From Nitrococcus mobilis (GTDB lineage Bacteria; Pseudomonadota; Gammaproteobacteria; Nitrococcales; Nitrococcaceae), in contig JAGFJL010000068.1 of the NCBI GenBank assembly GCA_024102725.1, positions 1 to 64,000 on the forward strand: a stretch of DNA of 64,000 bases, read 5' to 3'. The first letter of the stretch is position 1; each line of letters starts with the position of its first letter. The position numbers and the translations under genes were made by a program. The notes beneath the pieces are model-generated. The model saw nothing but the letters and a program-made list of their open reading frames with translations, was not told where the DNA came from and did no database searches. Positions 1 to 64,000 of this stretch are shown here, piece by piece.

Positions 1-558
1 ATCGCAGACAATGTGGTGCAGCGTCACCAGCAGCACGTGATCGTCCGCCGCCAGCCGCAACAGCCGTACCCGCAACAGCGGCCCACGCTCCAAATCAAAT
101 GCCCCAACCGCCTCTTGCTCGGCCAGCGCCTGCACGCGCTCCTTGCGTGCGGATTCGGGCAGCTCGCTCAGATCCATCTGCGCCAGCACCAGGGGGGCGG
201 GCACATGGATCACCTGTTCGGCTTCCCCCCCCTCGCTTTGCCGGAACGTTGTGCGCAACGCTTCATGTCGGGATATCACATGCTCGAAGCTGCGTCTGAG
301 TGCTTCAATGTCCAGTTCGCCGCGCAGCCGCAGAGCAGCCGGCATGTTGTACGCCGCACTGCTGGGATCGAGCTGCATCAGAAACCACAGCCGCTGCTGG
401 GCATAGGAGAGCGGAATCGGGGCATGCCGATCCGCGCGGACGATCGGTAACCGGGCAAAGCTGATGCCCCTTTCCGCGAGCGCCTTGACGAAATCGGCGC
501 GCTTCTCTGGCGTCAGCAGCGCGAAGCGTCTCGCCACGCTCTGTCCATCGAGCTCCAT
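1..558 (-). CDS. Nonribosomal peptide synthetase, N-terminal part (condensation domain), cut by window edge
   Basis: The visible 186 codons are the beginning of an NRPS protein; the rest lies beyond position 1. After about 45 residues of linker comes a canonical condensation-domain start (LSYAQQRLWFLMQLDP, then AAYNMPAALRLRGELD, then SRHEALRTTF), and the reading frame is cut inside the catalytic motif, where HHIVCD is visible. The start motif is of the kind that joins two L-configured residues. The ATG at 558 has GGAG about nine bases upstream and lies 26 bases after the stop of the preceding NRPS gene, so the two are almost certainly co-transcribed. It should take the peptide from the Asp module of that protein. 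Substrate and further modules cannot be seen. Confidence 0.93.
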   Translation of the reverse strand, partial: MELDGQSVARRFALLTPEKRADFVKALAERGISFARLPIVRADRHAPIPLSYAQQRLWFLMQLDPSSAAYNMPAALRLRGELDIEALRRSFEHVISRHEALRTTFRQSEGGEAEQVIHVPAPLVLAQMDLSELPESARKERVQALAEQEAVGAFDLERGPLLRVRLLRLAADDHVLLVTLHHIVCD

Positions 559-584
559 GCAATTCTCCAGCGTATTCTTCGTGT

Positions 585-3500
585 TTACGCTTCACTCGCG
601 GCCGAACCCTGGCGAGCCTTCTCGAGCAGCGCCTCGCGTTCCTCCGGGCTCAGCGACATTAACTGCCGACGCAGTGCAGCCACCCGTTCCAGCCGGCCCG
701 GCTCACCCTCAAAGCGGTGCAGGGCCTGGGCCAGCGCCTCGATAGTGGGATGGTCGAATACCAGCCCGGGCAGGATCTCCACTTGCAACAGCTTGCGAAT
801 CCGCGCCACCAGCTTGATCACCAACAGCGAATGGCCACCGAGATCGAAAAAACTGTCCGTCACGCTGACCTTCTCGCGTTTGAGCAGCTCGGCCCAGACG
901 TTAGCCAATACGGCTTCCACCGCATCACGCGGCGCGACGTATGCGCTTTTCTTGCTCAGATCGGTCGGATTCGGCAGGGCCTGCCGGTCGGTCTTGCCGT
1001 TGGCCAGGCGCGGTAGTTGCGGCAACACGAACACGTGCACCGGAAGCATGGCACTGGCCAGGTGTTTTTTCAGCTCCTGCTTCAGGGCCGCTTCGTCCAG
1101 CGCGGCCGCTGGCTCCGCCCGATCCGTCACCACATAGGCAAACAACTGCTTCTGCTCGCCCTCCCCCCAGGCGCGCACCGCCGCTTGCCGTATGCCTGGC
1201 ATGGCAAGCAGGGCCAGTTCCACCTCCGCGGGCTCGATGCGGAAGCCGCGGATCTTCACCTGCTGGTCGGTGCGGCCGACCAACTGCAAGCCGCCGCCCG
1301 GCAGCCGCCGGCCCAGGTCACCGCTGCGGTACAAAGGCTCGCCCGGCCGGAAAGGGTCGTCGATAAAGGCATCGCCGGCCGGCCGGTTGAGATAGCCACG
1401 ACACACCTGCGCACCGCCCAAATAGAGCTCGCCCAGCGCGCCGGTCGGCACCAGGCGCCGCGCCTCATCCAGCAGATAGACACGGCAATTCGCCAGCGTT
1501 TGGGTCAACGGCAGCGCATCACCATGCCAGGCATCCTGCGGATCAAAGGTATGGGTCATTACACCCACCGTGGTTTCGGTGGGACCGTAGTGGTTGTGGA
1601 TCCGGCAGTCCGGGGCGAGCTTCGCGAAGCGCTCCACCAGGGCGCGCGGTGCGGCCTCGCCGCCGAGGATCAAGGTACGGGGCAAAACCGCCGATTCGGT
1701 ATCGAGCAGCGCCTCCAGATGGGAGGGCACGATCTTCAGGCAGTCGACGTTCTGCTCGGTCATGAAACGGGCGAAGGAAGCGGCATCCTGCATATCGTCC
1801 ACATCCGCCACCACCAAGCAGCCGCCATTGAAAAAGGCGCCGAACAGCGCGGTATTCCCCAAATCGGCCGCCACGGTGGAGGTCAGTGCAAAGCGGCGCT
1901 GCTCCGCCAAATCCAACGCCGCGCTCACCGCCGCCGTGTAATTCAGCAGCTGACCATGCTCGATAACCACCCCCTTAGGCTCACCGGTGGAGCCCGAGGT
2001 GTAGAGGATGTAGGCCGCCTGGTCCAGCCCAACCTCAACGACCGGCGGGCTTTCGGGGTATGCCGCCAGCTCGCCTGCCAGCGCGTCCAGCCTGAAGCAA
2101 TGCACATCGCCCATTGCCTCCGGGTCAATGGCGCTGTGAGTTAGCACCAGCCGCGGCCTGGCATCGGCCACGATCTTTCGCCGCCGGCCTACCGGCCAGT
2201 CAGGGTCCAAGGGAAGGTAGGCGCCGCCCGCGCGCAGGATCGCCAGCAGCGCCACCACCAGTTCGCCCGAGCGTGGCAGCAGCAGGGCGACCAGTGTCCC
2301 AGGGCCAATCCCGCGCTGGCCAAGCCAATGCGCCAAACGGTTGATCCGGGTGTTCAAGGCCGTATAGCTGAGGCTGAGATCGCGGGAGGCGAGCGCCGGT
2401 GCCGCCGGGCTCGCCGCGGCCCAATACGCGATGCGCGCGGGCAGAGCCCGCTGCCCGACGTCCAAGCTCGGACCGTTCAAGGCCAGCAAGTCTCTCCGTT
2501 CTTCCGGACCGACCAATGGTAAATCGGCGATGGCCTCAAAGGCATGCGCCGGCAAGGCCGCCAGCAGAGTCAGATATTGCCGCAGCAGGTGCTGCACGGC
2601 GGTCTCGTCGTAGCGGGCGCAGGCATAGTAAAGCGCCACACTGTGCGGACACCCGGCCTCGTCCAGCACCGCTTGCAACGCCAACTCGAACGTCGGCGCA
2701 GGCCCCGGCAATTCGTCCACATGGCAGCGCAACCCCGCCACATCACGCGGCGCCGGCCCAACGGCTAGCTCGAATCCGACCGCTAGATGCATGCTATGCA
2801 GCGGCTCGGCCACTGGCCAGTATTCCTGCCAGCCGCGATGGTCCGCCAAATTTCTGTCCAGACGCTCGACCCAAGAGGAAAACGGCTCTGCGGATGAGAC
2901 CGTCACCGCCAGCGGCAGGACCTTGTCGAACACCCCAACCGCTCCGGCGAGGAGCTCGTAATCCCGCCGACAATCGTGCTGCCAGCCCCCCGCGAAGGCA
3001 GACGCGCCGCTGATCCGCGCCAGCAACACCCACCAGGCCGCCTGCAGTAAAGTCTCCAGCGACCAGCCGTGAGCCGCCGCCAGTTGCAGCAACCCGGCTG
3101 CGGTCGATTTCTCCAGGTGCCGACTTACCCAAGCGCGCTCTGGTGGCGCCGCTGTGGACCCCGTGTCTCTCAGCCGATACGGCAGGGGCGGCGCGGCCAG
3201 GGCATCAAGTCCGAGCCCCGCCCAATACCCGCGTCCTGTCTCAGCCTCTTCACCTTGCTCCAGCTCATGCCGCCATTCGACGAATTGGGGGTACTGCACG
3301 GTTTGCGCCGCTTCGGCAGCGGGTCGGTCATATGCCTTCAGCAACGCCTGGTACAGATTCTCCAGACTCAGCCGATCGGCCGCCAGGCGTGCCACCGCCA
3401 GCACCAGTCGCCGGCGCTCGTTCTCGATGCGAAACAGCACCGCGCGAACCAGCCGGCCCTGCTCCAGATCGAAGGCGGTGGCACGCTCACAGCGAACGCG

Positions 3501-3815
3501 CTCGGTCACGTATCGTTCCGCATCGGGTGTCGCGCGCAGGTCCACCGTTGCCCACTCCAAGGCGGCCAACAGCGGCTGCTGGCGCAGGCTGCGATAGCCG
3601 GGAAATCGGCGAAACGCCATTCGCAGGCTCTCGTGTGCGGCCACCACGGCCGTCAGCGCCGCGTGCAAACGCGCTTCATCCACCGTACCGTACATGGAGA
3701 TGACCAGGATGACGGCCTCCTCCCTCTCCTCGGCCCGATGTCCCTGTTCGCTCCGTGCCAAAACGAAGCGCTGCTCGGGACTCAGGGGTAGGTTCTCGAA
3801 ATACGCATTTTCCAT
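585..3815 (-). CDS. NRPS: degenerate C-like (interface) domain - A (Asp) - T
   Basis: 1076 residues. Residues 1-430 resemble a condensation domain, but the catalytic HHxxxDG is replaced by ARLAADR at 142-148, so it should not form peptide bonds. The A domain spans about 460-950 (YTSGSTGEPKG near 605, HYGPTETT, NGKTDR). My reading of its pocket residues is D-L-T-K-I-G-H-V-G-K, close to the classic aspartate code. The T domain has DLGGHSL near 995, followed by a charged helical tail. The preceding protein ends in an Asp-hydroxylase-like domain right after a C domain, so this protein supplies the missing A-T of that split module. The inactive C-like domain fits the interface domain described with fused siderophore Asp beta-hydroxylases. 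It starts 4 bases after the upstream gene. Interface identity is inferred from position and motif loss. Confidence 0.93.
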   Translation of the reverse strand: MENAYFENLPLSPEQRFVLARSEQGHRAEEREEAVILVISMYGTVDEARLHAALTAVVAAHESLRMAFRRFPGYRSLRQQPLLAALEWATVDLRATPDAERYVTERVRCERATAFDLEQGRLVRAVLFRIENERRRLVLAVARLAADRLSLENLYQALLKAYDRPAAEAAQTVQYPQFVEWRHELEQGEEAETGRGYWAGLGLDALAAPPLPYRLRDTGSTAAPPERAWVSRHLEKSTAAGLLQLAAAHGWSLETLLQAAWWVLLARISGASAFAGGWQHDCRRDYELLAGAVGVFDKVLPLAVTVSSAEPFSSWVERLDRNLADHRGWQEYWPVAEPLHSMHLAVGFELAVGPAPRDVAGLRCHVDELPGPAPTFELALQAVLDEAGCPHSVALYYACARYDETAVQHLLRQYLTLLAALPAHAFEAIADLPLVGPEERRDLLALNGPSLDVGQRALPARIAYWAAASPAAPALASRDLSLSYTALNTRINRLAHWLGQRGIGPGTLVALLLPRSGELVVALLAILRAGGAYLPLDPDWPVGRRRKIVADARPRLVLTHSAIDPEAMGDVHCFRLDALAGELAAYPESPPVVEVGLDQAAYILYTSGSTGEPKGVVIEHGQLLNYTAAVSAALDLAEQRRFALTSTVAADLGNTALFGAFFNGGCLVVADVDDMQDAASFARFMTEQNVDCLKIVPSHLEALLDTESAVLPRTLILGGEAAPRALVERFAKLAPDCRIHNHYGPTETTVGVMTHTFDPQDAWHGDALPLTQTLANCRVYLLDEARRLVPTGALGELYLGGAQVCRGYLNRPAGDAFIDDPFRPGEPLYRSGDLGRRLPGGGLQLVGRTDQQVKIRGFRIEPAEVELALLAMPGIRQAAVRAWGEGEQKQLFAYVVTDRAEPAAALDEAALKQELKKHLASAMLPVHVFVLPQLPRLANGKTDRQALPNPTDLSKKSAYVAPRDAVEAVLANVWAELLKREKVSVTDSFFDLGGHSLLVIKLVARIRKLLQVEILPGLVFDHPTIEALAQALHRFEGEPGRLERVAALRRQLMSLSPEEREALLEKARQGSAASEA

Positions 3816-3819
3816 GGCT

Positions 3820-6800
3820 TCAGCCTTGCACTTGCCGCTCGGGAATGAACGAGACCGCTGGATCGGCCAGCGCTACCTGCTCGCGTTCGATCATCTCGGC
3901 CATGGCCACCACGATCCGGCGCGGCCCCTCGAACGGATCGCGGGCGTGGGCGGCCAGCATATTGTCCAGCATGATCACGTCCCCCCGGCGCCAGTCGAAA
4001 CGCACGGCGCATTCCTCGTACAGCTGCCCGATCAACTCCATGACTTCATCCTCGATCGGGCTGCCGTCACCGTAGTAGACGTGCCGCGGCATACGCTCAA
4101 GGCCGACCATGGCCAGCAGATCCCGGCGCACTTCGGGCTCCAGGCAGGAGATGTGGTGCAGCTGAACCTGATTGAAGAAGACGCGCTCGCCGGTCAGCGG
4201 ATGCCTGATCACGGCGGGGCAGACGGTGCGAATTTGCAACTCGTCGTTCTCCAGCCACCGACAGGCGGTGCCGGCCGCGCGGCAACGCGCCTCGACTTCG
4301 CGTCTGTCGTCGGTCTTGAAAAATTCGCGCCAACTGACATCCAGTTTGTCGGTGAAGGTGCGTACGTACAGCAGCTGCTTACGCTCGAAGGTCTCGATGA
4401 GCCCCGGTGGCAGGCGGCGATACATTTCGCGACAGTCGACGATCGGTGTTGCTCCGCCCACGGGAGAGGGCCGCTCGCAGAAGAACCACTGCTTGCGCGG
4501 CCAGCGCTCCAGATGCGAGCTTTCGTTGTGGAAAAGAATCATTTGCTGCTCTGGATAGGGCGTGGAGCGGTAGATGTTCTTACCGCCTTCCTTTTTCGGC
4601 AGATCGCCGTAGCCGCCGTACAGGTCCGGCTGAATGGCTTCGGCAAAGGCTTCGAAGTCCTGCGCCGTCTCCAGCCCGAAATTGCGGAACAGGATGCCTG
4701 CGTGCCGGCACAACATGGATTCGATGAAATGGCGCTGGCTCCGCGCCCAGGCGACGGGGTCGAGATCGTCAACGCTCGGTTCGAACACGACGGGAAACTC
4801 CCGGCCTGCTTGCAAGAACGACGAGCGAATCAGGATGCGCGGTTCCTTGAGTGCCTGCGCCGCAACGGCTGAGCGCGGCGTCAGCTTCTTCAGCTTATCG
4901 AGCTTGCGTTTGCTATCGTCCATCACGCGAGACTCCTTTCCATCCGATAGAGTGAACCGTTCCAGAGCGGTATCCGGCTGCGCTGCGGCTTGTTCGAGCA
5001 GCCTTATCCAGGCGTGCCCCAGACGCTGCACGGTTTCGCGCTTGAACAGCGCCGTGGAGTAGACCCATTCGGCGCTCAGTCCCTCATCCCCCGGCTCGAG
5101 GAACAAGGCCATATCGAACTTGGACTGGCGCTGCACCGGCGGCAGGATATCGATCTCCAGCCCGGGGATGTCGAAGCGGCCATCCGGTGTGTTCTGCAAT
5201 ACGAACAGCACCTGCACCAGAGGGTTCCAGCGACGGTCGCGCGGTATCTCCAGCGCCTCCACCAAGCGGTCAAAGGGCAAATCCTGATGCTCGAAAACAT
5301 CCAGAGTCGTCCGCCGCGTCTGCTCGAGCAGGCCGAGGAAATCGGTGCGTGGTTCAAGGCGCGAGCGCAGCGGCACCACATTGACGAAAAAACCGATCAA
5401 ACCTTCCAATTGGCTGTCACGGCGACCCGCCACGTCGGTGCCGAGCACCAGATCGGGCGCACCGGTCAATCGGTGCAGCAGCAATTGGAAACCGGCCAGC
5501 AGCACCATAAACAGGGTGGCTTCTCGGGCACGGGCCAGGCCGTCCAAACGCTGCACCAGGGCCGTCGGCACCGTGAAGCGAACCACGTCGCCGTCATAAG
5601 AAGCCACCGGCGGGCGCGGGTAATCGGTTGTCAACGGCAACCGACTCGGGGCCCCGTCGAGTTGGGCTTTCCAGAATTCGACCTCACGGCGCAGACGCTC
5701 GCCGCTTAAGGCCTGGCGCTGCCACACGGCATAGTCTGCGTACTGCACCGGCAGCGGTGACAGATCGGGGATCCTTCCCTCGCGCCGGGCCCGATAAGCG
5801 GCAACGAACTCGTTGATCAACACGCCCACGGACCACCCGTCGGCCACCATATGGTGCATGGCGAACAGCAGCAGATGGCAGCGCTCGGCCAGCTTGAGCA
5901 AAGAAGCGCGCAGCAACGGCGCGCGGCCGATGTCAAAGGGACGGCGCGCATCCCGCGCCATGGCTTGCTTCACCTGCGCATCGCGCTCGGCGGCGCTCAG
6001 GCCGGAAAGATCGGTGTAAGGCATTTCAAGCCGCGCCTCGGCAGCAACAACCGCCACCGCCTCACCGTCGACCTCCGGATAAGCCGTGCGCAGCACCTCA
6101 TGGCGCTCCATCAGATACGCCAGACTGGCGTGCAGCGCGCTAGCATCCAGATCGCCCCGCAAGTGCAATCCCGCGGCCATGTTGTAGGCCGAGGATGTCC
6201 CGCCCGTGAGCTTATCCACCAGCCACAAGCGCTGTTGACTCAAGGACAGCGGCATAGTGGCACTGCGTGCAGCGGCGCATAGGGGCGGCCAGTCATCATG
6301 GGGTTCTACACGCGCCTGCTCCAGACGGCCGGCCAGGGCACTCAGGGTCGGTGCCTCGAACACCGTTCGCAGCGGTAGGTCAATCGCCCAATCGCGGCGC
6401 AGGCGCGAGACCAAGCGGGTGGCCACCAGCGAATGGCCACCCAGCTCGAAGAAATGGCTTTGCCGGCCGATCGTCTCGACCGCCAACAGCTCACGCCATA
6501 GGGCCACCAGGCGTTGCTCGGTTGCCGTCGCCGGCGGTTCCAGCCCGGCCTCGCTCTGCGGTTCAGGCGCCGGCAGCGCCCGACGGTCGATCTTGCCATT
6601 GGCGTTCAGTGGCCAACGTTCCATCCGCATCCAGGCGCTCGGCACCATATAGTCCGGCAGGCGCTCCCTTAGGTACGCGGCCAGATCGGGAGCGGGTTGT
6701 CCTGCCAAGGTTTCGTCCTCTTGCCAATAGCCCACCAATGCATCGCTGTCGCCGAGTCGCCGCACGGCCGCGAGAGCACGCTTGACCCCCGGGTGCCGTT

Positions 6801-9800
6801 CCAAGACCGCTTCGATCTCGCCCAGCTCGATCCGAAAGCCGCGCAGCTTGACCTGGAAGTCCTTGCGCCCGACATATTCCAGCACCCCGTCCGCCCGCCA
6901 GCGCACTAAATCGCCGGTGAGATACAGCCGGCCACCCTCGGCGCCGAAGGGATCAGGGACAAAGGCCGCGGCGGTACGGCGCGGATCGGCGAGATAGCCG
7001 CGTCCCACGCCCACGCCGCCGACGGCCAGCTCGCCGATCACGCCGATGGGCACCGGCTGCCGGTTGCCATCCAGCACATACAACTCGGCGTTGGCAGTGG
7101 GCCGGCCGATCGCGACGCGCTCGCCCGCCGCCGGCGCGCGGTGGAGCGGCTGGAAGGCGACGTCGTCCGAACACTCGGCCGGACCATAGGCGTTCATCAG
7201 TGGAATAGCTGGATAGCGTGCGAACCACGCCTCGGCCGTCGCCGGCGGCAGTGCCTCTCCGGTGGGTAACACCCAGCGCAGCGCGGGCAGTTCCAGAATG
7301 GATTCGCCTTGCGTATCCAGCAGTGCCTGTAACAATGCGGGCACCGGTTCGAACAGGCTGATCTGGCACCGGTGCAGGAGATCGAGCAGCCGTTGCGGAT
7401 CGCGCACGATGGCATCGGGAACGATTTCGACGCAGCCGCCGATCAGCGGCGCCGTCAGGCTTTGCCAGACCGAAATGTCGAAACAGGCCGGCGCGGTCTG
7501 GGCGATCACGTCAGCTTCGCTCAGCGCCAAGGGCTCGATCTTGGCCAGCATGTTGTTGAGCATGCCCTGGCGGGTGACCATCACGCCCTTGGGCGTGCCG
7601 GTGGAGCCCGACGTGAAAATCACGTAGGCGAGCTGGTCCGCGCGCGCCGGTACGGCCGGCAGCTCGCCCTCACCGGAGCACGCCAGCAGCTCGGCCGTGC
7701 CGCAGACACGCTCCACACCGCTGGCGATCAGGATCTCGCGGTACGGTTCGTCGCAGACCAGCAGCGGCTGCCCCGCCTGCTCCAGCACCTGCTTCCAGCG
7801 CGCCGGCGGCTGGGTGGACGCCAGCGGAACCCATGCGCCGCCGGCGCGCAGCACCGCCACCATTAAGGTCAGCCATTCCGGGCCGCGCTCGAACAGCAGT
7901 GCCACCACCGTATCCGGACCAATCCCGCTTGCAGTCAGCCCCCGCGCCAGCTCGCCGGAGCGCCGCCAAAGCTCGGCATAGCTCAGCGTGGCCGCGCCGC
8001 ATCGTACGGCGATGCGCTGCGGGTACCGCGCGACGCGGGCTTCGACCCGCGCCACCCAGTCGGGTGACAGAGAGTAGTCTGCCGCCTTGCATCCCCAGCT
8101 TTGAAGCTGCTCCCTTTCCGTTTCACCGAGCAGGTCAAGCTCACCGATAATGCTTTGGGGGCGGGCGGCTAGCGCGAGCAGCAGTTGCCGGTAATGGCCC
8201 ATCAAGCGGGCCAGGTCGGTATCCGGCAAGCGGCGCCGGTCGGCGCTGAACTGCACGGCCAGCTCCCGACCCGGCAGCACTTCCAGTGTAAGGCCGTAGT
8301 TGGTCTGCTCGAGATTATCCAGCTGGCGCAGGCTCAGCTCGCCCTGCTGGATCTGTCGATCCTGCGCCATCGGCAGATTCTGGAACACCATCAGCGTATC
8401 GAACAGCGCCGCGCCTTTGCCCGCGTACTGCTGGATGTCCACTAGCGGCGTCTGCTCGAACTCGCGCATCGCGACGTTGTCGGCCTGTACCGCCGCCAGA
8501 TAATCCCGCACCGGCAGAGTGCCGGCAGGCCGCAGCCGCAGCGGCAAGGTATTGATGAACACGCCCAACATGCGCTCGGCTCCCGGCAGATCGGCCGGGC
8601 GGCCGGCCGAAGTAACGCCGAACACGACGTCTTCCTGTCCGCTGTAGCATGCTAATAGCAGCCCCCAGGCGGCTTGCATCAGCGTGTTGAGTGTCACCCG
8701 GCCGTCCTTTGCCGCCTGCTTCAGCTGCTCGGTTGCCTGCGCGTCGAACCGCAGACTGCGGGTTATGTAATCCATGGGACCCGCTGCAGCGGGGCGCAGG
8801 CCGGGCAAGGGCGTTGCCCCTTCGACGCCGGCCAGCGCCTTGCGCCAGAAAGCTCGGGCATCCTCTGTCTTTTGCCTGGTAAGCCAGGCGATGTAGTCAC
8901 GGTAAGGGGGACGGGATGTCAGTTTCGGCGGCGTGCCCGCCAGTATGGCGCTATAACGCTCCAGTATCTCTTCCAGCAACATGACCGAGCACCAGCCGTC
9001 GACGATCAGGTGGTGCCGGCTCCACACCATCCACCAACGGTCCGGACCCACCTGGAGCAGCGCCAGACGCATCAGGGGCGGCTGCTTGAGATCAAAGCCT
9101 TGACGGCGGTCCTCTCGGCAAAAAGTTTGCAACGCCCATTCCCGGGCGTCCCGTTCCAGCGCGCGCCAATCGCGCATGACAACCGGCAGCCGCGCCTTGC
9201 GGTGTACGCACTGCAACGGCTCGTCCAAACTTTCCCAACAGAAGGTCGTGCGCAGAATGGCATGCGCATCCAGGGCTTGCTGCCAGACGGCAACGAATCG
9301 CTCGGGATCGAAGGGTCCCTGGATCTCCACTTGCAACTGATTGAAATAAACACCGCTCTCGCCTTCCAGCAAGCTATGGAACAACAACCCCTTCTGTAAT
9401 GGCGAAAGTGGATAGATGTCCTCCAGACTGGGACGTTCCGCCCGCCACCGCTCCAACGCACTTCTGTCCAGGCCGGCCAGTGCGAACGGCTGTGCCGCGG
9501 CGGCCGGCTCGGCCGCAGGGCTGGGGCAAGCGGTCGGTGCCGCGATTGTTTGGCTTGCCACTGCCGCGCCCGAGTGCTTCTTGTCCAGTAGGAAAGCGGC
9601 CAATGACACGATGCTGGGATGATCGAACAGATCCTTAGGTGTAAAGGACAGACCTTGCTGCTTGGCTTTGGCGATGATCTGCAAGGTGAGGATCGAGTCA
9701 CCGCCCAGGGCGAAGAAATCCGCGTGACGGTCGATTGCCGTCTGCTTCAGTACCTCGGCCCAGATCGTCTCCAATACGCCTTCGATCGACCGGGTCGGGG

Positions 9801-12800
9801 TATCGATCGTCTGCGCCAGGGCGGCGATGGTCGGATGCTCGAACAGTTGCTTGGGATTGATTACGAGCCCGCGCTGCCGCGCCTTGGCGATCAACTGCAA
9901 GCCGAGAATCGAGTCACCGCCCAGGGCGAAGAAGTCGTCGCGAATAGAAACCGTGGCGCATCCCAGCAACTCCGCCCATAACTCGACCAATGCCATCTCG
10001 ACCGCATCACGGGGGGCATCGAGCGCGCCATCCGCCGACGTCCCTTCCACCACGGGTTCCGGCAATCCCTGCCGGTCCACCTTGCCGTTGGGCAGCAACG
10101 GTAATTGCGGCAGTTCCATGAAAGCGGCCGGGATCAGGTAGTCGGGCAGTGCCGCGACCATACGGGCCCGTAAGCCCTGCACATCGATCGGTCCGGCCGC
10201 GACCAGATAGGCAACCAAACGCAGGCCCTCGCCGCCCGGCCCGGGCCGGGCGGCCACCACGGCGTCGGCCAGCTCGGGGCACGCCTTGAGCCAGGCCTCG
10301 ACTTCGCCCGGTTCCACACGGAAGCCGCGGATTTTGACTTGCTGGTCGATCCGTCCCAGAAACTCGATCATTCCGCCCGGCAACAGGCGCGCTCGGTCGC
10401 CGGTTCGGTACAGCCGGCTGCCGTTGCCGGTAAAGGGGTCGGGGATAAACCGCTCCGCCGTCAACCCGGGCCGCCCCAGATAGCCGGCCGCAACGCTCGC
10501 GCCACCCACGTAGAGCTCGCCGGCCGCACCCCGCGGCATGGAATTGAGATAGCGGTCGAGCACGTGGACCTGAGTCCGCGCTAACGGCGTGCCGATTGGG
10601 GCGAACCCGGACAGGGTGGGCTCCGCCGCATGCTCCACGACATGCGTCAGGCAACCCACCGTGGCTTCGGTGGGACCGTAGTGGTTGACGATATGGCACT
10701 CCGGGCGGAGCTCGCGCAAACGCCGGATCAGCCCCAGGTCCAATCCCTCTCCGCCCAGCACGAGGCACTGACGCGGCAGCAGGCACTCGGCGCGAGAGAC
10801 GGCCAACAGCCCCTTCAAATGCGACGGCACGATCTTGAGGCAGTCGACCGGTGCCTGCTCCAGAGCGAGCGCCAATGCCTCCGGATCGGAGGCCAGATCG
10901 TCGTCGATCAACCGCAGCGTACGCCCACTTAGCAAAGCGCCGAACCAGGCCGTATAACCCAAGTCCGCCGCCGCCGATGACAGTGCGCCGAGCGAGGCGT
11001 CGGGTGTCAGCTCCAGAACATCCAAGACGCCGTTGACGTAATTGACTAAATTGCCCTGGCTGACCACCACGCCCTTCGGCACACCGGTGGAGCCGGAGGT
11101 ATAGACTACATAGGCCGGCAAGTCCGGATGCCGCAGCGCCAAGGCCGGCGGTCGCTCCGACACGGGCGCCGAAGCCGCCGCTTCGAGATCGAACCAGCGC
11201 ACGCCGTCCAACCCGTCCGGCCCGCTCCCGCAGCCGGCCACCAGGACCGCCCCGCTATCCGCCAGTACGTGTTGAAGACGCACGGTCGGCGCCGCCGGGT
11301 CGAGGCAAACATAGGCCGCTCCGACCTTCCAGGCAGCCAGCATCGCAGTCATGAGCGCTGCGCCGCGTGGCAGCAGCAAGCCCACGATGCCGCCCGGTTG
11401 CAGCCCGGCCGCCCACAGACGACCGGCCAGTCCCGCCGCCGCAGCGTCCAACTCGGCATAGCTGAACACCCCCGCGGATGTCACTAGAGCGAAGCGCCGC
11501 GGATGAGTGGCCACCTGGTGTTCGAATGCCGCCAGAGCGGTCTCAGTAGCCGGAGCACGATTGGGGCCGCGCAACAGGGAGCGGTCGGCCGGCCGGACCG
11601 CCTGCAACTCGCTCAGGCGGGCCTGCGGCGCCGCCAGCACACTGGAGATGAACGCGCGGAAGTTGTCCACCATGCGCTCGATGCTCTCGCGCCGGAACAC
11701 ATCCGTGCTGAAGCGCCACTGGCCGATCAAGCACCGCCCTTGATCTTGCCAGCGGAGATTCAGGTCGTTGGCGGCGCCACGCTGGGTCGCGAAATACTCG
11801 TGCACCACATGGCGGTTCAGAACCTCCCGGGCACTGACCGGCACCAGGGTCAGCATGTGCCGGAACAACGTTGGCCGGCCGCCTTCACTTACCGCGGCGA
11901 AATGCTCAGTCATCAGAGGCAGCGGATACTGCTGATGCTTGATGGCCGCGCGCAGATCCTGACTGAACCGGCGCACGAAATCGGCGAAGGGCGGATTACC
12001 GCCGCAGCGGGCTCGCAAGGGAACGGCATTGAGCGTATAGCCGACCAGGCAGCGGTACTTTGAGCCAACGCGCCCCGCGGTGGGTGTTCCCACCAGGAAA
12101 TCGTCCTGATCGGCGTAACGGTGCATGAACACCTGGAACACGGCGGCAAGCACCCCGAACAGGCTGACGTCCAGCTCGCTGGCCAGCGCTTTCAAGCCCG
12201 TGCTGTCGTCTTCGCTCAGGACGAAGTCCAGCTCCTCGCCCGCGAAGCTCGGCTCCCGCGGCCTGGGAAAGTCCGTGGTCAGCGCCAGCGGCACCGGTTC
12301 ACCGGAGAGCCAATCCCGCCAGAAGCGCGCCAGCTCCTCGCCGCGGGCCCCGTTCAACGCTTGTCGTTGCTCGGCCAGCCAGTCCCAGTACAGGCCGCTT
12401 TCCGGCAGGTTCGGTGCCTGTCCGTTCAGCAGTTCCACATAGACACGAAAAACGGTCTCGCAGAACAGCTCGAAGGAGAGAAAATCGCCCGCGATGTGGT
12501 GAATCGCGGCGCACAGAAATACGCGCGCCTCGGACCCCGCTCGGTTGACCAGCAAGCGGAAACGGCATACCTGCGCCCGTTCCAGGGCAAAGGGAAGGTC
12601 GGCCTGCCGGGTCATCCAGGCGCGCACTTGCGCCTCGTCCCAGCGCTCGACCCGCTGCACGCTGAAGTCGGGCTCGAGCGCCGCGGGCCGCACCATCAGC
12701 ACCTCGCCGTCTTCTTCCCGATAGCCGCAGCAAAGCGCTTCAAAGCTGGCCAACACTTGAGCAAACGCGGCCCCCAGCCGATCGAGATCGATATCCGCTC

Positions 12801-13074
12801 TCAGCTCGACGCCATACACCATATTGTAGGCCGGGCTGTGCGGAGCGAGCTTGTAGAACGCCCACATGGCCATTTGCCCGTCGCTGAGCGGGCGCTTGCA
12901 AAAAAAGCCCGGGTTTCGCCTCAGCCAAGCGGCGATCTCGGCGCCTCGCTCTTGCAGCAGGCGTTCGGCTTGCTCCTGCTGCGCCTCCAACGCGCAGCGG
13001 CAGACGAGCCTGTCATCGATCAGGCTAAATGCCACGCCCGAGGCGCGCAGAGACTTCATCAAGCTGTGCATCAT
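3820..13074 (-). CDS. NRPS: TubC docking - C - A(Asp) - T - T - C - A(Dab?) - T - C - Fe/2OG hydroxylase
   Basis: 3084 residues, first gene of the NRPS operon. Residues 1-55 resemble a TubC N-terminal docking domain. C1 is at 60-490 (HHIAGDF, 192-198). A1 is at 510-1005 with pocket D-L-T-K-V-G-H-V-G-K, i.e. Asp. Two consecutive T domains follow (LGGDSI at 1051 and 1123). C2 is at 1215-1640, opening YPLSPLQKGLLFHSL as in D-accepting C domains, with HHLIVDG at 1354-1360. A2 is at 1660-2165 with pocket D-I-W-E-V-P-A-D-D-K, which I recall as close to 2,4-diaminobutyrate codes. T3 has LGGHSL at 2211. C3 is at 2270-2700 (HHMVADG, 2407-2413). Residues 2745-3084 form a TauD/SyrP-like hydroxylase with iron ligands H2849, E2851 and H3043 and a 2-oxoglutarate Arg near 3052. 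No epimerase or thioesterase is present. The module is completed by the next gene. Product: likely a beta-hydroxyaspartate siderophore peptide. Confidence 0.95.
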   Translation of the reverse strand: MMHSLMKSLRASGVAFSLIDDRLVCRCALEAQQEQAERLLQERGAEIAAWLRRNPGFFCKRPLSDGQMAMWAFYKLAPHSPAYNMVYGVELRADIDLDRLGAAFAQVLASFEALCCGYREEDGEVLMVRPAALEPDFSVQRVERWDEAQVRAWMTRQADLPFALERAQVCRFRLLVNRAGSEARVFLCAAIHHIAGDFLSFELFCETVFRVYVELLNGQAPNLPESGLYWDWLAEQRQALNGARGEELARFWRDWLSGEPVPLALTTDFPRPREPSFAGEELDFVLSEDDSTGLKALASELDVSLFGVLAAVFQVFMHRYADQDDFLVGTPTAGRVGSKYRCLVGYTLNAVPLRARCGGNPPFADFVRRFSQDLRAAIKHQQYPLPLMTEHFAAVSEGGRPTLFRHMLTLVPVSAREVLNRHVVHEYFATQRGAANDLNLRWQDQGRCLIGQWRFSTDVFRRESIERMVDNFRAFISSVLAAPQARLSELQAVRPADRSLLRGPNRAPATETALAAFEHQVATHPRRFALVTSAGVFSYAELDAAAAGLAGRLWAAGLQPGGIVGLLLPRGAALMTAMLAAWKVGAAYVCLDPAAPTVRLQHVLADSGAVLVAGCGSGPDGLDGVRWFDLEAAASAPVSERPPALALRHPDLPAYVVYTSGSTGVPKGVVVSQGNLVNYVNGVLDVLELTPDASLGALSSAAADLGYTAWFGALLSGRTLRLIDDDLASDPEALALALEQAPVDCLKIVPSHLKGLLAVSRAECLLPRQCLVLGGEGLDLGLIRRLRELRPECHIVNHYGPTEATVGCLTHVVEHAAEPTLSGFAPIGTPLARTQVHVLDRYLNSMPRGAAGELYVGGASVAAGYLGRPGLTAERFIPDPFTGNGSRLYRTGDRARLLPGGMIEFLGRIDQQVKIRGFRVEPGEVEAWLKACPELADAVVAARPGPGGEGLRLVAYLVAAGPIDVQGLRARMVAALPDYLIPAAFMELPQLPLLPNGKVDRQGLPEPVVEGTSADGALDAPRDAVEMALVELWAELLGCATVSIRDDFFALGGDSILGLQLIAKARQRGLVINPKQLFEHPTIAALAQTIDTPTRSIEGVLETIWAEVLKQTAIDRHADFFALGGDSILTLQIIAKAKQQGLSFTPKDLFDHPSIVSLAAFLLDKKHSGAAVASQTIAAPTACPSPAAEPAAAAQPFALAGLDRSALERWRAERPSLEDIYPLSPLQKGLLFHSLLEGESGVYFNQLQVEIQGPFDPERFVAVWQQALDAHAILRTTFCWESLDEPLQCVHRKARLPVVMRDWRALERDAREWALQTFCREDRRQGFDLKQPPLMRLALLQVGPDRWWMVWSRHHLIVDGWCSVMLLEEILERYSAILAGTPPKLTSRPPYRDYIAWLTRQKTEDARAFWRKALAGVEGATPLPGLRPAAAGPMDYITRSLRFDAQATEQLKQAAKDGRVTLNTLMQAAWGLLLACYSGQEDVVFGVTSAGRPADLPGAERMLGVFINTLPLRLRPAGTLPVRDYLAAVQADNVAMREFEQTPLVDIQQYAGKGAALFDTLMVFQNLPMAQDRQIQQGELSLRQLDNLEQTNYGLTLEVLPGRELAVQFSADRRRLPDTDLARLMGHYRQLLLALAARPQSIIGELDLLGETEREQLQSWGCKAADYSLSPDWVARVEARVARYPQRIAVRCGAATLSYAELWRRSGELARGLTASGIGPDTVVALLFERGPEWLTLMVAVLRAGGAWVPLASTQPPARWKQVLEQAGQPLLVCDEPYREILIASGVERVCGTAELLACSGEGELPAVPARADQLAYVIFTSGSTGTPKGVMVTRQGMLNNMLAKIEPLALSEADVIAQTAPACFDISVWQSLTAPLIGGCVEIVPDAIVRDPQRLLDLLHRCQISLFEPVPALLQALLDTQGESILELPALRWVLPTGEALPPATAEAWFARYPAIPLMNAYGPAECSDDVAFQPLHRAPAAGERVAIGRPTANAELYVLDGNRQPVPIGVIGELAVGGVGVGRGYLADPRRTAAAFVPDPFGAEGGRLYLTGDLVRWRADGVLEYVGRKDFQVKLRGFRIELGEIEAVLERHPGVKRALAAVRRLGDSDALVGYWQEDETLAGQPAPDLAAYLRERLPDYMVPSAWMRMERWPLNANGKIDRRALPAPEPQSEAGLEPPATATEQRLVALWRELLAVETIGRQSHFFELGGHSLVATRLVSRLRRDWAIDLPLRTVFEAPTLSALAGRLEQARVEPHDDWPPLCAAARSATMPLSLSQQRLWLVDKLTGGTSSAYNMAAGLHLRGDLDASALHASLAYLMERHEVLRTAYPEVDGEAVAVVAAEARLEMPYTDLSGLSAAERDAQVKQAMARDARRPFDIGRAPLLRASLLKLAERCHLLLFAMHHMVADGWSVGVLINEFVAAYRARREGRIPDLSPLPVQYADYAVWQRQALSGERLRREVEFWKAQLDGAPSRLPLTTDYPRPPVASYDGDVVRFTVPTALVQRLDGLARAREATLFMVLLAGFQLLLHRLTGAPDLVLGTDVAGRRDSQLEGLIGFFVNVVPLRSRLEPRTDFLGLLEQTRRTTLDVFEHQDLPFDRLVEALEIPRDRRWNPLVQVLFVLQNTPDGRFDIPGLEIDILPPVQRQSKFDMALFLEPGDEGLSAEWVYSTALFKRETVQRLGHAWIRLLEQAAAQPDTALERFTLSDGKESRVMDDSKRKLDKLKKLTPRSAVAAQALKEPRILIRSSFLQAGREFPVVFEPSVDDLDPVAWARSQRHFIESMLCRHAGILFRNFGLETAQDFEAFAEAIQPDLYGGYGDLPKKEGGKNIYRSTPYPEQQMILFHNESSHLERWPRKQWFFCERPSPVGGATPIVDCREMYRRLPPGLIETFERKQLLYVRTFTDKLDVSWREFFKTDDRREVEARCRAAGTACRWLENDELQIRTVCPAVIRHPLTGERVFFNQVQLHHISCLEPEVRRDLLAMVGLERMPRHVYYGDGSPIEDEVMELIGQLYEECAVRFDWRRGDVIMLDNMLAAHARDPFEGPRRIVVAMAEMIEREQVALADPAVSFIPERQVQG
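4921..4939 (-). promoter_or_regulatory. Internal Shine-Dalgarno and ATG in front of the fused hydroxylase domain
   Basis: Inside the NRPS reading frame, at the junction between the last C domain and the hydroxylase, AAAGGAG (4939-4933, minus strand) stands nine bases before an in-frame ATG at 4923 (residue 2718). The linker that follows is Lys-rich. It could give a separately translated hydroxylase of 367 residues in addition to the fused form, or be a relic of a former gene boundary. Seen directly; use as a start is inferred. Confidence 0.4.
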
Positions 13075-13145
13075 CGCTTACAGATCCTTGCTTGCATCGC
13101 GGCTCACGCCGATCCGCTCCTTCGTGCTCTTACCGGGGCCAGCGT

Positions 13146-13175
13146 TTGCAAACCATAATAGAAATGATTAGTATT
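13146..13175 (+). promoter_or_regulatory. Predicted sigma-70 promoter with overlapping Fur-like site, for mbtH-acylase
   Basis: TTGCAA (13146-13151), a 17-base spacer and TAGTAT (13169-13174) form a plausible promoter pointing at the MbtH gene. An AT-rich, partly symmetric stretch AATGATTAGTATT (13163-13175) overlaps the -10 and resembles a weak Fur box. The 186-base gap also holds the upstream region of the divergent NRPS operon, so one iron-responsive site could serve both. The Fur match is imperfect. Confidence 0.35.
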
Positions 13176-13260
13176 GGCAACTATAGCTGCATGCCGGTTG
13201 CATTCAACCGTTCCATCCTATGCGGCACTCCACCTGTCATCACGCAAGGGGTGAAAAAAA

Positions 13261-13476
13261 ATGAGTTGGGACAGCCCGGAAACCCGCTTCAACGTAGTGG
13301 TCAACCACGAAGAGCAGTATTCGATCTGGCCGGACTACAAACCCGTACCCGCCGGCTGGCGCACCGTCGGCAAACAAGGCAGCAAGGACGAGTGTTTGGC
13401 TTACATCGAACAGGTCTGGACCGACATGCGCCCTTTGAGCCTGCGTCAAGCCATGCAAGCAGAAGAGCCGACCTGA
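13261..13476 (+). CDS. MbtH-like protein, NRPS adenylation-domain helper
   Basis: 71 residues, the usual family length. The protein begins with the family pattern of a short acidic start, then [19 protein letters not shown] and later [10 protein letters not shown], containing the conserved Trp and Pro residues of MbtH proteins. These small soluble proteins bind A domains of siderophore and antibiotic NRPSs and are often needed for their folding or activity. AAGGGG lies a few bases upstream of the ATG. The gene is divergent from the NRPS operon and is followed after 9 bases by the acylase gene. A partnership with the A domains of this cluster is expected but not shown by sequence. Confidence 0.96.
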
Positions 13477-13485
13477 GCGGCTCGC

Positions 13486-15984
13486 ATGACGTATCACCGG
13501 GTCGCGCTGTCGTTGTTGCTCGTTGCGACAGCGCTAACGGCAGGCACGGAGAACAGCCCGGGAGCCCAAAACACAACCGAGCCACGCATTTCGGCCCACT
13601 ACGACGTCGATGTTCGTCGCACGTCTTACGGCATTCCGCACATCAAGGCCCATGATTGGGGAAGCCTTGGCTATGGCTACGGTTATGCGCAGGCCGAAGA
13701 CAACCTGTGCACGCTCGCCGATGGTTTTGTCAGCTTTCGCGGTCGGCGGTCCTACTTTTTCGGTCCCGACCATACCCCGCCTGTCAATTCGACCTTCGGC
13801 CGGCCAAAAAACATCGATGTCGATTTCTTCTTCCGGTCAATCGCTCCGGACGAACTCGTACGGCAATACAAAGCCCATCAACCCCCGGAATTGCAGAACC
13901 TCGTCAAGGGGTTCGCCGCCGGTTACAGCCGTTACGTGCGAGAGATTAACTCGGGCGGCACACCAACGGTCCATCGGGCCTGCCGGTCCGAGCCGTGGGT
14001 AAGCGAAATTACCGAGGCGGATGTCTATCGGCGCATGTATGCCATCAACATCGCCGGCGGTTACGCTCAATTTCTGCCCCACATCGTTAACGCACAACCG
14101 CCTGACCGAAATGGCAACACGGTAGCAAAGTCAGACCAGAGGCTCTCGGCGGCAAGCATGAAAACGCTCGCAAGGCGCGTATCGAGCGCCCATTTTCAGG
14201 CTGGGGGGCAAGTCGGCATCGGCAGTAACGCAATCGCCTTCGGTGGGCAGGCCACGGACACCCCCCATGGCCTGCTGTTCGGCAACCCACACTGGTACTG
14301 GGGTGGTCCGGACAGGTTCTACCAAGCTCATCTGACCCTCCCGGGCGAAATCGATGTGAGCGGCGCATCGCTCCTCGGCCTGCCCTTTATTGTGATCGGC
14401 TATAACAACCACATCGCTTGGAGCCATACCGTCTCGACGGCCCGGCGATTCGGCCTGTTCGAACTAACCCTGGTGCCCGGCACGCCCACTTCGTATCGGT
14501 ACGACGGCGAGATACGGAAGATGACACCCCTGCCGATCACCATCGAGGCGCGCCGCTCCGACGGCCGGGTCGAAAAGGTCACGCGTACGCTCTACCGTAC
14601 CCACTTCGGCCCGGTGGTCGATTTACGCTCGTACTCGCCGGCGATGGGCTGGAGCGGCACCAGGGCCTTCGCGCTCCGAGACGTCAACGCCGATAACTTT
14701 CGAATATTCAGGGCCTATCTCCGCTGGGGGCAGGCCCACTCCCTCGATGAGTTCATCTCGATCCAGCAAGAGGAAGCGAGCGTACCTTGGCTCACCACGC
14801 TGGCCGTCGGCCGCAACGAACGACGGGCCTGGTACGCCGATATCGGCGCGATCCCCAACGTATCGGATGTCCTCGCAGCAACCTGCACCACCCGTCCGCT
14901 CGGAGCGGCGTTCACGCAATCCGCATCGGGCGTGCCGTTTCTCGATGGCTCGCGGTCGGCCTGTGAATGGCCGACCGAGCGGGATTCCGTCCAACCGGGA
15001 GCGATGGGGATTGCAAAGCTGCCGAGCCTGATCCGAGAGGACTATGTCGCCAACATGAACGACAGTCACTGGCTCACCAATCCGGCACAGCCATTGACCG
15101 GCTACCCGTCCATCATCGGCAGTGAGAAAACCGTTCAATCCTTACGAACCCGGCTGGGCCACCTACTCGTGCAGAGCCGTCTTGCCGGAACCGACGGCTA
15201 CGCCGGCGACAAGGCGACCAGTGCCATCATACGCAAGGTGGTGCTCGACAGCCGCGTGCTGTCGGCGGAATTGTTCAAAGCGCAGCTACTGGCCGATATC
15301 TGCGCCGAACGGCATGTAGTAACCGTCACACGGGATTCGGTGACGGGGGAGGCATTTTCCCCGGCCCGTGTAATCGACCTGTCGGGCGCCTGCGAAGTGC
15401 TACGCCAGTGGAACAACACCGGCAACACCAACGCCCGTGGGGTGCATATCTGGGATGAATTTTGGGCCCGTGCCAACCTCATCCCATCTTCGGAGCTGTT
15501 TGCGACACCCTTTTCCGCCACCGACCCGATCCATACCCCCCGCGACCTGAAGCCCGGCAATGCCCAGCTGTCAGAGGCCCTCGGCGTGGCGGTCCTGCGT
15601 GTTCAGCAGAGCGGATTTGCATTGGACGCGCCACGCGGCGAGTACTTGTTCGTCCGTCGTAACGGCACCAGGGTTTCACTGTTCGGAGGTTGCGGCAGTG
15701 TCGGCTATTTCACCGTAGTCTGCTCCGAGCATCGTATCGAGCAAGGCGGCTATCCCATCGATGGCGATTCGCACGGAAACACCTACCTGCAAGTAGTCAC
15801 CTTCTCGGAGGACGGGGTCGAACCCTACACCCTGCTCACCTTTTCCCAGTCGGACGATCCGGCCTCCCGGCACTTCGGCGATTACACGCAGCGCTATGCC
15901 GGCAAGCAGTGGCTGCGCGTGCCCTTCAGAGAAAGCGAGATCAGGGCAGATCCCGCGTTCACGGCTATCTCATTGCATCACTGA
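13486..15984 (+). CDS. Periplasmic penicillin-acylase-family acylase, PvdQ-like
   Basis: 832 residues. Residues 1-27 look like a secretion signal. The alpha part (about 30-246) contains the family pattern YGIPHIKA and YGYAQAEDNLC. Autocleavage is expected at G246/S247 in GIGSNAIAFG, making S247 the N-terminal nucleophile of the beta chain. The beta chain carries GNPHWYWGG, FYQAHLTLPG and a C-terminal FSQSDDPAS...WLRVPF pattern closely resembling PvdQ as I remember it. Members cleave long acyl amides: PvdQ removes the fatty acid from the pyoverdine precursor and also hydrolyses acyl-homoserine lactones. Next to an NRPS siderophore locus the maturation role is more likely, but quorum quenching cannot be excluded. 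Its end overlaps the convergent hydroxylase gene by 7 bases. Confidence 0.93.
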   Translation: MTYHRVALSLLLVATALTAGTENSPGAQNTTEPRISAHYDVDVRRTSYGIPHIKAHDWGSLGYGYGYAQAEDNLCTLADGFVSFRGRRSYFFGPDHTPPVNSTFGRPKNIDVDFFFRSIAPDELVRQYKAHQPPELQNLVKGFAAGYSRYVREINSGGTPTVHRACRSEPWVSEITEADVYRRMYAINIAGGYAQFLPHIVNAQPPDRNGNTVAKSDQRLSAASMKTLARRVSSAHFQAGGQVGIGSNAIAFGGQATDTPHGLLFGNPHWYWGGPDRFYQAHLTLPGEIDVSGASLLGLPFIVIGYNNHIAWSHTVSTARRFGLFELTLVPGTPTSYRYDGEIRKMTPLPITIEARRSDGRVEKVTRTLYRTHFGPVVDLRSYSPAMGWSGTRAFALRDVNADNFRIFRAYLRWGQAHSLDEFISIQQEEASVPWLTTLAVGRNERRAWYADIGAIPNVSDVLAATCTTRPLGAAFTQSASGVPFLDGSRSACEWPTERDSVQPGAMGIAKLPSLIREDYVANMNDSHWLTNPAQPLTGYPSIIGSEKTVQSLRTRLGHLLVQSRLAGTDGYAGDKATSAIIRKVVLDSRVLSAELFKAQLLADICAERHVVTVTRDSVTGEAFSPARVIDLSGACEVLRQWNNTGNTNARGVHIWDEFWARANLIPSSELFATPFSATDPIHTPRDLKPGNAQLSEALGVAVLRVQQSGFALDAPRGEYLFVRRNGTRVSLFGGCGSVGYFTVVCSEHRIEQGGYPIDGDSHGNTYLQVVTFSEDGVEPYTLLTFSQSDDPASRHFGDYTQRYAGKQWLRVPFRESEIRADPAFTAISLHH

Positions 15985-16967
15985 GCCTCGATGGAATACG
16001 ACTGAGCCATAGCCACCACCACCTGGCGAGGACCGCTGAACGGGCAACGCCCATGCGCGGCCAGCATGTTATCCAGCATGAGAATATCACCCTGCTGCCA
16101 GGGGAACTTGACGGTGCAGGCATCCAACACGCCGCGCACGTGCTCGAGCACCTCCGGCTCGATGGGTGAACCGTCGCCGTAGTAGACGTTGCGCGGCAAA
16201 TCGGCCTCGTCGACCACACCCAGTAAGGCATCCCTTATGGTCGGCGCCAGATTGGAGACATGGAACAGATGCGCCTGGTTGAACCACACCCATTCGCCGC
16301 TGGCAGGATGCCGGGCTACGGCCTGGCAAATCTGGCGGGTACGTAGCTCCCCGTCGGGTTTCCACTCGAGCTGGATACGGTGCGCCCGGCAAAAAGCCTC
16401 GACGATGGCGCGGTCCTCGGTATTAAAGGCCCGTTGCCACGGCAGGTCCAAACCGTTGCCGTAGTTACGTACATACATCAGGCCCAGTTGAGAGAAGCGC
16501 CGACAGACATCGGCATCGATGCGGCGGTAGATCTCACGGCAATCCGCAATAGGCGTCTCGCCGCCTTGCTTGCTCGGCTGCACACAGTGGAACCAGATTC
16601 TCATAGGCCACTCCAGCGTGTAGGACTGCTCGCTGTGCAGCGGAATGGCCTGATGAGCGGGATATTCCGTAGACGTATATACGCCCTCGCCCAGGTCCGT
16701 GCGCGGGGTGGAGCCGAACTCATAGCTCAGCAGCGGGGAGCCGAAGGAACGGGCGAAACGCTGAAAAGCGGCTATATCCGGCACGTCGAAGCCGCGAAAT
16801 AACAGCCCACCAGCTTCCGGTAAAACGTGCGCGACCAACCCCGGGAGCTGCGCCAGCCAATCATCCAAGGGTGCACGCCACGGTGGTATGACCACCAATG
16901 GAAGAGACTCTGTTTCATCCAGGGAAGAGACTTGGAGACCATCCGCATGTTCGACCAGTGCACGCAT
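15978..16967 (-). CDS. Stand-alone TauD/SyrP-like Fe(II)/2-oxoglutarate hydroxylase, probable Asp beta-hydroxylase
   Basis: 329 residues from the ATG at 16967, chosen because GGAG lies 8 bases upstream; GTG at 16976 is an alternative. The fold signature is clear: HSE (H111, E113) and LDNMLAAHGR (H305) supply the iron ligands, and R314 in the GPR motif should bind 2-oxoglutarate. It resembles the hydroxylase domain fused to the large NRPS through shared patterns such as YYGDGSPIE, TPIxDCRE and FNQ, so the two probably arose by duplication or are related siderophore enzymes. Family members hydroxylate amino acids held on T domains. A free-standing form corresponds to the TbetaH-Asp subtype. The gene is transcribed away from the Fur-like site at 17079. 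Confidence 0.9.
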   Translation of the reverse strand: MRALVEHADGLQVSSLDETESLPLVVIPPWRAPLDDWLAQLPGLVAHVLPEAGGLLFRGFDVPDIAAFQRFARSFGSPLLSYEFGSTPRTDLGEGVYTSTEYPAHQAIPLHSEQSYTLEWPMRIWFHCVQPSKQGGETPIADCREIYRRIDADVCRRFSQLGLMYVRNYGNGLDLPWQRAFNTEDRAIVEAFCRAHRIQLEWKPDGELRTRQICQAVARHPASGEWVWFNQAHLFHVSNLAPTIRDALLGVVDEADLPRNVYYGDGSPIEPEVLEHVRGVLDACTVKFPWQQGDILMLDNMLAAHGRCPFSGPRQVVVAMAQSYSIEAQ

Positions 16968-17078
16968 CCTCACCACTCCAGTTTCCGAAGAGTTGCCGTT
17001 TTCGTTGTTTATCAGGCGCGCCGGCAGAAACGGCCTGGGCCGCCCGCGCTGACTGCCAGAGCATATGATAATAACACG

Positions 17079-17091
17079 AATAATAATTATT
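17079..17091. promoter_or_regulatory. Fur-box-like 6-1-6 inverted repeat between hydroxylase and PPTase-remnant/Dab genes
   Basis: AATAATAATTATT is a 6-1-6 palindrome (AATAAT-A-ATTATT) inside a strongly AT-rich patch (about 17063-17105) in otherwise GC-rich DNA. This matches the Fur consensus pattern. It lies about 110 bases before the hydroxylase start and upstream of the rightward genes, suggesting iron repression of both. The rest of the 350-base gap between 16968 and 17317 shows no convincing gene. Confidence 0.6.
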
Positions 17092-17180
17092 TGTAATTAT
17101 GAAAACAATCCAGTAACCTCCCTCGTAGCGCGCGTAACGCTTCACTGCCGGGGTGGAAATAAACACAAGCAAAGGAAGTG

Positions 17181-17195
17181 CAATGAGCGGGGCCG
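17181..17195 (+). repeat. 15-bp direct repeat, copy 1 (copy 2 at 17389-17403)
   Basis: CAATGAGCGGGGCCG occurs exactly at 17181-17195 and again at 17389-17403, 208 bases apart. Copy 1 carries an ATG preceded by AAAGGAAG. Copy 2 lies at the frameshift of the phosphopantetheinyl transferase remnant. Chance is unlikely at this distance; replication slippage or a local rearrangement is the simplest explanation. Confidence 0.6.
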
Positions 17196-17317
17196 TCGCC
17201 ATAGTAATAAGGCATCGCCCGAACGCCTGGAGCGGATCACCAATGCACCAAACACCGCAACTCTGGCGGCTGCTCGCGAACCATCCGCGCTGTTTGGGCC
17301 AAAGGGAAAGGCCAAGA

Positions 17318-17876
17318 ATGCAACTAAGCCCCGAGGAGATCCACATCTGGCGGGTGGACACCACCCAGGACGTCGAGGCGGTGCTTGCCAATGAGCGGGG
17401 CCGAGTTGCACAAAAGCGCGCGCTTGCGCCTACCGCGCGACCGCCGACGCCACCGCACGACCCGGAGCGCGCGGCGGCGAATTCTGGCGCATTACCTCAA
17501 AGCCATGGATTCGTCCTTGGACTGGGCTCTGCTCGCCGAGGCTCACTGTCATCCGCGAGAGCAGGCCTATACCGTTGGTGACGAACCGGCCGGTGCCCTG
17601 GCTCGCTTTTATCGGATCTGGACCCGCAAGGAGGCGTACCTCAAGGGTATCGGAACCGGCCTCACGCGGCCGCCGGAATCGTTCTGCACCCTGTCCGAGC
17701 GGATCGATGGCTGGTCCCTGCACAACTGGCCCGAACCACCTCCCGGCCACGTGGCCGCACTGGCAACCCCGCTGTCACGATCAGCCTGGGCGGTATGCGA
17801 ATTCGCCGTGCACGCCGACAGCTACAAGCCAATGTCAAAACCCAACCAAAGGAGAGCGCCATGGGTGACTCGTTAA
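17318..17876 (+). pseudogene. Broken 4'-phosphopantetheinyl transferase (Sfp type)
   Basis: Two frames together give a recognisable Sfp-type protein. The first frame starts at ATG 17318 with an EIHIWRVD pattern typical of the N-terminus. Near 17385 (GTGCTTGCCAATG) the match moves to the +1 frame, giving LRLPRDRRR and RRRILAHYL; dropping one T would restore continuity. After AHYLK the expected NLSHS and GVDVE segments with the magnesium ligands are missing. The text resumes as ALARFYRIWTRKEAYLKGIG, the WxxKEA motif, and ends at 17876, overlapping the next gene start. The frameshift could be a sequencing error, but the internal loss of catalytic residues argues for a dead gene. Its original role would have been to activate the NRPS T domains; another PPTase must now do that. 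Confidence 0.75.
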
Positions 17877-19279
17877 ACCTCGAGGCCTTCACGCAGCAGG
17901 CACCGATCCGCCTTGAGTCCAACGACTATCTGACACGCCAGGAACATCTCGAGTCCAATGCCCGCTCTTACCCGCGGCGCATTCCGTTGGCCCTGAAAAA
18001 GGCCCAGGGCATCTATCTGCAGGATACCACCGGACAGCTCTTCATTGATTGCCTCGCCGGGGCGGGCACATTGGTGTTGGGTCATAACCACCCGAACACC
18101 GTAGCGGCCATGCGCAAGGTTCTGGACAGCGGCATGCCCCTACACACTCTAGATCTCACCACGCCCGTCAAGGATCGCTTTATCAACGATCTGTTCTCGG
18201 TTCTGCCGCCGGAACTCTCCGAGCGAGCCCGCATTCAATTCTGCAGTCCCTCCGGCGCCGACGCCATCGAAGCGGCCCTGAAGCTGGTGAAAACGGCTAC
18301 TGGGCGCCGGGGTATCTTTGCGTTCTCCGGCGGCTATCACGGCATGACCCATGGCGCGCTTGCCCTGATGGGCAATCTCGGGCCGAAGCGACCGATCAGC
18401 GGGCTGATGCCCGAGGTGCACTTCCTGCCCTTTCCTTACGACTACCGCTGCCCCTTTGGTCTGGGCGGCGAACAGGGAATCGATGCCAGCCTCAACTACA
18501 TCCGTCACCTGCTCACGGACCCAGAGTCGGGGGTACCCACACCCGCCGCGATTGTCGTCGAGGCGGTACAGGGCGAAGGGGGTGTCATCCCGGCCCCGCT
18601 CCGATGGCTGCAGGGGCTCCGGGAGCTGACGCGCGAGCGGCACGTCCCGCTGATCATCGACGAAGTACAAACGGGGATCGGGCGCACCGGCCGGCTGTTT
18701 GCCTTCGAGCACGCCGGCATCCTGCCCGACGTCCTCGTCTTGTCCAAGGCCATCGGCGGCGGGCTACCGCTCTCCGTGGTGGTCTATGACGCGGAGCTGG
18801 ACCGCTGGGAGCCGGGCGCCCACGCGGGCACGTTCCGCGGCAACCAGCTCGCCATGGCAGCCGGCTCGGCCACGCTGACCACTATCGTCCGCGAACATCT
18901 GGCCACGCACGCCCAGCACATGGGTGATCGGCTGCGGCAGCAGCTTGTGGCGCTGCAGACGCACTACCCGGCACTGGGGGAAGTGCGCGGCCTGGGGCTG
19001 ATGCTTGGGGTGGAAATCGTCAATCCTCATGACGAGCCCGACCCCCGCGGCTGCTTCCCAGCCGACTCGGGCATGGCGCAACGCATTCAGCGGCACTGCC
19101 TGAACAACGGCGTGATCGTGGAGTTGGGCGGGCGCTTCGGCAGTACGGTACGGTTTCTGCCGCCGCTGATTATCTCGGAACAGGAGGTCGATCAAGTCGC
19201 CCGCTCCTTCGCTTCGGCCGTGGAAGCCGCCCATGCGGACAGGCGTTTACGCGACCGTCTCGTGCGCTCCGTGGGGTGA
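17861..19279 (+). CDS. L-2,4-diaminobutyrate:2-oxoglutarate aminotransferase
   Basis: 472 residues from ATG 17861, which has AAAGGAG seven bases upstream. Class-III PLP aminotransferase features are present: CSPSGADAIEAALKL, the GGYHGMTHGAL block, DEVQTGIGRTG and the Schiff-base Lys in LSKAIGGGLP. The sequence follows the EctB/PvdH branch that converts aspartate semialdehyde and Glu into 2,4-diaminobutyrate (Dab). No ectoine genes (ectA, ectC) are near, whereas an A domain of the adjacent NRPS has a Dab-like pocket, so supply of Dab for the siderophore is the likely job, as PvdH does for pyoverdine. A longer start at 17795 is possible but would run through the PPTase remnant. Confidence 0.9.
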   Translation: MGDSLNLEAFTQQAPIRLESNDYLTRQEHLESNARSYPRRIPLALKKAQGIYLQDTTGQLFIDCLAGAGTLVLGHNHPNTVAAMRKVLDSGMPLHTLDLTTPVKDRFINDLFSVLPPELSERARIQFCSPSGADAIEAALKLVKTATGRRGIFAFSGGYHGMTHGALALMGNLGPKRPISGLMPEVHFLPFPYDYRCPFGLGGEQGIDASLNYIRHLLTDPESGVPTPAAIVVEAVQGEGGVIPAPLRWLQGLRELTRERHVPLIIDEVQTGIGRTGRLFAFEHAGILPDVLVLSKAIGGGLPLSVVVYDAELDRWEPGAHAGTFRGNQLAMAAGSATLTTIVREHLATHAQHMGDRLRQQLVALQTHYPALGEVRGLGLMLGVEIVNPHDEPDPRGCFPADSGMAQRIQRHCLNNGVIVELGGRFGSTVRFLPPLIISEQEVDQVARSFASAVEAAHADRRLRDRLVRSVG

Positions 19280-19535
19280 TCCGAGGTGTCGAAATCCATG
19301 GCTCCAAGCAACGAATAATCAGAGGAGGCTAGCCGGCCCACATCACGTTTGCCCATCCGAACACGGCAGGAATGCTCTTGGAGCGGCCGACCCGAAGCTT
19401 CGAGGACGAACGTGTCGTCGACCTCCAGCTACGCACTGTTTTACGATAATCTGTCGTTTGACGGGTCTGCGGCCTAAAAACCCGCTGGTGCCGAGCCAAA
19501 GCCATTCCAAACCGCGCATGTTCTCGGTCATTTTG
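19280..19535. other. Gene-free gap between Dab aminotransferase and dinB
   Basis: About 256 bases with no convincing gene, promoter or repeat. Open frames here have no recognisable content. It marks the right edge of the siderophore block. Confidence 0.5.
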
Positions 19536-20627
19536 ATGCATGGGCTACCACGCAAAATTGTTCACATCGACATGGATGCCTACTATGCATCCGTCGAGCA
19601 GCGCGACGACCCGAGGTTGCGAGGGAAGCCGGTTATCGTGGCTTGGCGCGGGGCGCGCTCGGTTGTGTGCGCGGCAAGCTATGAGGCACGCAAATTCGGG
19701 ATACGATCCGCGATGCCGGCGGCTCGAGCCGCGCGGCTCTGTCCACAGGCCATTTTCGTCCCACCGGATTTCATTCGATATAAGGCCGTATCGAGGCAGA
19801 TTCGCGCGATCTTCTCGCGCCACACCGAGCTGATAGAACCCCTCTCGCTTGATGAGGCGTATCTGGACGTCACCGTTAACAAGCAGGGACTTCGAAGTGC
19901 GACCGAGGTGGCTGGGTCGATTCGGGCCGCCATTGGCAAGGAGCTTTCCCTAACGGCCTCCGCTGGAGTGGCCGCCAACAAATTTCTGGCGAAAATCGCC
20001 TCGGATTGGCGCAAGCCAAACGGCTTATTCGTCGTTCGGCCACACCAGGCGGCGGCGTTTCTCACACCGCTGCCGGTTTGTCAGCTACCGGGTGTTGGGA
20101 AAGTCATGACTAAACGGTTAGCCGCCATGGAGATCGTCACAGTAGGCGATTTGCGCACAACGCCGATGTCCGCCCTGGAGTGTCGCTTTGGCCAATGGGG
20201 GCGCCGCCTCCATGAGCTGTCTCTGGGCATCGACGAGCGCCCAGTGGTCACGCAGCGTCCGGCGCTACAAGTATCGGCGGAAGATACGTTTGAGAGTGAC
20301 CTTCGACTGGATGAGATCGAGCCGCATATTCGCCGACTCTCCGAAAAAACATGGTCTGCTTATCAGAAGCAACTCGCACGGATTGCGCGTACGGTTGTGC
20401 TCAAGCTCAAGACCGCGCAGTTCAAAACGCTCACTCGAAGTCTTACGCTGCACACCCCGCCCGCCACAGCGGCCGAGGTCGCAGCTATCGCCTGCGGACT
20501 GCGGGCGCGAGTCGATCTCTCTCCAGAAACACTCTACCGCCTGGTCGGTGTCGGTTTGTCCGGGCTAACCGATGCTGAACGATTTGCCGCCCAGGCCGAC
20601 CTGTTCGCAGGAAATGAATCGCCCTAG
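19536..20627 (+). CDS. dinB: DNA polymerase IV (Y-family translesion polymerase)
   Basis: 363 residues from ATG 19536, close to the 351 of E. coli. HIDMDAYYASVEQRDDP near the start and SLDEAYLDVT carry the catalytic acidic residues; PGVGKVMTKRL is the helix-hairpin-helix of the thumb. The little-finger region (SAEDTFESDL onward) follows. The enzyme extends DNA past lesions at the cost of accuracy. An upstream in-frame ATG at 19518 would add six residues; neither has a clear ribosome site. No convincing LexA box was seen upstream. The C-terminus (ADLFAG) could contain a weak beta-clamp-binding motif. The gene stands alone and converges on astA. Confidence 0.95.
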   Translation: MHGLPRKIVHIDMDAYYASVEQRDDPRLRGKPVIVAWRGARSVVCAASYEARKFGIRSAMPAARAARLCPQAIFVPPDFIRYKAVSRQIRAIFSRHTELIEPLSLDEAYLDVTVNKQGLRSATEVAGSIRAAIGKELSLTASAGVAANKFLAKIASDWRKPNGLFVVRPHQAAAFLTPLPVCQLPGVGKVMTKRLAAMEIVTVGDLRTTPMSALECRFGQWGRRLHELSLGIDERPVVTQRPALQVSAEDTFESDLRLDEIEPHIRRLSEKTWSAYQKQLARIARTVVLKLKTAQFKTLTRSLTLHTPPATAAEVAAIACGLRARVDLSPETLYRLVGVGLSGLTDAERFAAQADLFAGNESP

Positions 20628-20696
20628 GAGAGGAGGTCATCATTTGCTGCAATTGAGTCAATCTCATTGACACCCTACCGCCGCAAGCCCGGCAGG

Positions 20697-21722
20697 CTAT
20701 TTGGGAGCCACCACTCGAACCGGCGCGCCGGAATCGATGCCAAGGGCACGGCCGGTCGCCGCATCGACCAGCAGCTCATTGCCGATCCGCTCGGCCGGCA
20801 CCAGCACGCAGCGGAACTCACCCCAATGCGTGTTGCTGATCAGCCGGCGCGGAGCGCTCTCGGCAACCGAACCGATGCGCACAGGCAAACGCTCGCTGTG
20901 CCGCACGGAACGGATCTGCCCTACCCGGGCCTCCATCGTGGGTCCAGCATCGAAGATGTCCACATAACCCTCATAGTGAAACCCCTCCTCCTGCAGAAAG
21001 GTCAATGCCGCCCGTGTGTGGTCATGAACGCGGCCGATCACCGCTTGTGCATCGGCTCTGAGCAAGGGCACGTAGATGGGATTGCGTGGCATCAACTCGG
21101 CGATGAAGGTTTTGCCTCGCGTTCCCGTGAGGTAATCGGCGCGCCGAAATTCCATCGAAAAGAAATGCTGCCCCAGGGACTCCCAAAACGGTGAACGGCC
21201 CTGCTCATCGCTGACCCCGCGCATCTCGGCCACCACCTTGGAGGAAAAGCGCTCGGCGAACTCGGCGAGAAAAAGGAACCGAGACTTGGACAACAACCGG
21301 CCGTTACCGCTGTGGCGGTAGTCGGGATGTAGATACAGCGAGCCGATCTCGGCACAGCCCGTGTAGTCGTTGGTGAGATAGAGCGTCGGCACCACCTTGT
21401 GGACACCGAGCTCGCGCGAGGCATGCACGACGGTGCTGAGACGATAGCTGTAGTAAGGCTCACTCAAGCCGATACCGGTCTTGATCGCGGTGGTTCCCAC
21501 AATCCGAGCGGTGGCGCTGTCCTCAAGGACAAAGAAAAACAACCGCTCGGCTGCGCAATCGGCGCTGCTCGCCGATTGCGCGAAGCTTTGTTGTGAATGC
21601 TCGAGCCGCAGGCGCAGCGTAGCGCGGTCGCGTGGCAGTGATGTCAGCCCGACACCGGTACTCTCGACCAACGCCTCCAGCGCTTGCAGATCTCCGGGCT
21701 CGATGGGTCGAATGCTCATCAT
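20697..21722 (-). CDS. astA: Arginine N-succinyltransferase
   Basis: 341 residues, matching the family length. The protein begins MMSIRPIEPGDLQAL, a GNAT-like acyltransferase start, and contains LYLTNDYTGCAEIGSLYLHP and GNGRLLSKSR, which are characteristic of AstA/AruF. It transfers succinyl from succinyl-CoA to the alpha-amino group of arginine, the first step of the ammonia-producing arginine succinyltransferase route. The other ast genes (B, C, D, E) are not in the window. Its ATG overlaps the stop of the upstream M20 hydrolase gene by four bases (ATGA), so the two are translationally coupled. An ornithine-preferring variant is possible. Confidence 0.93.
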   Translation of the reverse strand: MMSIRPIEPGDLQALEALVESTGVGLTSLPRDRATLRLRLEHSQQSFAQSASSADCAAERLFFFVLEDSATARIVGTTAIKTGIGLSEPYYSYRLSTVVHASRELGVHKVVPTLYLTNDYTGCAEIGSLYLHPDYRHSGNGRLLSKSRFLFLAEFAERFSSKVVAEMRGVSDEQGRSPFWESLGQHFFSMEFRRADYLTGTRGKTFIAELMPRNPIYVPLLRADAQAVIGRVHDHTRAALTFLQEEGFHYEGYVDIFDAGPTMEARVGQIRSVRHSERLPVRIGSVAESAPRRLISNTHWGEFRCVLVPAERIGNELLVDAATGRALGIDSGAPVRVVAPK

Positions 21723-22963
21723 GATGATTCACCCCTGAACGCCACCCCCTCGCACCGACCACTGGCAAGGCCAAGCAGCAGTAGCGCGCTCAGCCGGCTC
21801 CGCTCGATCAGGCTGGGAAGCTCTACATACTCAGCGACGCTATGGAGACCACCGCCGATTACCCCCATCGTATCGATATTCGGCAGACCAGCGGCACTGA
21901 GATTATTGCCATCGCAGCAGCCCCCCGTATCCCGCCAGGTGATATTGAGACCCAGCGTGCGCCCGCAGCAACGCACCCACTCGAAAAGCCGCCGATGCGC
22001 CGCATCGAGAACCTTCGGTTTACGGCCGAAATCACCATGCAAGGCCAGCGTAATGCCGTCGCGGGCGTTGATCTCCTGGTTGATCGCCGCTAGCCGCCCC
22101 AACACCCACGCCTCGTCTGCCGGGTCAGACAATCGGATATTGAATCGAACGACAGCACGGTCGGGCACCATGTTCACCGGACCGCCGCCATGAACGAACC
22201 CTGGATTGACCGTCACCCCAGGTTGGCGGCCATTGAGCTCATCGACGGCGATCAGGAAATCGGCGGCGGCCCGCACCGCATTGCGCCCGAGGTGGTGCTC
22301 ACGCCCGGCGTGCGCGGCCCGGCCACGCACGACGGCGGTGAAATTACCGCTGCCCTTGCGGGCGGCCGCAAGGGCGCCATCCGCCATGGCCGGCTCGTAG
22401 ACCAGCCCCAGGTGGTTGCGTCCCGCCGCTGCGCGCAAGTGGGCAGCCGAGCCCGGCGACCCCAGCTCCTCGTCCGGATTCAGCACCACCTCCCAACCGA
22501 GACGCCCCGCCCAGGGGCTGCGCTCCAAGCATTCGAGCGCCTTGAGCATCACCAACAGGCCGCCCTTGAGATCGGCGACACCTGGACCTTTGAGTTGTGT
22601 CGGACTGACGCGCTCAGCCCTCTGAAACGCATGTTCGATACCAAAGACCGTATCCATGTGACCAACGAGTAGCACCCGCAACGCTGCGTCAGGGTACTTG
22701 GACAGGCGCAGCACCGGACCGAGCTCGCAAACGCGCGGCTCGCCGTCGTCATCAATCCGAACGATAGGCTCGAGCACAACCCTCCGCACCTGTCCACCTA
22801 GGACGCCGAACAAGTGGCTCAGCTCGGCCGCCATGCGCTCCAGACCGGCGATGTTATAGCTGCCCGAGTTGATGTCCGCCAAATACGCCAGACCGGCTAC
22901 CATCTCATCATACTGAGCCTCGAGCCAATCGAGGTAGGATGTGAGGGTCTTGAGCTCAGCCAC
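21719..22963 (-). CDS. M20-family metallohydrolase (carboxypeptidase G2-like)
   Basis: 414 residues from the GTG at 22963; the match to the family begins around there (VAELKTLTSYLDWL), and longer starts upstream have no supporting similarity. Zinc-site motifs are visible: VGHMDTVF (His, Asp), GPGVADLKGG (Asp) and NPDEELGSPGS (Glu-Glu), with a dimerisation domain in the middle containing VRGRAAHAG and a terminal His in GGGLHSVAEY. M20 enzymes cleave amide bonds of N-acyl amino acids or small peptides. Coupling to astA suggests a role around N-acylated amino acids in arginine breakdown, but the substrate is unknown. Confidence 0.88.
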   Translation of the reverse strand: MAELKTLTSYLDWLEAQYDEMVAGLAYLADINSGSYNIAGLERMAAELSHLFGVLGGQVRRVVLEPIVRIDDDGEPRVCELGPVLRLSKYPDAALRVLLVGHMDTVFGIEHAFQRAERVSPTQLKGPGVADLKGGLLVMLKALECLERSPWAGRLGWEVVLNPDEELGSPGSAAHLRAAAGRNHLGLVYEPAMADGALAAARKGSGNFTAVVRGRAAHAGREHHLGRNAVRAAADFLIAVDELNGRQPGVTVNPGFVHGGGPVNMVPDRAVVRFNIRLSDPADEAWVLGRLAAINQEINARDGITLALHGDFGRKPKVLDAAHRRLFEWVRCCGRTLGLNITWRDTGGCCDGNNLSAAGLPNIDTMGVIGGGLHSVAEYVELPSLIERSRLSALLLLGLASGRCEGVAFRGESS

Positions 22964-23222
22964 GATAGCCCATCCCGCACCAGCCGTTCGCTTGACTATG
23001 GCACTCGGCAGCCTAACCGACAGCGCCCGGCTTGACCGGACCGGGCTGCCCACCGAAATGAAAAGATGCGCACAAATTCACGCTTAACCTGCCTACCGTT
23101 TCTATCTCGAACTGCGATTCGGTTAGCATTTTTCCGCCTTCATCCGCTTTAGCATGGATTGGACTGTTTCAAATAGCATCGCGCGCAACAATGTCTTTGG
23201 GGCTCTCGCCAAGGAGGCTTGG

Positions 23223-24656
23223 ATGGAGCGTCTGTGCACGGGGGTCGACGGGCTGGATGAAATTCTGCACGGAGGGCTCATCCCGCAACGCTCGTACCTG
23301 ATACGGGGCGGGCCCGGCCGGGGCAAAACGACGCTCGGACTGCACTTCCTCACCGCGGTCGATGACAGCGAATCCGCTTTGTTCATCGGCTTTCAGGAAC
23401 CGGAAGCGCAGTTGCACAGCAATGCGGCCTCGCTGGGAATCGACGTCTCGGCGGTCACTTTCCTGAGCCTCGCACCCGATGCGCAGTTCTTCACCGAGCA
23501 GCAAAGCTACGATGTCTTTGCCGCAGCAGATGTCGAACAACAACCGCTTGTCGAGGCGATTATACAGGCGGTAGAGCACCATCACCCAACTCGCGTGTTC
23601 GTCGATTCGCTATCCCAGCTTCGCTTTCTCTCCACGGACATTTTTCAGTATCGCAAGCAAGTACTGTCATTCCTACGCTACCTGACCCAACGAGGCGCAA
23701 CCGTGTTGTTCTCCTCCGAGAGCAGTCGCGAATTGCCCGACGACGACCTGCAATTCATCGCCGATGGCGTGATTAACCTGGAAGCGGACGTTTCTGGACC
23801 GGCCATTCGAATATCGAAAATGCGCGGCTCGAGCTTCCGCTTCGGAATGCATCACATGCGCGTCGCCGGCGGCGGCTTGAAGGTCTTTCCGCGCATGATC
23901 CCAGCAAGCAGCCGGCGGGCTGAACTCCAGTTGCAGTGTTGGGGCACGGGGGTGAAGAAAATCGATGAACTCCTACATGGCGGACTGGCGGCGAGTACGG
24001 TTTCCTTGATTACCGGGCCATCCGGTATCGGCAAATCAACCTTGGCGGCCCTGTTCGTTGCCGAAGCGGCGCGCCGAGGCGAGCGGGCCGCGATCTTTCT
24101 GTTCGAGGAAGAAATTGCCTTCTTCCTGCGCCGGGCCAAGAATCTCCACCTGCCGCTGGAGGAGCCTTTTGCCGATGGCCGAATCTCGATCGAACAAGTA
24201 GAGCCCATGCGCTACCTAGTCGACGAGTTCACCATGCGGGTGCGTGAACAGGTCGAGGAGGCTGACGTCAAAATGGTGGTGCTCGACAGCGTTACCGGCT
24301 TCGAGATCGCGCTGGGTGGGGAGGCCGTTAGAGAGCGCTTGCACGCCTTCGCCAAGGGCCTGAGCCGATTGGGCGTTACGGTACTGCTGATCAATGAGAT
24401 CGAGGCCATGACCGGAGAGTTCCGCATCTCGGAGAAGAGCATCAGCTACCTCTCGGACAACGTGATCTTTCTGCGCTACATGGAGATCGACGGCATGCTC
24501 AAAAAGGCGATCGGCGTTCTCAAGAAGCGGCTCAGCGGTTTTGACAACCGGCTGCACACGTTCGAGATCGGCCCTGGGGCATTCAAGATCGGCGCGCCGA
24601 TCCATGGTCTGCATGGGGTGTTGGGGGGAACCCCAATGCCCCAGGACGAATCATGA
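23223..24656 (+). CDS. KaiC-like double-domain RecA/DnaB-type ATPase
   Basis: 477 residues from ATG 23223, preceded by AAGGAGG at six bases. Two KaiC domains are present: CI with Walker A GGPGRGKTT and CII with GPSGIGKST. The paired catalytic Glu is kept in CII (FLFEEE) but altered in CI (GFQEPE). At the site of the KaiC phosphorylation pair Ser431/Thr432 the sequence is I-S408-Y409 in SISYLSDNVIFLRYME, so one Ser remains and Thr is replaced by Tyr. No kaiA or kaiB is near. It forms an operon with a receiver-like protein and an EAL protein, suggesting a regulatory ATPase/kinase feeding c-di-GMP signalling rather than a true clock. Confidence 0.92.
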   Translation: MERLCTGVDGLDEILHGGLIPQRSYLIRGGPGRGKTTLGLHFLTAVDDSESALFIGFQEPEAQLHSNAASLGIDVSAVTFLSLAPDAQFFTEQQSYDVFAAADVEQQPLVEAIIQAVEHHHPTRVFVDSLSQLRFLSTDIFQYRKQVLSFLRYLTQRGATVLFSSESSRELPDDDLQFIADGVINLEADVSGPAIRISKMRGSSFRFGMHHMRVAGGGLKVFPRMIPASSRRAELQLQCWGTGVKKIDELLHGGLAASTVSLITGPSGIGKSTLAALFVAEAARRGERAAIFLFEEEIAFFLRRAKNLHLPLEEPFADGRISIEQVEPMRYLVDEFTMRVREQVEEADVKMVVLDSVTGFEIALGGEAVRERLHAFAKGLSRLGVTVLLINEIEAMTGEFRISEKSISYLSDNVIFLRYMEIDGMLKKAIGVLKKRLSGFDNRLHTFEIGPGAFKIGAPIHGLHGVLGGTPMPQDES

Positions 24657-25030
24657 TAGCAGCGGCTGCAGCCACGATCCTGCTGGTCATGAAAAAGCCC
24701 GGCAACGTGCGCGTCATGCAACAGACACTCGCTCGGTCCGGCTACACGGGTAAGATGATCTCCGGCGTGGCGGAGCTGCAGGCGACCCTGGCAGAGCCAC
24801 TCTCCCCGCGCCTAGGGATTGTGGACGTCACCGATTTCGGTTCCAACGGCCGGCAAATACATACCATATATACCTGCTTGCAGGAGCGCAGTATCCCGTT
24901 CGTCGTGCTCTCGGCACCGCAAGCGCTCGATCTCGGTAACCACTCATTCGCATATGGCGCCACCAACGTTTTGCCCAAGCCGATTGCGAAGTCCGCGCTG
25001 CTCCAGCTTATTCATGGTTTGGCGGCTTAG
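24653..25030 (+). CDS. Stand-alone receiver-like (pseudo-receiver) protein
   Basis: 125 residues with a CheY-like pattern: beta-1 ILLV, a possible phospho-acceptor Asp in LGIVDVTDFG, Ser in VVLSAP and the conserved Lys in VLPKPI. The acidic pair that normally follows beta-1 (DD) is Met-Lys here (ILLVMKKPGN), so magnesium binding and phosphorylation are doubtful. Its start overlaps the stop of the KaiC-like gene (ATGA), implying coupled translation and a shared function, possibly as a binding partner of that ATPase. Confidence 0.8.
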   Translation: MIAAAAATILLVMKKPGNVRVMQQTLARSGYTGKMISGVAELQATLAEPLSPRLGIVDVTDFGSNGRQIHTIYTCLQERSIPFVVLSAPQALDLGNHSFAYGATNVLPKPIAKSALLQLIHGLAA

Positions 25031-25110
25031 GATAGCTTATCAGCACACCGGTGAGCACGGCCGGCCGCTGTCCTTCGCAATCCGGGTCCGGCCTGAAAAG
25101 GTGATCGGCT

Positions 25111-26844
25111 ATGGCTCATCGCAACACAGTCCCATGGGTTTGTTGGCGCGGCTCGAACAGTAGCGTAATTTCAACTGAAGAGCTGACACCGTTGGATGAA
25201 AACGCTTCCAAGCGAGTTCTGCTGCTGGCGCGCTCGGGCGGCAATCGGGAACAATTGGTGACTCATCTGCAACGGCGCTATGAGGTCATCGAACCGGATG
25301 AGGCGGCGCTCTCCTTGGCACCGTTCGACCTCGCCGTCGTCGAGACCACCAGTTTCTGGCAGTGGCGCCAACATCTCATGGAGGCCAAGCGGCGGGAAGA
25401 ACCCGTCTTTCTGCCCGTGATGCTTGTGCTATCGCAGCGCGATGTCAGGCACAAACTCAAAGCCTTTTGGGATGTAGTCGACGAGTTCGTCGTCGCACCG
25501 GTCAATCGTAGTGAATTTGCGGAGCGGGCGGCTATGCTGCTGCGCACCCGTCGGCTCGCACTGACTCAGCGGGCCCATCTGGCCTATTTGGTCAATCACG
25601 ATCGCGCCACGGATCTGCCCAACAAACACCTATTCATGGACCGGCTCATCAACGCGGTGCGTGATGCCGCCGTCCTCGATACGAAACTGTATATGATGGT
25701 GATCCATATCCCGTTGGCGCGCATCTTGAAATCCTTGGGACACCATGGCCTTGAGCGTGCCGCTATAGCGTGCTCGGTGCGTCTCAAGGCAGTACTCGCC
25801 GAGGAGCTTTCCCTCGCCCGGTTGACCACCGAAGAGTGGGGTCTGATCCCACGCCCGGGCACACCGCTGGATGTGGTGATCGAGCTTTGTCGCCGCATTC
25901 AGAAGCTGGCCGAGGAGCCACTCATGGTGCTCGGCGAGCACATCCACGTCTCGCCCCGTATCGGCATCGGGATCTATCCAGACGACGCCTCCAACGCGGC
26001 GAATACGCTGGATTGCGCCATAGCGGCGTTGTCGCAGACCAAAGCCGAGCAGCCGGTTTTTTATTCGCGCACCGTCCAACACCAGGCACTTCGGCACATT
26101 CGCACCGAGGCGCGTCTGCATCAGGCGCTTGATGAGGCGCAATTCGAGCTCTGGTATCAACCGCAGGTGCGCCTCAGTGATCGCCAGCAGGTAGGCGTCG
26201 AGGCACTGATACGTTGGCGGCTACCCGGCGGAGCGCTGGTCTCGCCCAAAGATTTCATGGCCGTAGCCGAGAGCACCGGACTTATCCGTGATATCGACCG
26301 CTGGGTGCTCGATCGCGCCTGCGCGGCCATGCACCGCTGGCGTAATGAACATGACGCACCAAAGCGGATATCGGTCAACGTCTCCACCGAGGACATCAAA
26401 GCGGCCGACTTTGCCGAGGTGGTGGTGCGCATTCTGGATCAGTATCAGCTCCCACCCCCCACGCTTGAGCTCGAGCTAACGGAGACCACATTATTTGAAA
26501 TAAGTGCCGATAACTTAGCCAAACTCAATACCTTGCGAGAATATGGAGTGAGTGTGGCGATCGACGATTTTGGAACCGGCTACTCTTCTTTGAGTTATCT
26601 GCATCGACTACCGATCACCACTTTGAAAATCGACAAGGCCTTTGTCGACGATGTGACCCACAATCTGACCAATCAAGCCATTACTCGCACAATCGTCTGG
26701 CTGGCGAAGAATTTCAACTTGGAAGTCGTTGCCGAGGGAATCGAAACCGTGGCACAGGCTCGCTACTTGAAATCGCTGGAAGTACACACCGGGCAAGGTT
26801 TTTTGTATGGCCACCCGGCTCCCGAAGCGCTGTTCCGCCGATGA
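25111..26844 (+). CDS. Pseudo-receiver - degenerate GGDEF - EAL cyclic-di-GMP phosphodiesterase
   Basis: 577 residues from ATG 25111 (GGTGAT upstream); the ATG at 25195-25197 would be a shorter alternative. Residues 25-150 resemble a receiver domain without the acidic pocket (VVETTSF at the acceptor site). Residues 165-320 match a GGDEF domain in which the signature is TTEEW, so no cyclase activity is expected. The EAL domain at 335-577 keeps the catalytic set: E364-A-L, the Asn of SVNVS, ELTET, IDDFGTGYSS, the Lys of LKIDKAFV and EGIET. It should hydrolyse c-di-GMP to pGpG. It is 80 bases behind the receiver-like gene and probably in the same operon as the KaiC-like ATPase. Confidence 0.92.
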   Translation: MAHRNTVPWVCWRGSNSSVISTEELTPLDENASKRVLLLARSGGNREQLVTHLQRRYEVIEPDEAALSLAPFDLAVVETTSFWQWRQHLMEAKRREEPVFLPVMLVLSQRDVRHKLKAFWDVVDEFVVAPVNRSEFAERAAMLLRTRRLALTQRAHLAYLVNHDRATDLPNKHLFMDRLINAVRDAAVLDTKLYMMVIHIPLARILKSLGHHGLERAAIACSVRLKAVLAEELSLARLTTEEWGLIPRPGTPLDVVIELCRRIQKLAEEPLMVLGEHIHVSPRIGIGIYPDDASNAANTLDCAIAALSQTKAEQPVFYSRTVQHQALRHIRTEARLHQALDEAQFELWYQPQVRLSDRQQVGVEALIRWRLPGGALVSPKDFMAVAESTGLIRDIDRWVLDRACAAMHRWRNEHDAPKRISVNVSTEDIKAADFAEVVVRILDQYQLPPPTLELELTETTLFEISADNLAKLNTLREYGVSVAIDDFGTGYSSLSYLHRLPITTLKIDKAFVDDVTHNLTNQAITRTIVWLAKNFNLEVVAEGIETVAQARYLKSLEVHTGQGFLYGHPAPEALFRR

Positions 26845-26884
26845 TGCCGCGAGTTAGGCTCACAAGGGAAAAAGATACGACGAT

Positions 26885-27400
26885 TCAGACAGGAGATAAC
26901 TCAGGCGTATAGCCACGCTTGCTCAACCAATCCTGCAGCGCAACACCGCTCCCGCATGGCCATGGGCGAAGCTGCTCCGGCGCCAGCCGACGAATCTCCG
27001 CCAGCTCGGCGCTCAGCACGGGCTCACCTTCGATAAGCACATAGTAGACCAGCAGTAGCTGATTGTTCCCGGGATTAGGGTAGGTCCCAACGAATTCGGC
27101 GATAGTGCCTTGCAGACCAAGCTCCTCCATCACCTCGCGCAACACGCCCTGCTCCGCCGTCTCAGCTGGCTCTAGGTAGCCGGCGAGCAAACCGAACTTG
27201 CCTTTGGGCCACCAGGCGTTACGTACCAGGACTATACTCTCCTCCAACTCAACGATCGCAGCCACCACGGGTACCGGATTATCCCAGAAGACGAAGCCGC
27301 ATTCCGCAACAGCGCAAGCCAGACGGGAGCGCCCGCCCAGCTCTCTACTGATGAGCTCGCGGCGGCATTTGGGGCAATATCGCCGAGAATCGGCCGTCAT
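26885..27400 (-). CDS. Nudix hydrolase with zinc ribbon, NudC-like
   Basis: 171 residues. CPKC near the start and a second Cys pair (CAVAEC) form a zinc ribbon, followed by the Nudix box GYLEPAETAEQGVLREVMEE, which keeps the GX5EX7REUXEE pattern. The arrangement resembles the C-terminal half of NADH pyrophosphatase NudC, though the typical SQPWPF motif is absent, so the substrate is uncertain (NAD(H), capped RNA or another nucleotide). It begins 9 bases after the pnp stop and is likely read with the rpsO-pnp operon; a link to RNA turnover is an inference from position. Confidence 0.88.
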   Translation of the reverse strand: MTADSRRYCPKCRRELISRELGGRSRLACAVAECGFVFWDNPVPVVAAIVELEESIVLVRNAWWPKGKFGLLAGYLEPAETAEQGVLREVMEELGLQGTIAEFVGTYPNPGNNQLLLVYYVLIEGEPVLSAELAEIRRLAPEQLRPWPCGSGVALQDWLSKRGYTPELSPV

Positions 27401-27409
27401 CGCTCGGCC

Positions 27410-29512
27410 TCAAGCATTTGCTCCCTCGTTGATCGCCTTGATGCTCAGCCGGATACGCCCTTGCCTATCCACTTCAAGAACCTTGACCCGGACCCGCTGC
27501 CCTTCGGCGAGTTCCTCGGACACACTCTCTACCCGACGATTTGAAATCTGAGAGATATGGACCAGCCCATCTCGACCCGGCAAGATATTGACGAAAGCGC
27601 CGAAATCCATCAGTTTGGTCACGCGGCCTTCATAGATGCGGCCGACTTCGACGTCTGCAGTCAGCAATTCGATGCGCCGCCGGGCTTCCTCGCCAGCCGC
27701 CTTGTCCACCGAGGCAATGGTCACTGTTCCATCGTCGACGATGTCGATCGTAGTGCCGGTCTCCTCGGTGAGTTGGCGGATCGTCGCACCTCCTTTGCCG
27801 ATCACATCACGGATTTTCTCCGGATCGATTTTCATGGTAAGCAAGCGCGGCGCATAGGCCGACATCTCCCCCCGCGGCTTGGCAATAACCGCATTCATCT
27901 TCGACAAGATGTGCAGCCTACCCTGGCGGGCCTGCTCCAAGGCCACTTCCATAATTTGGCGGGTAATTCCGTTGATTTTGATGTCCATCTGCAGGGCCGT
28001 CACACCCTGCTCGGTACCGGCCACTTTGAAGTCCATATCACCGAGATGATCCTCGTCACCCAAGATATCGGTCAGCACCGCGAACCCCGACTCCTCCTTG
28101 ATCAAACCCATAGCAATACCGGCCACCGGCGCTTTGATTGGCACGCCGGCGTCCATAAGCGCAAGGCTCGTGCCGCAGACCGTCGCCATAGAGCTGGAGC
28201 CGTTCGACTCGGTAATCTCGGAGACCACGCGGATCACATAAGGGCACTCTTCCTGGTTTGGCATTACCGCCTGTATACCGCGTTTGGCTAAGCGCCCATG
28301 GCCAATCTCACGCCGCTTGGGTACGCCCATGAAACCCGTCTCGCCAACGCTGTAAGGTGGGAAATTGTAGTGGAGCATGAAGGGCTCTTTACGCTCACCC
28401 TCAATGGCATCAATGATCTGGGCATCGCGGCCGGTACCCAAAGTGGTGACCACGATTGCTTGGGTCTCCCCACGGGTGAAAATAGCCGAACCATGGGTGC
28501 GCGGCAAAGTGGCAACCTCGATGCTGATGGGGCGTACCGTTTTGTTGTCACGGCCGTCGATACGCGGTTCGCCGCGTAGGATGCTTCCCCGTACGATTTT
28601 TTTCTCCAGTTCTTTGAAGGCATTGCCGATCTCGCGCTCACTCCAGCCTTCGGGGGCTTCCTCGCCGACCGCTAACCGGGTCATCACCTCGTCGCGTACA
28701 GCACTCACACGATCGAGGCGCTCCTGTTTTTCGGCAATACGATAGGCTTCGCCAAGCGGGCGTTCGGCGATCTCGGCGAGCGCTTGCGCGAGGCGTTCAT
28801 CCTTCGGCACCGGCGCCCAATCCCAACGCGGTTTGCCGGCCTCCTGGGCCAACTCGTTGATGGCTGCGATGACCGTTTGCATCTGCTCATGACCGAAGAG
28901 CACCGCATCCAGCATGGTTTGCTCGGACAGACAATTCGCCTCGGACTCGACCATCAAAACGGCGTCGGCCGTTCCCGCCACGACCAAATCGAGATCGGAG
29001 TTCTCCAGTTGGCTGAAAGTCGGGTTGAGAACAAACGCGCCCTTATGGTAACCGACGCGACCGGCCCCGAGGGGGCCATCGAAGGGGACCCCGGAGACCG
29101 CCAACGCAGCCGACGCCCCGATCATCGCCGGTATATCGGCATCCACTTCGTTGTTCATCGAGATGACCGTGGCGACGATCTGAACTTCGCTTGTAAAGCC
29201 ATCTGGAAAGAGCGGACGGATAGGCCGGTCGATGAGCCGTGAAACAAGCGTCTCCTTCTCCGAAGGTCGTCCCTCGCGTTTGAAGAAACCGCCCGGGATT
29301 TTGCCGGCGGCGTAGGTGCGTTCCTGATAGTTGACGGTCAACGGCAGAAAATCACGAGGCTCGCCCTGGTCTTTTTTGCCTACCACGGTAACCAGAACAA
29401 CCGTATCGGCCATATTGACCATTACTGCGCCACTGGCCTGCCGCGCGATCCGCCCCGTTTCGAGCGTTACCGTATGATCGCCATACTGAAAAGCTTTCTT
29501 GACGGGAATCAC
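27410..29512 (-). CDS. pnp: Polyribonucleotide nucleotidyltransferase (PNPase)
   Basis: 700 residues, near the usual 700-710. Two RNase PH-like halves are followed by a KH domain ([20 protein letters not shown], about 560) and an S1 domain ([19 protein letters not shown], about 620-690). It degrades RNA 3' to 5' using phosphate and is a component of the degradosome in relatives. It follows rpsO by 34 bases as in most Gammaproteobacteria. No clear terminator separates it from the Nudix gene downstream. Confidence 0.98.
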
Positions 29513-29546
29513 AATCCTTTACACCTTCGATATATGTATGTTTCGC

Positions 29547-29816
29547 CTACTTCCGCAGTCCGAGCCGTTCGATGATGCGCTGGTAGCGTTCCCGCTCCTT
29601 GCGCTTGAGATAATCCAGCAGCTTGCGGCGATGGTTGACCAACTTGAGCAAGCCTCGCCTGGAATGATGATCTTGTTTGTGCACGCTGAAGTGTTCGGTG
29701 AGATGCTGGATACGCGCCGTGAGCAACGCGATCTGCACTTCCGGGGAACCCGTATCGCCCTGCGTGCGCCGGAAATCCGCGACGATTTCCTGCTTCTGCT
29801 CGGCACTAAGAGACAT
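29547..29816 (-). CDS. rpsO: Ribosomal protein S15
   Basis: 89 residues from ATG 29816, exactly the E. coli length, with AGGAG upstream; an upstream in-frame start would add eight residues unlike S15. The family pattern [13 protein letters not shown] and [20 protein letters not shown] is intact. It binds 16S rRNA in the platform of the small subunit and in relatives represses its own translation through a pseudoknot in its leader. A good promoter lies directly upstream. Confidence 0.98.
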
Positions 29817-29859
29817 CGATCGCTCCTCGAATAGTTCCATTTCTTAAAATAAATGATGC

Positions 29860-29888
29860 ATTGTAGCCATGCCCCCATGGCCTCACAA
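29860..29888 (-). promoter_or_regulatory. Predicted sigma-70 promoter for rpsO-pnp
   Basis: On the minus strand TTGTGA (29888-29883), a 17-base spacer and TACAAT (29865-29860) lie between truB and rpsO, leaving a leader of about 35 bases. This matches the known habit of rpsO having its own promoter inside the long operon. Confidence 0.6.
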
Positions 29889-29937
29889 GCTAACTTACCT
29901 TTTGGAAAGGAATTTTCTCGCCTGTCCCGCACCGCTA

Positions 29938-30849
29938 TCAGGCCCCACTCACCAGCCGCTTGGGAGCGACTCGGCCGTCCTGAAGAATGACCCCCATCCC
30001 CAAAAAGTGGTCCTTGCTCGAATAGAGCCGCACCCAACCCTCGGCGGGTGCCTTGGGAACCCACACCGGCTGACCCTGCCGGACATAAAATGCGACCTCG
30101 TTCGATAAATGCAAAGCCGGCCAGTGCACCAAGGCCGACTCCATCGGCAACAGCAAGGCATCCAACGCTTCACAACCTGGTGCCGCGACGGCCTCGATGT
30201 CCTCCCAAGTGTGCATCCGTACTGCCTCGTCGTATGGCCCCAGCCCAACGCGCCGTAGCGCGGATACGTGCGCACCTGGCCCGAGGGCTTCGCCGATATC
30301 CGCTACCAGCGTGCGCACATAGGTCCCCTTCGAGCACAAAACCTCAAGATCGGCCTCGATACCCCGCACAGCGAGCAAGCGCAGCCGGTCAATTCGGATC
30401 GTACGCGGCTTACGTTCCACCTCGAGGCCTTGCCGGGCCAACTCGTACAAACGCTGCCCGCGGTGTTTGAGTGCCGAGAACATCGGCGGAATTTGCTCGA
30501 GCACGCCAGTATAGCGCGCGAGTATAGCCTGCAAAGCCGCACCATCGAGCGTGTCAACCGCTCGTTCAGCCAGCCGAGTGCCATCGGCATCGCCCGTGTC
30601 CGTCACGACTCCGAAACAGGCGGTAATGATATAATGTTTGTTGGCACCGAGGAGAAAATCGCAGACTTTGGTCGCCTCACCGAAGCAAATGGGTAACAAG
30701 CCGGTCGCCAAGGGATCCAGGCTGCCGGTGTGACCGGCTTTGCGTGCGCGATAAATGCGTTTGACCCGTTGCAGGGCGGCATTGGAGGTCATCCCCTGCG
30801 GTTTGTCAAACAACAGGATACCATTTAGGCGGCGTCCCTGACGGGTCAT
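29938..30849 (-). CDS. truB: tRNA pseudouridine-55 synthase
   Basis: 303 residues. The start region [20 protein letters not shown] and the catalytic [15 protein letters not shown] with its Asp are diagnostic, and a PUA-like C-terminal part follows. It converts U55 of the T-loop of tRNAs to pseudouridine. It lies between rbfA and rpsO in the standard order. The 142-base gap to rbfA holds no clear gene. Confidence 0.97.
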
Positions 30850-30991
30850 AACTCCTCACATCGCTTAGCTGCGCAGTAACGAAATCATCCCCGTTCTGCG
30901 TCCAGCGCTCTTGGCCAACGGCGCCGATATATAAAAAACCATTGACAATCATTACAGAGGGATGCGCTGTTCCGCAGCCGACCGACAGGTG

Positions 30992-31366
30992 TCAATCCCG
31001 GTGGCGCGCCTTATCCTCAGCGACAGCCGCGTCGATCAAACGCGACACTCGGCCGCTGCGCTCGAAACTCTCATCATAATGAAACCGCAATGCCGGCACC
31101 GCGCGCAGCCGCAAACTCTGCCCCAGTAGACTACGCAGATGGCGTGCCGCACGATTGAGCGCTGCCACCGTTTGTTGCGACTCCTCGCACTGGGCGCCGA
31201 GACGAGTTACCAATACATCGGCATAGGCCATATCGCGGCTCAGCCGCACCTCGCTGACGGTTGTCAGGGCGACCCGAGGGTCGCTGAGCTCTCTGTGTAT
31301 GAGTTGAGCGAGCTCGCGCTGGATTTGTTCGCTCACCCGCCGTTTTCTGGAAAATTCCCGCGGCAT
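30992..31366 (-). CDS. rbfA: 30S ribosome-binding factor A
   Basis: 124 residues from the ATG at 31366 (MPREFSRKRRVSEQIQRELA); a start four codons earlier is possible. The KH-like pattern LSDPRVALTTVSEVRLSRD and LRLRAVPALRFHYDES is typical. It helps mature the 5' end of 16S rRNA and is needed in cold conditions in relatives. The gap of about 250 bases to infB is longer than usual and contains no recognisable gene. Confidence 0.97.
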   Translation of the reverse strand: MPREFSRKRRVSEQIQRELAQLIHRELSDPRVALTTVSEVRLSRDMAYADVLVTRLGAQCEESQQTVAALNRAARHLRSLLGQSLRLRAVPALRFHYDESFERSGRVSRLIDAAVAEDKARHRD

Positions 31367-31613
31367 GGCGCACCTCACTGCTTACCGCCCGTTTGCGGCA
31401 CTCTACCCGCCGAGAGTTCAGAGCACTATCCAGCCCCCGCACGTGAGCACTCGGCCCGTCGGTGGCGGTCGTGCTCAGCATTTCAGCAGGAACTGCGCCA
31501 AAGCTTGGTTCGCCGTACGCATCCCAACGAACCGTCTTCCCGGACCGCGCAGTCGGTACTCACACCCGGATCGATCCTCTAGCGCGGCAATTCCTCGCCG
31601 CAGCGCCTGCGGA

Positions 31614-34178
31614 CTAAAGCTCACGCTTGACTTCAATGCGCTGGTAGCACTCAATGTGATCACCGATCCTGACGTCATTGTAGTTCTTTACACCGATACC
31701 GCATTCCGTGCCGGAGCGAACCTCGTTGACGTCATCCTTGAACCGACGCAGCGACTCCAACTCGCCCTCGTAGATCACCACGTTGTTGCGCAGCACACGG
31801 ATCGGATTATGTCGCCGTACCACCCCATCGACGACCAGACAACCGGCAATCGCTCCGAGTTTGGAGGAACGGAATACATCTTTTACCTCGGCCAGGCCGA
31901 TGATCTCCTCGCGTGTCTCCGGCTCCAGCATGCCACTGATCGCGTTGCGTAGCTGTTCTATGGCATCGTAGATGACACTATAGTAGTGCAGCTCGACCTC
32001 GTTCTCCTGCGCCAGCTTGCGCGCCTGGGCATCCGCACGCACATTGAAACCGATCAACAGCGCCTCCGAGGCCAGTGTCAGGTTGACATCGGATTCGTTA
32101 ATCGCACCGACCCCGCTGGCAATCAGCTTGATCCGAACATCCTCTGTAGAGAGGTTCAACAGCGCTTGTTGAAGCGCCTCCACGCTACCCTGGACGTCGC
32201 CCTTGACAACCAGATTAACGCTCTTGGCCTCCTCCTTACCCATCTGGGCGAAAAGTTCATCCATCTTGGCAGCTTTCTGCTGGAGCCGCTTATCACGCGA
32301 CTTCGTCTTGCGGTATTCGGCCACCTCGCGGGCTTTTTTCTCGTCACTGAGGACGATCATCTCGTCGCCGGCTTCCGGCAGTCCCGACAGCCCGAGGACC
32401 ACAACCGGCATTGATGCACCGGCCTCCTTCACACGATTGCCCGCTTCGTCAAGCAACGCGCGAACGCGCCCGAACTCGGTTCCGGAGAGAACGACATCAC
32501 CGCGGTGCAACACCCCGTGACGTACCAGTACGGTGGCCACCGGCCCGCGTCCTTTGTCTAGGCTGGATTCGATCACCACGCCGGTAGCCGGGCACCCCCT
32601 AACTGCCGTCAGCTCAAGGAGTTCGGCTTGCAACAAAATTGCTTCCAGCAACTCGTCAACGGCTTGCCCGGTCTTGGCCGAGACATTGACGAACTGCGTA
32701 TCGCCGCCCCATTCTTCGGGGATTACTCCGTGTTGAGTGAGTTCCTGCTTTACGCGGTCCGGATCGGCATCCGGCTTGTCTATTTTGTTAACGGCGACGA
32801 CGATCGGTACACCGGCGGCGCGAGCGTGCTTGATCGCCTCCTCAGTCTGCGGCATGACGCCATCGTCGGCGGCGACCACCAATATGACCACATCCGTGAT
32901 CTGCGCGCCGCGTGCCCGCATAGCGGTAAAGGCCTCATGACCGGGCGTATCCAAAAACGTGATCATTCCCTGACCGGTCTGGACATGGTAGGCACCGATG
33001 TGCTGGGTAATGCCGCCGGCCTCGCCGGTGGCTACTTTGGTCCGGCGGATATAGTCCAGCAAAGACGTCTTGCCATGATCCACATGTCCCATGATGGTTA
33101 CCACCGGCGCCCGGGCAACACGCTCGCCTTCCGGCTCTGCCGTCCCGGCCAGGGCTTCATCTTCAACGGCACTTTCTTTGACGATTCTGGGCCGGTGCCC
33201 CATCTCTTCCACCAGCAACACCGCCACACTCTGATCGATGGCTTGGTTGATGGTGGCCATGATGCCCTGTTTCATCATCTCCTTAATGAGATCGGCGGCC
33301 TTGACGCTCATGCGCTGCGCTAGCTCACCTACTGTGATCATTTCAGGAACGGCAACCTCCCGCACAACGGGAGCCGTCGGCTTCTCAAAGACCTGCTGAA
33401 TCTGCTCACTGGCTGAACCTTTACGCACCCGCTTGATGCCGCCGCGCAATACAGTGGGCTTGACCTCCTCGCGCGAACGCTTTTTACCTTTGCCCTTGCC
33501 ACGCTCGGCCTTACGCGCGGCGCGCTCCTCCGCTTCGCGCTCGCGGCGCGCCTCGGCCTCCAAGCGCTTGCGCTCGCGCTCCTCCTCTTTGTCTTTCTTA
33601 ACGCGGGCGGCCTCGGCTTCCGCTGCCTCTTCGGGAGTCAATGGCCGGGCGGTCGACTCGAGCACTGCCTCATCTTGCCCTTCCACAGCTTCCTCGGCGA
33701 CCGCTTCTTGCTTGGCTTGCTGCTGAGCTTCCTCCTGCGCACGCCGATGACGTTCCTCAGCCGCACGGACCTCCGCCTCTCGCAACTCATCCTGAAGGGC
33801 ATCCTGGAGCACTCGCGCCTCGCGCTCGTGCTGCTCGGCCTGGACTACGCTGCGCTTGACATAGGTCCGGCGCTTGCGCACTTCCACGTTGACGGTCCGG
33901 GAATGGCGCACGCCGCGGCCGCGGTCGCCGGAAGAAGGCAACGTAATCTGACTATGACTCTTGCGCTTGAGCGTGATCTGGCGGGGTCCGGGACCGTCGT
34001 CCGGTTCCTTTTGACCATGGGCTTGGCGCAGATGACCCAGCAAAGCCGATTTATCCGCATCCGACATAGGCGAATCGGGCTCCCTATCCTGCAGACCGGC
34101 ATCACTGAGCTGGGCCAGGAGACGATCGACCGGGATACCGATCACCTCCGCAAATTCTCTTACCGTCGTATCCGCCAT
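31614..34178 (-). CDS. infB: Translation initiation factor IF-2
   Basis: 854 residues. An IF2 N-terminal module ([19 protein letters not shown]) is followed by a long charged, Ala/Glu/Arg-rich linker of about 200 residues, a second N-terminal module near 270, and the GTPase domain with [22 protein letters not shown] and [10 protein letters not shown]. Domains III and IV for binding initiator tRNA complete the protein. It delivers fMet-tRNA to the 30S subunit. The initiator tRNA gene sits at the head of this same gene cluster. Confidence 0.98.
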
Positions 34179-34286
34179 AAATTCCTAACCTCCGGTCCCC
34201 GATCGGCCACGCTTCTCACGCTGGGTCGGGACACTGTCTGCGTCGTTAGGCGAGGACCACGCACCAAACCTTCGCCCACGGCGACT

Positions 34287-35789
34287 TCAGACCGGGTCGC
34301 CCAAATCGGCGAACCACGGTTCGCGCGCCTTCATGATCAGCGCTGCGGCGCGCTGCTCGTCCATACCCTCGATCTCCATCAGCTCATCCACGGACTGATC
34401 GGCGAGGTCCTCTACTGTGACCACCCCGCGAGCGGCAAGCTGCCAGGCAAGCGTCTCGTCCATCCCTTCCAACGCCAGCAGTTCCGGAGTGGGTTTTGCG
34501 GGCACGTCTTGTTCGGCTTCGGAGAGTTCGCGAGTGAGCAGTACATCGCGGGCGCGGTTGCGCAGCATTTCCACGATGTCCTCATCGAATTCCTCGATCT
34601 CGAGAAACTCGGCAACCGGGACATAGGCGATCTCCTCCACGCTGGAGAAGCCCTCCCGTGCGAGTATCTCGGCAATCTCTTCATCCACATTCAGGCTGCT
34701 GACAAACAGTTCGATTAGCTCGTCGGCTTCAGCCTCGCTTTTGGCTTGCGCCTCCTCGGAGGTCATTACGTTGAGCTCCCAGCCGGTCAGCTCACTCGCT
34801 AGCCGTACATTTTGCCCACCACGGCCGATCGCCTGCGAGAGCTGCTCCTGCGAGACCGCGATGTCCATGCTGTGACGGTCCTCATCGACGATGATCGATT
34901 CCACCTCCGCCGGGGCCATGGCGTTGATTACATACTGCGCCGGATTCTCGTCCCAGAGAATGATATCGATACGCTCCCCGGCCAGCTCATTGGAAACAGC
35001 CTGCACCCGCGAGCCGCGCATTCCCACGCAAGCTCCGACTGGATCGATCCGAGCGTCCAGGGCACGCACGGCGATTTTCGCCCGCTGACCCGGATCTCGA
35101 GCCGCTCCCATGAGTTGCAGCAACTCCTGGCCGACCTCCGGTACTTCCAGCTTGAACAGTTCTATCAAAAACTCCGGTGCCGTCCGGCTGACGACCAGCT
35201 GCGGGCCGCGGGCTTCACTGCATATCTCCCGGAGCCAGCCACGCAGCCGGTCACCCGGGCGCACCGCCTCCCGAGGAATCATTTCCTCGCGCGCGATGAA
35301 CGCCTCGGCGTTCCCCCCCAGATCCAGATATACATGCCCGCGTTCGACCCGCTTGACGATACCCGTCATGAGTTCCCCCTGACGGTCCTTGTAAGCCGCG
35401 ATCACTTTGGCCCGCTCGGCTTCACGCACCTTTTGCACGATGACTTGTTTTGCCGCCTGAGCGGCAATTCGACCGAACTCGACGGACTCCATGGGCTGCT
35501 CGATATATTGGCCTGCCTCGATGGCCGGCTCTTGCGCGCGAGCCTCGGCAAGCGCCATTTCTCGCTCTGGCGCTTGCACCGATTCTGCGTCATCCACCAC
35601 TAACCAACGCCGGAAGGTTTCATATTCGCCTGTGGTTCGGTTCACCGTCACACGCGCGTCGATATCCCCCGGATGGCGTTTGCGTGTCGCCGAGGCGAGC
35701 GCCGCCTCGACGGCCTCGAAGATGACTTCTTTACTGACGCCTTTCTCGTTGGAGATGGCGTCAACAACCAACAGAACCTCTTTGCTCAT
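34287..35789 (-). CDS. nusA: Transcription termination/antitermination factor NusA
   Basis: 500 residues: N-terminal RNA-polymerase-binding domain, S1 domain ([20 protein letters not shown], about 140), two KH domains ([21 protein letters not shown] and [19 protein letters not shown]) and two acidic helix-hairpin-helix repeats at the end ([35 protein letters not shown]). It modulates pausing and termination, so it may act on the terminators found upstream in its own operon. 27 bases separate it from rimP. Confidence 0.98.
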
Positions 35790-35816
35790 GTTCGCATCTC
35801 CAGCCTCGCAGGCGTA

Positions 35817-36269
35817 TCACGCTTCCAGCTCTAGATTAGCCTTATCCACCCGGTTTAGCGGCACGCTGATTTCGATCCCGTTTTCAACGACGATGACACA
35901 ATCCGCGCGCAGGCCACGCAAAATCCCATGAATTCTGCGCCGCCCGTCCAAGGTACCTTGAATACGTATATGGACCAGCTCTCCGGCAAAGCGCTCGTAG
36001 TCCGAAGCCTTGAAAATGGGACGCCTCAGTCCCGGCGAAGACACCTCTAGGATATAGCGACCGCTGAGCGGATCCTCCACGTCGAGAACCCCGCTGACCT
36101 GATTACTGACCAGCGCGCAATCCTCGACACTGACACCGTCTGCCTTGTCGATGTATATTCGCAGCAGCGCCTGACGTTTATTGGGACGGTATTCGATGCC
36201 AACGAGTTCATAGCCCATGGCCACGACCACCGGTTCCACCACCTTTGTCAATGTGTCGAGCACCGTCAT
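35817..36269 (-). CDS. rimP: Ribosome maturation factor RimP
   Basis: 150 residues from the ATG at 36269 (MTVLDTLTKVVEPVVVAMGYELVGIEY). The family pattern LRIYIDKADGVSVEDCALVS and the LEVSSPGLRRP motif are present. It is required for 30S subunit assembly. No good ribosome site precedes the ATG; instead an intrinsic terminator ends about 12 bases upstream, so translation may depend on read-through transcripts. Confidence 0.96.
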   Translation of the reverse strand: MTVLDTLTKVVEPVVVAMGYELVGIEYRPNKRQALLRIYIDKADGVSVEDCALVSNQVSGVLDVEDPLSGRYILEVSSPGLRRPIFKASDYERFAGELVHIRIQGTLDGRRRIHGILRGLRADCVIVVENGIEISVPLNRVDKANLELEA

Positions 36270-36280
36270 CGGTTTCAAAA

Positions 36281-36304
36281 ACAAAAAATGGGCCTAAGGC
36301 CCAT
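36281..36304 (-). terminator. Intrinsic terminator just upstream of rimP
   Basis: On the minus strand ATGGGCC-TTA-GGCCCAT (36304-36288) is followed by a T-rich run. Read-through past it is needed to express rimP and the rest of the operon, so it may act as an attenuator after the tRNA gene. Confidence 0.7.
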
Positions 36305-36342
36305 ATACCGCAACCCACGGCTCCCCTGGGGAAGCCAATTAC

Positions 36343-36370
36343 AAAAAAAGGCCGCAAGCGGCCTTTTTCA
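36343..36370 (-). terminator. Intrinsic terminator after the initiator tRNA
   Basis: An 11-base perfect inverted repeat, AAAAAGGCCGC (36345-36355) and GCGGCCTTTTT (36358-36368), begins nine bases beyond the tRNA 3' end on the minus strand. With A and T runs on both sides it can work in either direction. Confidence 0.8.
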
Positions 36371-36376
36371 AACGCC

Positions 36377-36453
36377 TGGTAGCGGGGGCAGGATTTGAAC
36401 CTGCGACCTTCGGGTTATGAGCCCGACGAGCTGCCAGACTGCTCCACCCCGCA
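36377..36453 (-). tRNA. metY: Initiator tRNA-fMet (CAU)
   Basis: 77 bases with encoded CCA. The anticodon stem-loop GGG-CTCATAA-CCC carries the three G:C pairs that mark initiators, and the body closely follows E. coli tRNA-fMet. Positions 1 and 72 are T and T, so the end pair is open as initiators require, though E. coli has C and A. It is the first gene of the rimP-nusA-infB cluster. Confidence 0.97.
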
Positions 36454-36467
36454 ACGATTCGAGCCAT

Positions 36468-36496
36468 ATACTATTGCTGCCGCGCCGGTTACGCAA
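36468..36496 (-). promoter_or_regulatory. Predicted promoter for tRNA-fMet and the nusA operon
   Basis: On the minus strand TTGCGT (36496-36491), a 17-base spacer and TAGTAT (36473-36468) lie about 15 bases before the tRNA 5' end, in the short gap after nuoN. Confidence 0.6.
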
Positions 36497-36568
36497 GAGG
36501 CATCGGCGTATAATCGCGCACTCACCCCGCGCGGAGGCGCTGGATTTGTTTATTTGCACTATCAGTAA

Positions 36569-38005
36569 TCAACCGGCCAGCGCCGCCTTGCAGGCCGTAA
36601 TGAGGGAGTCCGGGAAAATTCCCAGTGCCAGCACCGCCAAACCATTGCCAGCCAACACGACACGTAATCCGGCCGGCGCTTCTAACGGCTCACCATCGGT
36701 ACGGCGATCGAAATAAACCATGCGAATCACCCGCAGGTAGTAGAATGCTCCGATCACCGCGAATATCACGGCAACAACCGCTAACCATACCATATTGACG
36801 TCGATGACCGATTTAAGGACCAGCCATTTTGCATAAAAACCCACAGTGCCCGGCACGCCAGTCAAAGAGAACATCAGAATCAGCATCACTACAGCGAAGC
36901 CACTGTGCCGATCGTTCAGACCCTTCATGTCCTCGATGAGATCGGCTTCGAAGCCGCGGCGCGACAGCAAGATTACGACGCCAAAAGCGCCGGCGGCCAT
37001 CAAGCCGTAGGTGATGGCATAGAACAATGCGGCTGAGTATCCCTCTTCGGTTCCAGCAATAAAGCCGAGGAAGAGGAAACCGACATGGGCTATGGTCGAA
37101 TAGCCCAGCATGCGCTTGATGTTGGTCTGCACCAAAGCAAATAGATTCCCCACGGCAAGCGAACCCACGGCGATGATGGTCGCCATGACCTGCCACTGAT
37201 CGTGCAATGCGCCAAGGCCGTCGACCAGCAAGCGGACGAATAGCGCCACCGCTGCAATCTTAGGTGCCGTCCCAACGTAGACGGTGACCGGCGTCAAGGC
37301 GCCTTGATAGACATCCGGTATCCACATATGGAAGGGAACCGCGCCGAATTTGAAGGCGACCCCCACAAGGATGAAGGTGAGTCCGAAGGCGAGTAACAGC
37401 CCGCTCTCTCCGTTGGCCGCAATCGCGGCAATCTGCGCTAGATCCAGGCTTTGCGCCGCGCCATACACCATGGACATGCCGTAGAGCAGCATTCCGGAGG
37501 ACAACGCGGCGAGCACGAAGTACTTCATCGCGGCCTCGGAGCTCACGCGATTCTCACGATCGTAGGCCACCATGGCGAATAAGCACAACTCGACCAGTTC
37601 CAAACCAAGATAGACGGTGAGCAAGCTGTGGGCGGACGCCATGATCATCATTCCGAGTACGCCCAACAGACCCAGCAGAAAGAAATCGCCGCGCAGCAGT
37701 TCGCGCTTGCGCAGATAATCTCGACTGTAAGCGAAGACCAAAAAGCTCAGCACACAGATAGCGACCTTGAGAAGACAAGCAAACTTATCGGCGACGTAGG
37801 TGCCGCTGAATGTGGTGGCCTTCAGGCCCCATTGGGTCTCGATACTGAGCCAGACCGTCGTCAGCAACGTGAACTGTACGAGATGGAAGGCGAGTGCGCT
37901 TTCGCGGCCCTTCGCGAACAGATCCACTACCAACACCAAGCATGCCATCGAGAGCACCCAGATCTCGGGCAGCGCAAGCGAGAAATCCGGCATCTCGAAC
38001 GTCAT
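36569..38005 (-). CDS. nuoN: NADH-quinone oxidoreductase subunit N
   Basis: 478 residues with about 14 hydrophobic membrane segments. The antiporter-like core shows MLGYSTIAHVGFLFLGF, KFGAVPFHMWIPDVYQGA with a key Lys, and LSLTGVPGTVGFYAKW. It is one of three proton-channel subunits in the membrane arm of complex I and the last gene of the nuo operon. Confidence 0.98.
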   Translation of the reverse strand: MTFEMPDFSLALPEIWVLSMACLVLVVDLFAKGRESALAFHLVQFTLLTTVWLSIETQWGLKATTFSGTYVADKFACLLKVAICVLSFLVFAYSRDYLRKRELLRGDFFLLGLLGVLGMMIMASAHSLLTVYLGLELVELCLFAMVAYDRENRVSSEAAMKYFVLAALSSGMLLYGMSMVYGAAQSLDLAQIAAIAANGESGLLLAFGLTFILVGVAFKFGAVPFHMWIPDVYQGALTPVTVYVGTAPKIAAVALFVRLLVDGLGALHDQWQVMATIIAVGSLAVGNLFALVQTNIKRMLGYSTIAHVGFLFLGFIAGTEEGYSAALFYAITYGLMAAGAFGVVILLSRRGFEADLIEDMKGLNDRHSGFAVVMLILMFSLTGVPGTVGFYAKWLVLKSVIDVNMVWLAVVAVIFAVIGAFYYLRVIRMVYFDRRTDGEPLEAPAGLRVVLAGNGLAVLALGIFPDSLITACKAALAG

Positions 38006-38072
38006 AGCTTTCCTCGGATCCCATAAGCCGCTAAATAAGTGAATAAGACCTGGCTGGGGCTGCCACCATCTC

Positions 38073-39584
38073 TCATGGCGTTGTGATCACTTGCTGCAAA
38101 AGATGCTGCAGCGAGGGCTCCATCACCTCGATCAATGGCGCCGGCCAGATCCCCAATAACAACACGGCGCCTGCGAGTGCACCGAGCACGATGAACTCGC
38201 GAGCATTGAGGTCGGTCAGCGCTGCCACTTGGGCATTGGCCACTTCGCCATACACGACCCGCTTGATCAACCAAAGGGTATAGGCTGCACCCAGAATCAA
38301 GGTGAGCGCAGCGAGCGCGGCATACCAGAAATTGCCCTGGAAGCTGGCAAGGATCACCATGAACTCGCCGACAAAGCCGGACGTTCCGGGAAGACCGACG
38401 TTAGCCATAGCGAACAATACGAAAAAAGCCGCAAATATCGGCATGCGGTTGGCCACGCCTCCATAATCCTTGATCAATCTGGAGTGAACCCGGTCATAGA
38501 GAACACCGACGCAGAGAAACAAGGCCGCCGAGACGAACCCATGGGAGATCATCTGCACCAAGCCTCCTTCGAGCGCCATTACCGCGCCGCCACCACCGCT
38601 GCCCTCGGTTGCGCCCGTGTGCGCGAAGATATCGAAAATCGCAAAAAAGCCCAGCGTCACGAAGCCCATATGGGCGACCGAAGAATAAGCGATCAGTTTT
38701 TTCATGTCCTCTTGCACGATCGCCACCAAGCCGATATAGACCACGGCAATCAGCGAAAGCGCAATGAGCAGCCATGCCAGTTCTATGCTGGCCGCGGGCG
38801 TGATCGGCAAGCTGAATCGCAGAAAGCCGTACGCGCCGATCTTCAGCATAATCGCCGCCAGGATCACCGAACCGCCGGTTGGTGCCTCCACGTGGGCATC
38901 CGGAAGCCAGGTATGCACGGGCCACATGGGCACCTTCACGGCAAAGGCCACCAGGAAAGCTAAAAAGATCAGGATCTGCTGGCTCAGCGCCAATGCCGTG
39001 CCGTGGAAATCGAGGATACCGAAGCTGTCGGTTTGATAACGCAAGTAGATGAGCGCAACCAGCATGAGCACCGAGCCCATGAAAGTATAGAGGAAGAACT
39101 TTATGGTGGCGTAAATTCGATTCGGACCGCCCCAAATGCCGATGATCAAGAACATCGGCACCAACATCGCCTCCCAGAATACGTAGAACAAGATCGCATC
39201 CAGGGCGCTGAATACGCCCACCATCAAGCCTTCCATGATCAGAAAAGCGGCCAAGTACTGAGTCTGCTTGTATTGAATCACCTCCCAGCCGGCGATGATG
39301 ACTAAGACGGTCGCGAAGGTGGTAAGCAGAATCAACGGCATGGAGATCCCATCCACACCGAGGTAATAGTAGACCTCGAAGGCCGGAATCCAAGCCAGGC
39401 GCTCCTCGAATTGCATAGCCGAGGTACCGATTTCGAATCCGAAATACAGCACCGAGCTCAGCAGAAAAACGACGCCACCGGTACCCAACGCCAGCCAGCG
39501 CGCCGTTGCTCCTTGGGAACGCCCCCCGGCGGCCAACACCAGTGTTCCACCGAGTATCGGTAGCCAAATCAGCAAGCTCAGCAA
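38073..39584 (-). CDS. nuoM: NADH-quinone oxidoreductase subunit M
   Basis: 503 residues, highly hydrophobic, with about 14 membrane segments. Typical patterns are WEAMLVPMFLIIGIWGG, KVPMWPVHTWLPDAHVEAPT, LIAYSSVAHMGFVTLG and GLPGTSGFVGEF. Proton-pumping subunit of the membrane arm. A 79-base gap separates it from nuoL. Confidence 0.98.
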   Translation of the reverse strand: MLSLLIWLPILGGTLVLAAGGRSQGATARWLALGTGGVVFLLSSVLYFGFEIGTSAMQFEERLAWIPAFEVYYYLGVDGISMPLILLTTFATVLVIIAGWEVIQYKQTQYLAAFLIMEGLMVGVFSALDAILFYVFWEAMLVPMFLIIGIWGGPNRIYATIKFFLYTFMGSVLMLVALIYLRYQTDSFGILDFHGTALALSQQILIFLAFLVAFAVKVPMWPVHTWLPDAHVEAPTGGSVILAAIMLKIGAYGFLRFSLPITPAASIELAWLLIALSLIAVVYIGLVAIVQEDMKKLIAYSSVAHMGFVTLGFFAIFDIFAHTGATEGSGGGGAVMALEGGLVQMISHGFVSAALFLCVGVLYDRVHSRLIKDYGGVANRMPIFAAFFVLFAMANVGLPGTSGFVGEFMVILASFQGNFWYAALAALTLILGAAYTLWLIKRVVYGEVANAQVAALTDLNAREFIVLGALAGAVLLLGIWPAPLIEVMEPSLQHLLQQVITTP

Positions 39585-39663
39585 GGGTCAACCTCCAGAT
39601 ATCCGTCGCGCAGTCCAACCGCCGCCGGGTTATAGAGTCTCACGCCAGCCACCACGGCCGTGC

Positions 39664-41646
39664 TCAAATAAACCAACCGCGCCACCCACCGATAAACCAG
39701 GTAAGTAAAACCAGCAGGCCGAGGATCATAACGAAGGCATAATGGTATAAATAGCCGGTCTGCAATCCTCGGATCACGGCGGCAAAGCGACCGATAGCCC
39801 TTGCTGTACCGTTGACCATCACTCCGTCGATAAGCCGAGCGTCTCCCACCTGCCACAGCAGCCGTGCAACCGACCTAGAGGAAGCGGCGATACCGTCGAT
39901 ATAGAGTTCGTCAAAACCGTATTTACGGAGCAAAATGGTGTAGAGCATCGCAAAGCGATTGCGAATCGACGGCAACAGCTCGGGGCGGAGCATATAGAAA
40001 AACCAAGCAGTCAGAAACCCGGCGAGCGCAAGGTACAGTGCCGGACCCTCGACTGCGTGCATCGCGAAACTCCACGATCCATGGAAGCTCCGGCCCATTT
40101 CATGGAGAACATCATGCGGCTCCGATACGAACAGCGCTTGGCCGAAGAAGCCTCCGAACACAAGCGGTTCGACTGTGAGATAACCGATCACGACCGAAGG
40201 AATGGCGAGCAGAATCAGCGGCCATTCCATGGCTCTGAGCACATAACGCGGCAGATGGGCCATATGCTCCTTGGCATGGGGATCGATACGCTCCTTGCCC
40301 CAGAAGACCAAGAAATAGAGTCGGAAGCTGTACAACGCCGTCACATACACACTCAGCAAAACCAGCCAATAGGCGAGCGTGGCACCGGCGCGGTGTGCCT
40401 CGTGCGCCGCCTCGATAATGAGATCCTTCGAGTAGTAGCCGGAGAATGGCGGCGCGGCAACCAAAGCCAGCGTGCCCATCAGCATCGTGAGATGCGTAAT
40501 CGGCAAGTATCGCCGCAGATTACCCATCTTGCGCATGTCCTGCTCATGGTGCAGCGCCACGATGACGGCCCCAGCAGCCAGAAACAGCAGCGCTTTGAAA
40601 AAAGCGTGGGTCATGAGGTGGAAGATGCCCACGGCATAGGCTGAAGCCCCCAGCGCGACGAACATATAACCTAGCTGCGAGAGCGTCGAATAGGCGATGA
40701 CACGTTTGATGTCGTTTTGCACGAGGCCCACCAATCCCATCAAAAACGCCGTCATGGCGCCGAATATCAGCACCACCGACAGTGCCGCATCGGAGAGCTC
40801 GAACAAGGGCGACATGCGCGCCACCATGAAGATGCCAGCCGTCACCATCGTAGCGGCATGAATCAGAGCGGATATGGGCGTGGGGCCTTCCATCGAATCC
40901 GGCAGCCAGACATGCAACGGGATTTGCGCCGATTTGCCCATCGCGCCAATGAAGAGCAAGATGCAGGCGAAGGTGACCACAGACCAGTTTAGGCCGGGCA
41001 AGACACTAATCGTCTGAGCCGGCTGCGTCTGCGCGGCCGCGAAGACCTGCTGATAGTCCAGGCTGCCGAAATAGGCCAGCAGCAGCGCGATCCCAAGCAA
41101 GAAGCCCATATCGCCGATTCGGTTGATCAAAAAAGCTTTCAGGTTGGCGAAAATGGCGCTCTCCCGCGTGAACCAAAAACCGATCAGCAGATACGAGACC
41201 AAGCCCACGGCTTCCCAGCCGAAAAACAGCTGTAAGAAGTTGTTCGCCATAACCAACATAAGCATGGCGAAAGTAAATAGGTTGATGTAACTAAAGAAGC
41301 GCTGATAGCCGGGATCGTCGTGCATGTAGCCGATGGTATAAATGTGAACCATCAGTGAGACGAAGGTAACGACCGCCATCATCAATGCGCTGAGCGGATC
41401 GATCAGAAAACCGATCTCCATGTGCAGCCCACCGGCAACCGCCCAGGTATAAACAGTCCCGTTGTAGGGCTCGAGCTCCCCCAAGACAAAGCGGCTGAGC
41501 ACGAACAAGGACAGCAGGCAGGAGAGGCTCACCGCCGCGATGGTCACCCGATGCGATCGCTGCCGCCCGAGCCAGTGCCCAAACAGACCAACGGTGATCG
41601 CACCGATCAATGGCGCCAGCGTTATGGCGAGGTATACGATTTCCAT
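39664..41646 (-). CDS. nuoL: NADH-quinone oxidoreductase subunit L
   Basis: 660 residues, the longest membrane subunit. It carries FFGWEAVGLVSYLLIGFW, GKSAQIPLHVWLPDSMEGPT, VIAYSTLSQLGYMFVALG and a C-terminal extension matching the lateral helix plus final membrane segment that clamps the proton channels. Distal pump of complex I. It begins 3 bases after nuoK ends. Confidence 0.98.
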   Translation of the reverse strand: MEIVYLAITLAPLIGAITVGLFGHWLGRQRSHRVTIAAVSLSCLLSLFVLSRFVLGELEPYNGTVYTWAVAGGLHMEIGFLIDPLSALMMAVVTFVSLMVHIYTIGYMHDDPGYQRFFSYINLFTFAMLMLVMANNFLQLFFGWEAVGLVSYLLIGFWFTRESAIFANLKAFLINRIGDMGFLLGIALLLAYFGSLDYQQVFAAAQTQPAQTISVLPGLNWSVVTFACILLFIGAMGKSAQIPLHVWLPDSMEGPTPISALIHAATMVTAGIFMVARMSPLFELSDAALSVVLIFGAMTAFLMGLVGLVQNDIKRVIAYSTLSQLGYMFVALGASAYAVGIFHLMTHAFFKALLFLAAGAVIVALHHEQDMRKMGNLRRYLPITHLTMLMGTLALVAAPPFSGYYSKDLIIEAAHEAHRAGATLAYWLVLLSVYVTALYSFRLYFLVFWGKERIDPHAKEHMAHLPRYVLRAMEWPLILLAIPSVVIGYLTVEPLVFGGFFGQALFVSEPHDVLHEMGRSFHGSWSFAMHAVEGPALYLALAGFLTAWFFYMLRPELLPSIRNRFAMLYTILLRKYGFDELYIDGIAASSRSVARLLWQVGDARLIDGVMVNGTARAIGRFAAVIRGLQTGYLYHYAFVMILGLLVLLTWFIGGWRGWFI

Positions 41647-41649
41647 GCA

Positions 41650-41955
41650 TCAACCCTTCATGCTGTCCAGATCGCCCACATTGATGGTATTGGTGTTACG
41701 GAACAAGACGACCAAGATAGCCAGGCCAATGGCCGATTCGGCGGCTGCGACGGTAAGAATAAAAAACACGAATACTTGGCCCTGAATGTCCGCCAAATAG
41801 TGCGAGAAGGCGATGAAATTGAAATTCACTGCCAGCAATATGAGCTCGATCGACATCAGCAGGATGATGGCGTTTTTCCGATTTAGAAAAATGCCGGCCA
41901 CCCCCAGGCTGAACAGAATCGCCCCGAGCACGAGATAATTGGATAGCTCCACCAT
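41650..41955 (-). CDS. nuoK: NADH-quinone oxidoreductase subunit K
   Basis: 101 residues with three membrane segments. The two buried glutamates needed for proton transfer are present in [13 protein letters not shown] and [13 protein letters not shown]. MrpC-like subunit next to NuoJ in the membrane arm. Confidence 0.98.
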
Positions 41956-42005
41956 GGCTGTGATCCTAAACTGTCCGAGTCGGCTGCTGATGCGCGGGTG
42001 GTTGG

Positions 42006-42605
42006 TTACTTGCGCTTCTCCGGCGCCATCGTGACGATCCGCAGCCGCTGCTCTTTGCGCACGCGAACCTGACGGTCGATATTCTGATGCTTGGTATCCG
42101 GCCGGCGCCGATGCGTCAGCATGATGGCGGCGACGATGGCCACCAGGAGCACGACCGAGGCGATTTCGAAAGGATAGGCATAGACTGTGTACAGTACACT
42201 GCCAAGCGCCTTGGTATTACTCATACCCACGCCCTCGGCAGCACTCACACCATGAATCAAGTTCACGTCTTGCGAACCCACCACCAGCGCCATCTCCACG
42301 ACCATTACACAGCCCACCAAGGCACCGATGGGAAGGTAGCGCGCAAAGCCCTCGCGCATCGAGACGAGATTGATATCGAGCATCATCACCACGAACAAGA
42401 ACAACACCATGACGGCGCCGACATAAATCAACACGAGCGCAATCCCCAAGAATTCGGCTTCCGCCATCAGCCACAAAGCAGCGCTGTTGAAGAAGGCCAG
42501 CACCAAGAACAAGGCGGAGTGCACTGGATTCTTGGCCGTGATGACCATAGTTGCAGCGAATAACAAAACCGCTGCGAATACGTAGAAAAGCAAAAGCTCG
42601 ATCAC
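42006..42605 (-). CDS. nuoJ: NADH-quinone oxidoreductase subunit J
   Basis: 199 residues, five membrane segments in the first 165 residues ([37 protein letters not shown]) and a basic cytoplasmic tail. The pi-bulge helix region linked to quinone-driven pumping is preserved. The C-terminal 35 residues are Arg/Lys-rich, longer than in some relatives. Confidence 0.97.
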
Positions 42606-42662
42606 GTACCTAACGCTCCCAGTCGATTGTCCGCGTTCATGCCGTGGGTTTTTGGTCCGGTT

Positions 42663-43151
42663 TCAACGATAGGGTGCGTCCGCCGCCCGGTCCTTGGCGA
42701 GTTGCTGTTCGTACTGATCGCCGAGCGCGAGCAGCTCTTGTTTATGGATGATGTTCTCGCCGCGACGCTCGAAGTGGTACTCATAAATCCGGGTCTCTAC
42801 GATCGAGTCCACGGGGCAGGACTCTTCGCAGAAACCACAGTAGATGCATTTGAACAGATCGATATCGTAACGGGTCGTACGGCGCGTGCCATCGGCACTA
42901 GGTTCGGACTCGATGGTGATTGCCAACGCCGGGCAAACCGCTTCACAGAGTTTGCAGGCAATGCAGCGCTCCTCACCGTTGGGGTAACGGCGCAGCGCGT
43001 GCAAGCCACGAAAACGCGGCGACTGCGGCGCCCGCTCCTCTGGATATTCGATCGTGTACTTGCGGGTAAAAAGATGCCGGCCCGTAAGGCGCAACCCCTG
43101 GAGCAGCTCGATCAGCAAGAAACTATTGAATAAATCCCGAATTGCCTGCAT
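42663..43151 (-). CDS. nuoI: NADH-quinone oxidoreductase subunit I (two 4Fe-4S clusters)
   Basis: 162 residues. [12 protein letters not shown] and [16 protein letters not shown] bind clusters N6a and N6b, which pass electrons from NuoG to NuoB. An N-terminal amphipathic helix anchors it to the membrane arm. Confidence 0.98.
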
Positions 43152-43164
43152 GCCGCACCTCAGC

Positions 43165-44184
43165 TCAGAACCAGGGCCCGAAACCGGTCAGAATAAACAC
43201 CGACTCCACTACCAGCCAGACCACCGTCACCGGGATCAGCACTTTCCATCCCAAGCGCATGATCTGATCGTAGCGATAGCGCGGAAACGTGCCGCGAAAC
43301 CAGAAATAGCCGAACAGAAAAAAACCCGCCTTGAGGCAAAACCATATCGTCCCGGGAACGAGGTCGAATATCGGTCCGAGGTAGCCAATCCCATGGAACG
43401 GAGAATACCAGCCACCAAGAAACATAGTGGTCGCCAGACCTGCGATCAGAATCATGTTGGCGTATTCGGCGAGAAAAAAGATGGCGAAGGCCATCCCCGA
43501 ATACTCCACATGGAAACCGGCGACGATCTCGGATTCTCCTTCGGCCACGTCGAAGGGCAGCCGATTGGTCTCCGCCACGCCCGAAACCCAATAGACGATG
43601 AACAACGGCAGCAACGGCAGCCAGAACCACTCCCAAAACGGACCTTGCTGAGCGTGCACGATTTCGCTCATATTGAGGCTGCCGGCCGCCATGAGAACCC
43701 CCACGAGCGCAAAACCCATGGCAATCTCGTAGGAGACCACTTGGGCGCCGGCGCGCATTGCCCCAAGCAGCGCGTACTTGGAGTTCGATGCCCAACCGGC
43801 CACAATGACCCCGTAGACGCCCATGGAGGTCATGGCCAATACATACAGCAACCCCGCATCTATATCGGCCACCACCAGACCATCGCCCAGCGGCAACACA
43901 GCCCAGGCCGCCAGCGCCGGGATGATAGAGAATAACGGCGCCAAAAGGAACAGGAAGCGGTTGGCGTTCTGCGGGATGACCACTTCCTTCATCAGCAGCT
44001 TGCCGGCGTCGGCAATGGGTTGTAATAGCCCATAGATGCCTACCCGGTTGGGCCCCTTACGCCATTGGATCCAGCCGATCACCCTGCGCTCGGCATAGGT
44101 CATATAGGCCACCGCTATGAACAGCGGCACCACCAGCGCAACGATCTTTGCTACGATCCAGACAAGGTTTGCAAATTCCGCCAT
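43165..44184 (-). CDS. nuoH: NADH-quinone oxidoreductase subunit H
   Basis: 339 residues, about eight membrane segments. [20 protein letters not shown] and the acidic loop [20 protein letters not shown] line the quinone chamber at the junction of the two arms. Standard length and order after nuoG. Confidence 0.98.
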
Positions 44185-44220
44185 GATTGTTCTCGTCGCT
44201 TCGCCCGTGCCGCGATTGCC

Positions 44221-46617
44221 TCAGAGGCGCTCTACGGTCAACTGACCGATCATTGGCCCCAGCGCCGCGGTGGCGGATAGCCCGGCCGTAATCCAGACTG
44301 TGTCCACTGGCAAATCTGGATCTAAGTGAGCCCTTAGCTGTATGGCTTGACTGCGCTGGCAAACGCGTACCTGGGCGCCCTCCTCGATCCCCAGCCGCAC
44401 CGCCGTCTGCGGAGCCAGATACGCCAAGGCATCATCGGCCTGTACCGTGCGCTGCAACGCAGCGGCTCGGCGTACCAGCGGGTCAAGCGCATAGATCCCG
44501 ATCGCACCCACGCGCAGCAGTCCATCCAACTTCACCGGCTCCAGCCCCGCGGGCTGCCAATGCGGCACCGTCGGTGGCGTGCTAGGACCGATGAGCTCGC
44601 GAATCTCACTATGAATCTCGTTGGGGGCGTTATAGTCAAATCCGTCGAGCCCGAGCCGATTGCCCAGTACACGCAAAATGCGCCAAGCCGGTCGTCCCTC
44701 ACCGGGCGGTTTGGTCAGACCGGAGAAGCTCTGCCACAGACCCTCCGCATTGACGAATGTGCCCGCTGTTTCAGTAAACGTCGCCATCGGCAGAATCACA
44801 TCGGCATAGGCACGCATCGCCTCGGTCGCATAAGGTGAAAACACCAGCACGAACTCGGCCGCCGCCACCGCCTGTCGGGCCGCTGCGCTGTCCCAGCAAT
44901 CGAACTCCGGCTCGACATTGAACAGAATCAAGCCGCGGCGCGGCTCTTCGGTCATCTGACGCAGATTCAGACCCGGCTTGCCCGTTTGCCCCGGCTGGCG
45001 CTGCGGAATGGCGCCCACCTGCCAAGCCCCAGCACTGTTAGCGCCCTGAGAGAGCACACCGTAGTCGCTGCCAGAGAGCTCAGCCAACAACGCCGCCAAA
45101 GCCCGGAGCTCGGCGCCTGCCGGGTGCGCTTCAACGAGCGCGCCTACGAACACGCCGCTGCGCTCACCCTGTGCTAAGCGCTCGGCAATACGCCGGTGCA
45201 CGTCGTTTGGCGCACGTTGCGCCAACCAGGCATCCAGCCGTTTGGGACGCGCAACGGCCTTGTATTCGGCCAATGCCGCCACGATCAACGCAAGCTCCAC
45301 AGCGAAGTCTCGGACCGATACGATGTACTCATCGGCGAGCGGGAAGTTCCAGTCGAACGCCCGCGGGTTCAAAAACATCACCTTACCGCCCGCGCGCGCG
45401 GCCTTGCGTAAACGATGATTGAAAAGCGGCAGATCCCACCGCGTATAAGAACCAATCACTAGGGCCGCATCAAGCCGTTCGACATCCGCAAGCGGCAAGC
45501 CCAGATAGGGGAAGCGGGGAGCGGTCGTATCATCGCGGAAATCGGCTTGGCGCAACCGATGATCGATGTTGTGGCTGCCAAGCCCGCGCAGCAGCCGTCC
45601 GAGCAGATACATCTCCTCGAGAGTGGCGCTTGGTGATACCCAGGCGCCAAGTTGTTCGGCCCCATACTCCTCGACCGTCCGCTGCAGCCCCGTAACCGTG
45701 GCTTGCAAGGCGTCTTGCCACTCGACCTCCTCCCAAGTCTCGCCTCGTCGCAGTAACGGGCGCTGCAGACGATCCGCGCTGTAAATCCCCTCGTAGCTGA
45801 AACGGTCGCGATCAGCAATCCAGCTCTCGTTGATCTGTTCGTTATCCCGCGGCACCACGCGCTTGACCGTCCCTTGCATCTGGTGGATATAGAGGTTCGA
45901 GCCGATGGCGTCGTGCGGTGCGATGCCCGGATGGCTCAGCATCTCCCAAGCCCGCGCCCGGAACCGGAAAGGCTTGGAGGTGAGTGCTCCGACGGGACAA
46001 AGATCGATGATGTTGCCCGATAGCTCCGAACGCACCCCCTGCCCGGAAAAGGTACTGATCTCCATATGCTCTCCGCGGTACATGCCGCCGAGCTCATATT
46101 GACCGGCAATCTCATCCAAGAAACGAACGCAACGCGTGCAGTGGATACAGCGGGTCATCTCCGTTGCGACCAGCGGTCCGAGATCCTCATCCTTGACCAC
46201 CCGCTTACGCTCGGTAAATCGGGACAGGCTGCGTCCGAAACCCATGGAGAGGTCTTGCAATTCGCATTCGCCGCCTTGGTCGCAGATAGGGCAGTCCAGC
46301 GGATGGTTGATCAGCAGGAATTCCATGACGCCGCGTTGTGCAGCCAACGCACCTTTGGATCGGGTCCATACCTTCATGCCCTCGGCCACGGGGGTTGCAC
46401 AGGCCGGCAGCGGTTTGGGTGCGCGTTCCACCTCTACCAGGCACATACGGCAGTTGGCGGCGATGGAGAGTTTGCGATGGTAGCAAAAACGCGGGATATC
46501 GATACCGGCCGGGTCGGTGGCCTGGATCAGCATCGAGCCCTTCGGGGCCTGTAGCTCCACGCCGTCGACCTTGATGGTCACCATCTCCGGCTCGCTCTGA
46601 TCGACTCGCGCATTCAT
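44221..46617 (-). CDS. nuoG: NADH-quinone oxidoreductase subunit G
   Basis: 798 residues. The N-terminal ferredoxin-like part binds 2Fe-2S through CRMC and neighbouring Cys; [17 protein letters not shown] binds the His-ligated 4Fe-4[11 protein letters not shown] and a later Cys bind another. The remainder is a molybdopterin-oxidoreductase-like domain without the cofactor. Its ATG overlaps the nuoF stop by four bases. Confidence 0.97.
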
Positions 46618-47897
46618 GCGGCACGCTCCTCGACAACCGAGCGCTTATGCTCGATGTAGTGCACAAACTCGTCGCGCCAGTGCTTGAGCACGCTTTGCAC
46701 CGGCCAAGCCGCAGCCTCGCCGAAGGCGCAAATCGTATGCCCGGCGATCTGTCCCGCCGCCGACTCGAGCAGGTCCAGATCCGTCATGCGCCCTTTGCCT
46801 TCGTAGATTCGCTTGATCACTCGATACATCCAGCCACAGCCCTCGCGACAAGGCGTGCATTGGCCACAGGACTCGGCATAGTAGAAACGGGATATTCGCA
46901 AGATAACCTTGATCATATCGGTGGTCTCATCCATGACCACCACCCCGCCGGAGCCTAGACCAGAACCGGCCTTCACAAGGCTGTCGTAATCCATGTCGAG
47001 TTCGAGCATCTGGTCGCCCGGCACCATCGGCATCGACGAACCGCCGGGAATCACGGCTTTGAGCTTACGCCCATCACGAACCCCGCCCGCCATCTTCAGC
47101 AATTCACGGAAAGGGATTCCTAGGGGGACCTCGTAATTACCCGGCTTGACCACATGGCCCGAGACGGAGAAGCACTTGACACCGCCATTGTTCGGCCGGC
47201 CGAGCTCAAGAAACCACTCGGCACCGTTGCGGATGATCGAGGGCACCGAGGCGAAAGTCTCCGTGTTATTCACCGTCGTCGGCCGTCCGTAGAGACCAAA
47301 CTGCGCCGGAAACGGCGGTTTGTAGCGCGGCATGCCCTTTTTGCCTTCCAAAGACTCGAGCAACCCACTCTCCTCGCCGCAGATATAGGCGCCGGCACCA
47401 TAGACATTGTGTAACTGGAAGCCGAAACCGCTGCCCTGAATGTTCTCGCCGAGATAGCCAGCTTCCCGTGCCTCGCCCAACGCCTGCTCCATCCGTTGAA
47501 AAGGCTCGCGCATGAACTCACCGCGCAGGTAGTTGTATCCGATGCTGACACCCATAGCGTAACCGGCGATGATCATGCCCTCGATGAGGGCATGCGGGTT
47601 ATAGCGTAGGATGTCGCGGTCTTTACAGGTACCCGGTTCCGACTCATCGGAGTTGCAGACGATGTATTTTTGCCCCGGTGCGTTGCGGGGCATGAAACTC
47701 CACTTGACACCGGTCGGGAAGCCAGCCCCACCCCGCCCCCGCAGGGCGGAGCGCTTAATTTCCTCGACTACCGCCTCCGGCTTGATCTTTTGCTCGAAGA
47801 GCTTGTGTAACGCTTGATAGCCACCCACCTTGCGGTAGTTGTCGAGCGTCCATGGCCGGTCGAATCGGAGCGTCGCGAAGCAGACCTCGTTTGTCAT
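46614..47897 (-). CDS. nuoF: NADH-quinone oxidoreductase subunit F
   Basis: 427 residues. [13 protein letters not shown] and the [13 protein letters not shown] region form the FMN/NADH site; [15 protein letters not shown] binds 4Fe-4S cluster N3. It accepts hydride from NADH at the tip of the hydrophilic arm. Starts 2 bases after nuoE. Confidence 0.98.
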
Positions 47898-47899
47898 GG

Positions 47900-48403
47900 C
47901 TACTCCAACTTGTCCAGAATCTCGTCCACTTTCTCCGGAGTAAGATCGATGTGGTACTCCTCATCCACCAACATCATCGGCGCTGCGACGCAGGCGGCCA
48001 GACACTCCTCCTCTCCTTTGAGGGTTATGCGGCCGTCGGCTGTCGTCTCCCCCACCGAAATACCGAGCTTGTTCTCAACGTGCTCGACAATACGCTCGGC
48101 ACCACGCAACAGGCAGGAGATGTTGGTGCAGATGTTGACCTTGTGGCGCCCGGTGGGCTCGAGATCGAACATCGAGTAGAAGGTTCCCACTTCATAGACG
48201 GCTACCGGCGGCAGCTCGAGATATTCGGCAACGGCGTCCATCAGCTCCCGGCTGAGCCAACCGCCATTGCCTTCCTGGGCAATGTGCAAGGCGGGAATCA
48301 CGGCCGAGCGCCTGCCTTCGCCGGGAAACTTGGCAAGCCAATGATCGATTTCGCTGCGCTGTTCGGCGCTGAGGTGTTTCTCCGACAAAGACTCGCGCTT
48401 CAC
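47900..48403 (-). CDS. nuoE: NADH-quinone oxidoreductase subunit E
   Basis: 167 residues, thioredoxin-like. Four Cys for the 2Fe-2S cluster N1a are seen in [12 protein letters not shown] and [13 protein letters not shown]. Overlaps the nuoD stop by four bases. Confidence 0.98.
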
Positions 48404-49653
48404 CGATCGATCTCCCCGAAAACGATATCCATTGTGCCGATGATGGTGACCACATCAGCCAGCATATGACCACGACTCATCTCGTCCATGGCCGCCAGAT
48501 GTGCGAAACCCGGAGCACGTAGTTTGAGTCGATAGGGCTTGTTGGCACCATCGGAAACGATATAAGCGCCAAACTCGCCCTTGGGTGCCTCCACGGCTGC
48601 ATAGACTTCGCCTTCCGGCACACAATAACCCTCCGTGAAAAGCTTGAAGTGATGGATGAGCGATTCCATGTCGTCCTTCATCTCCTCGCGGGAGGGCGGT
48701 GCGACCTTGTGGTCGGCAACCATTACGGGGCCAGGGTTGGCGCGCAACCAATCGACGCACTGCCTGATAAGGCGCACGCTCTGGCGCATTTCCTCGACTC
48801 GGACCAGGTAGCGATCGTAGCAATCACCATTGGTTCCTACGGGGATATCGAAAGCCAATCGATCATATACCGCGTAGGGTTGTTTCTTACGCAGGTCCCA
48901 TTCGATGCCGGCGCCACGCAGCATGGGGCCGGTGAAACCCAGCTGCAGGGCTCGCTCCGGGCTTACCACGGCCACGTCCACCAAACGCTGCTTCCAGATG
49001 CGATTGTCGGTCAGCAGGGTCTCGTACTCATCGATGCAGTGCGGAAACTCCACCGCGAAGTGCTCGATATAGTCCAGCATCGAACCCTGGCGGGAGCGAT
49101 TGAGGCGCTCCAAATCCTTCTGCGAGCGCTTCGGCGAGGGTTGGTGCTGCGGCATCTGCATCGGCAGATCCCGGTAAACGCCACCCGGGCGATAATAGGT
49201 TGCGTGCATGCGGGTGCCAGAAACGGCCTCATAGCAGTCCATGAGATCTTCACGTTTAGCGAAACAATACAGAAACACCGTCATGGCACCCACATCGAGC
49301 GCGTGCGCTCCCAGCCAGAGCAGGTGGTTCAGGATCCGCGTAAGCTCGTCGAAGAGCACCCGAATGTACTGCGCTCGAAGCGGCGGTTCGAGGCCCAGCA
49401 GCTTTTCGATGGCAAGCACATAAGCGTGCTCATTGCACATCATGGATACGTAGTCCAGCCGATCCATGTAGCCGATGCTTTGATTGAACGGCTTGGTCTC
49501 GGCGAGCTTCTCGGTTGCGCGATGCAACAGGCCGATGTGCGGATCGACCCGCCGCACCACCTCGCCATCCATCTCCAGAACCAACCGCAGCACGCCATGC
49601 GCCGCCGGGTGTTGTGGCCCAAAGTTGACGGTGTAGCTGCTGATCTCAGGCAT
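48400..49653 (-). CDS. nuoD: NADH-quinone oxidoreductase subunit D
   Basis: 417 residues from ATG 49653 ([20 protein letters not shown]); longer frames upstream run into nuoC. The 49-kDa-type subunit has the quinone-site His in GPQHPAAHG and a conserved terminal FGEIDR. It is separate from nuoC, unlike the fused nuoCD of E. coli. Confidence 0.98.
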
Positions 49654-50380
49654 CGCCGCGGCTTTCCTCCGATACCCAATCGGCATAGCGGTTATCTTTA
49701 CGAATGACCCGCGGCACGAGCACGCGCGGGGCAATGCTCACCGGCTCGTAGACCACCCGCCGCCGATCCTCGTCATAGCGAACCTCCACATTGCCGATCA
49801 ATGGGAAATCTTTACGGAAGGGGTGGCCGACAAAGCCGTAGTCGGTGAGGATCCGTCGCAAATCCGGATGACCGTCAAAAATAATGCCGAACAAATCGAA
49901 CGCCTCGCGCTCGAACCAGTCGGCGCAACTCCAGATCGAGGTGACGGAGTCAAGCATGGGGAAATTATCGTCCTCACAAAAAGCACGCACGCGCACTCGC
50001 TGATTCAAGGCGACCGAGAGCAGATGGTAAACGGCCGCGAAGCGGCGGCCCGTGTTGGACTTAATCTCGTGCACGCCATAGATCCCGGTAAGCCCCAAGC
50101 GTCCGGTCGTAAAGCCGTCGACGCCCCGGCTAAACCCAGTCGCACTGGCTTGCTCGGTAATCCATTCATCCTGGCCATAGGCCGCATAATCCACACCGCT
50201 GATATCGATGAGCTGATCGAAGCGGAATGCTTCGTTAGCGCGCAACACCCGCATCACCGGCATCAGCTCGACCGGCTTGACCACGAGCGTGAGCTCGCCG
50301 CGATAAATCTGCGATTCGCTGACCCGCCCGCCTAATACCTGCTCAATGTGACCGGCCAATTGTTCCACTGCAACAGCCAT
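49646..50380 (-). CDS. nuoC: NADH-quinone oxidoreductase subunit C
   Basis: 244 residues, 30-kDa subunit. The family signature [20 protein letters not shown] is followed by [20 protein letters not shown]. Scaffold protein of the hydrophilic arm; its end overlaps nuoD by eight bases. Confidence 0.98.
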
Positions 50381-50392
50381 AAGGTACCCCCC

Positions 50393-50869
50393 TCAGCGGG
50401 CGATCGTATTGGTGCGGCGGATCTTTTTCTGCAATTGAATGATGCCGAACAGAAGCGCCTCGGCGGTCGGCGGACAACCGGGCACGTACACATCCACTGG
50501 CACGATCCGATCACACCCGCGCACCACCGCATAAGAGTAGTGATAGTAGCCACCACCATTGGCACAAGAGCCCATGGAGATAACCCATTTCGGATCAGCC
50601 ATCTGATCGTAGACCCGGCGCAAAGCCGGCGCCATTTTGTTCACCAGCGTACCAGCCACGATCATCACATCCGACTGCCGCGGCGACGGCCGGAACACGA
50701 TACCGAACCGATCCAAATCGTAGCGCGCGGCGCCGGCATGCATCATCTCCACGGCACAGCACGCCAGGCCGAAGGTCATCGGCCACAACGACCCTGTCCG
50801 CGCCCAATTGATCAACTTGTCCGCCGAGGTGGTGACAACGCCTCGCTCGAGAACGCCTTCTATTCCCAT
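50393..50869 (-). CDS. nuoB: NADH-quinone oxidoreductase subunit B
   Basis: 158 residues from ATG 50869 ([19 protein letters not shown]), chosen by family alignment; the upstream frame is antisense-like and overlaps nuo[20 protein letters not shown] and [11 protein letters not shown] provide Cys ligands for cluster N2 next to quinone. Start overlaps the nuoA end by ten bases. Confidence 0.98.
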
Positions 50870-51216
50870 TCCAGCGCCCCTTTTTTCCACTCGTAGAGAA
50901 ACCCGATTAAAAGGATGCCCACGAAAATCGCCATGGCGACAAAACCGAACAGACCCACCTGGTCCAGCACGACAGCCCATGGGAAAAGAAAGGCGATTTC
51001 CAGGTCGAAAATGATAAACAGGATGGCGACGAGGTAATAGCGCACATCGAATTTCATTCGAGAGTCTTCGAACGCTTCGAAGCCGCATTCGTATGGCGAG
51101 AGCTTGTTCTCGTCCGGACGCCGTGGCGCAAGAACCATCCCGGCCATGAGCGGGACCAAGCCGGCAAAGACGGCGATCACGAGGAAGACGAGAATTGGTA
51201 AGTAGCTCTCAAGCAT
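50860..51216 (-). CDS. nuoA: NADH-quinone oxidoreductase subunit A
   Basis: 118 residues with three membrane segments and the conserved loop [19 protein letters not shown] between the first and second. First gene of the nuo operon, 75 bases after tRNA-Leu, so it may be read from the promoter in front of that tRNA. Confidence 0.98.
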
Positions 51217-51290
51217 GAAGAACTATTCCTCATAACCGAGCGCAACAGGCCCGGTGATTCGGGTTACATGCCGGTGAAACGGATTGATTA

Positions 51291-51375
51291 TGGTGCGGAT
51301 GGCCGGACTCGAACCGGCACGGCTTGCGCCACTGCCCCCTCAAGACAGCGTGTCTACCAGTTCCACCACATCCGC
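51291..51375 (-). tRNA. tRNA-Leu (GAG)
   Basis: 85 bases with encoded CCA and the long variable arm of class II tRNAs. Acceptor GCGGATG pairs with CATCCGC. The anticodon loop TTGAGGG gives GAG, decoding CUC/CUU. It sits between secG and nuoA, the usual place in Gammaproteobacteria. Confidence 0.97.
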
Positions 51376-51497
51376 GCGATCGTCAATTTGCTCTTTCCCC
51401 AGACCGTTTCGATCCACAATCTGTCATCGGAACAAGGCCTTACTTACCAAATACCGATGAGGCAAGGTCTAGGCACAGACTGTAGCCAAAGCGCATC

Positions 51498-51526
51498 ATA
51501 TTATCAGCCGAGCCTACACTCGGCAA
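51498..51526 (-). promoter_or_regulatory. Predicted promoter for tRNA-Leu and nuo operon
   Basis: On the minus strand TTGCCG (51526-51521), a 17-base spacer and TAATAT (51503-51498). The -35 lies inside an inverted repeat. Expected leader of about 115 bases before the tRNA. Confidence 0.45.
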
Positions 51527-51534
51527 TTGCCGAG
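51507..51534 (-). repeat. Nested inverted repeats between secG and tRNA-Leu
   Basis: CTCGGCAATTGCCGAG (51519-51534) is a perfect 16-base palindrome; its left arm can instead pair with GCCGAG at 51507-51512. The two hairpins exclude each other. No T run follows, so a simple terminator for secG is doubtful. Confidence 0.5.
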
Positions 51535-51550
51535 CCCACTACGGGCTATT

Positions 51551-51925
51551 CTAGGGAGGCGGCGGCGCGGGTGCCGTATCGGGTGCAGGCCCGGGCAACG
51601 CTTCAGGTGTGGTTTGCGCTGGAGGTGACTCTTGCTGCGGCGCCGACGGCTCACTTTGCCCCGCATCGCGATCGATGACACTGTGCGGCTGGCGATAGCT
51701 GCCAGCAAGCATGGCAAGCACCAGGCTGGTTCCGAAAAAGCCAGCCGCAAAGAGCGTCGTTACTTTACTTAGAAAAGAAGTGGAGCCACGGGCCCCGAAC
51801 ACAGTAGCCGATGCGCCGCTGCCAAAAGCGGCACCGGCATCCGCCCCTTTCCCGTGCTGAAGCAGCACGAGTCCTATAAGCGTAACGGCAATGACAAGAT
51901 GGGCGATTAAAATAGCGGTATACAT
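51551..51925 (-). CDS. secG: Preprotein translocase subunit SecG
   Basis: 124 residues from ATG 51925 (MYTAILIAHLVIAVTLIGLV). Two membrane segments flank the typical QHGKGADAGAAFGSGASATVFGARGS loop, followed by a Pro/Ala-rich tail that is poorly conserved in the family. Part of the SecYEG protein-export channel. It follows tpiA as usual. Confidence 0.96.
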   Translation of the reverse strand: MYTAILIAHLVIAVTLIGLVLLQHGKGADAGAAFGSGASATVFGARGSTSFLSKVTTLFAAGFFGTSLVLAMLAGSYRQPHSVIDRDAGQSEPSAPQQESPPAQTTPEALPGPAPDTAPAPPPP

Positions 51926-51963
51926 AAATCCCGCGTTCCTAGTATTGAATGGGCGTACCCTCG

Positions 51964-52719
51964 TTAACAACCGCTGGCCCGGCAAATAGCAAGGAAATCA
52001 TCCGCCTGGAGCGAGGCCCCGCCGATAAGCCCACCGTCGACATCCGGCTGCCTGAACAGAGTCTGGGCATTCTCCGGCTTTACACTACCGCCGTAGAGGA
52101 TACGTAGCTCGGCCGCCGCATCGGCATCATGCTCCGCCACCCGATTACGAATATAGGCATGGGCAGCCTGAGCCTGTTCCGGGGTGGCAGTACGTCCCGT
52201 TCCAATGGCCCAAACCGGTTCATAGGCAATAATCGCGGAGCGGAACGCCTGGGCGCCCTGATGTTCGAACACGGCACGTAGCTGCTCGTCGAGGACCGCC
52301 TCTGTCGCCCCGGCTTCGCGCTCCTCAAGCTGTTCGCCGACGCAGAAAATCGGTGTCAAGCCGTGACGCTGCGCGGCGGCAAAACGGCGGGCCACCAACG
52401 CGTTGGTCTCGCCATAGAGTTGCCGTCGCTCAGAATGCCCCACGATGGCCCAACGACAACCGAATTCAGTCAGCATATCTCCGGCCACTTCTCCCGTATA
52501 GGCCCCCTGATCCTGATCGCAGACGTTTTGAGCGCCCAGGCCGACACAGCTAGCCGCCAGCGCTTCTGCCGCATCGGGGAGAAAAACGAAACTTGGGCAG
52601 ATGACGATCTCATAATTCGGGTTTGGCGGGAGCCCTGCAATGATGGCTCGTATCAGCTCTCGGACACGCCCGCGCGACCCGTTCATCTTCCAATTTCCGG
52701 CGATTAACGTTGTACGCAT
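51964..52719 (-). CDS. tpiA: Triose-phosphate isomerase
   Basis: 251 residues from ATG 52719 (MRTTLIAGNWKMNGSR). Active-site residues are visible: Lys of NWKMN, His in AIVGHSERR, Glu in AYEPVWAIGTG, and the phosphate loop LYGGSVKPEN. Interconverts dihydroxyacetone phosphate and glyceraldehyde 3-phosphate. Confidence 0.98.
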   Translation of the reverse strand: MRTTLIAGNWKMNGSRGRVRELIRAIIAGLPPNPNYEIVICPSFVFLPDAAEALAASCVGLGAQNVCDQDQGAYTGEVAGDMLTEFGCRWAIVGHSERRQLYGETNALVARRFAAAQRHGLTPIFCVGEQLEEREAGATEAVLDEQLRAVFEHQGAQAFRSAIIAYEPVWAIGTGRTATPEQAQAAHAYIRNRVAEHDADAAAELRILYGGSVKPENAQTLFRQPDVDGGLIGGASLQADDFLAICRASGC

Positions 52720-52782
52720 TAGACTCAGTGAACCCAGCTCCTGTGCAAGTGGCGGCAAGGTTACGCTTCGCTTAGCTCGAAA

Positions 52783-54144
52783 TCAATCGGCGATGGCCGG
52801 AACGGCAAGCAAGGCTTCGGCTACCCGAGCCGCCAACTGCTCGGTCAGCCGCTGCACACGCTGGCGATCCCGGCCTTCGATCATTACCCGAATAACCGGC
52901 TCGGTACCGGAAGAGCGCAGCAATACTCGGCCCTGCTTGCCGAGTTCGATCTCGATCTCCCGTACCGCGGCGGCAATGGCCGGCACTTCAAACGGATCCA
53001 AACGCCGCGCCGCAGGAACACTCACCATGTGCTGCGGCAGTTTGATCATTCCGTCACGCAACCGACTGAGCGGCTGTCTCGATACGCTCATGCAGCGGAG
53101 CACCTGCAGGGCGGAGACGATACCGTCACCGGTGCTCGTGCGATCCAGACAAATGATATGGCCGGATGACTCCCCACCCAAAGCGCCGTTGTGCTCGAGT
53201 AACATTTCCAATACATAACGGTCACCGACCTTGGCACGCAGCAATGACACGCCCAGCTCACCGAGCGCCTGCTCCAGACCTAAATTGGTCATGACAGTAC
53301 CAACCACCGGTCCGCGTAGCGCGCCTTGTCGCTGCCGATCGCGCGCGATAATCCAAAGCAGCTCGTCACCGTCGAGCACTGCTCCGGACTCATCTACCAT
53401 AATCACCCGATCGCCGTCGCCATCCAAGGCGATTCCCGCATCCGCACCGCTGTTCAAAACCGCCTGCTGCAAACGGCCGGGATACAACGAGCCACAATCA
53501 ACATTGATATTGAGCCCATCCGGCGCCACCCCGAGGCAATCCACTTCCGCCCCGAGTTCGCGAAACACGGCCGGGGCTACTTGGTAACCGGCACCGTTCG
53601 CGCAATCGACGACCAGCTTAAAGCCATCCAGGCGGGTGCCGAAAGGCACAGAATGCTTGCAAAACTCAATGTATCGGCCCGGGGCGTCCACCATCCGATA
53701 CGCCTTTCCGAGTCGCCCCGAGGCGACGGTAGTAAGCGGCTCTTCCATAGCCGCCTCGATGGCCAACTCCGTCTTATCGTCGAGCTTGCGCCCCGCGGTG
53801 GAGAAGAATTTGATGCCGTTGTCATGATGGGGATTATGGGAGGCACTGATTACGATGCCCGCGTTGGCCTGCAACGTCCGGGTAAGGTAAGCAATGGCTG
53901 GGGTCGGCATGGGTCCCAGCAGCTGGATGTTTACTCCCGCCGCAGATAAACCAGCCTGCAGAGCCGACTCGAACATATAGTTCGAGATCCGCGTATCTTT
54001 GCCGATGAGCACCTGATTACTGGCGCTGCAACCGGAGAGAACGCGGCCGCTGGACCAACCCAGCCTGAGCATGAAATCCGGCGTTATCGGAAATTCACCG
54101 ACTCGCCCCCTGATGCCGTCCGTTCCAAAATAGCGCTTATCCAT
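52783..54144 (-). CDS. glmM: Phosphoglucosamine mutase
   Basis: 453 residues from ATG 54144 (MDKRYFGTDGIRGRVGEFPI). The phosphoserine is in VISASHNPHHDNGIKFF; the metal loop is DGDGDRVIMVD; the C-terminal LLRSSGTEPVIRVM binds the sugar phosphate. It makes glucosamine 1-phosphate for peptidoglycan and lipopolysaccharide. A longer upstream frame lacks similarity. About 155 bases before it are gene-free. Confidence 0.97.
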   Translation of the reverse strand: MDKRYFGTDGIRGRVGEFPITPDFMLRLGWSSGRVLSGCSASNQVLIGKDTRISNYMFESALQAGLSAAGVNIQLLGPMPTPAIAYLTRTLQANAGIVISASHNPHHDNGIKFFSTAGRKLDDKTELAIEAAMEEPLTTVASGRLGKAYRMVDAPGRYIEFCKHSVPFGTRLDGFKLVVDCANGAGYQVAPAVFRELGAEVDCLGVAPDGLNINVDCGSLYPGRLQQAVLNSGADAGIALDGDGDRVIMVDESGAVLDGDELLWIIARDRQRQGALRGPVVGTVMTNLGLEQALGELGVSLLRAKVGDRYVLEMLLEHNGALGGESSGHIICLDRTSTGDGIVSALQVLRCMSVSRQPLSRLRDGMIKLPQHMVSVPAARRLDPFEVPAIAAAVREIEIELGKQGRVLLRSSGTEPVIRVMIEGRDRQRVQRLTEQLAARVAEALLAVPAIAD

Positions 54145-54301
54145 GGAAGAATCCCTAATTTCCGCGCAACCATTTAAAATATTTAGTGTTTCCACTCCAT
54201 CACGGCTCGCACTCAGCCGCAGATCACGAACCGCATCCACACCACCGGCGGCCGCAATTTAAAGCATGAGCGATCGAGCACACGATAACAGCGGCCTGTT
54301 C

Positions 54302-55204
54302 TCAGCCCTGGCAATGTACTTGTTCGACGATTTGTAAAGCATCAACCGTCGCGGCAACGTCGTGGGTCCGGATAATCCGCGCGCCTTTGAGCACGGCGAT
54401 CACACCCGCGACCAAACCGCTTGCCAACCGCTCGGAAACCGCACGCTTGGTAAGATCACCCAGAAAAGATTTACGGGAAAACCCCACCAGCACCGGCAAC
54501 CCCAGATCACAAAAGCGATCGAGCGCTCTCAGCAAACGCAGGTTATCCTGCGTCCTTTTGCCAAAACCAAAGCCCGGGTCGATGATCAGCTGTTCAGGGG
54601 CTATCCCAGCCGCTTCACAGGCCAGGATTCGCGCCGCGAAAAAACGGTGAATGTCCTCTACTGCATCATCGTAGCGCGGATTCATCTGCATGGTTCGGGG
54701 GGTGCCTTGCATATGAACCAGGCAAATCGGCAGGCCCGTCTCCACGGCGGCAGCCAGCGCCCCCGGACGCTGCAGCGCCATGATGTCGTTGATTAGCCCG
54801 GCACCGGCACCGGCGGCCGCACGCATCACCTCCGGCTTGGTGGAATCCAACGAAACAGGCACCGGCAGTTCTCGCGCCAGTGTCTCGATCACCGGCAGCA
54901 CACGCCGCAGTTCCTCGGCGACCGTTACCTCTGCAGCACCCGGCCGACTGGATTCGCCACCCACATCAACGATTGCCGCGCCTTCCTCCACCATGCTCCA
55001 CGCCCGAGCAATAGCGGCTTTGCGGGAAAAAAAATCACCCCCGTCCGAGAAGGAATCGGGGGTGATGTTCAACACACCCATCACACGAGGCGTTGACAGA
55101 TCAAGCAGCTTGCCACCGCAATTGAGCGGCGGCCATGCGGCTCCGCCATGAACTCCCCGGTCAATGCTCACTGGCCGGTCTGCCGATTTTGCTCCCCGGC
55201 TCAT
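54302..55204 (-). CDS. folP: Dihydropteroate synthase
   Basis: 300 residues from ATG 55204, which overlaps the ftsH end by 44 bases; GTG at 55153 would avoid the overlap and is a reasonable alternative. [19 protein letters not shown], the [11 protein letters not shown] loop and GFSRKSFLG are diagnostic. It joins p-aminobenzoate to the pterin diphosphate in folate synthesis and is the sulfonamide target. Usual neighbour of ftsH and glmM. Confidence 0.96.
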
Positions 55205-57080
55205 CGCCCGGTGCCTTCTCGCCAGACTGTTTATCGAGACCCGAGGGTGCCGCCGGACCGTCCCAATCCTTGGGTGGGCGCGGCGGGCGCCCGTTCATGA
55301 TGTCGTCGATCTGCTCACGATCCAATGTTTCGTACTTAATTAACGCATCCGCCATGTTAGTCAGCTTGTCGGTATTCTCTTCGAGAATCCGCTTGGCTTG
55401 GTGGTAATTCTCGTCAATGATGCGCCTGATCTCTTCATCGATGGCATGGGCGGTCTCATCGGAGATCTGCTTGTGCTGGGTCACCGAGTGACCCAGAAAC
55501 ACCTCGCCTTCATCCTCGCCATAGGCAAGCGGCCCCATACGGTCGGACAGTCCCCATTTCGTAACCATATTGCGAGCTATTTCGGTGGCGTGCTGAATGT
55601 CGTTCTGCGCGCCGGTGGTAACCCGCTCCCGGCCGAAGATCATTTCCTCGGCAAGGCGTCCGCCAAAGAGGCTCGCCAGCCGGCTGTTGAGCCGCTGCTT
55701 AGTGTAGCTATAACGATCTTCCTCAGGCAGGAACATGGTCACGCCCAGCGCCCGCCCGCGCGGGATGATGGTTACCTTATGGACCGGGTCATGCTCGGGC
55801 GAGAGCAATCCAACCACGGCATGACCGGCTTCGTGGTAGGCCGTCAAGCGCTTCTCGTCCTCGCTCATGACCATGGACTTGCGCTCGGCGCCCATCATGA
55901 TCTTGTCCTTGGCGTCCTCGAAATCCTGTGGGCTGACCAACCGCTTAGTCCGCCGCGCAGCGAACAGCGCCGCCTCATTCACCAGGTTCGCCAGATCCGC
56001 TCCCGAGAACCCCGGAGTACCCCGGGCGATGACACGGATATCGACGTCCTCCACGGCAGGCACTTTTGCCATATGCACCTTGAGGATCTGCTCCCGACCC
56101 CGCACATCAGGCAACGGCACTACCACCTGTCGGTCGAAACGGCCTGGACGGAGCAACGCCGGGTCCAACACATCCGGGCGGTTAGTCGCCGCAATGACGA
56201 TGATCCCTTCGCTGCCCTCGAAGCCGTCCATCTCCACCAGCATCTGGTTCAGCGTCTGCTCGCGTTCATCATGGCCACCACCCAGCCCGGCACCACGCTG
56301 GCGGCCGACCGCATCGAGTTCGTCGATAAAGATGATGCACGGCGCATGCTTTTTGGCTTGCGCGAACATGTCACGCACACGGGCGGCACCGACGCCGACG
56401 AACATCTCCACGAAATCCGACCCGGAAATCGTGAAAAAGGGCACCCGCGCCTCGCCGGCAATCGCCTTGGCGAGCAACGTCTTACCGGTCCCCGGCGGGC
56501 CCACCAACAATACACCCTTGGGAATACGGCCGCCCAAACGCTGGAACTTGGCTGGGTCGCGGAGGAATTCAACCAGCTCGACAACATCCTGTTTTGCTTC
56601 CTCCACCCCGGCCACATCGGCGAATGTGACCTTGATCTGCTCCTCGGACATCATTCGGGCACGGCTTTTGCCAAAGGACATAGCCCCGCGGCCACCACCT
56701 CCCCCTTGCATTTGCCGCATGAAGTAGATCCAGACGCCGATCAGCAGCAAGAACGGGAACCACGAGATCAGTATCTGCAGCAGCATGCTCCGGCCTTCCG
56801 GCTGCTCCGCCCGAATCTGCACCCCATGGTCCAGGAGCGTGCCGATCATCGCCTCGTTGTCGGTCTCCGGGCTGTACGTATTAAACGTCTCCCCGGAGAC
56901 GGTCCGGCCGCGGATGGTTTGCCCCTTGATGGTGACCTGTTCTATTTTGCCCTGCTTCACCTCGTCGAGAAACTGGGAATAGGCGAGCTCGGGCGCTGTC
57001 ATCGTCTGATCCTGAAAGTTACTGAAAACGGACATCAGCACGATGGCGATGACCACCCAAAGGATCAGATTCTTCGCCAT
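55161..57080 (-). CDS. ftsH: ATP-dependent zinc metalloprotease FtsH
   Basis: 639 residues from ATG 57080 ([18 protein letters not shown]), matching E. coli; a TTG three codons earlier is less likely. Two membrane segments flank a periplasmic domain; the AAA domain has [31 protein letters not shown] and the arginine-finger region; [10 protein letters not shown] binds zinc. It degrades misfolded membrane proteins and regulators such as LpxC. Confidence 0.98.
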
Positions 57081-57149
57081 GTCATTCAAGGTTAAACACC
57101 TCGATCGATTAGTCGCCGGCTATACCGGCCGTGGGTGGAGCCCTTAAAC

Positions 57150-57779
57150 TTAGACCTTACTACAGACAGCATAGCGGGCCAACAAATAGACTTCCCGCGA
57201 ACGCTCGCGCGAGGCCTTGGGCTTACGGATGACCACCTTACGGAAGCACTCGCGCAATCTTCCTAGATAATCATCGAAGCCCTCGCCCTGAAACCCCTTG
57301 ATCAGGAAACTGCCATCGTCAACAAGAACTCGGCGTGCCAATTCCAACGCCTCCTCGGCGAGCCGCATGGCGCGAGGCTGATCAACAGCCGTCACGCCTG
57401 AAATATTGGGTGCCATGTCCGACAAAACAAGGTGCACAGGCCGCCCTTCCAAGCGATTTACTAGATCAGTCAATGTCTTAGCGTCACGAAAATCGGCCTG
57501 GATCACCTCCACGCCAGGCAACGGCTGCATGGGCAAGATATCCAACGCGATCACCCGACCCGCCGCTCCGAGGCGCCTAACGCAGTATTGGCTCCAGCTC
57601 CCGGGGGCAGCACCCAAGTCGATCACCGTCATACCCCGGTGCAGTAGCCGATCCCGCTGATCGATCTCAAGGAGCTTGTATACAGCCCGCGAACGATAGC
57701 CCTGCTTATGCGCCGCCCGCACGCACGCATCGTTGAAGTGCGCCTTCAACCATCGGCCGCTGGTTCGGCTACGGGACAT
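57150..57779 (-). CDS. rlmE: 23S rRNA 2'-O-methyltransferase RlmE (FtsJ)
   Basis: 209 residues from ATG 57779. SAM-binding VIDLGAAPGSWSQY and the K-D-K-E catalytic set (first Lys in SRAVYKLLE, Asp in LVLSDMAPN, Lys in FLIKGFQGEG) are present. Methylates U2552 of 23S rRNA. Its start overlaps the end of the small membrane-protein gene by about ten bases. Confidence 0.96.
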   Translation of the reverse strand: MSRSRTSGRWLKAHFNDACVRAAHKQGYRSRAVYKLLEIDQRDRLLHRGMTVIDLGAAPGSWSQYCVRRLGAAGRVIALDILPMQPLPGVEVIQADFRDAKTLTDLVNRLEGRPVHLVLSDMAPNISGVTAVDQPRAMRLAEEALELARRVLVDDGSFLIKGFQGEGFDDYLGRLRECFRKVVIRKPKASRERSREVYLLARYAVCSKV

Positions 57780-58071
57780 TATTCCGCTCTGGCCTCTCAT
57801 GCATGGATTCTAGCGCCTGAGCCTCAGCGGCACGCACGAGCCGGCGCGTGCGCAGCGCAAGCCACCCGCCGCCACTCAGCCCGACAGCCGCCACAATCAG
57901 GAGTTCAAGCCAGTGCGGAGCATCGAGCCGAACAATCACGAACGTCGTGCCCAAGGCAACCAGAAGCAGCACCGCCAAATCGAGCTTCACTGGATCGAAA
58001 CACGCCATCCTGCGGCTGTGATCGGGTGCAAGGGACCCCCTACGCGACCTCTGCATGCGTTTGGCCCTCAT
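57769..58071 (-). CDS. Small membrane protein of unknown function
   Basis: 100 residues. A basic N-terminus of about 25 residues is followed by two hydrophobic segments (LAVLLLVALGTTFVIV and LLIVAAVGLSGGGWLAL) and a charged C-terminal helix. I do not recognise the family. Position between greA and rlmE, a short overlap with rlmE and codon use like its neighbours favour a real gene. In many relatives a YhbY gene lies near here on the other strand; none was found. Confidence 0.55.
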   Translation of the reverse strand: MRAKRMQRSRRGSLAPDHSRRMACFDPVKLDLAVLLLVALGTTFVIVRLDAPHWLELLIVAAVGLSGGGWLALRTRRLVRAAEAQALESMHERPERNNVP

Positions 58072-58209
58072 CGTTGTTTCAAAGGCTCACCAACACGGCC
58101 CTGCAACAACGTTACGAGCCTGCCGCGGGTGCGCTGCGCAAGCCCGCATCAGAGTCCCTTCAATCGCACCATAACCAGGCACATTTGATGTATTGATCGG
58201 CTTTGCTTC

Positions 58210-58686
58210 TTACTCGTAGCGAACCTCGACGATTTCATAGCTGCGGCTCCCCGCCGGCGCCTGCACCTCGACGATCTCGCCTTCCTCCTTGCCGATCAGG
58301 GCACGCGCGATGGGCGAGTGGATCGAGACCTTACCGTGCTTTATATCCGCCTCGTCCTCGCCGACGATCTGGTAGGTCATTTCATCACCGCTGCTCTCCT
58401 CGGCCAACACGACTGTCACTCCAAAAACCACCTTACCATCGGCCGAAAGACTGCGCACATCGATAATCTGAGCATTAGCGAGTTTCTCTTCGAGCTCGGC
58501 AATACGTCCCTCGAGCAAACTCTGCTGTTCGCGGGCCGCGTGGTATTCCGCGTTCTCCTTTAGATCACCGTGGGCCCGGGCTTCGGCAATCGCCCGGACA
58601 ATTCTAGGTCTTTCCCGAGTTTTGAGCCGCACCAGCTCCTCTTTGAGCATCTGCGCACCCCGCACGGTCAGTGGCCTCCTGCTCAT
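58210..58686 (-). CDS. greA: Transcription elongation factor GreA
   Basis: 158 residues from ATG 58686, overlapping the carB stop by four bases (ATGA). An N-terminal coiled coil with the acidic tip ([17 protein letters not shown]) and the globular C-terminal domain ending in Tyr-Glu are typical. It rescues backtracked RNA polymerase. Its place behind carB is standard. Confidence 0.97.
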
Positions 58687-61600
58687 GCCGTCGCCTCCTG
58701 ATAAAGCTCCTGGAGCGAGATCACGGCACCCGAATCCAAGTAATCCAACGCTTGTACGGTTGCTCGCGCGCCGGCGATGGTCGTCGTATAGCAAACCTTG
58801 CCTTGCAGCGCCTCGCGCCGGATAGAGAAGGAATCGGCGATGGCCTGTCTGCCCTCGGTCGTATTGATTATCAAATCGACACTGTCGTTCTTTATAGCAT
58901 CCACTATATGCGGACGCCCTTCGGTAACTTTGTTGATCAGCTCGCAGTCAATCCCCGCCGCATGCAGTGCCCGCCCCGTCCCGCCGGTGGCGAGCAAGCT
59001 AAATCCGCGCTGGACGAGATCACGTGCCACCGCAATCATGGGCAGCTTATCGGTATCGCGCACACTCACAAAGGCGCACCCTCGGCGCGGCAGTTCCACG
59101 CCGGCGGCCAACTGCGATTTGGCGTACGCTTCGCCGAACGAACGGCCGATACCCATCACCTCGCCGGTGGACTTCATCTCCGGGCCCAGAATCGGATCCA
59201 CCCCGGGAAACTTGACAAACGGAAAAACGGCTTCTTTGACCGAATAGTAGGCTGGAATCACTTCTCGGGTACAGCCCTGCTCTGCAAGGCTACGGCCTGC
59301 CATACAGCGAGCGGCGATCTTCGCCAAGGCGAGCCCGGTGGCCTTGGCGACGAAGGGCACGGTGCGGGATGCCCTAGGATTGACCTCCAGGAGGTAGATT
59401 TCATCATCCTTGATGGCAAACTGAGCGTTCATCAGACCGATTACGTTCAACTTAGTCGCAAGCAGCCGCACCTGCTCGCGCAGCCGCTCACCGAGAGCCA
59501 CCGAGAGCGTGTAAGCCGGCAAAGAACAGGCTGAATCGCCCGAGTGCACGCCAGCCTGCTCGATGTGCTCCATTATGCCGCCGATGAGCACATCGCGCCC
59601 GTCGCAAACAGCATCCACATCCACCTCGACGGCATCGTCGAGAAATCGATCCAGCAGCACAGGCGCCTCCGGAGAGACCTTCACCGCTTCCCGCATATAT
59701 TGCAGCAAGTCTGCCTCTTCGTAGACGATCTCCATGGCTCGGCCACCGAGCACGTAGGACGGGCGCACCACCAATGGATAGCCGATCTGCCGCGCCAGAT
59801 CCAGCGCTTGCTCGACCGCAAAAGCCGACCGATTCGGCGGCTGCTGCAAGCCGAGTTGGCTGATCAAATGCTGAAAACGCTCCCGATCCTCCGCCAGATC
59901 GATGGATTCGGGGGATGTACCGATGATGGGTGCGCCGTGGGCCTCCAGAGCACGAGCCAGCTTTAACGGGGTCTGGCCACCATATTGGACGATTACTCCG
60001 TTCGGTTGTTCCTTCGCCACGATCTCGAGCACATCTTCCAAGGTCAACGGCTCGAAGTAGAGCCGGTCCGATGTGTCGTAGTCGGTGGAAACCGTCTCTG
60101 GATTGCAATTGACGATGATACTCTCATAGCCATCCTCGCGCATGGCAAGGGCGGCATGCACGCAGCAGTAATCGAACTCAATCCCCTGACCGATCCGATT
60201 GGGGCCCCCGCCGAGCACGATGATCTTCTTGCGTTGAGTGGGATTAGCCTCGCACTCCTCCTCATAGGTGGAATACAGGTAAGCGGTGCTGCTCGCAAAC
60301 TCCGCGGCGCAGGAATCCACCCGTTTGTAGACCGGGCGGATGGCAAGCGCATGGCGGCGCCGGCGCACCTCGGTCTCGGTGAGACCGAGCAGCTTTGCAA
60401 GCCGGCCATCAGAGAAGCCGCGCTGCTTGAGCGCGAACAGACTCGTCCGTTCCAAGGCCTGCTCGCCCTGCTGCCGCACGGTATTCTCCACCTCGATCAG
60501 TTCTTGAATCTGCGCCAAAAACCAAGGATCGATGGCGGTGAGCTCATGGACACGCTCCACCGAATAACCGGCCCGCAGGGCATCACCGACCCAAAGAATG
60601 CGCTCCGGTCCGGGAACCCGCAGTTCGTTGATAATCCGAGCATGCGCATCCTCGGACTCGAAACCCGTCCGCTCATCCAGACCGTCCAAATCATTCTCTA
60701 ATCCCCGCAGCGCTTTCTGGAGGGATTCTTGGAAGGTGCGCCCGATCGCCATAACCTCCCCCACCGACTTCATTTGGGTGGTCAGCACGGGTTGCGCATT
60801 CTGGAACTTCTCGAAGGTGAAGCGCGGAATCTTGGTCACGACATAGTCGATGGTGGGCTCGAAAGAAGCCGGCGTTGCCCCGCCGGTGATCTCATTGCAC
60901 AACTCATCGAGCGTGTATCCAACCGCGAGCTTGGCCGCCACTCTAGCGATCGGAAAACCGGTCGCTTTGGATGCCAAGGCCGAGGAGCGGGAGACCCGGG
61001 GATTCATCTCGATGACGACCATCTGGCCGTTAGCCGGGTTGACCGCGAACTGCACGTTGGAGCCCCCGGTCTCGACCCCGATCTCGCGCAACACCGCGAT
61101 GGCGGCATCGCGCATGAGCTGGTATTCCTTGTCGGTCAAGGTCTGCGCCGGCGCCACGGTAATGGAATCACCTGTGTGGATACCCATAGAATCCACGTTC
61201 TCGATCGAGCAGACGATGATGCAGTTATCGCTATGATCCCGCACTACCTCCAGCTCGTACTCCTTCCAGCCGAGCACTGACTCCTCCAACAACACCTCGT
61301 TGGTGGGCGAGAGGTCCAAGCCACGCTCGACGATCTCGACAAATTCCTCGCGATTGTAAGCAATGCCGCCGCCGCTGCCGCCGAGGGTGAATGACGGGCG
61401 GATAATAGTCGGGAAACCAATCTGGGCCTGAACCTGCAGCGCCTCCTCTCGGCTATGCGCAATCCGGGCCCGCGGGGTAAGCAGACCGATATTGGCCATC
61501 GCGCTCCGAAACGCCTCACGGTCTTCGGCCTTATCGATAGCCGCTTGCCGCGCGCCGATCATCTCCACGCGGTACTCATCCAAAACGCCGTGCTTGGCGA

Positions 61601-61904
61601 GATCCAAAGCACAGTTCAAAGCCGTCTGCCCGCCCATGGTAGGTAACAAGGCGTCGGGGCGTTCTCGCGCGATCACACTGGCAACGGTCCGCCAGTTGAT
61701 CGGCTCGATATAGACTCGATCGGCGGTTTGCGGATCGGTCATGATCGTTGCCGGATTCGAATTAACCAGCACGACCCGATAGCCTTCCTCCCGCAAGGCC
61801 TTGCAAGCTTGGGCGCCCGAGTAGTCGAACTCGCAGGCCTGACCGATCACGATCGGACCCGCACCGATAATGAGAATACTGCTTATATCGGTCCGTTTTG
61901 GCAT
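58683..61904 (-). CDS. carB: Carbamoyl-phosphate synthase large subunit
   Basis: 1073 residues, usual length. Two ATP-grasp halves are each introduced by a nucleotide-binding pattern ([20 protein letters not shown] at the start; [15 protein letters not shown] near 560), with the oligomerisation region between and an allosteric MGS-like domain in the last 140 residues. It makes carbamoyl phosphate for arginine and pyrimidines. Confidence 0.98.
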
Positions 61905-61923
61905 CGTCTTGCTCGTCGGCAGT

Positions 61924-63096
61924 TTAGCGGTGCTCGACCCGCCGTGTGGCTAGCCCGCGTGATCCCGACGCCATCAAATCCACGAAGCGCTGGAACAACG
62001 GGGTAAGGTCGTGCGGCCCAGGACTGGCTTCCGGGTGCCCCTGAAACCCGAATGCCGGATGATCGCGCAGATGGATGCCCTGCAATGAGCCGTCGAAAAG
62101 CGAGCGATAACTGACCTGCACGTTTGCCGGCAAGGTCTGCTCATCCACGGCAAAACCATGGTTCTGCGTGGAAATCATGACTCGCCCCGTAGCCACTTCC
62201 ATAACGGGGTGGTTGGCTCCGTGATGTCCGAACTTCATCTTTATCGTTCGGGCCCCGCACGCGAGTCCGAGCAGCTGATGGCCAAGGCATATACCAAAGA
62301 GCGGTAGTTCGGTCGCCAATAACTCGCGAATGGCCTCGAGAGCGTAACCGCAAGGTTGCGGATCCCCGGGCCCATTGGAGAGAAAGACGCCATGGGGACG
62401 TAACGAGAGCACCTCAGCCACAGGCGTTTGGGCCGGCACCACGGTGACCCGACAGCCATGATCGACCAATCTGCGGAGTATGTTGCGCTTAATGCCATAA
62501 TCGTAGGCCACCACGTGCCAGGGCAGCTCCTCATCGACGCGCACCGGAGGCTCGCTGTCGGCGCAAGCCAACGACCAACTGCCAAGGCGCCATTCGTAAG
62601 GCCGCCGGGTCGTAACCACGGCAGCGAGATCCATACCCTGCAGCCCGGGAAACGAGCGTGCCGCCTCAACCGCGCTCCGCGCATCGCTCGTCCCGGTCAT
62701 GATGCAGCCGTTGCGGGCGCCCTGTTCACGAAGGTGGCGTGTGAGCCGCCGTGTATCGATGCCGGCAATAGCTACTACGTTGTTTCGCTCGAGGTAGGCC
62801 TGCAGGGTTTCTCGAGCACGCCAATTGCTCATTCGTGGTGGCACGTCCCGAACCACGAGGCCGGCGAGTTTGACGCCGTCCGACTCGGCATCGAGCGGGT
62901 TGGCGCCGACATTGCCAATGTGCGGGTAGGTAAGCGTCACGAGCTGACGGGCGTAGGAAGGATCTGTGCAGATTTCCTGGTAACCGGTCATCGCCGTGTT
63001 GAAGCAGACCTCTCCGACGGCCTGCCCATCAATACCGACGGCTCGACCGTGGAACACGGCGCCGTCATCGAGTGCGATAACTGCGGGCCTGTTCAA
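61924..63096 (-). CDS. carA: Carbamoyl-phosphate synthase small subunit (glutaminase)
   Basis: 390 residues. The class-I glutaminase triad is visible: Cys in [16 protein letters not shown] and His/Glu in [15 protein letters not shown]. The start is a TTG at 63096: the protein aligns with CarA from there ([15 protein letters not shown]) and GGAGGGG lies just upstream, while no ATG is available. A hairpin with a T run sits some 20 bases upstream. Supplies ammonia to CarB. Confidence 0.96.
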
Positions 63097-63115
63097 TGCC
63101 CCTCCGACTGCTCAC

Positions 63116-63150
63116 AAAAACGGGAGGGATCGATTAGATACCCTCCCGTT
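63116..63150 (-). terminator. Attenuator-like intrinsic terminator in the carA leader
   Basis: On the minus strand AACGGGAGGG, a 12-base loop and CCCTCCCGTT (63150-63119) are followed by a T run, about 20 bases before the carA start. It lies between the predicted promoter and the gene, so carAB expression probably requires read-through, consistent with attenuation. Confidence 0.65.
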
Positions 63151-63196
63151 ACACTTGATTCCAGGAGTCCGAACACCCAGTTGAAAGTAAGCATCA

Positions 63197-63226
63197 ATTG
63201 TACGTCGGCACTGGCGTAAGTGTCTA
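63197..63226 (-). promoter_or_regulatory. Predicted carAB promoter
   Basis: On the minus strand TAGACA (63226-63221), an 18-base spacer and TACAAT (63202-63197). The leader to carA would be about 95 bases and contain the terminator hairpin. Confidence 0.5.
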
Positions 63227-63281
63227 TCCTCTCCCCGCGTGCCGGGCCTCGCGGCACACAAGTAGCCGCGCGGATGTCGGC

Positions 63282-63310
63282 TTGTCGCAGACAAACCCTA
63301 TCGCTAGTAT
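63282..63310 (+). promoter_or_regulatory. Predicted promoter for the ABC transporter gene
   Basis: TTGTCG (63282-63287), a 17-base spacer and TAGTAT (63305-63310) lie about 59 bases before the ATG of the divergent ABC ATPase gene. Confidence 0.45.
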
Positions 63311-63368
63311 ATCGGCTCTTGCACAGCCGAGCGCCAGCGCCCGCTACCCGCGATGAATGTTACGACCC

Positions 63369-64000
63369 ATGCAGGCCCTATTCCTTAGCAGATTGAACAA
63401 AATTTATGCAAGCGGTGTCCACGCATTGCGCGATGTGGATCTGGTGGTCGATGAGGGGGAGTTCTTCGGCCTGCTTGGGCCCAACGGTGCGGGCAAGTCT
63501 ACGATCATCGGCATCATCAGCTCGTTGGTACGCAAAACCCGCGGCCGCGTGGAGGTTTTCGGCTACTCCATCGACCGTGAACCGTGGCAAGCCAAATCAC
63601 TGCTGGGCCTCGTGCCGCAGGAGTTTAATTTCAATAGCTTCGAGACGGTCAGCCAGATTATCCTGAACCAGGCGGGATTCTATGGCATCAACCGGCGCAC
63701 CGCGCATCAACGCGCCGAGCAGTATCTCACCGAGCTCGGCCTGTGGAGCCGGCGCAATAGTGTATCGCGCACGCTCTCCGGCGGGATGAAACGTCGCTTG
63801 ATGATCGCTCGGGCGCTGGTTCATCAGCCACGCTTGCTCATTTTGGATGAGCCGACGGCCGGAGTCGATATTGAGGTACGCCGCTCGATGTGGGATTTTT
63901 TGCGCCGGATCAATGCAGAGGGCACTACGATTATCCTGAGCACGCACTATCTAGAGGAAGCCGAATCGCTTTGCCGCAATATCGCCATCATTGACCAGGG
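63369..64000 (+). CDS. ABC transporter ATP-binding protein (ABC-2 type), 3' end outside the window
   Basis: About 210 residues visible from ATG 63369. Walker A GPNGAGKST, signature LSGGMKRR, Walker B LLILDEPTAG and the switch His in LSTHYLEEAE are all present and in order. The type resembles YadG/NodI-like ATPases that work with an ABC-2 permease, expected to be the next gene. The substrate cannot be told. It is divergent from carAB. Confidence 0.95.
   Translation, partial: MQALFLSRLNKIYASGVHALRDVDLVVDEGEFFGLLGPNGAGKSTIIGIISSLVRKTRGRVEVFGYSIDREPWQAKSLLGLVPQEFNFNSFETVSQIILNQAGFYGINRRTAHQRAEQYLTELGLWSRRNSVSRTLSGGMKRRLMIARALVHQPRLLILDEPTAGVDIEVRRSMWDFLRRINAEGTTIILSTHYLEEAESLCRNIAIIDQ

Follow-up and report, generated by a model that had tools for sequence, protein, structure and literature searches.

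The window, a 64,000-nucleotide stretch of the Nitrococcus mobilis genome (contig JAGFJL010000068.1, positions 1 to 64,000), carries three genes in the same direction between positions 23223 and 26844. They encode a KaiC-like ATPase, a stand-alone receiver-like protein and an output protein with a GGDEF and an EAL domain. The open reading frames, and the ATGA shared by the first two, lie where a preliminary description of this DNA had placed them. PsR is the name given here to the KaiC-linked receiver-like N-terminal domain of the output protein. The features of the locus, with the evidence for each, are as follows.

23223..24656, plus strand: KaiC-like ATPase, 477 aa, two KaiC domains (Pfam KaiC twice, 1e-67; best PDB match KaiC; alignment)
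23307..23333, plus strand: Walker A motif of the first KaiC domain, GGPGRGKTT (sequence; Lys35 in 84/84 clade members having the site)
24015..24041, plus strand: Walker A motif of the second KaiC domain, GPSGIGKST (sequence; Lys271 in 86/86 clade members)
24444..24449, plus strand: Ser408-Tyr409, equivalent to S431/T432 of S. elongatus KaiC (PDB match and alignment; Ser-Tyr in 80/86 clade members)
24653..24656, plus strand: ATGA shared by the KaiC-like and receiver genes (sequence)
24653..25030, plus strand: stand-alone receiver-like protein, 125 aa (sub-threshold Response_reg match; AlphaFold model; Foldseek)
25111..26844, plus strand: output protein, PsR, degenerate GGDEF and EAL, 577 aa (Pfam; alignment; structure model)
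25210..25563, plus strand: PsR, receiver-fold N-terminal domain with Glu78 as the phosphoacceptor-site residue (family-model match of 148.6 bits; structure model)
25594..26049, plus strand: degenerate GGDEF domain, TTEEW (Pfam GGDEF, 1e-12; degenerate in 10/10 aligned proteins)
26113..26817, plus strand: EAL phosphodiesterase domain (Pfam EAL, 7e-72; complete active site)

The KaiC-like start at 23223 is backed by AAGGAGG at 23211-23217; an in-frame start farther upstream, at 23154, was dropped because 23223 has both Shine-Dalgarno and alignment support. The 4-base overlap between kaiC and the receiver gene recurs at 13 of the 48 loci that have a receiver gene, and translational coupling of the two genes through the ATGA is likely. 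Purifying selection acts on each of the three genes (dN/dS 0.16-0.19 for the KaiC-like gene, 0.28-0.34 for the stand-alone receiver and 0.11-0.12 for the output gene), which, together with conservation, rules out a reading of the trio as chance open reading frames or pseudogenes. A consensus sigma-70 scan of positions 22950-27000 found no promoter-like site, and a terminator scan of the same interval gave one candidate, which lies upstream of kaiC on the minus strand, a count below that of shuffled sequences.

The first gene encodes a two-domain KaiC (RecA-like) ATPase, with a Walker A motif and a catalytic Glu in each of the tandem domains. Both Walker A sites are present, as had been claimed, and the ATPase residues of both domains are conserved in the clade alignment (Lys35/Lys271, Glu59 and Glu295/Glu296), with Gln58 in place of the first Glu of the catalytic pair in domain 1. 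Ser408 and Tyr409 do occupy the KaiC Ser-Thr site; the suggestion that Tyr409 marks a locally lost Thr does not hold, however, as Ser-Tyr is the clade norm (80/86), a signature already reported in 2011 (PMC3164672). The protein ends approximately 5 residues past the last aligned motif, whereas solved KaiC chains continue for approximately 25 more, and the KaiA-binding C-terminal tail is therefore absent. Profiles for KaiA (PF07689) and KaiB (PF07688) gave no match in the Nitrococcus genome, which is 96% complete, in agreement with the earlier proposal of a module without either protein. In cyanobacteria, contact with KaiC or KaiB is made by a thioredoxin-like domain in the output protein SasA and by a pseudo-receiver in CikA. 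The Nitrococcus locus resembles cyanobacterial KaiABC in its two-domain KaiC, intact ATPase residues and Ser at the S431 position, but it differs from the circadian KaiABC/SasA system in having no KaiA, KaiB or KaiA-binding tail, in the Tyr that replaces Thr432 and thus breaks the Ser-Thr pair, and in PsR, which is modelled as a receiver and not as a thioredoxin fold.

PsR is matched by no Pfam model, and its structure model has the strands and helices of the receiver fold. A KaiB/SasA-type thioredoxin domain, an assignment prompted by the weak similarity of RtaNt (PMC3164672), was rejected because of this receiver topology. In the GGDEF domain, TTEEW stands in place of the GG(D/E)EF signature of diguanylate cyclases, while the EAL residues E364-A-L, N423, E455, E458, D485, D486, K506, E542, E545 and Q562 are invariant among 10 aligned proteins; a degenerate GGDEF beside a complete EAL site, as first described, is thus seen in all ten aligned relatives. 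Judged by this catalytic set, which is complete, the output protein is a predicted c-di-GMP phosphodiesterase. It resembles RocR-type phosphodiesterases, RocR being among the Foldseek matches listed, in having a receiver-fold domain ahead of an active-site-complete EAL domain. In RocR, however, the receiver is a normal one and a GGDEF domain is lacking, whereas the receiver-fold domain here is degenerate and KaiC-linked.

The preliminary description had made conservation of the gene trio a point on which it could fail, and the same three-gene order was found again in Nitrococcus, Arhodomonas, Halomonadaceae and Saccharospirillum. Across several phyla, a KaiC gene of this clade is followed by a same-strand gene for a PsR-output protein at 82 of 86 loci, a mostly cyanobacterial set picked by patterns drawn from this KaiC clade; the two genes often overlap or lie a few bases apart. 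Of the four loci without PsR nearby, one is at a contig end. The receiver gene, on the other hand, was not found at 38 of the 86 loci. PsR was absent from all 15 loci of other KaiC families that served as a negative control. Linkage also holds in the opposite direction. Among 321 gammaproteobacterial genomes, with up to 14 candidates scored per genome, PsR exceeded 60 bits in five; clade KaiC exceeded 600 bits in the same five only, and the two genes were adjacent in each. In 12 further genomes, chosen from already known clade loci, PsR adjoined 13/13 clade KaiC genes and KaiC adjoined 13/14 strong PsR matches. The partner conserved with KaiC is PsR, at the N terminus of the output protein, rather than the stand-alone receiver. 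PsR is fused within the clade to EAL, HD-GYP, GGDEF, histidine kinase and SpoIIE-type phosphatase domains, and such exchange of the output around a constant PsR is how a docking or regulatory domain should behave. The KaiC clade appears to have become linked to c-di-GMP enzymes more than once in evolution.

Part of this arrangement has a precedent. A KaiB-less kaiC next to an 'RtaNt' histidine kinase was described in 2011 in Ramlibacter and others, with a weakly receiver-like N-terminal domain proposed to bind KaiC, and the same work noted KaiC genes with a single receiver gene next downstream or with GGDEF/EAL genes in the vicinity (PMC3164672). The present locus shares with that context a Ser-Tyr type KaiC, the lack of KaiB and a next gene with a receiver-like N-terminal domain, PsR being likened to RtaNt by description. 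It differs in its output, a GGDEF-EAL protein in place of a histidine kinase; histidine kinase partners occur in other clade members, alongside HD-GYP, GGDEF and SpoIIE-type outputs. What we add here is that these outputs share one domain, that this domain is predicted to fold as a receiver, and that its genomic linkage to KaiC runs both ways. Proteobacterial kaiC-kaiB loci (the orange group of PMC3164672) likewise tie KaiC to c-di-GMP enzymes, with GGDEF/EAL genes adjacent, but their KaiC belongs to a different family (25-29% identity), several have a KaiB-like gene, and the GGDEF/EAL proteins carry no PsR.

Pairing with interchangeable output enzymes in several phyla suggests a genuine KaiC signalling module, one that operates without the other clock parts. 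Our preferred reading, to which we assign a probability of roughly 0.6, is that KaiC docks on PsR and sets the activity of the output, here c-di-GMP breakdown. The KaiC-like ATPase presumably forms a hexameric ring, in a state that would depend on ATP hydrolysis and probably on autophosphorylation at Ser408. It would bind the N-terminal, receiver-fold PsR of the partner protein and so alter the activity of the domain fused to PsR, in Nitrococcus the EAL c-di-GMP phosphodiesterase. A common operon indicates a common process and does not establish direct binding. More tentatively, PsR may be a dedicated KaiC-docking domain that functionally replaces KaiB/SasA, with KaiA/KaiB-independent KaiC ATPases driving interchangeable outputs, which in Gammaproteobacteria include EAL and HD-GYP enzymes in direct control of c-di-GMP.

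It could also be that KaiC acts downstream of c-di-GMP instead of upstream. In that case the PsR-EAL protein, whose degenerate GGDEF domain or PsR might bind c-di-GMP or GTP, would control the state of the KaiC ATPase, and the target of KaiC would be encoded elsewhere. Degenerate GGDEF domains often serve as ligand sensors. Binding of c-di-GMP by a pseudo-receiver has a precedent in ShkA (PMC12632262), and the S. elongatus clock is altered by the level of c-di-GMP (PMC13001216). E. coli BcsE, which by domain description likewise combines a RecA/KaiC-like domain with a degenerate receiver and a degenerate GGDEF, senses c-di-GMP by binding it for cellulose secretion; unlike the Nitrococcus trio, it is a single chain, its ATPase-like domain is degenerate and it lacks an EAL domain (PMC7439463). 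We nevertheless regard this reversed direction as unlikely, since the EAL domain retains its whole active site and the five kinds of output fused to PsR include histidine kinases with no c-di-GMP domain.

The stand-alone receiver offers a second alternative. Its match to Pfam Response_reg (22.2 bits) falls below the cut-off of 30.2, but its AlphaFold model (pLDDT 85.6) has the (beta-alpha)5 receiver fold and receivers are among the Foldseek matches listed. Both receiver-type domains had been said to lack the acidic pocket; in this protein Met13/Lys14 do replace the acidic pair, but Asp58, Ser87 and Lys109, which are retained, had been overlooked. The same pattern runs through the family, with the phosphoacceptor Asp in 48/48 members, Lys in 47/48 and Ser in 44/48, while the second position of the acidic pair is acidic in 0/48 and the first in 26/48, and in none of the aligned EAL-clade members. 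The Mg-binding acidic pair is the sole part of the pocket that is lost, and because Asp, Ser and Lys are kept in nearly all members, the term 'phosphate-independent' switch is not established. These residues would suit an ordinary two-component branch, in which an unlinked histidine kinase phosphorylates the receiver, the signal passes to KaiC or PsR and KaiC is an extra sensor; one cyanobacterial relative exceeds the Pfam receiver cut-off, and some clade receiver genes adjoin histidine kinases. Loss of the acidic pair, and of the gene itself, makes such a branch improbable. The gene is a 46-base remnant in one Nitrococcus relative (G002) and is deleted in another (G004), in which the PsR-EAL gene directly overlaps kaiC; a search of relatives without the gene for an unlinked copy yielded none that was convincing, the sole candidate being a generic receiver (26%) in G004. 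The stand-alone receiver is therefore dispensable, and under the preferred docking model it would play an accessory, modulating part that can be lost, probably as a competitor of PsR or a bridge to it. Equally improbable is an hourglass-type timer that imposes slow, time-dependent changes in c-di-GMP, since KaiA, KaiB and the KaiA-binding tail are missing and Tyr replaces Thr at the second site, even though the catalytic residues and Ser408 are kept and an hourglass was proposed for a KaiC that lacks KaiB and is paired with a receiver-like histidine kinase (PMC3164672); the 'timer' role in the preliminary description is a guess.

The module joins an ATP-driven KaiC family to c-di-GMP, the main bacterial lifestyle switch. 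To our knowledge, no function has been assigned to most KaiC proteins outside the cyanobacteria. With KaiC, one receiver-fold domain and a c-di-GMP enzyme, the rate of the phosphodiesterase would give a direct readout of the role of a KaiC that lacks KaiA and KaiB, and the swapping of outputs may account for the diversification of KaiC signalling, whether it preceded the clock or ran beside it.

The three co-directional genes of the preliminary description, the first two overlapping by ATGA, were recovered as follows:

23223-24656, plus strand, kaiC-like gene, two KaiC domains (Pfam, 1e-67)
24653-25030, plus strand, receiver-like gene, below the Pfam receiver threshold (22.2 bits against a cut-off of 30.2)
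25111-26844, plus strand, EAL protein gene, GGDEF (Pfam, 1e-12) and EAL (7e-72) domains

The ATGA is shared by the 3' end of the kaiC-like gene and the start of the receiver-like gene, and residues 1 to ~150 of the EAL protein have no Pfam match. The gammaproteobacterial genome (3.25 Mb, 185 contigs) contains this KaiC as its sole strong one and, in line with the KaiA- and KaiB-free switch that had been proposed, no match to KaiB (PF07689) or KaiA (PF07688). It also encodes ~10 further full-length EAL domains, so the EAL protein is one among many c-di-GMP enzymes. Its KaiC-like protein shares 90-91% identity with the counterpart in Nitrococcus mobilis Nb-231, which places the organism in Nitrococcus or close to it. 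All three genes are under purifying selection within Nitrococcus (dN/dS, window versus relatives: kaiC 0.16-0.19, receiver gene 0.28-0.34, EAL gene 0.11-0.12).

Upstream, on the minus strand and divergent from kaiC, an AstA-like succinyltransferase gene adjoins an M20-family peptidase gene (21719-23053; pair at 20697-23053), and both N. mobilis (L035) and Co_bin.43 (L036) have, upstream of kaiC, ORFs that match these in length and arrangement. Further away, 585-19279 looks like a peptide siderophore cluster, judging by names taken from read translations. It holds two large NRPS genes (1076 aa and 3084 aa; the longer product carries a TauD-like hydroxylase at its end) and:

13486-15984, penicillin-acylase/PvdQ-like protein
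15978-16976, separate TauD-like hydroxylase
17385-17876, short ORF resembling 4'-phosphopantetheinyl transferase
17795-19279, diaminobutyrate-type aminotransferase

Matches to the KaiC-like protein of 42-91% identity were found in eleven of 59 relatives, the window's own genome aside, clearly separate from other KaiC families (25-29%). When 84,980 species genomes were scanned with the alignment of these proteins, 80 loci were obtained, from Gammaproteobacteria, Cyanobacteriota, Chloroflexota, Thermodesulfobacteriota, Myxococcota, Nitrospirota, Verrucomicrobiota and Bacillota. Using HMMs built here for the stand-alone receiver and for PsR, the receiver-like N-terminal domain of the output protein, we found that the gene order is conserved: a PsR protein is encoded downstream (same strand, within 1.5 kb) of 82 of 86 clade kaiC genes, with a receiver gene in between at 48 loci, one of them lacking PsR. 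Neighbouring genes commonly overlap by 4 bases or are a few bases apart. The four loci without PsR are L037 (at a contig end), L039, L074 and L131. The kaiC frame is split in L077, and one TGA lies inside the extended kaiC match of L137, the PsR-EAL gene being open in both; pseudogenes or sequencing errors are possible.

PsR was found at none of 15 loci of the other KaiC families (25-29% identical), at several of which a GGDEF/EAL gene accompanies a KaiB-like one. At L046, L047, L049, L050, L053, L054 and L056 such paralogues adjoin GGDEF/EAL genes without PsR, in some cases with a KaiB-like gene of ~100 aa; this links KaiC to c-di-GMP a second time, and independently, within the same bacterial order.

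Because the loci had been collected via KaiC, 321 gammaproteobacterial genomes were searched independently with the PsR and KaiC models, with PsR scores taken from up to 14 candidates per genome. On that basis five genomes had a PsR above 60 bits (148, 123, 78, 76 and 75 bits), the next score, 54 bits, blending into the ordinary-receiver background. Exactly these five genomes held a KaiC above 600 bits, and the two genes were adjacent and co-directional in all five. Within the same candidate limit, no strong PsR appeared in three genomes whose KaiC (350-412 bits) belongs to other families. In 12 genomes of already known loci, PsR adjoined 13/13 clade KaiC genes and KaiC adjoined 13/14 strong PsR matches; the sole exception (G373, C3:150905-151282) lies in a very long ORF (1794 aa) in Microcoleus.

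The outputs fused to PsR are EAL (14 loci), HD-GYP (5), GGDEF (1) and histidine kinase (53), several more histidine kinases having fallen under 'other' by the simple motif rule. Pfam confirmed examples of HD-GYP, GAF-GGDEF-EAL, PAS-GGDEF-HD, GGDEF and HisKA-HATPase outputs, and has no family for the PsR stretch in these proteins. At L085 (Verrucomicrobiota), the PsR downstream of kaiC reads as fused to a SpoIIE/RsbU-type phosphatase. In the KaiC tree, the window's group of 14 rows (Nitrococcus, Arhodomonas, Halomonadaceae, Saccharospirillum, Marinobacter and relatives) is separated from the rest by a fully supported branch; another EAL group (L041-L043; PsR-GAF-GGDEF-EAL, GGDEF intact) is placed apart, among HD-GYP relatives. 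The starred branches force at least three EAL changes, in a quick tree with some long branches and with two truncated or PsR-less rows counted as changes; c-di-GMP enzymes thus look to have been recruited repeatedly. The claim of a complete EAL site beside a degenerate GGDEF holds across ten aligned EAL-type partners: all catalytic EAL residues are invariant, and GGDEF is degenerate in 10/10. One rival to control by KaiC is the reverse, in which the partner would sense c-di-GMP or GTP and govern KaiC.

In the KaiC-like protein the Walker A lysine of each domain is kept, as are Glu59 of domain 1 (adjacent Gln58 replacing a Glu of classical KaiC) and Glu295/Glu296 of domain 2. The protein ends ~5 residues past the last motif common with solved KaiC chains, which run ~25 residues longer. 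The C-terminal tail of KaiC is the KaiA-binding site. A KaiC with a timing role is a further rival. Ser408-Tyr409 do align with S431-T432 of KaiC, but the Tyr is no local peculiarity: the dipeptide is Ser-Tyr in 80 of 86 members (Ser-Pro 2, Ser-Phe 2, Thr-Tyr 1, Ser-His 1), and is therefore a clade rule. Tyr at this position was described in 2011 for KaiB-less KaiC genes (PMC3164672) and occurs in some KaiC3 proteins (PMC5520375).

PsR (residues 35-162) is predicted as beta-alpha-beta-beta-alpha-beta-alpha-beta-alpha (whole-protein model, pLDDT 83.7), an order that is receiver-like in the model, unlike the thioredoxin arrangement seen in KaiB or SasA. In the window's PsR the acidic pair is missing and the phosphoacceptor position is Glu78; 67/82 members have Asp there, and Glu is confined to the four Nitrococcus proteins. 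Glu here can imitate phosphorylated Asp in ordinary receivers; with the rest of the pocket missing, such mimicry by Glu78 is only a hint.

The stand-alone receiver, modelled by AlphaFold as a plain (beta-alpha)5 receiver (29-row alignment, pLDDT 85.6, pTM 0.81) whose listed Foldseek matches are likewise receivers, had been described as lacking the acidic pocket. Met13-Lys14 indeed replace the acidic pair, but Asp58, Ser87 and Lys109 are still there. Of 48 such receivers, all 48 keep Asp, 47 keep Lys and 44 keep Ser, whereas the first acidic residue is present in 26 (in no aligned EAL-clade receiver) and the second in none; that the receiver is still phosphorylated is a rival reading. In the sister Nitrococcus lineage the gene is reduced to a 46-base block encoding YGA..V..KPIA.SA (G002; alignment score 28, against 16 for the best of 500 shuffles) or gone, the kaiC stop overlapping the PsR-EAL start (G004). 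No convincing displaced copy was found elsewhere in relatives without it. A Nitrococcus relative has a decaying remnant directly after kaiC (L037:6745-6936), its contig stopping before the EAL gene. Given this decay and absence, the core is KaiC plus PsR-output, and the small receiver is an optional accessory.

KaiB-less kaiC contexts were defined in 2011; in one, a histidine kinase always follows kaiC (cotranscribed in Ramlibacter), its N-terminal domain, RtaNt, having weak similarity to receivers and SasA/KaiB and being a proposed KaiC binder, and in a mixed group a receiver gene often follows kaiC or GGDEF/EAL genes lie near (PMC3164672). The window's system very probably belongs to that lineage, differing in its outputs, with PsR set against RtaNt by description. 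The literature searched contained no description of a PsR-type domain common to EAL, HD-GYP and GGDEF proteins, nor of its linkage to KaiC, and we therefore regard the system as a variant of a known one. Gene order, linkage, residues and predicted folds best support a reading, to which we give a probability of roughly 0.6, in which KaiC, as an ATP-driven ring, would contact PsR and thereby alter the activity of the fused output, the binding, its direction and the enzymatic effect being our inference. In Nitrococcus, KaiC would in this way set c-di-GMP breakdown via PsR.
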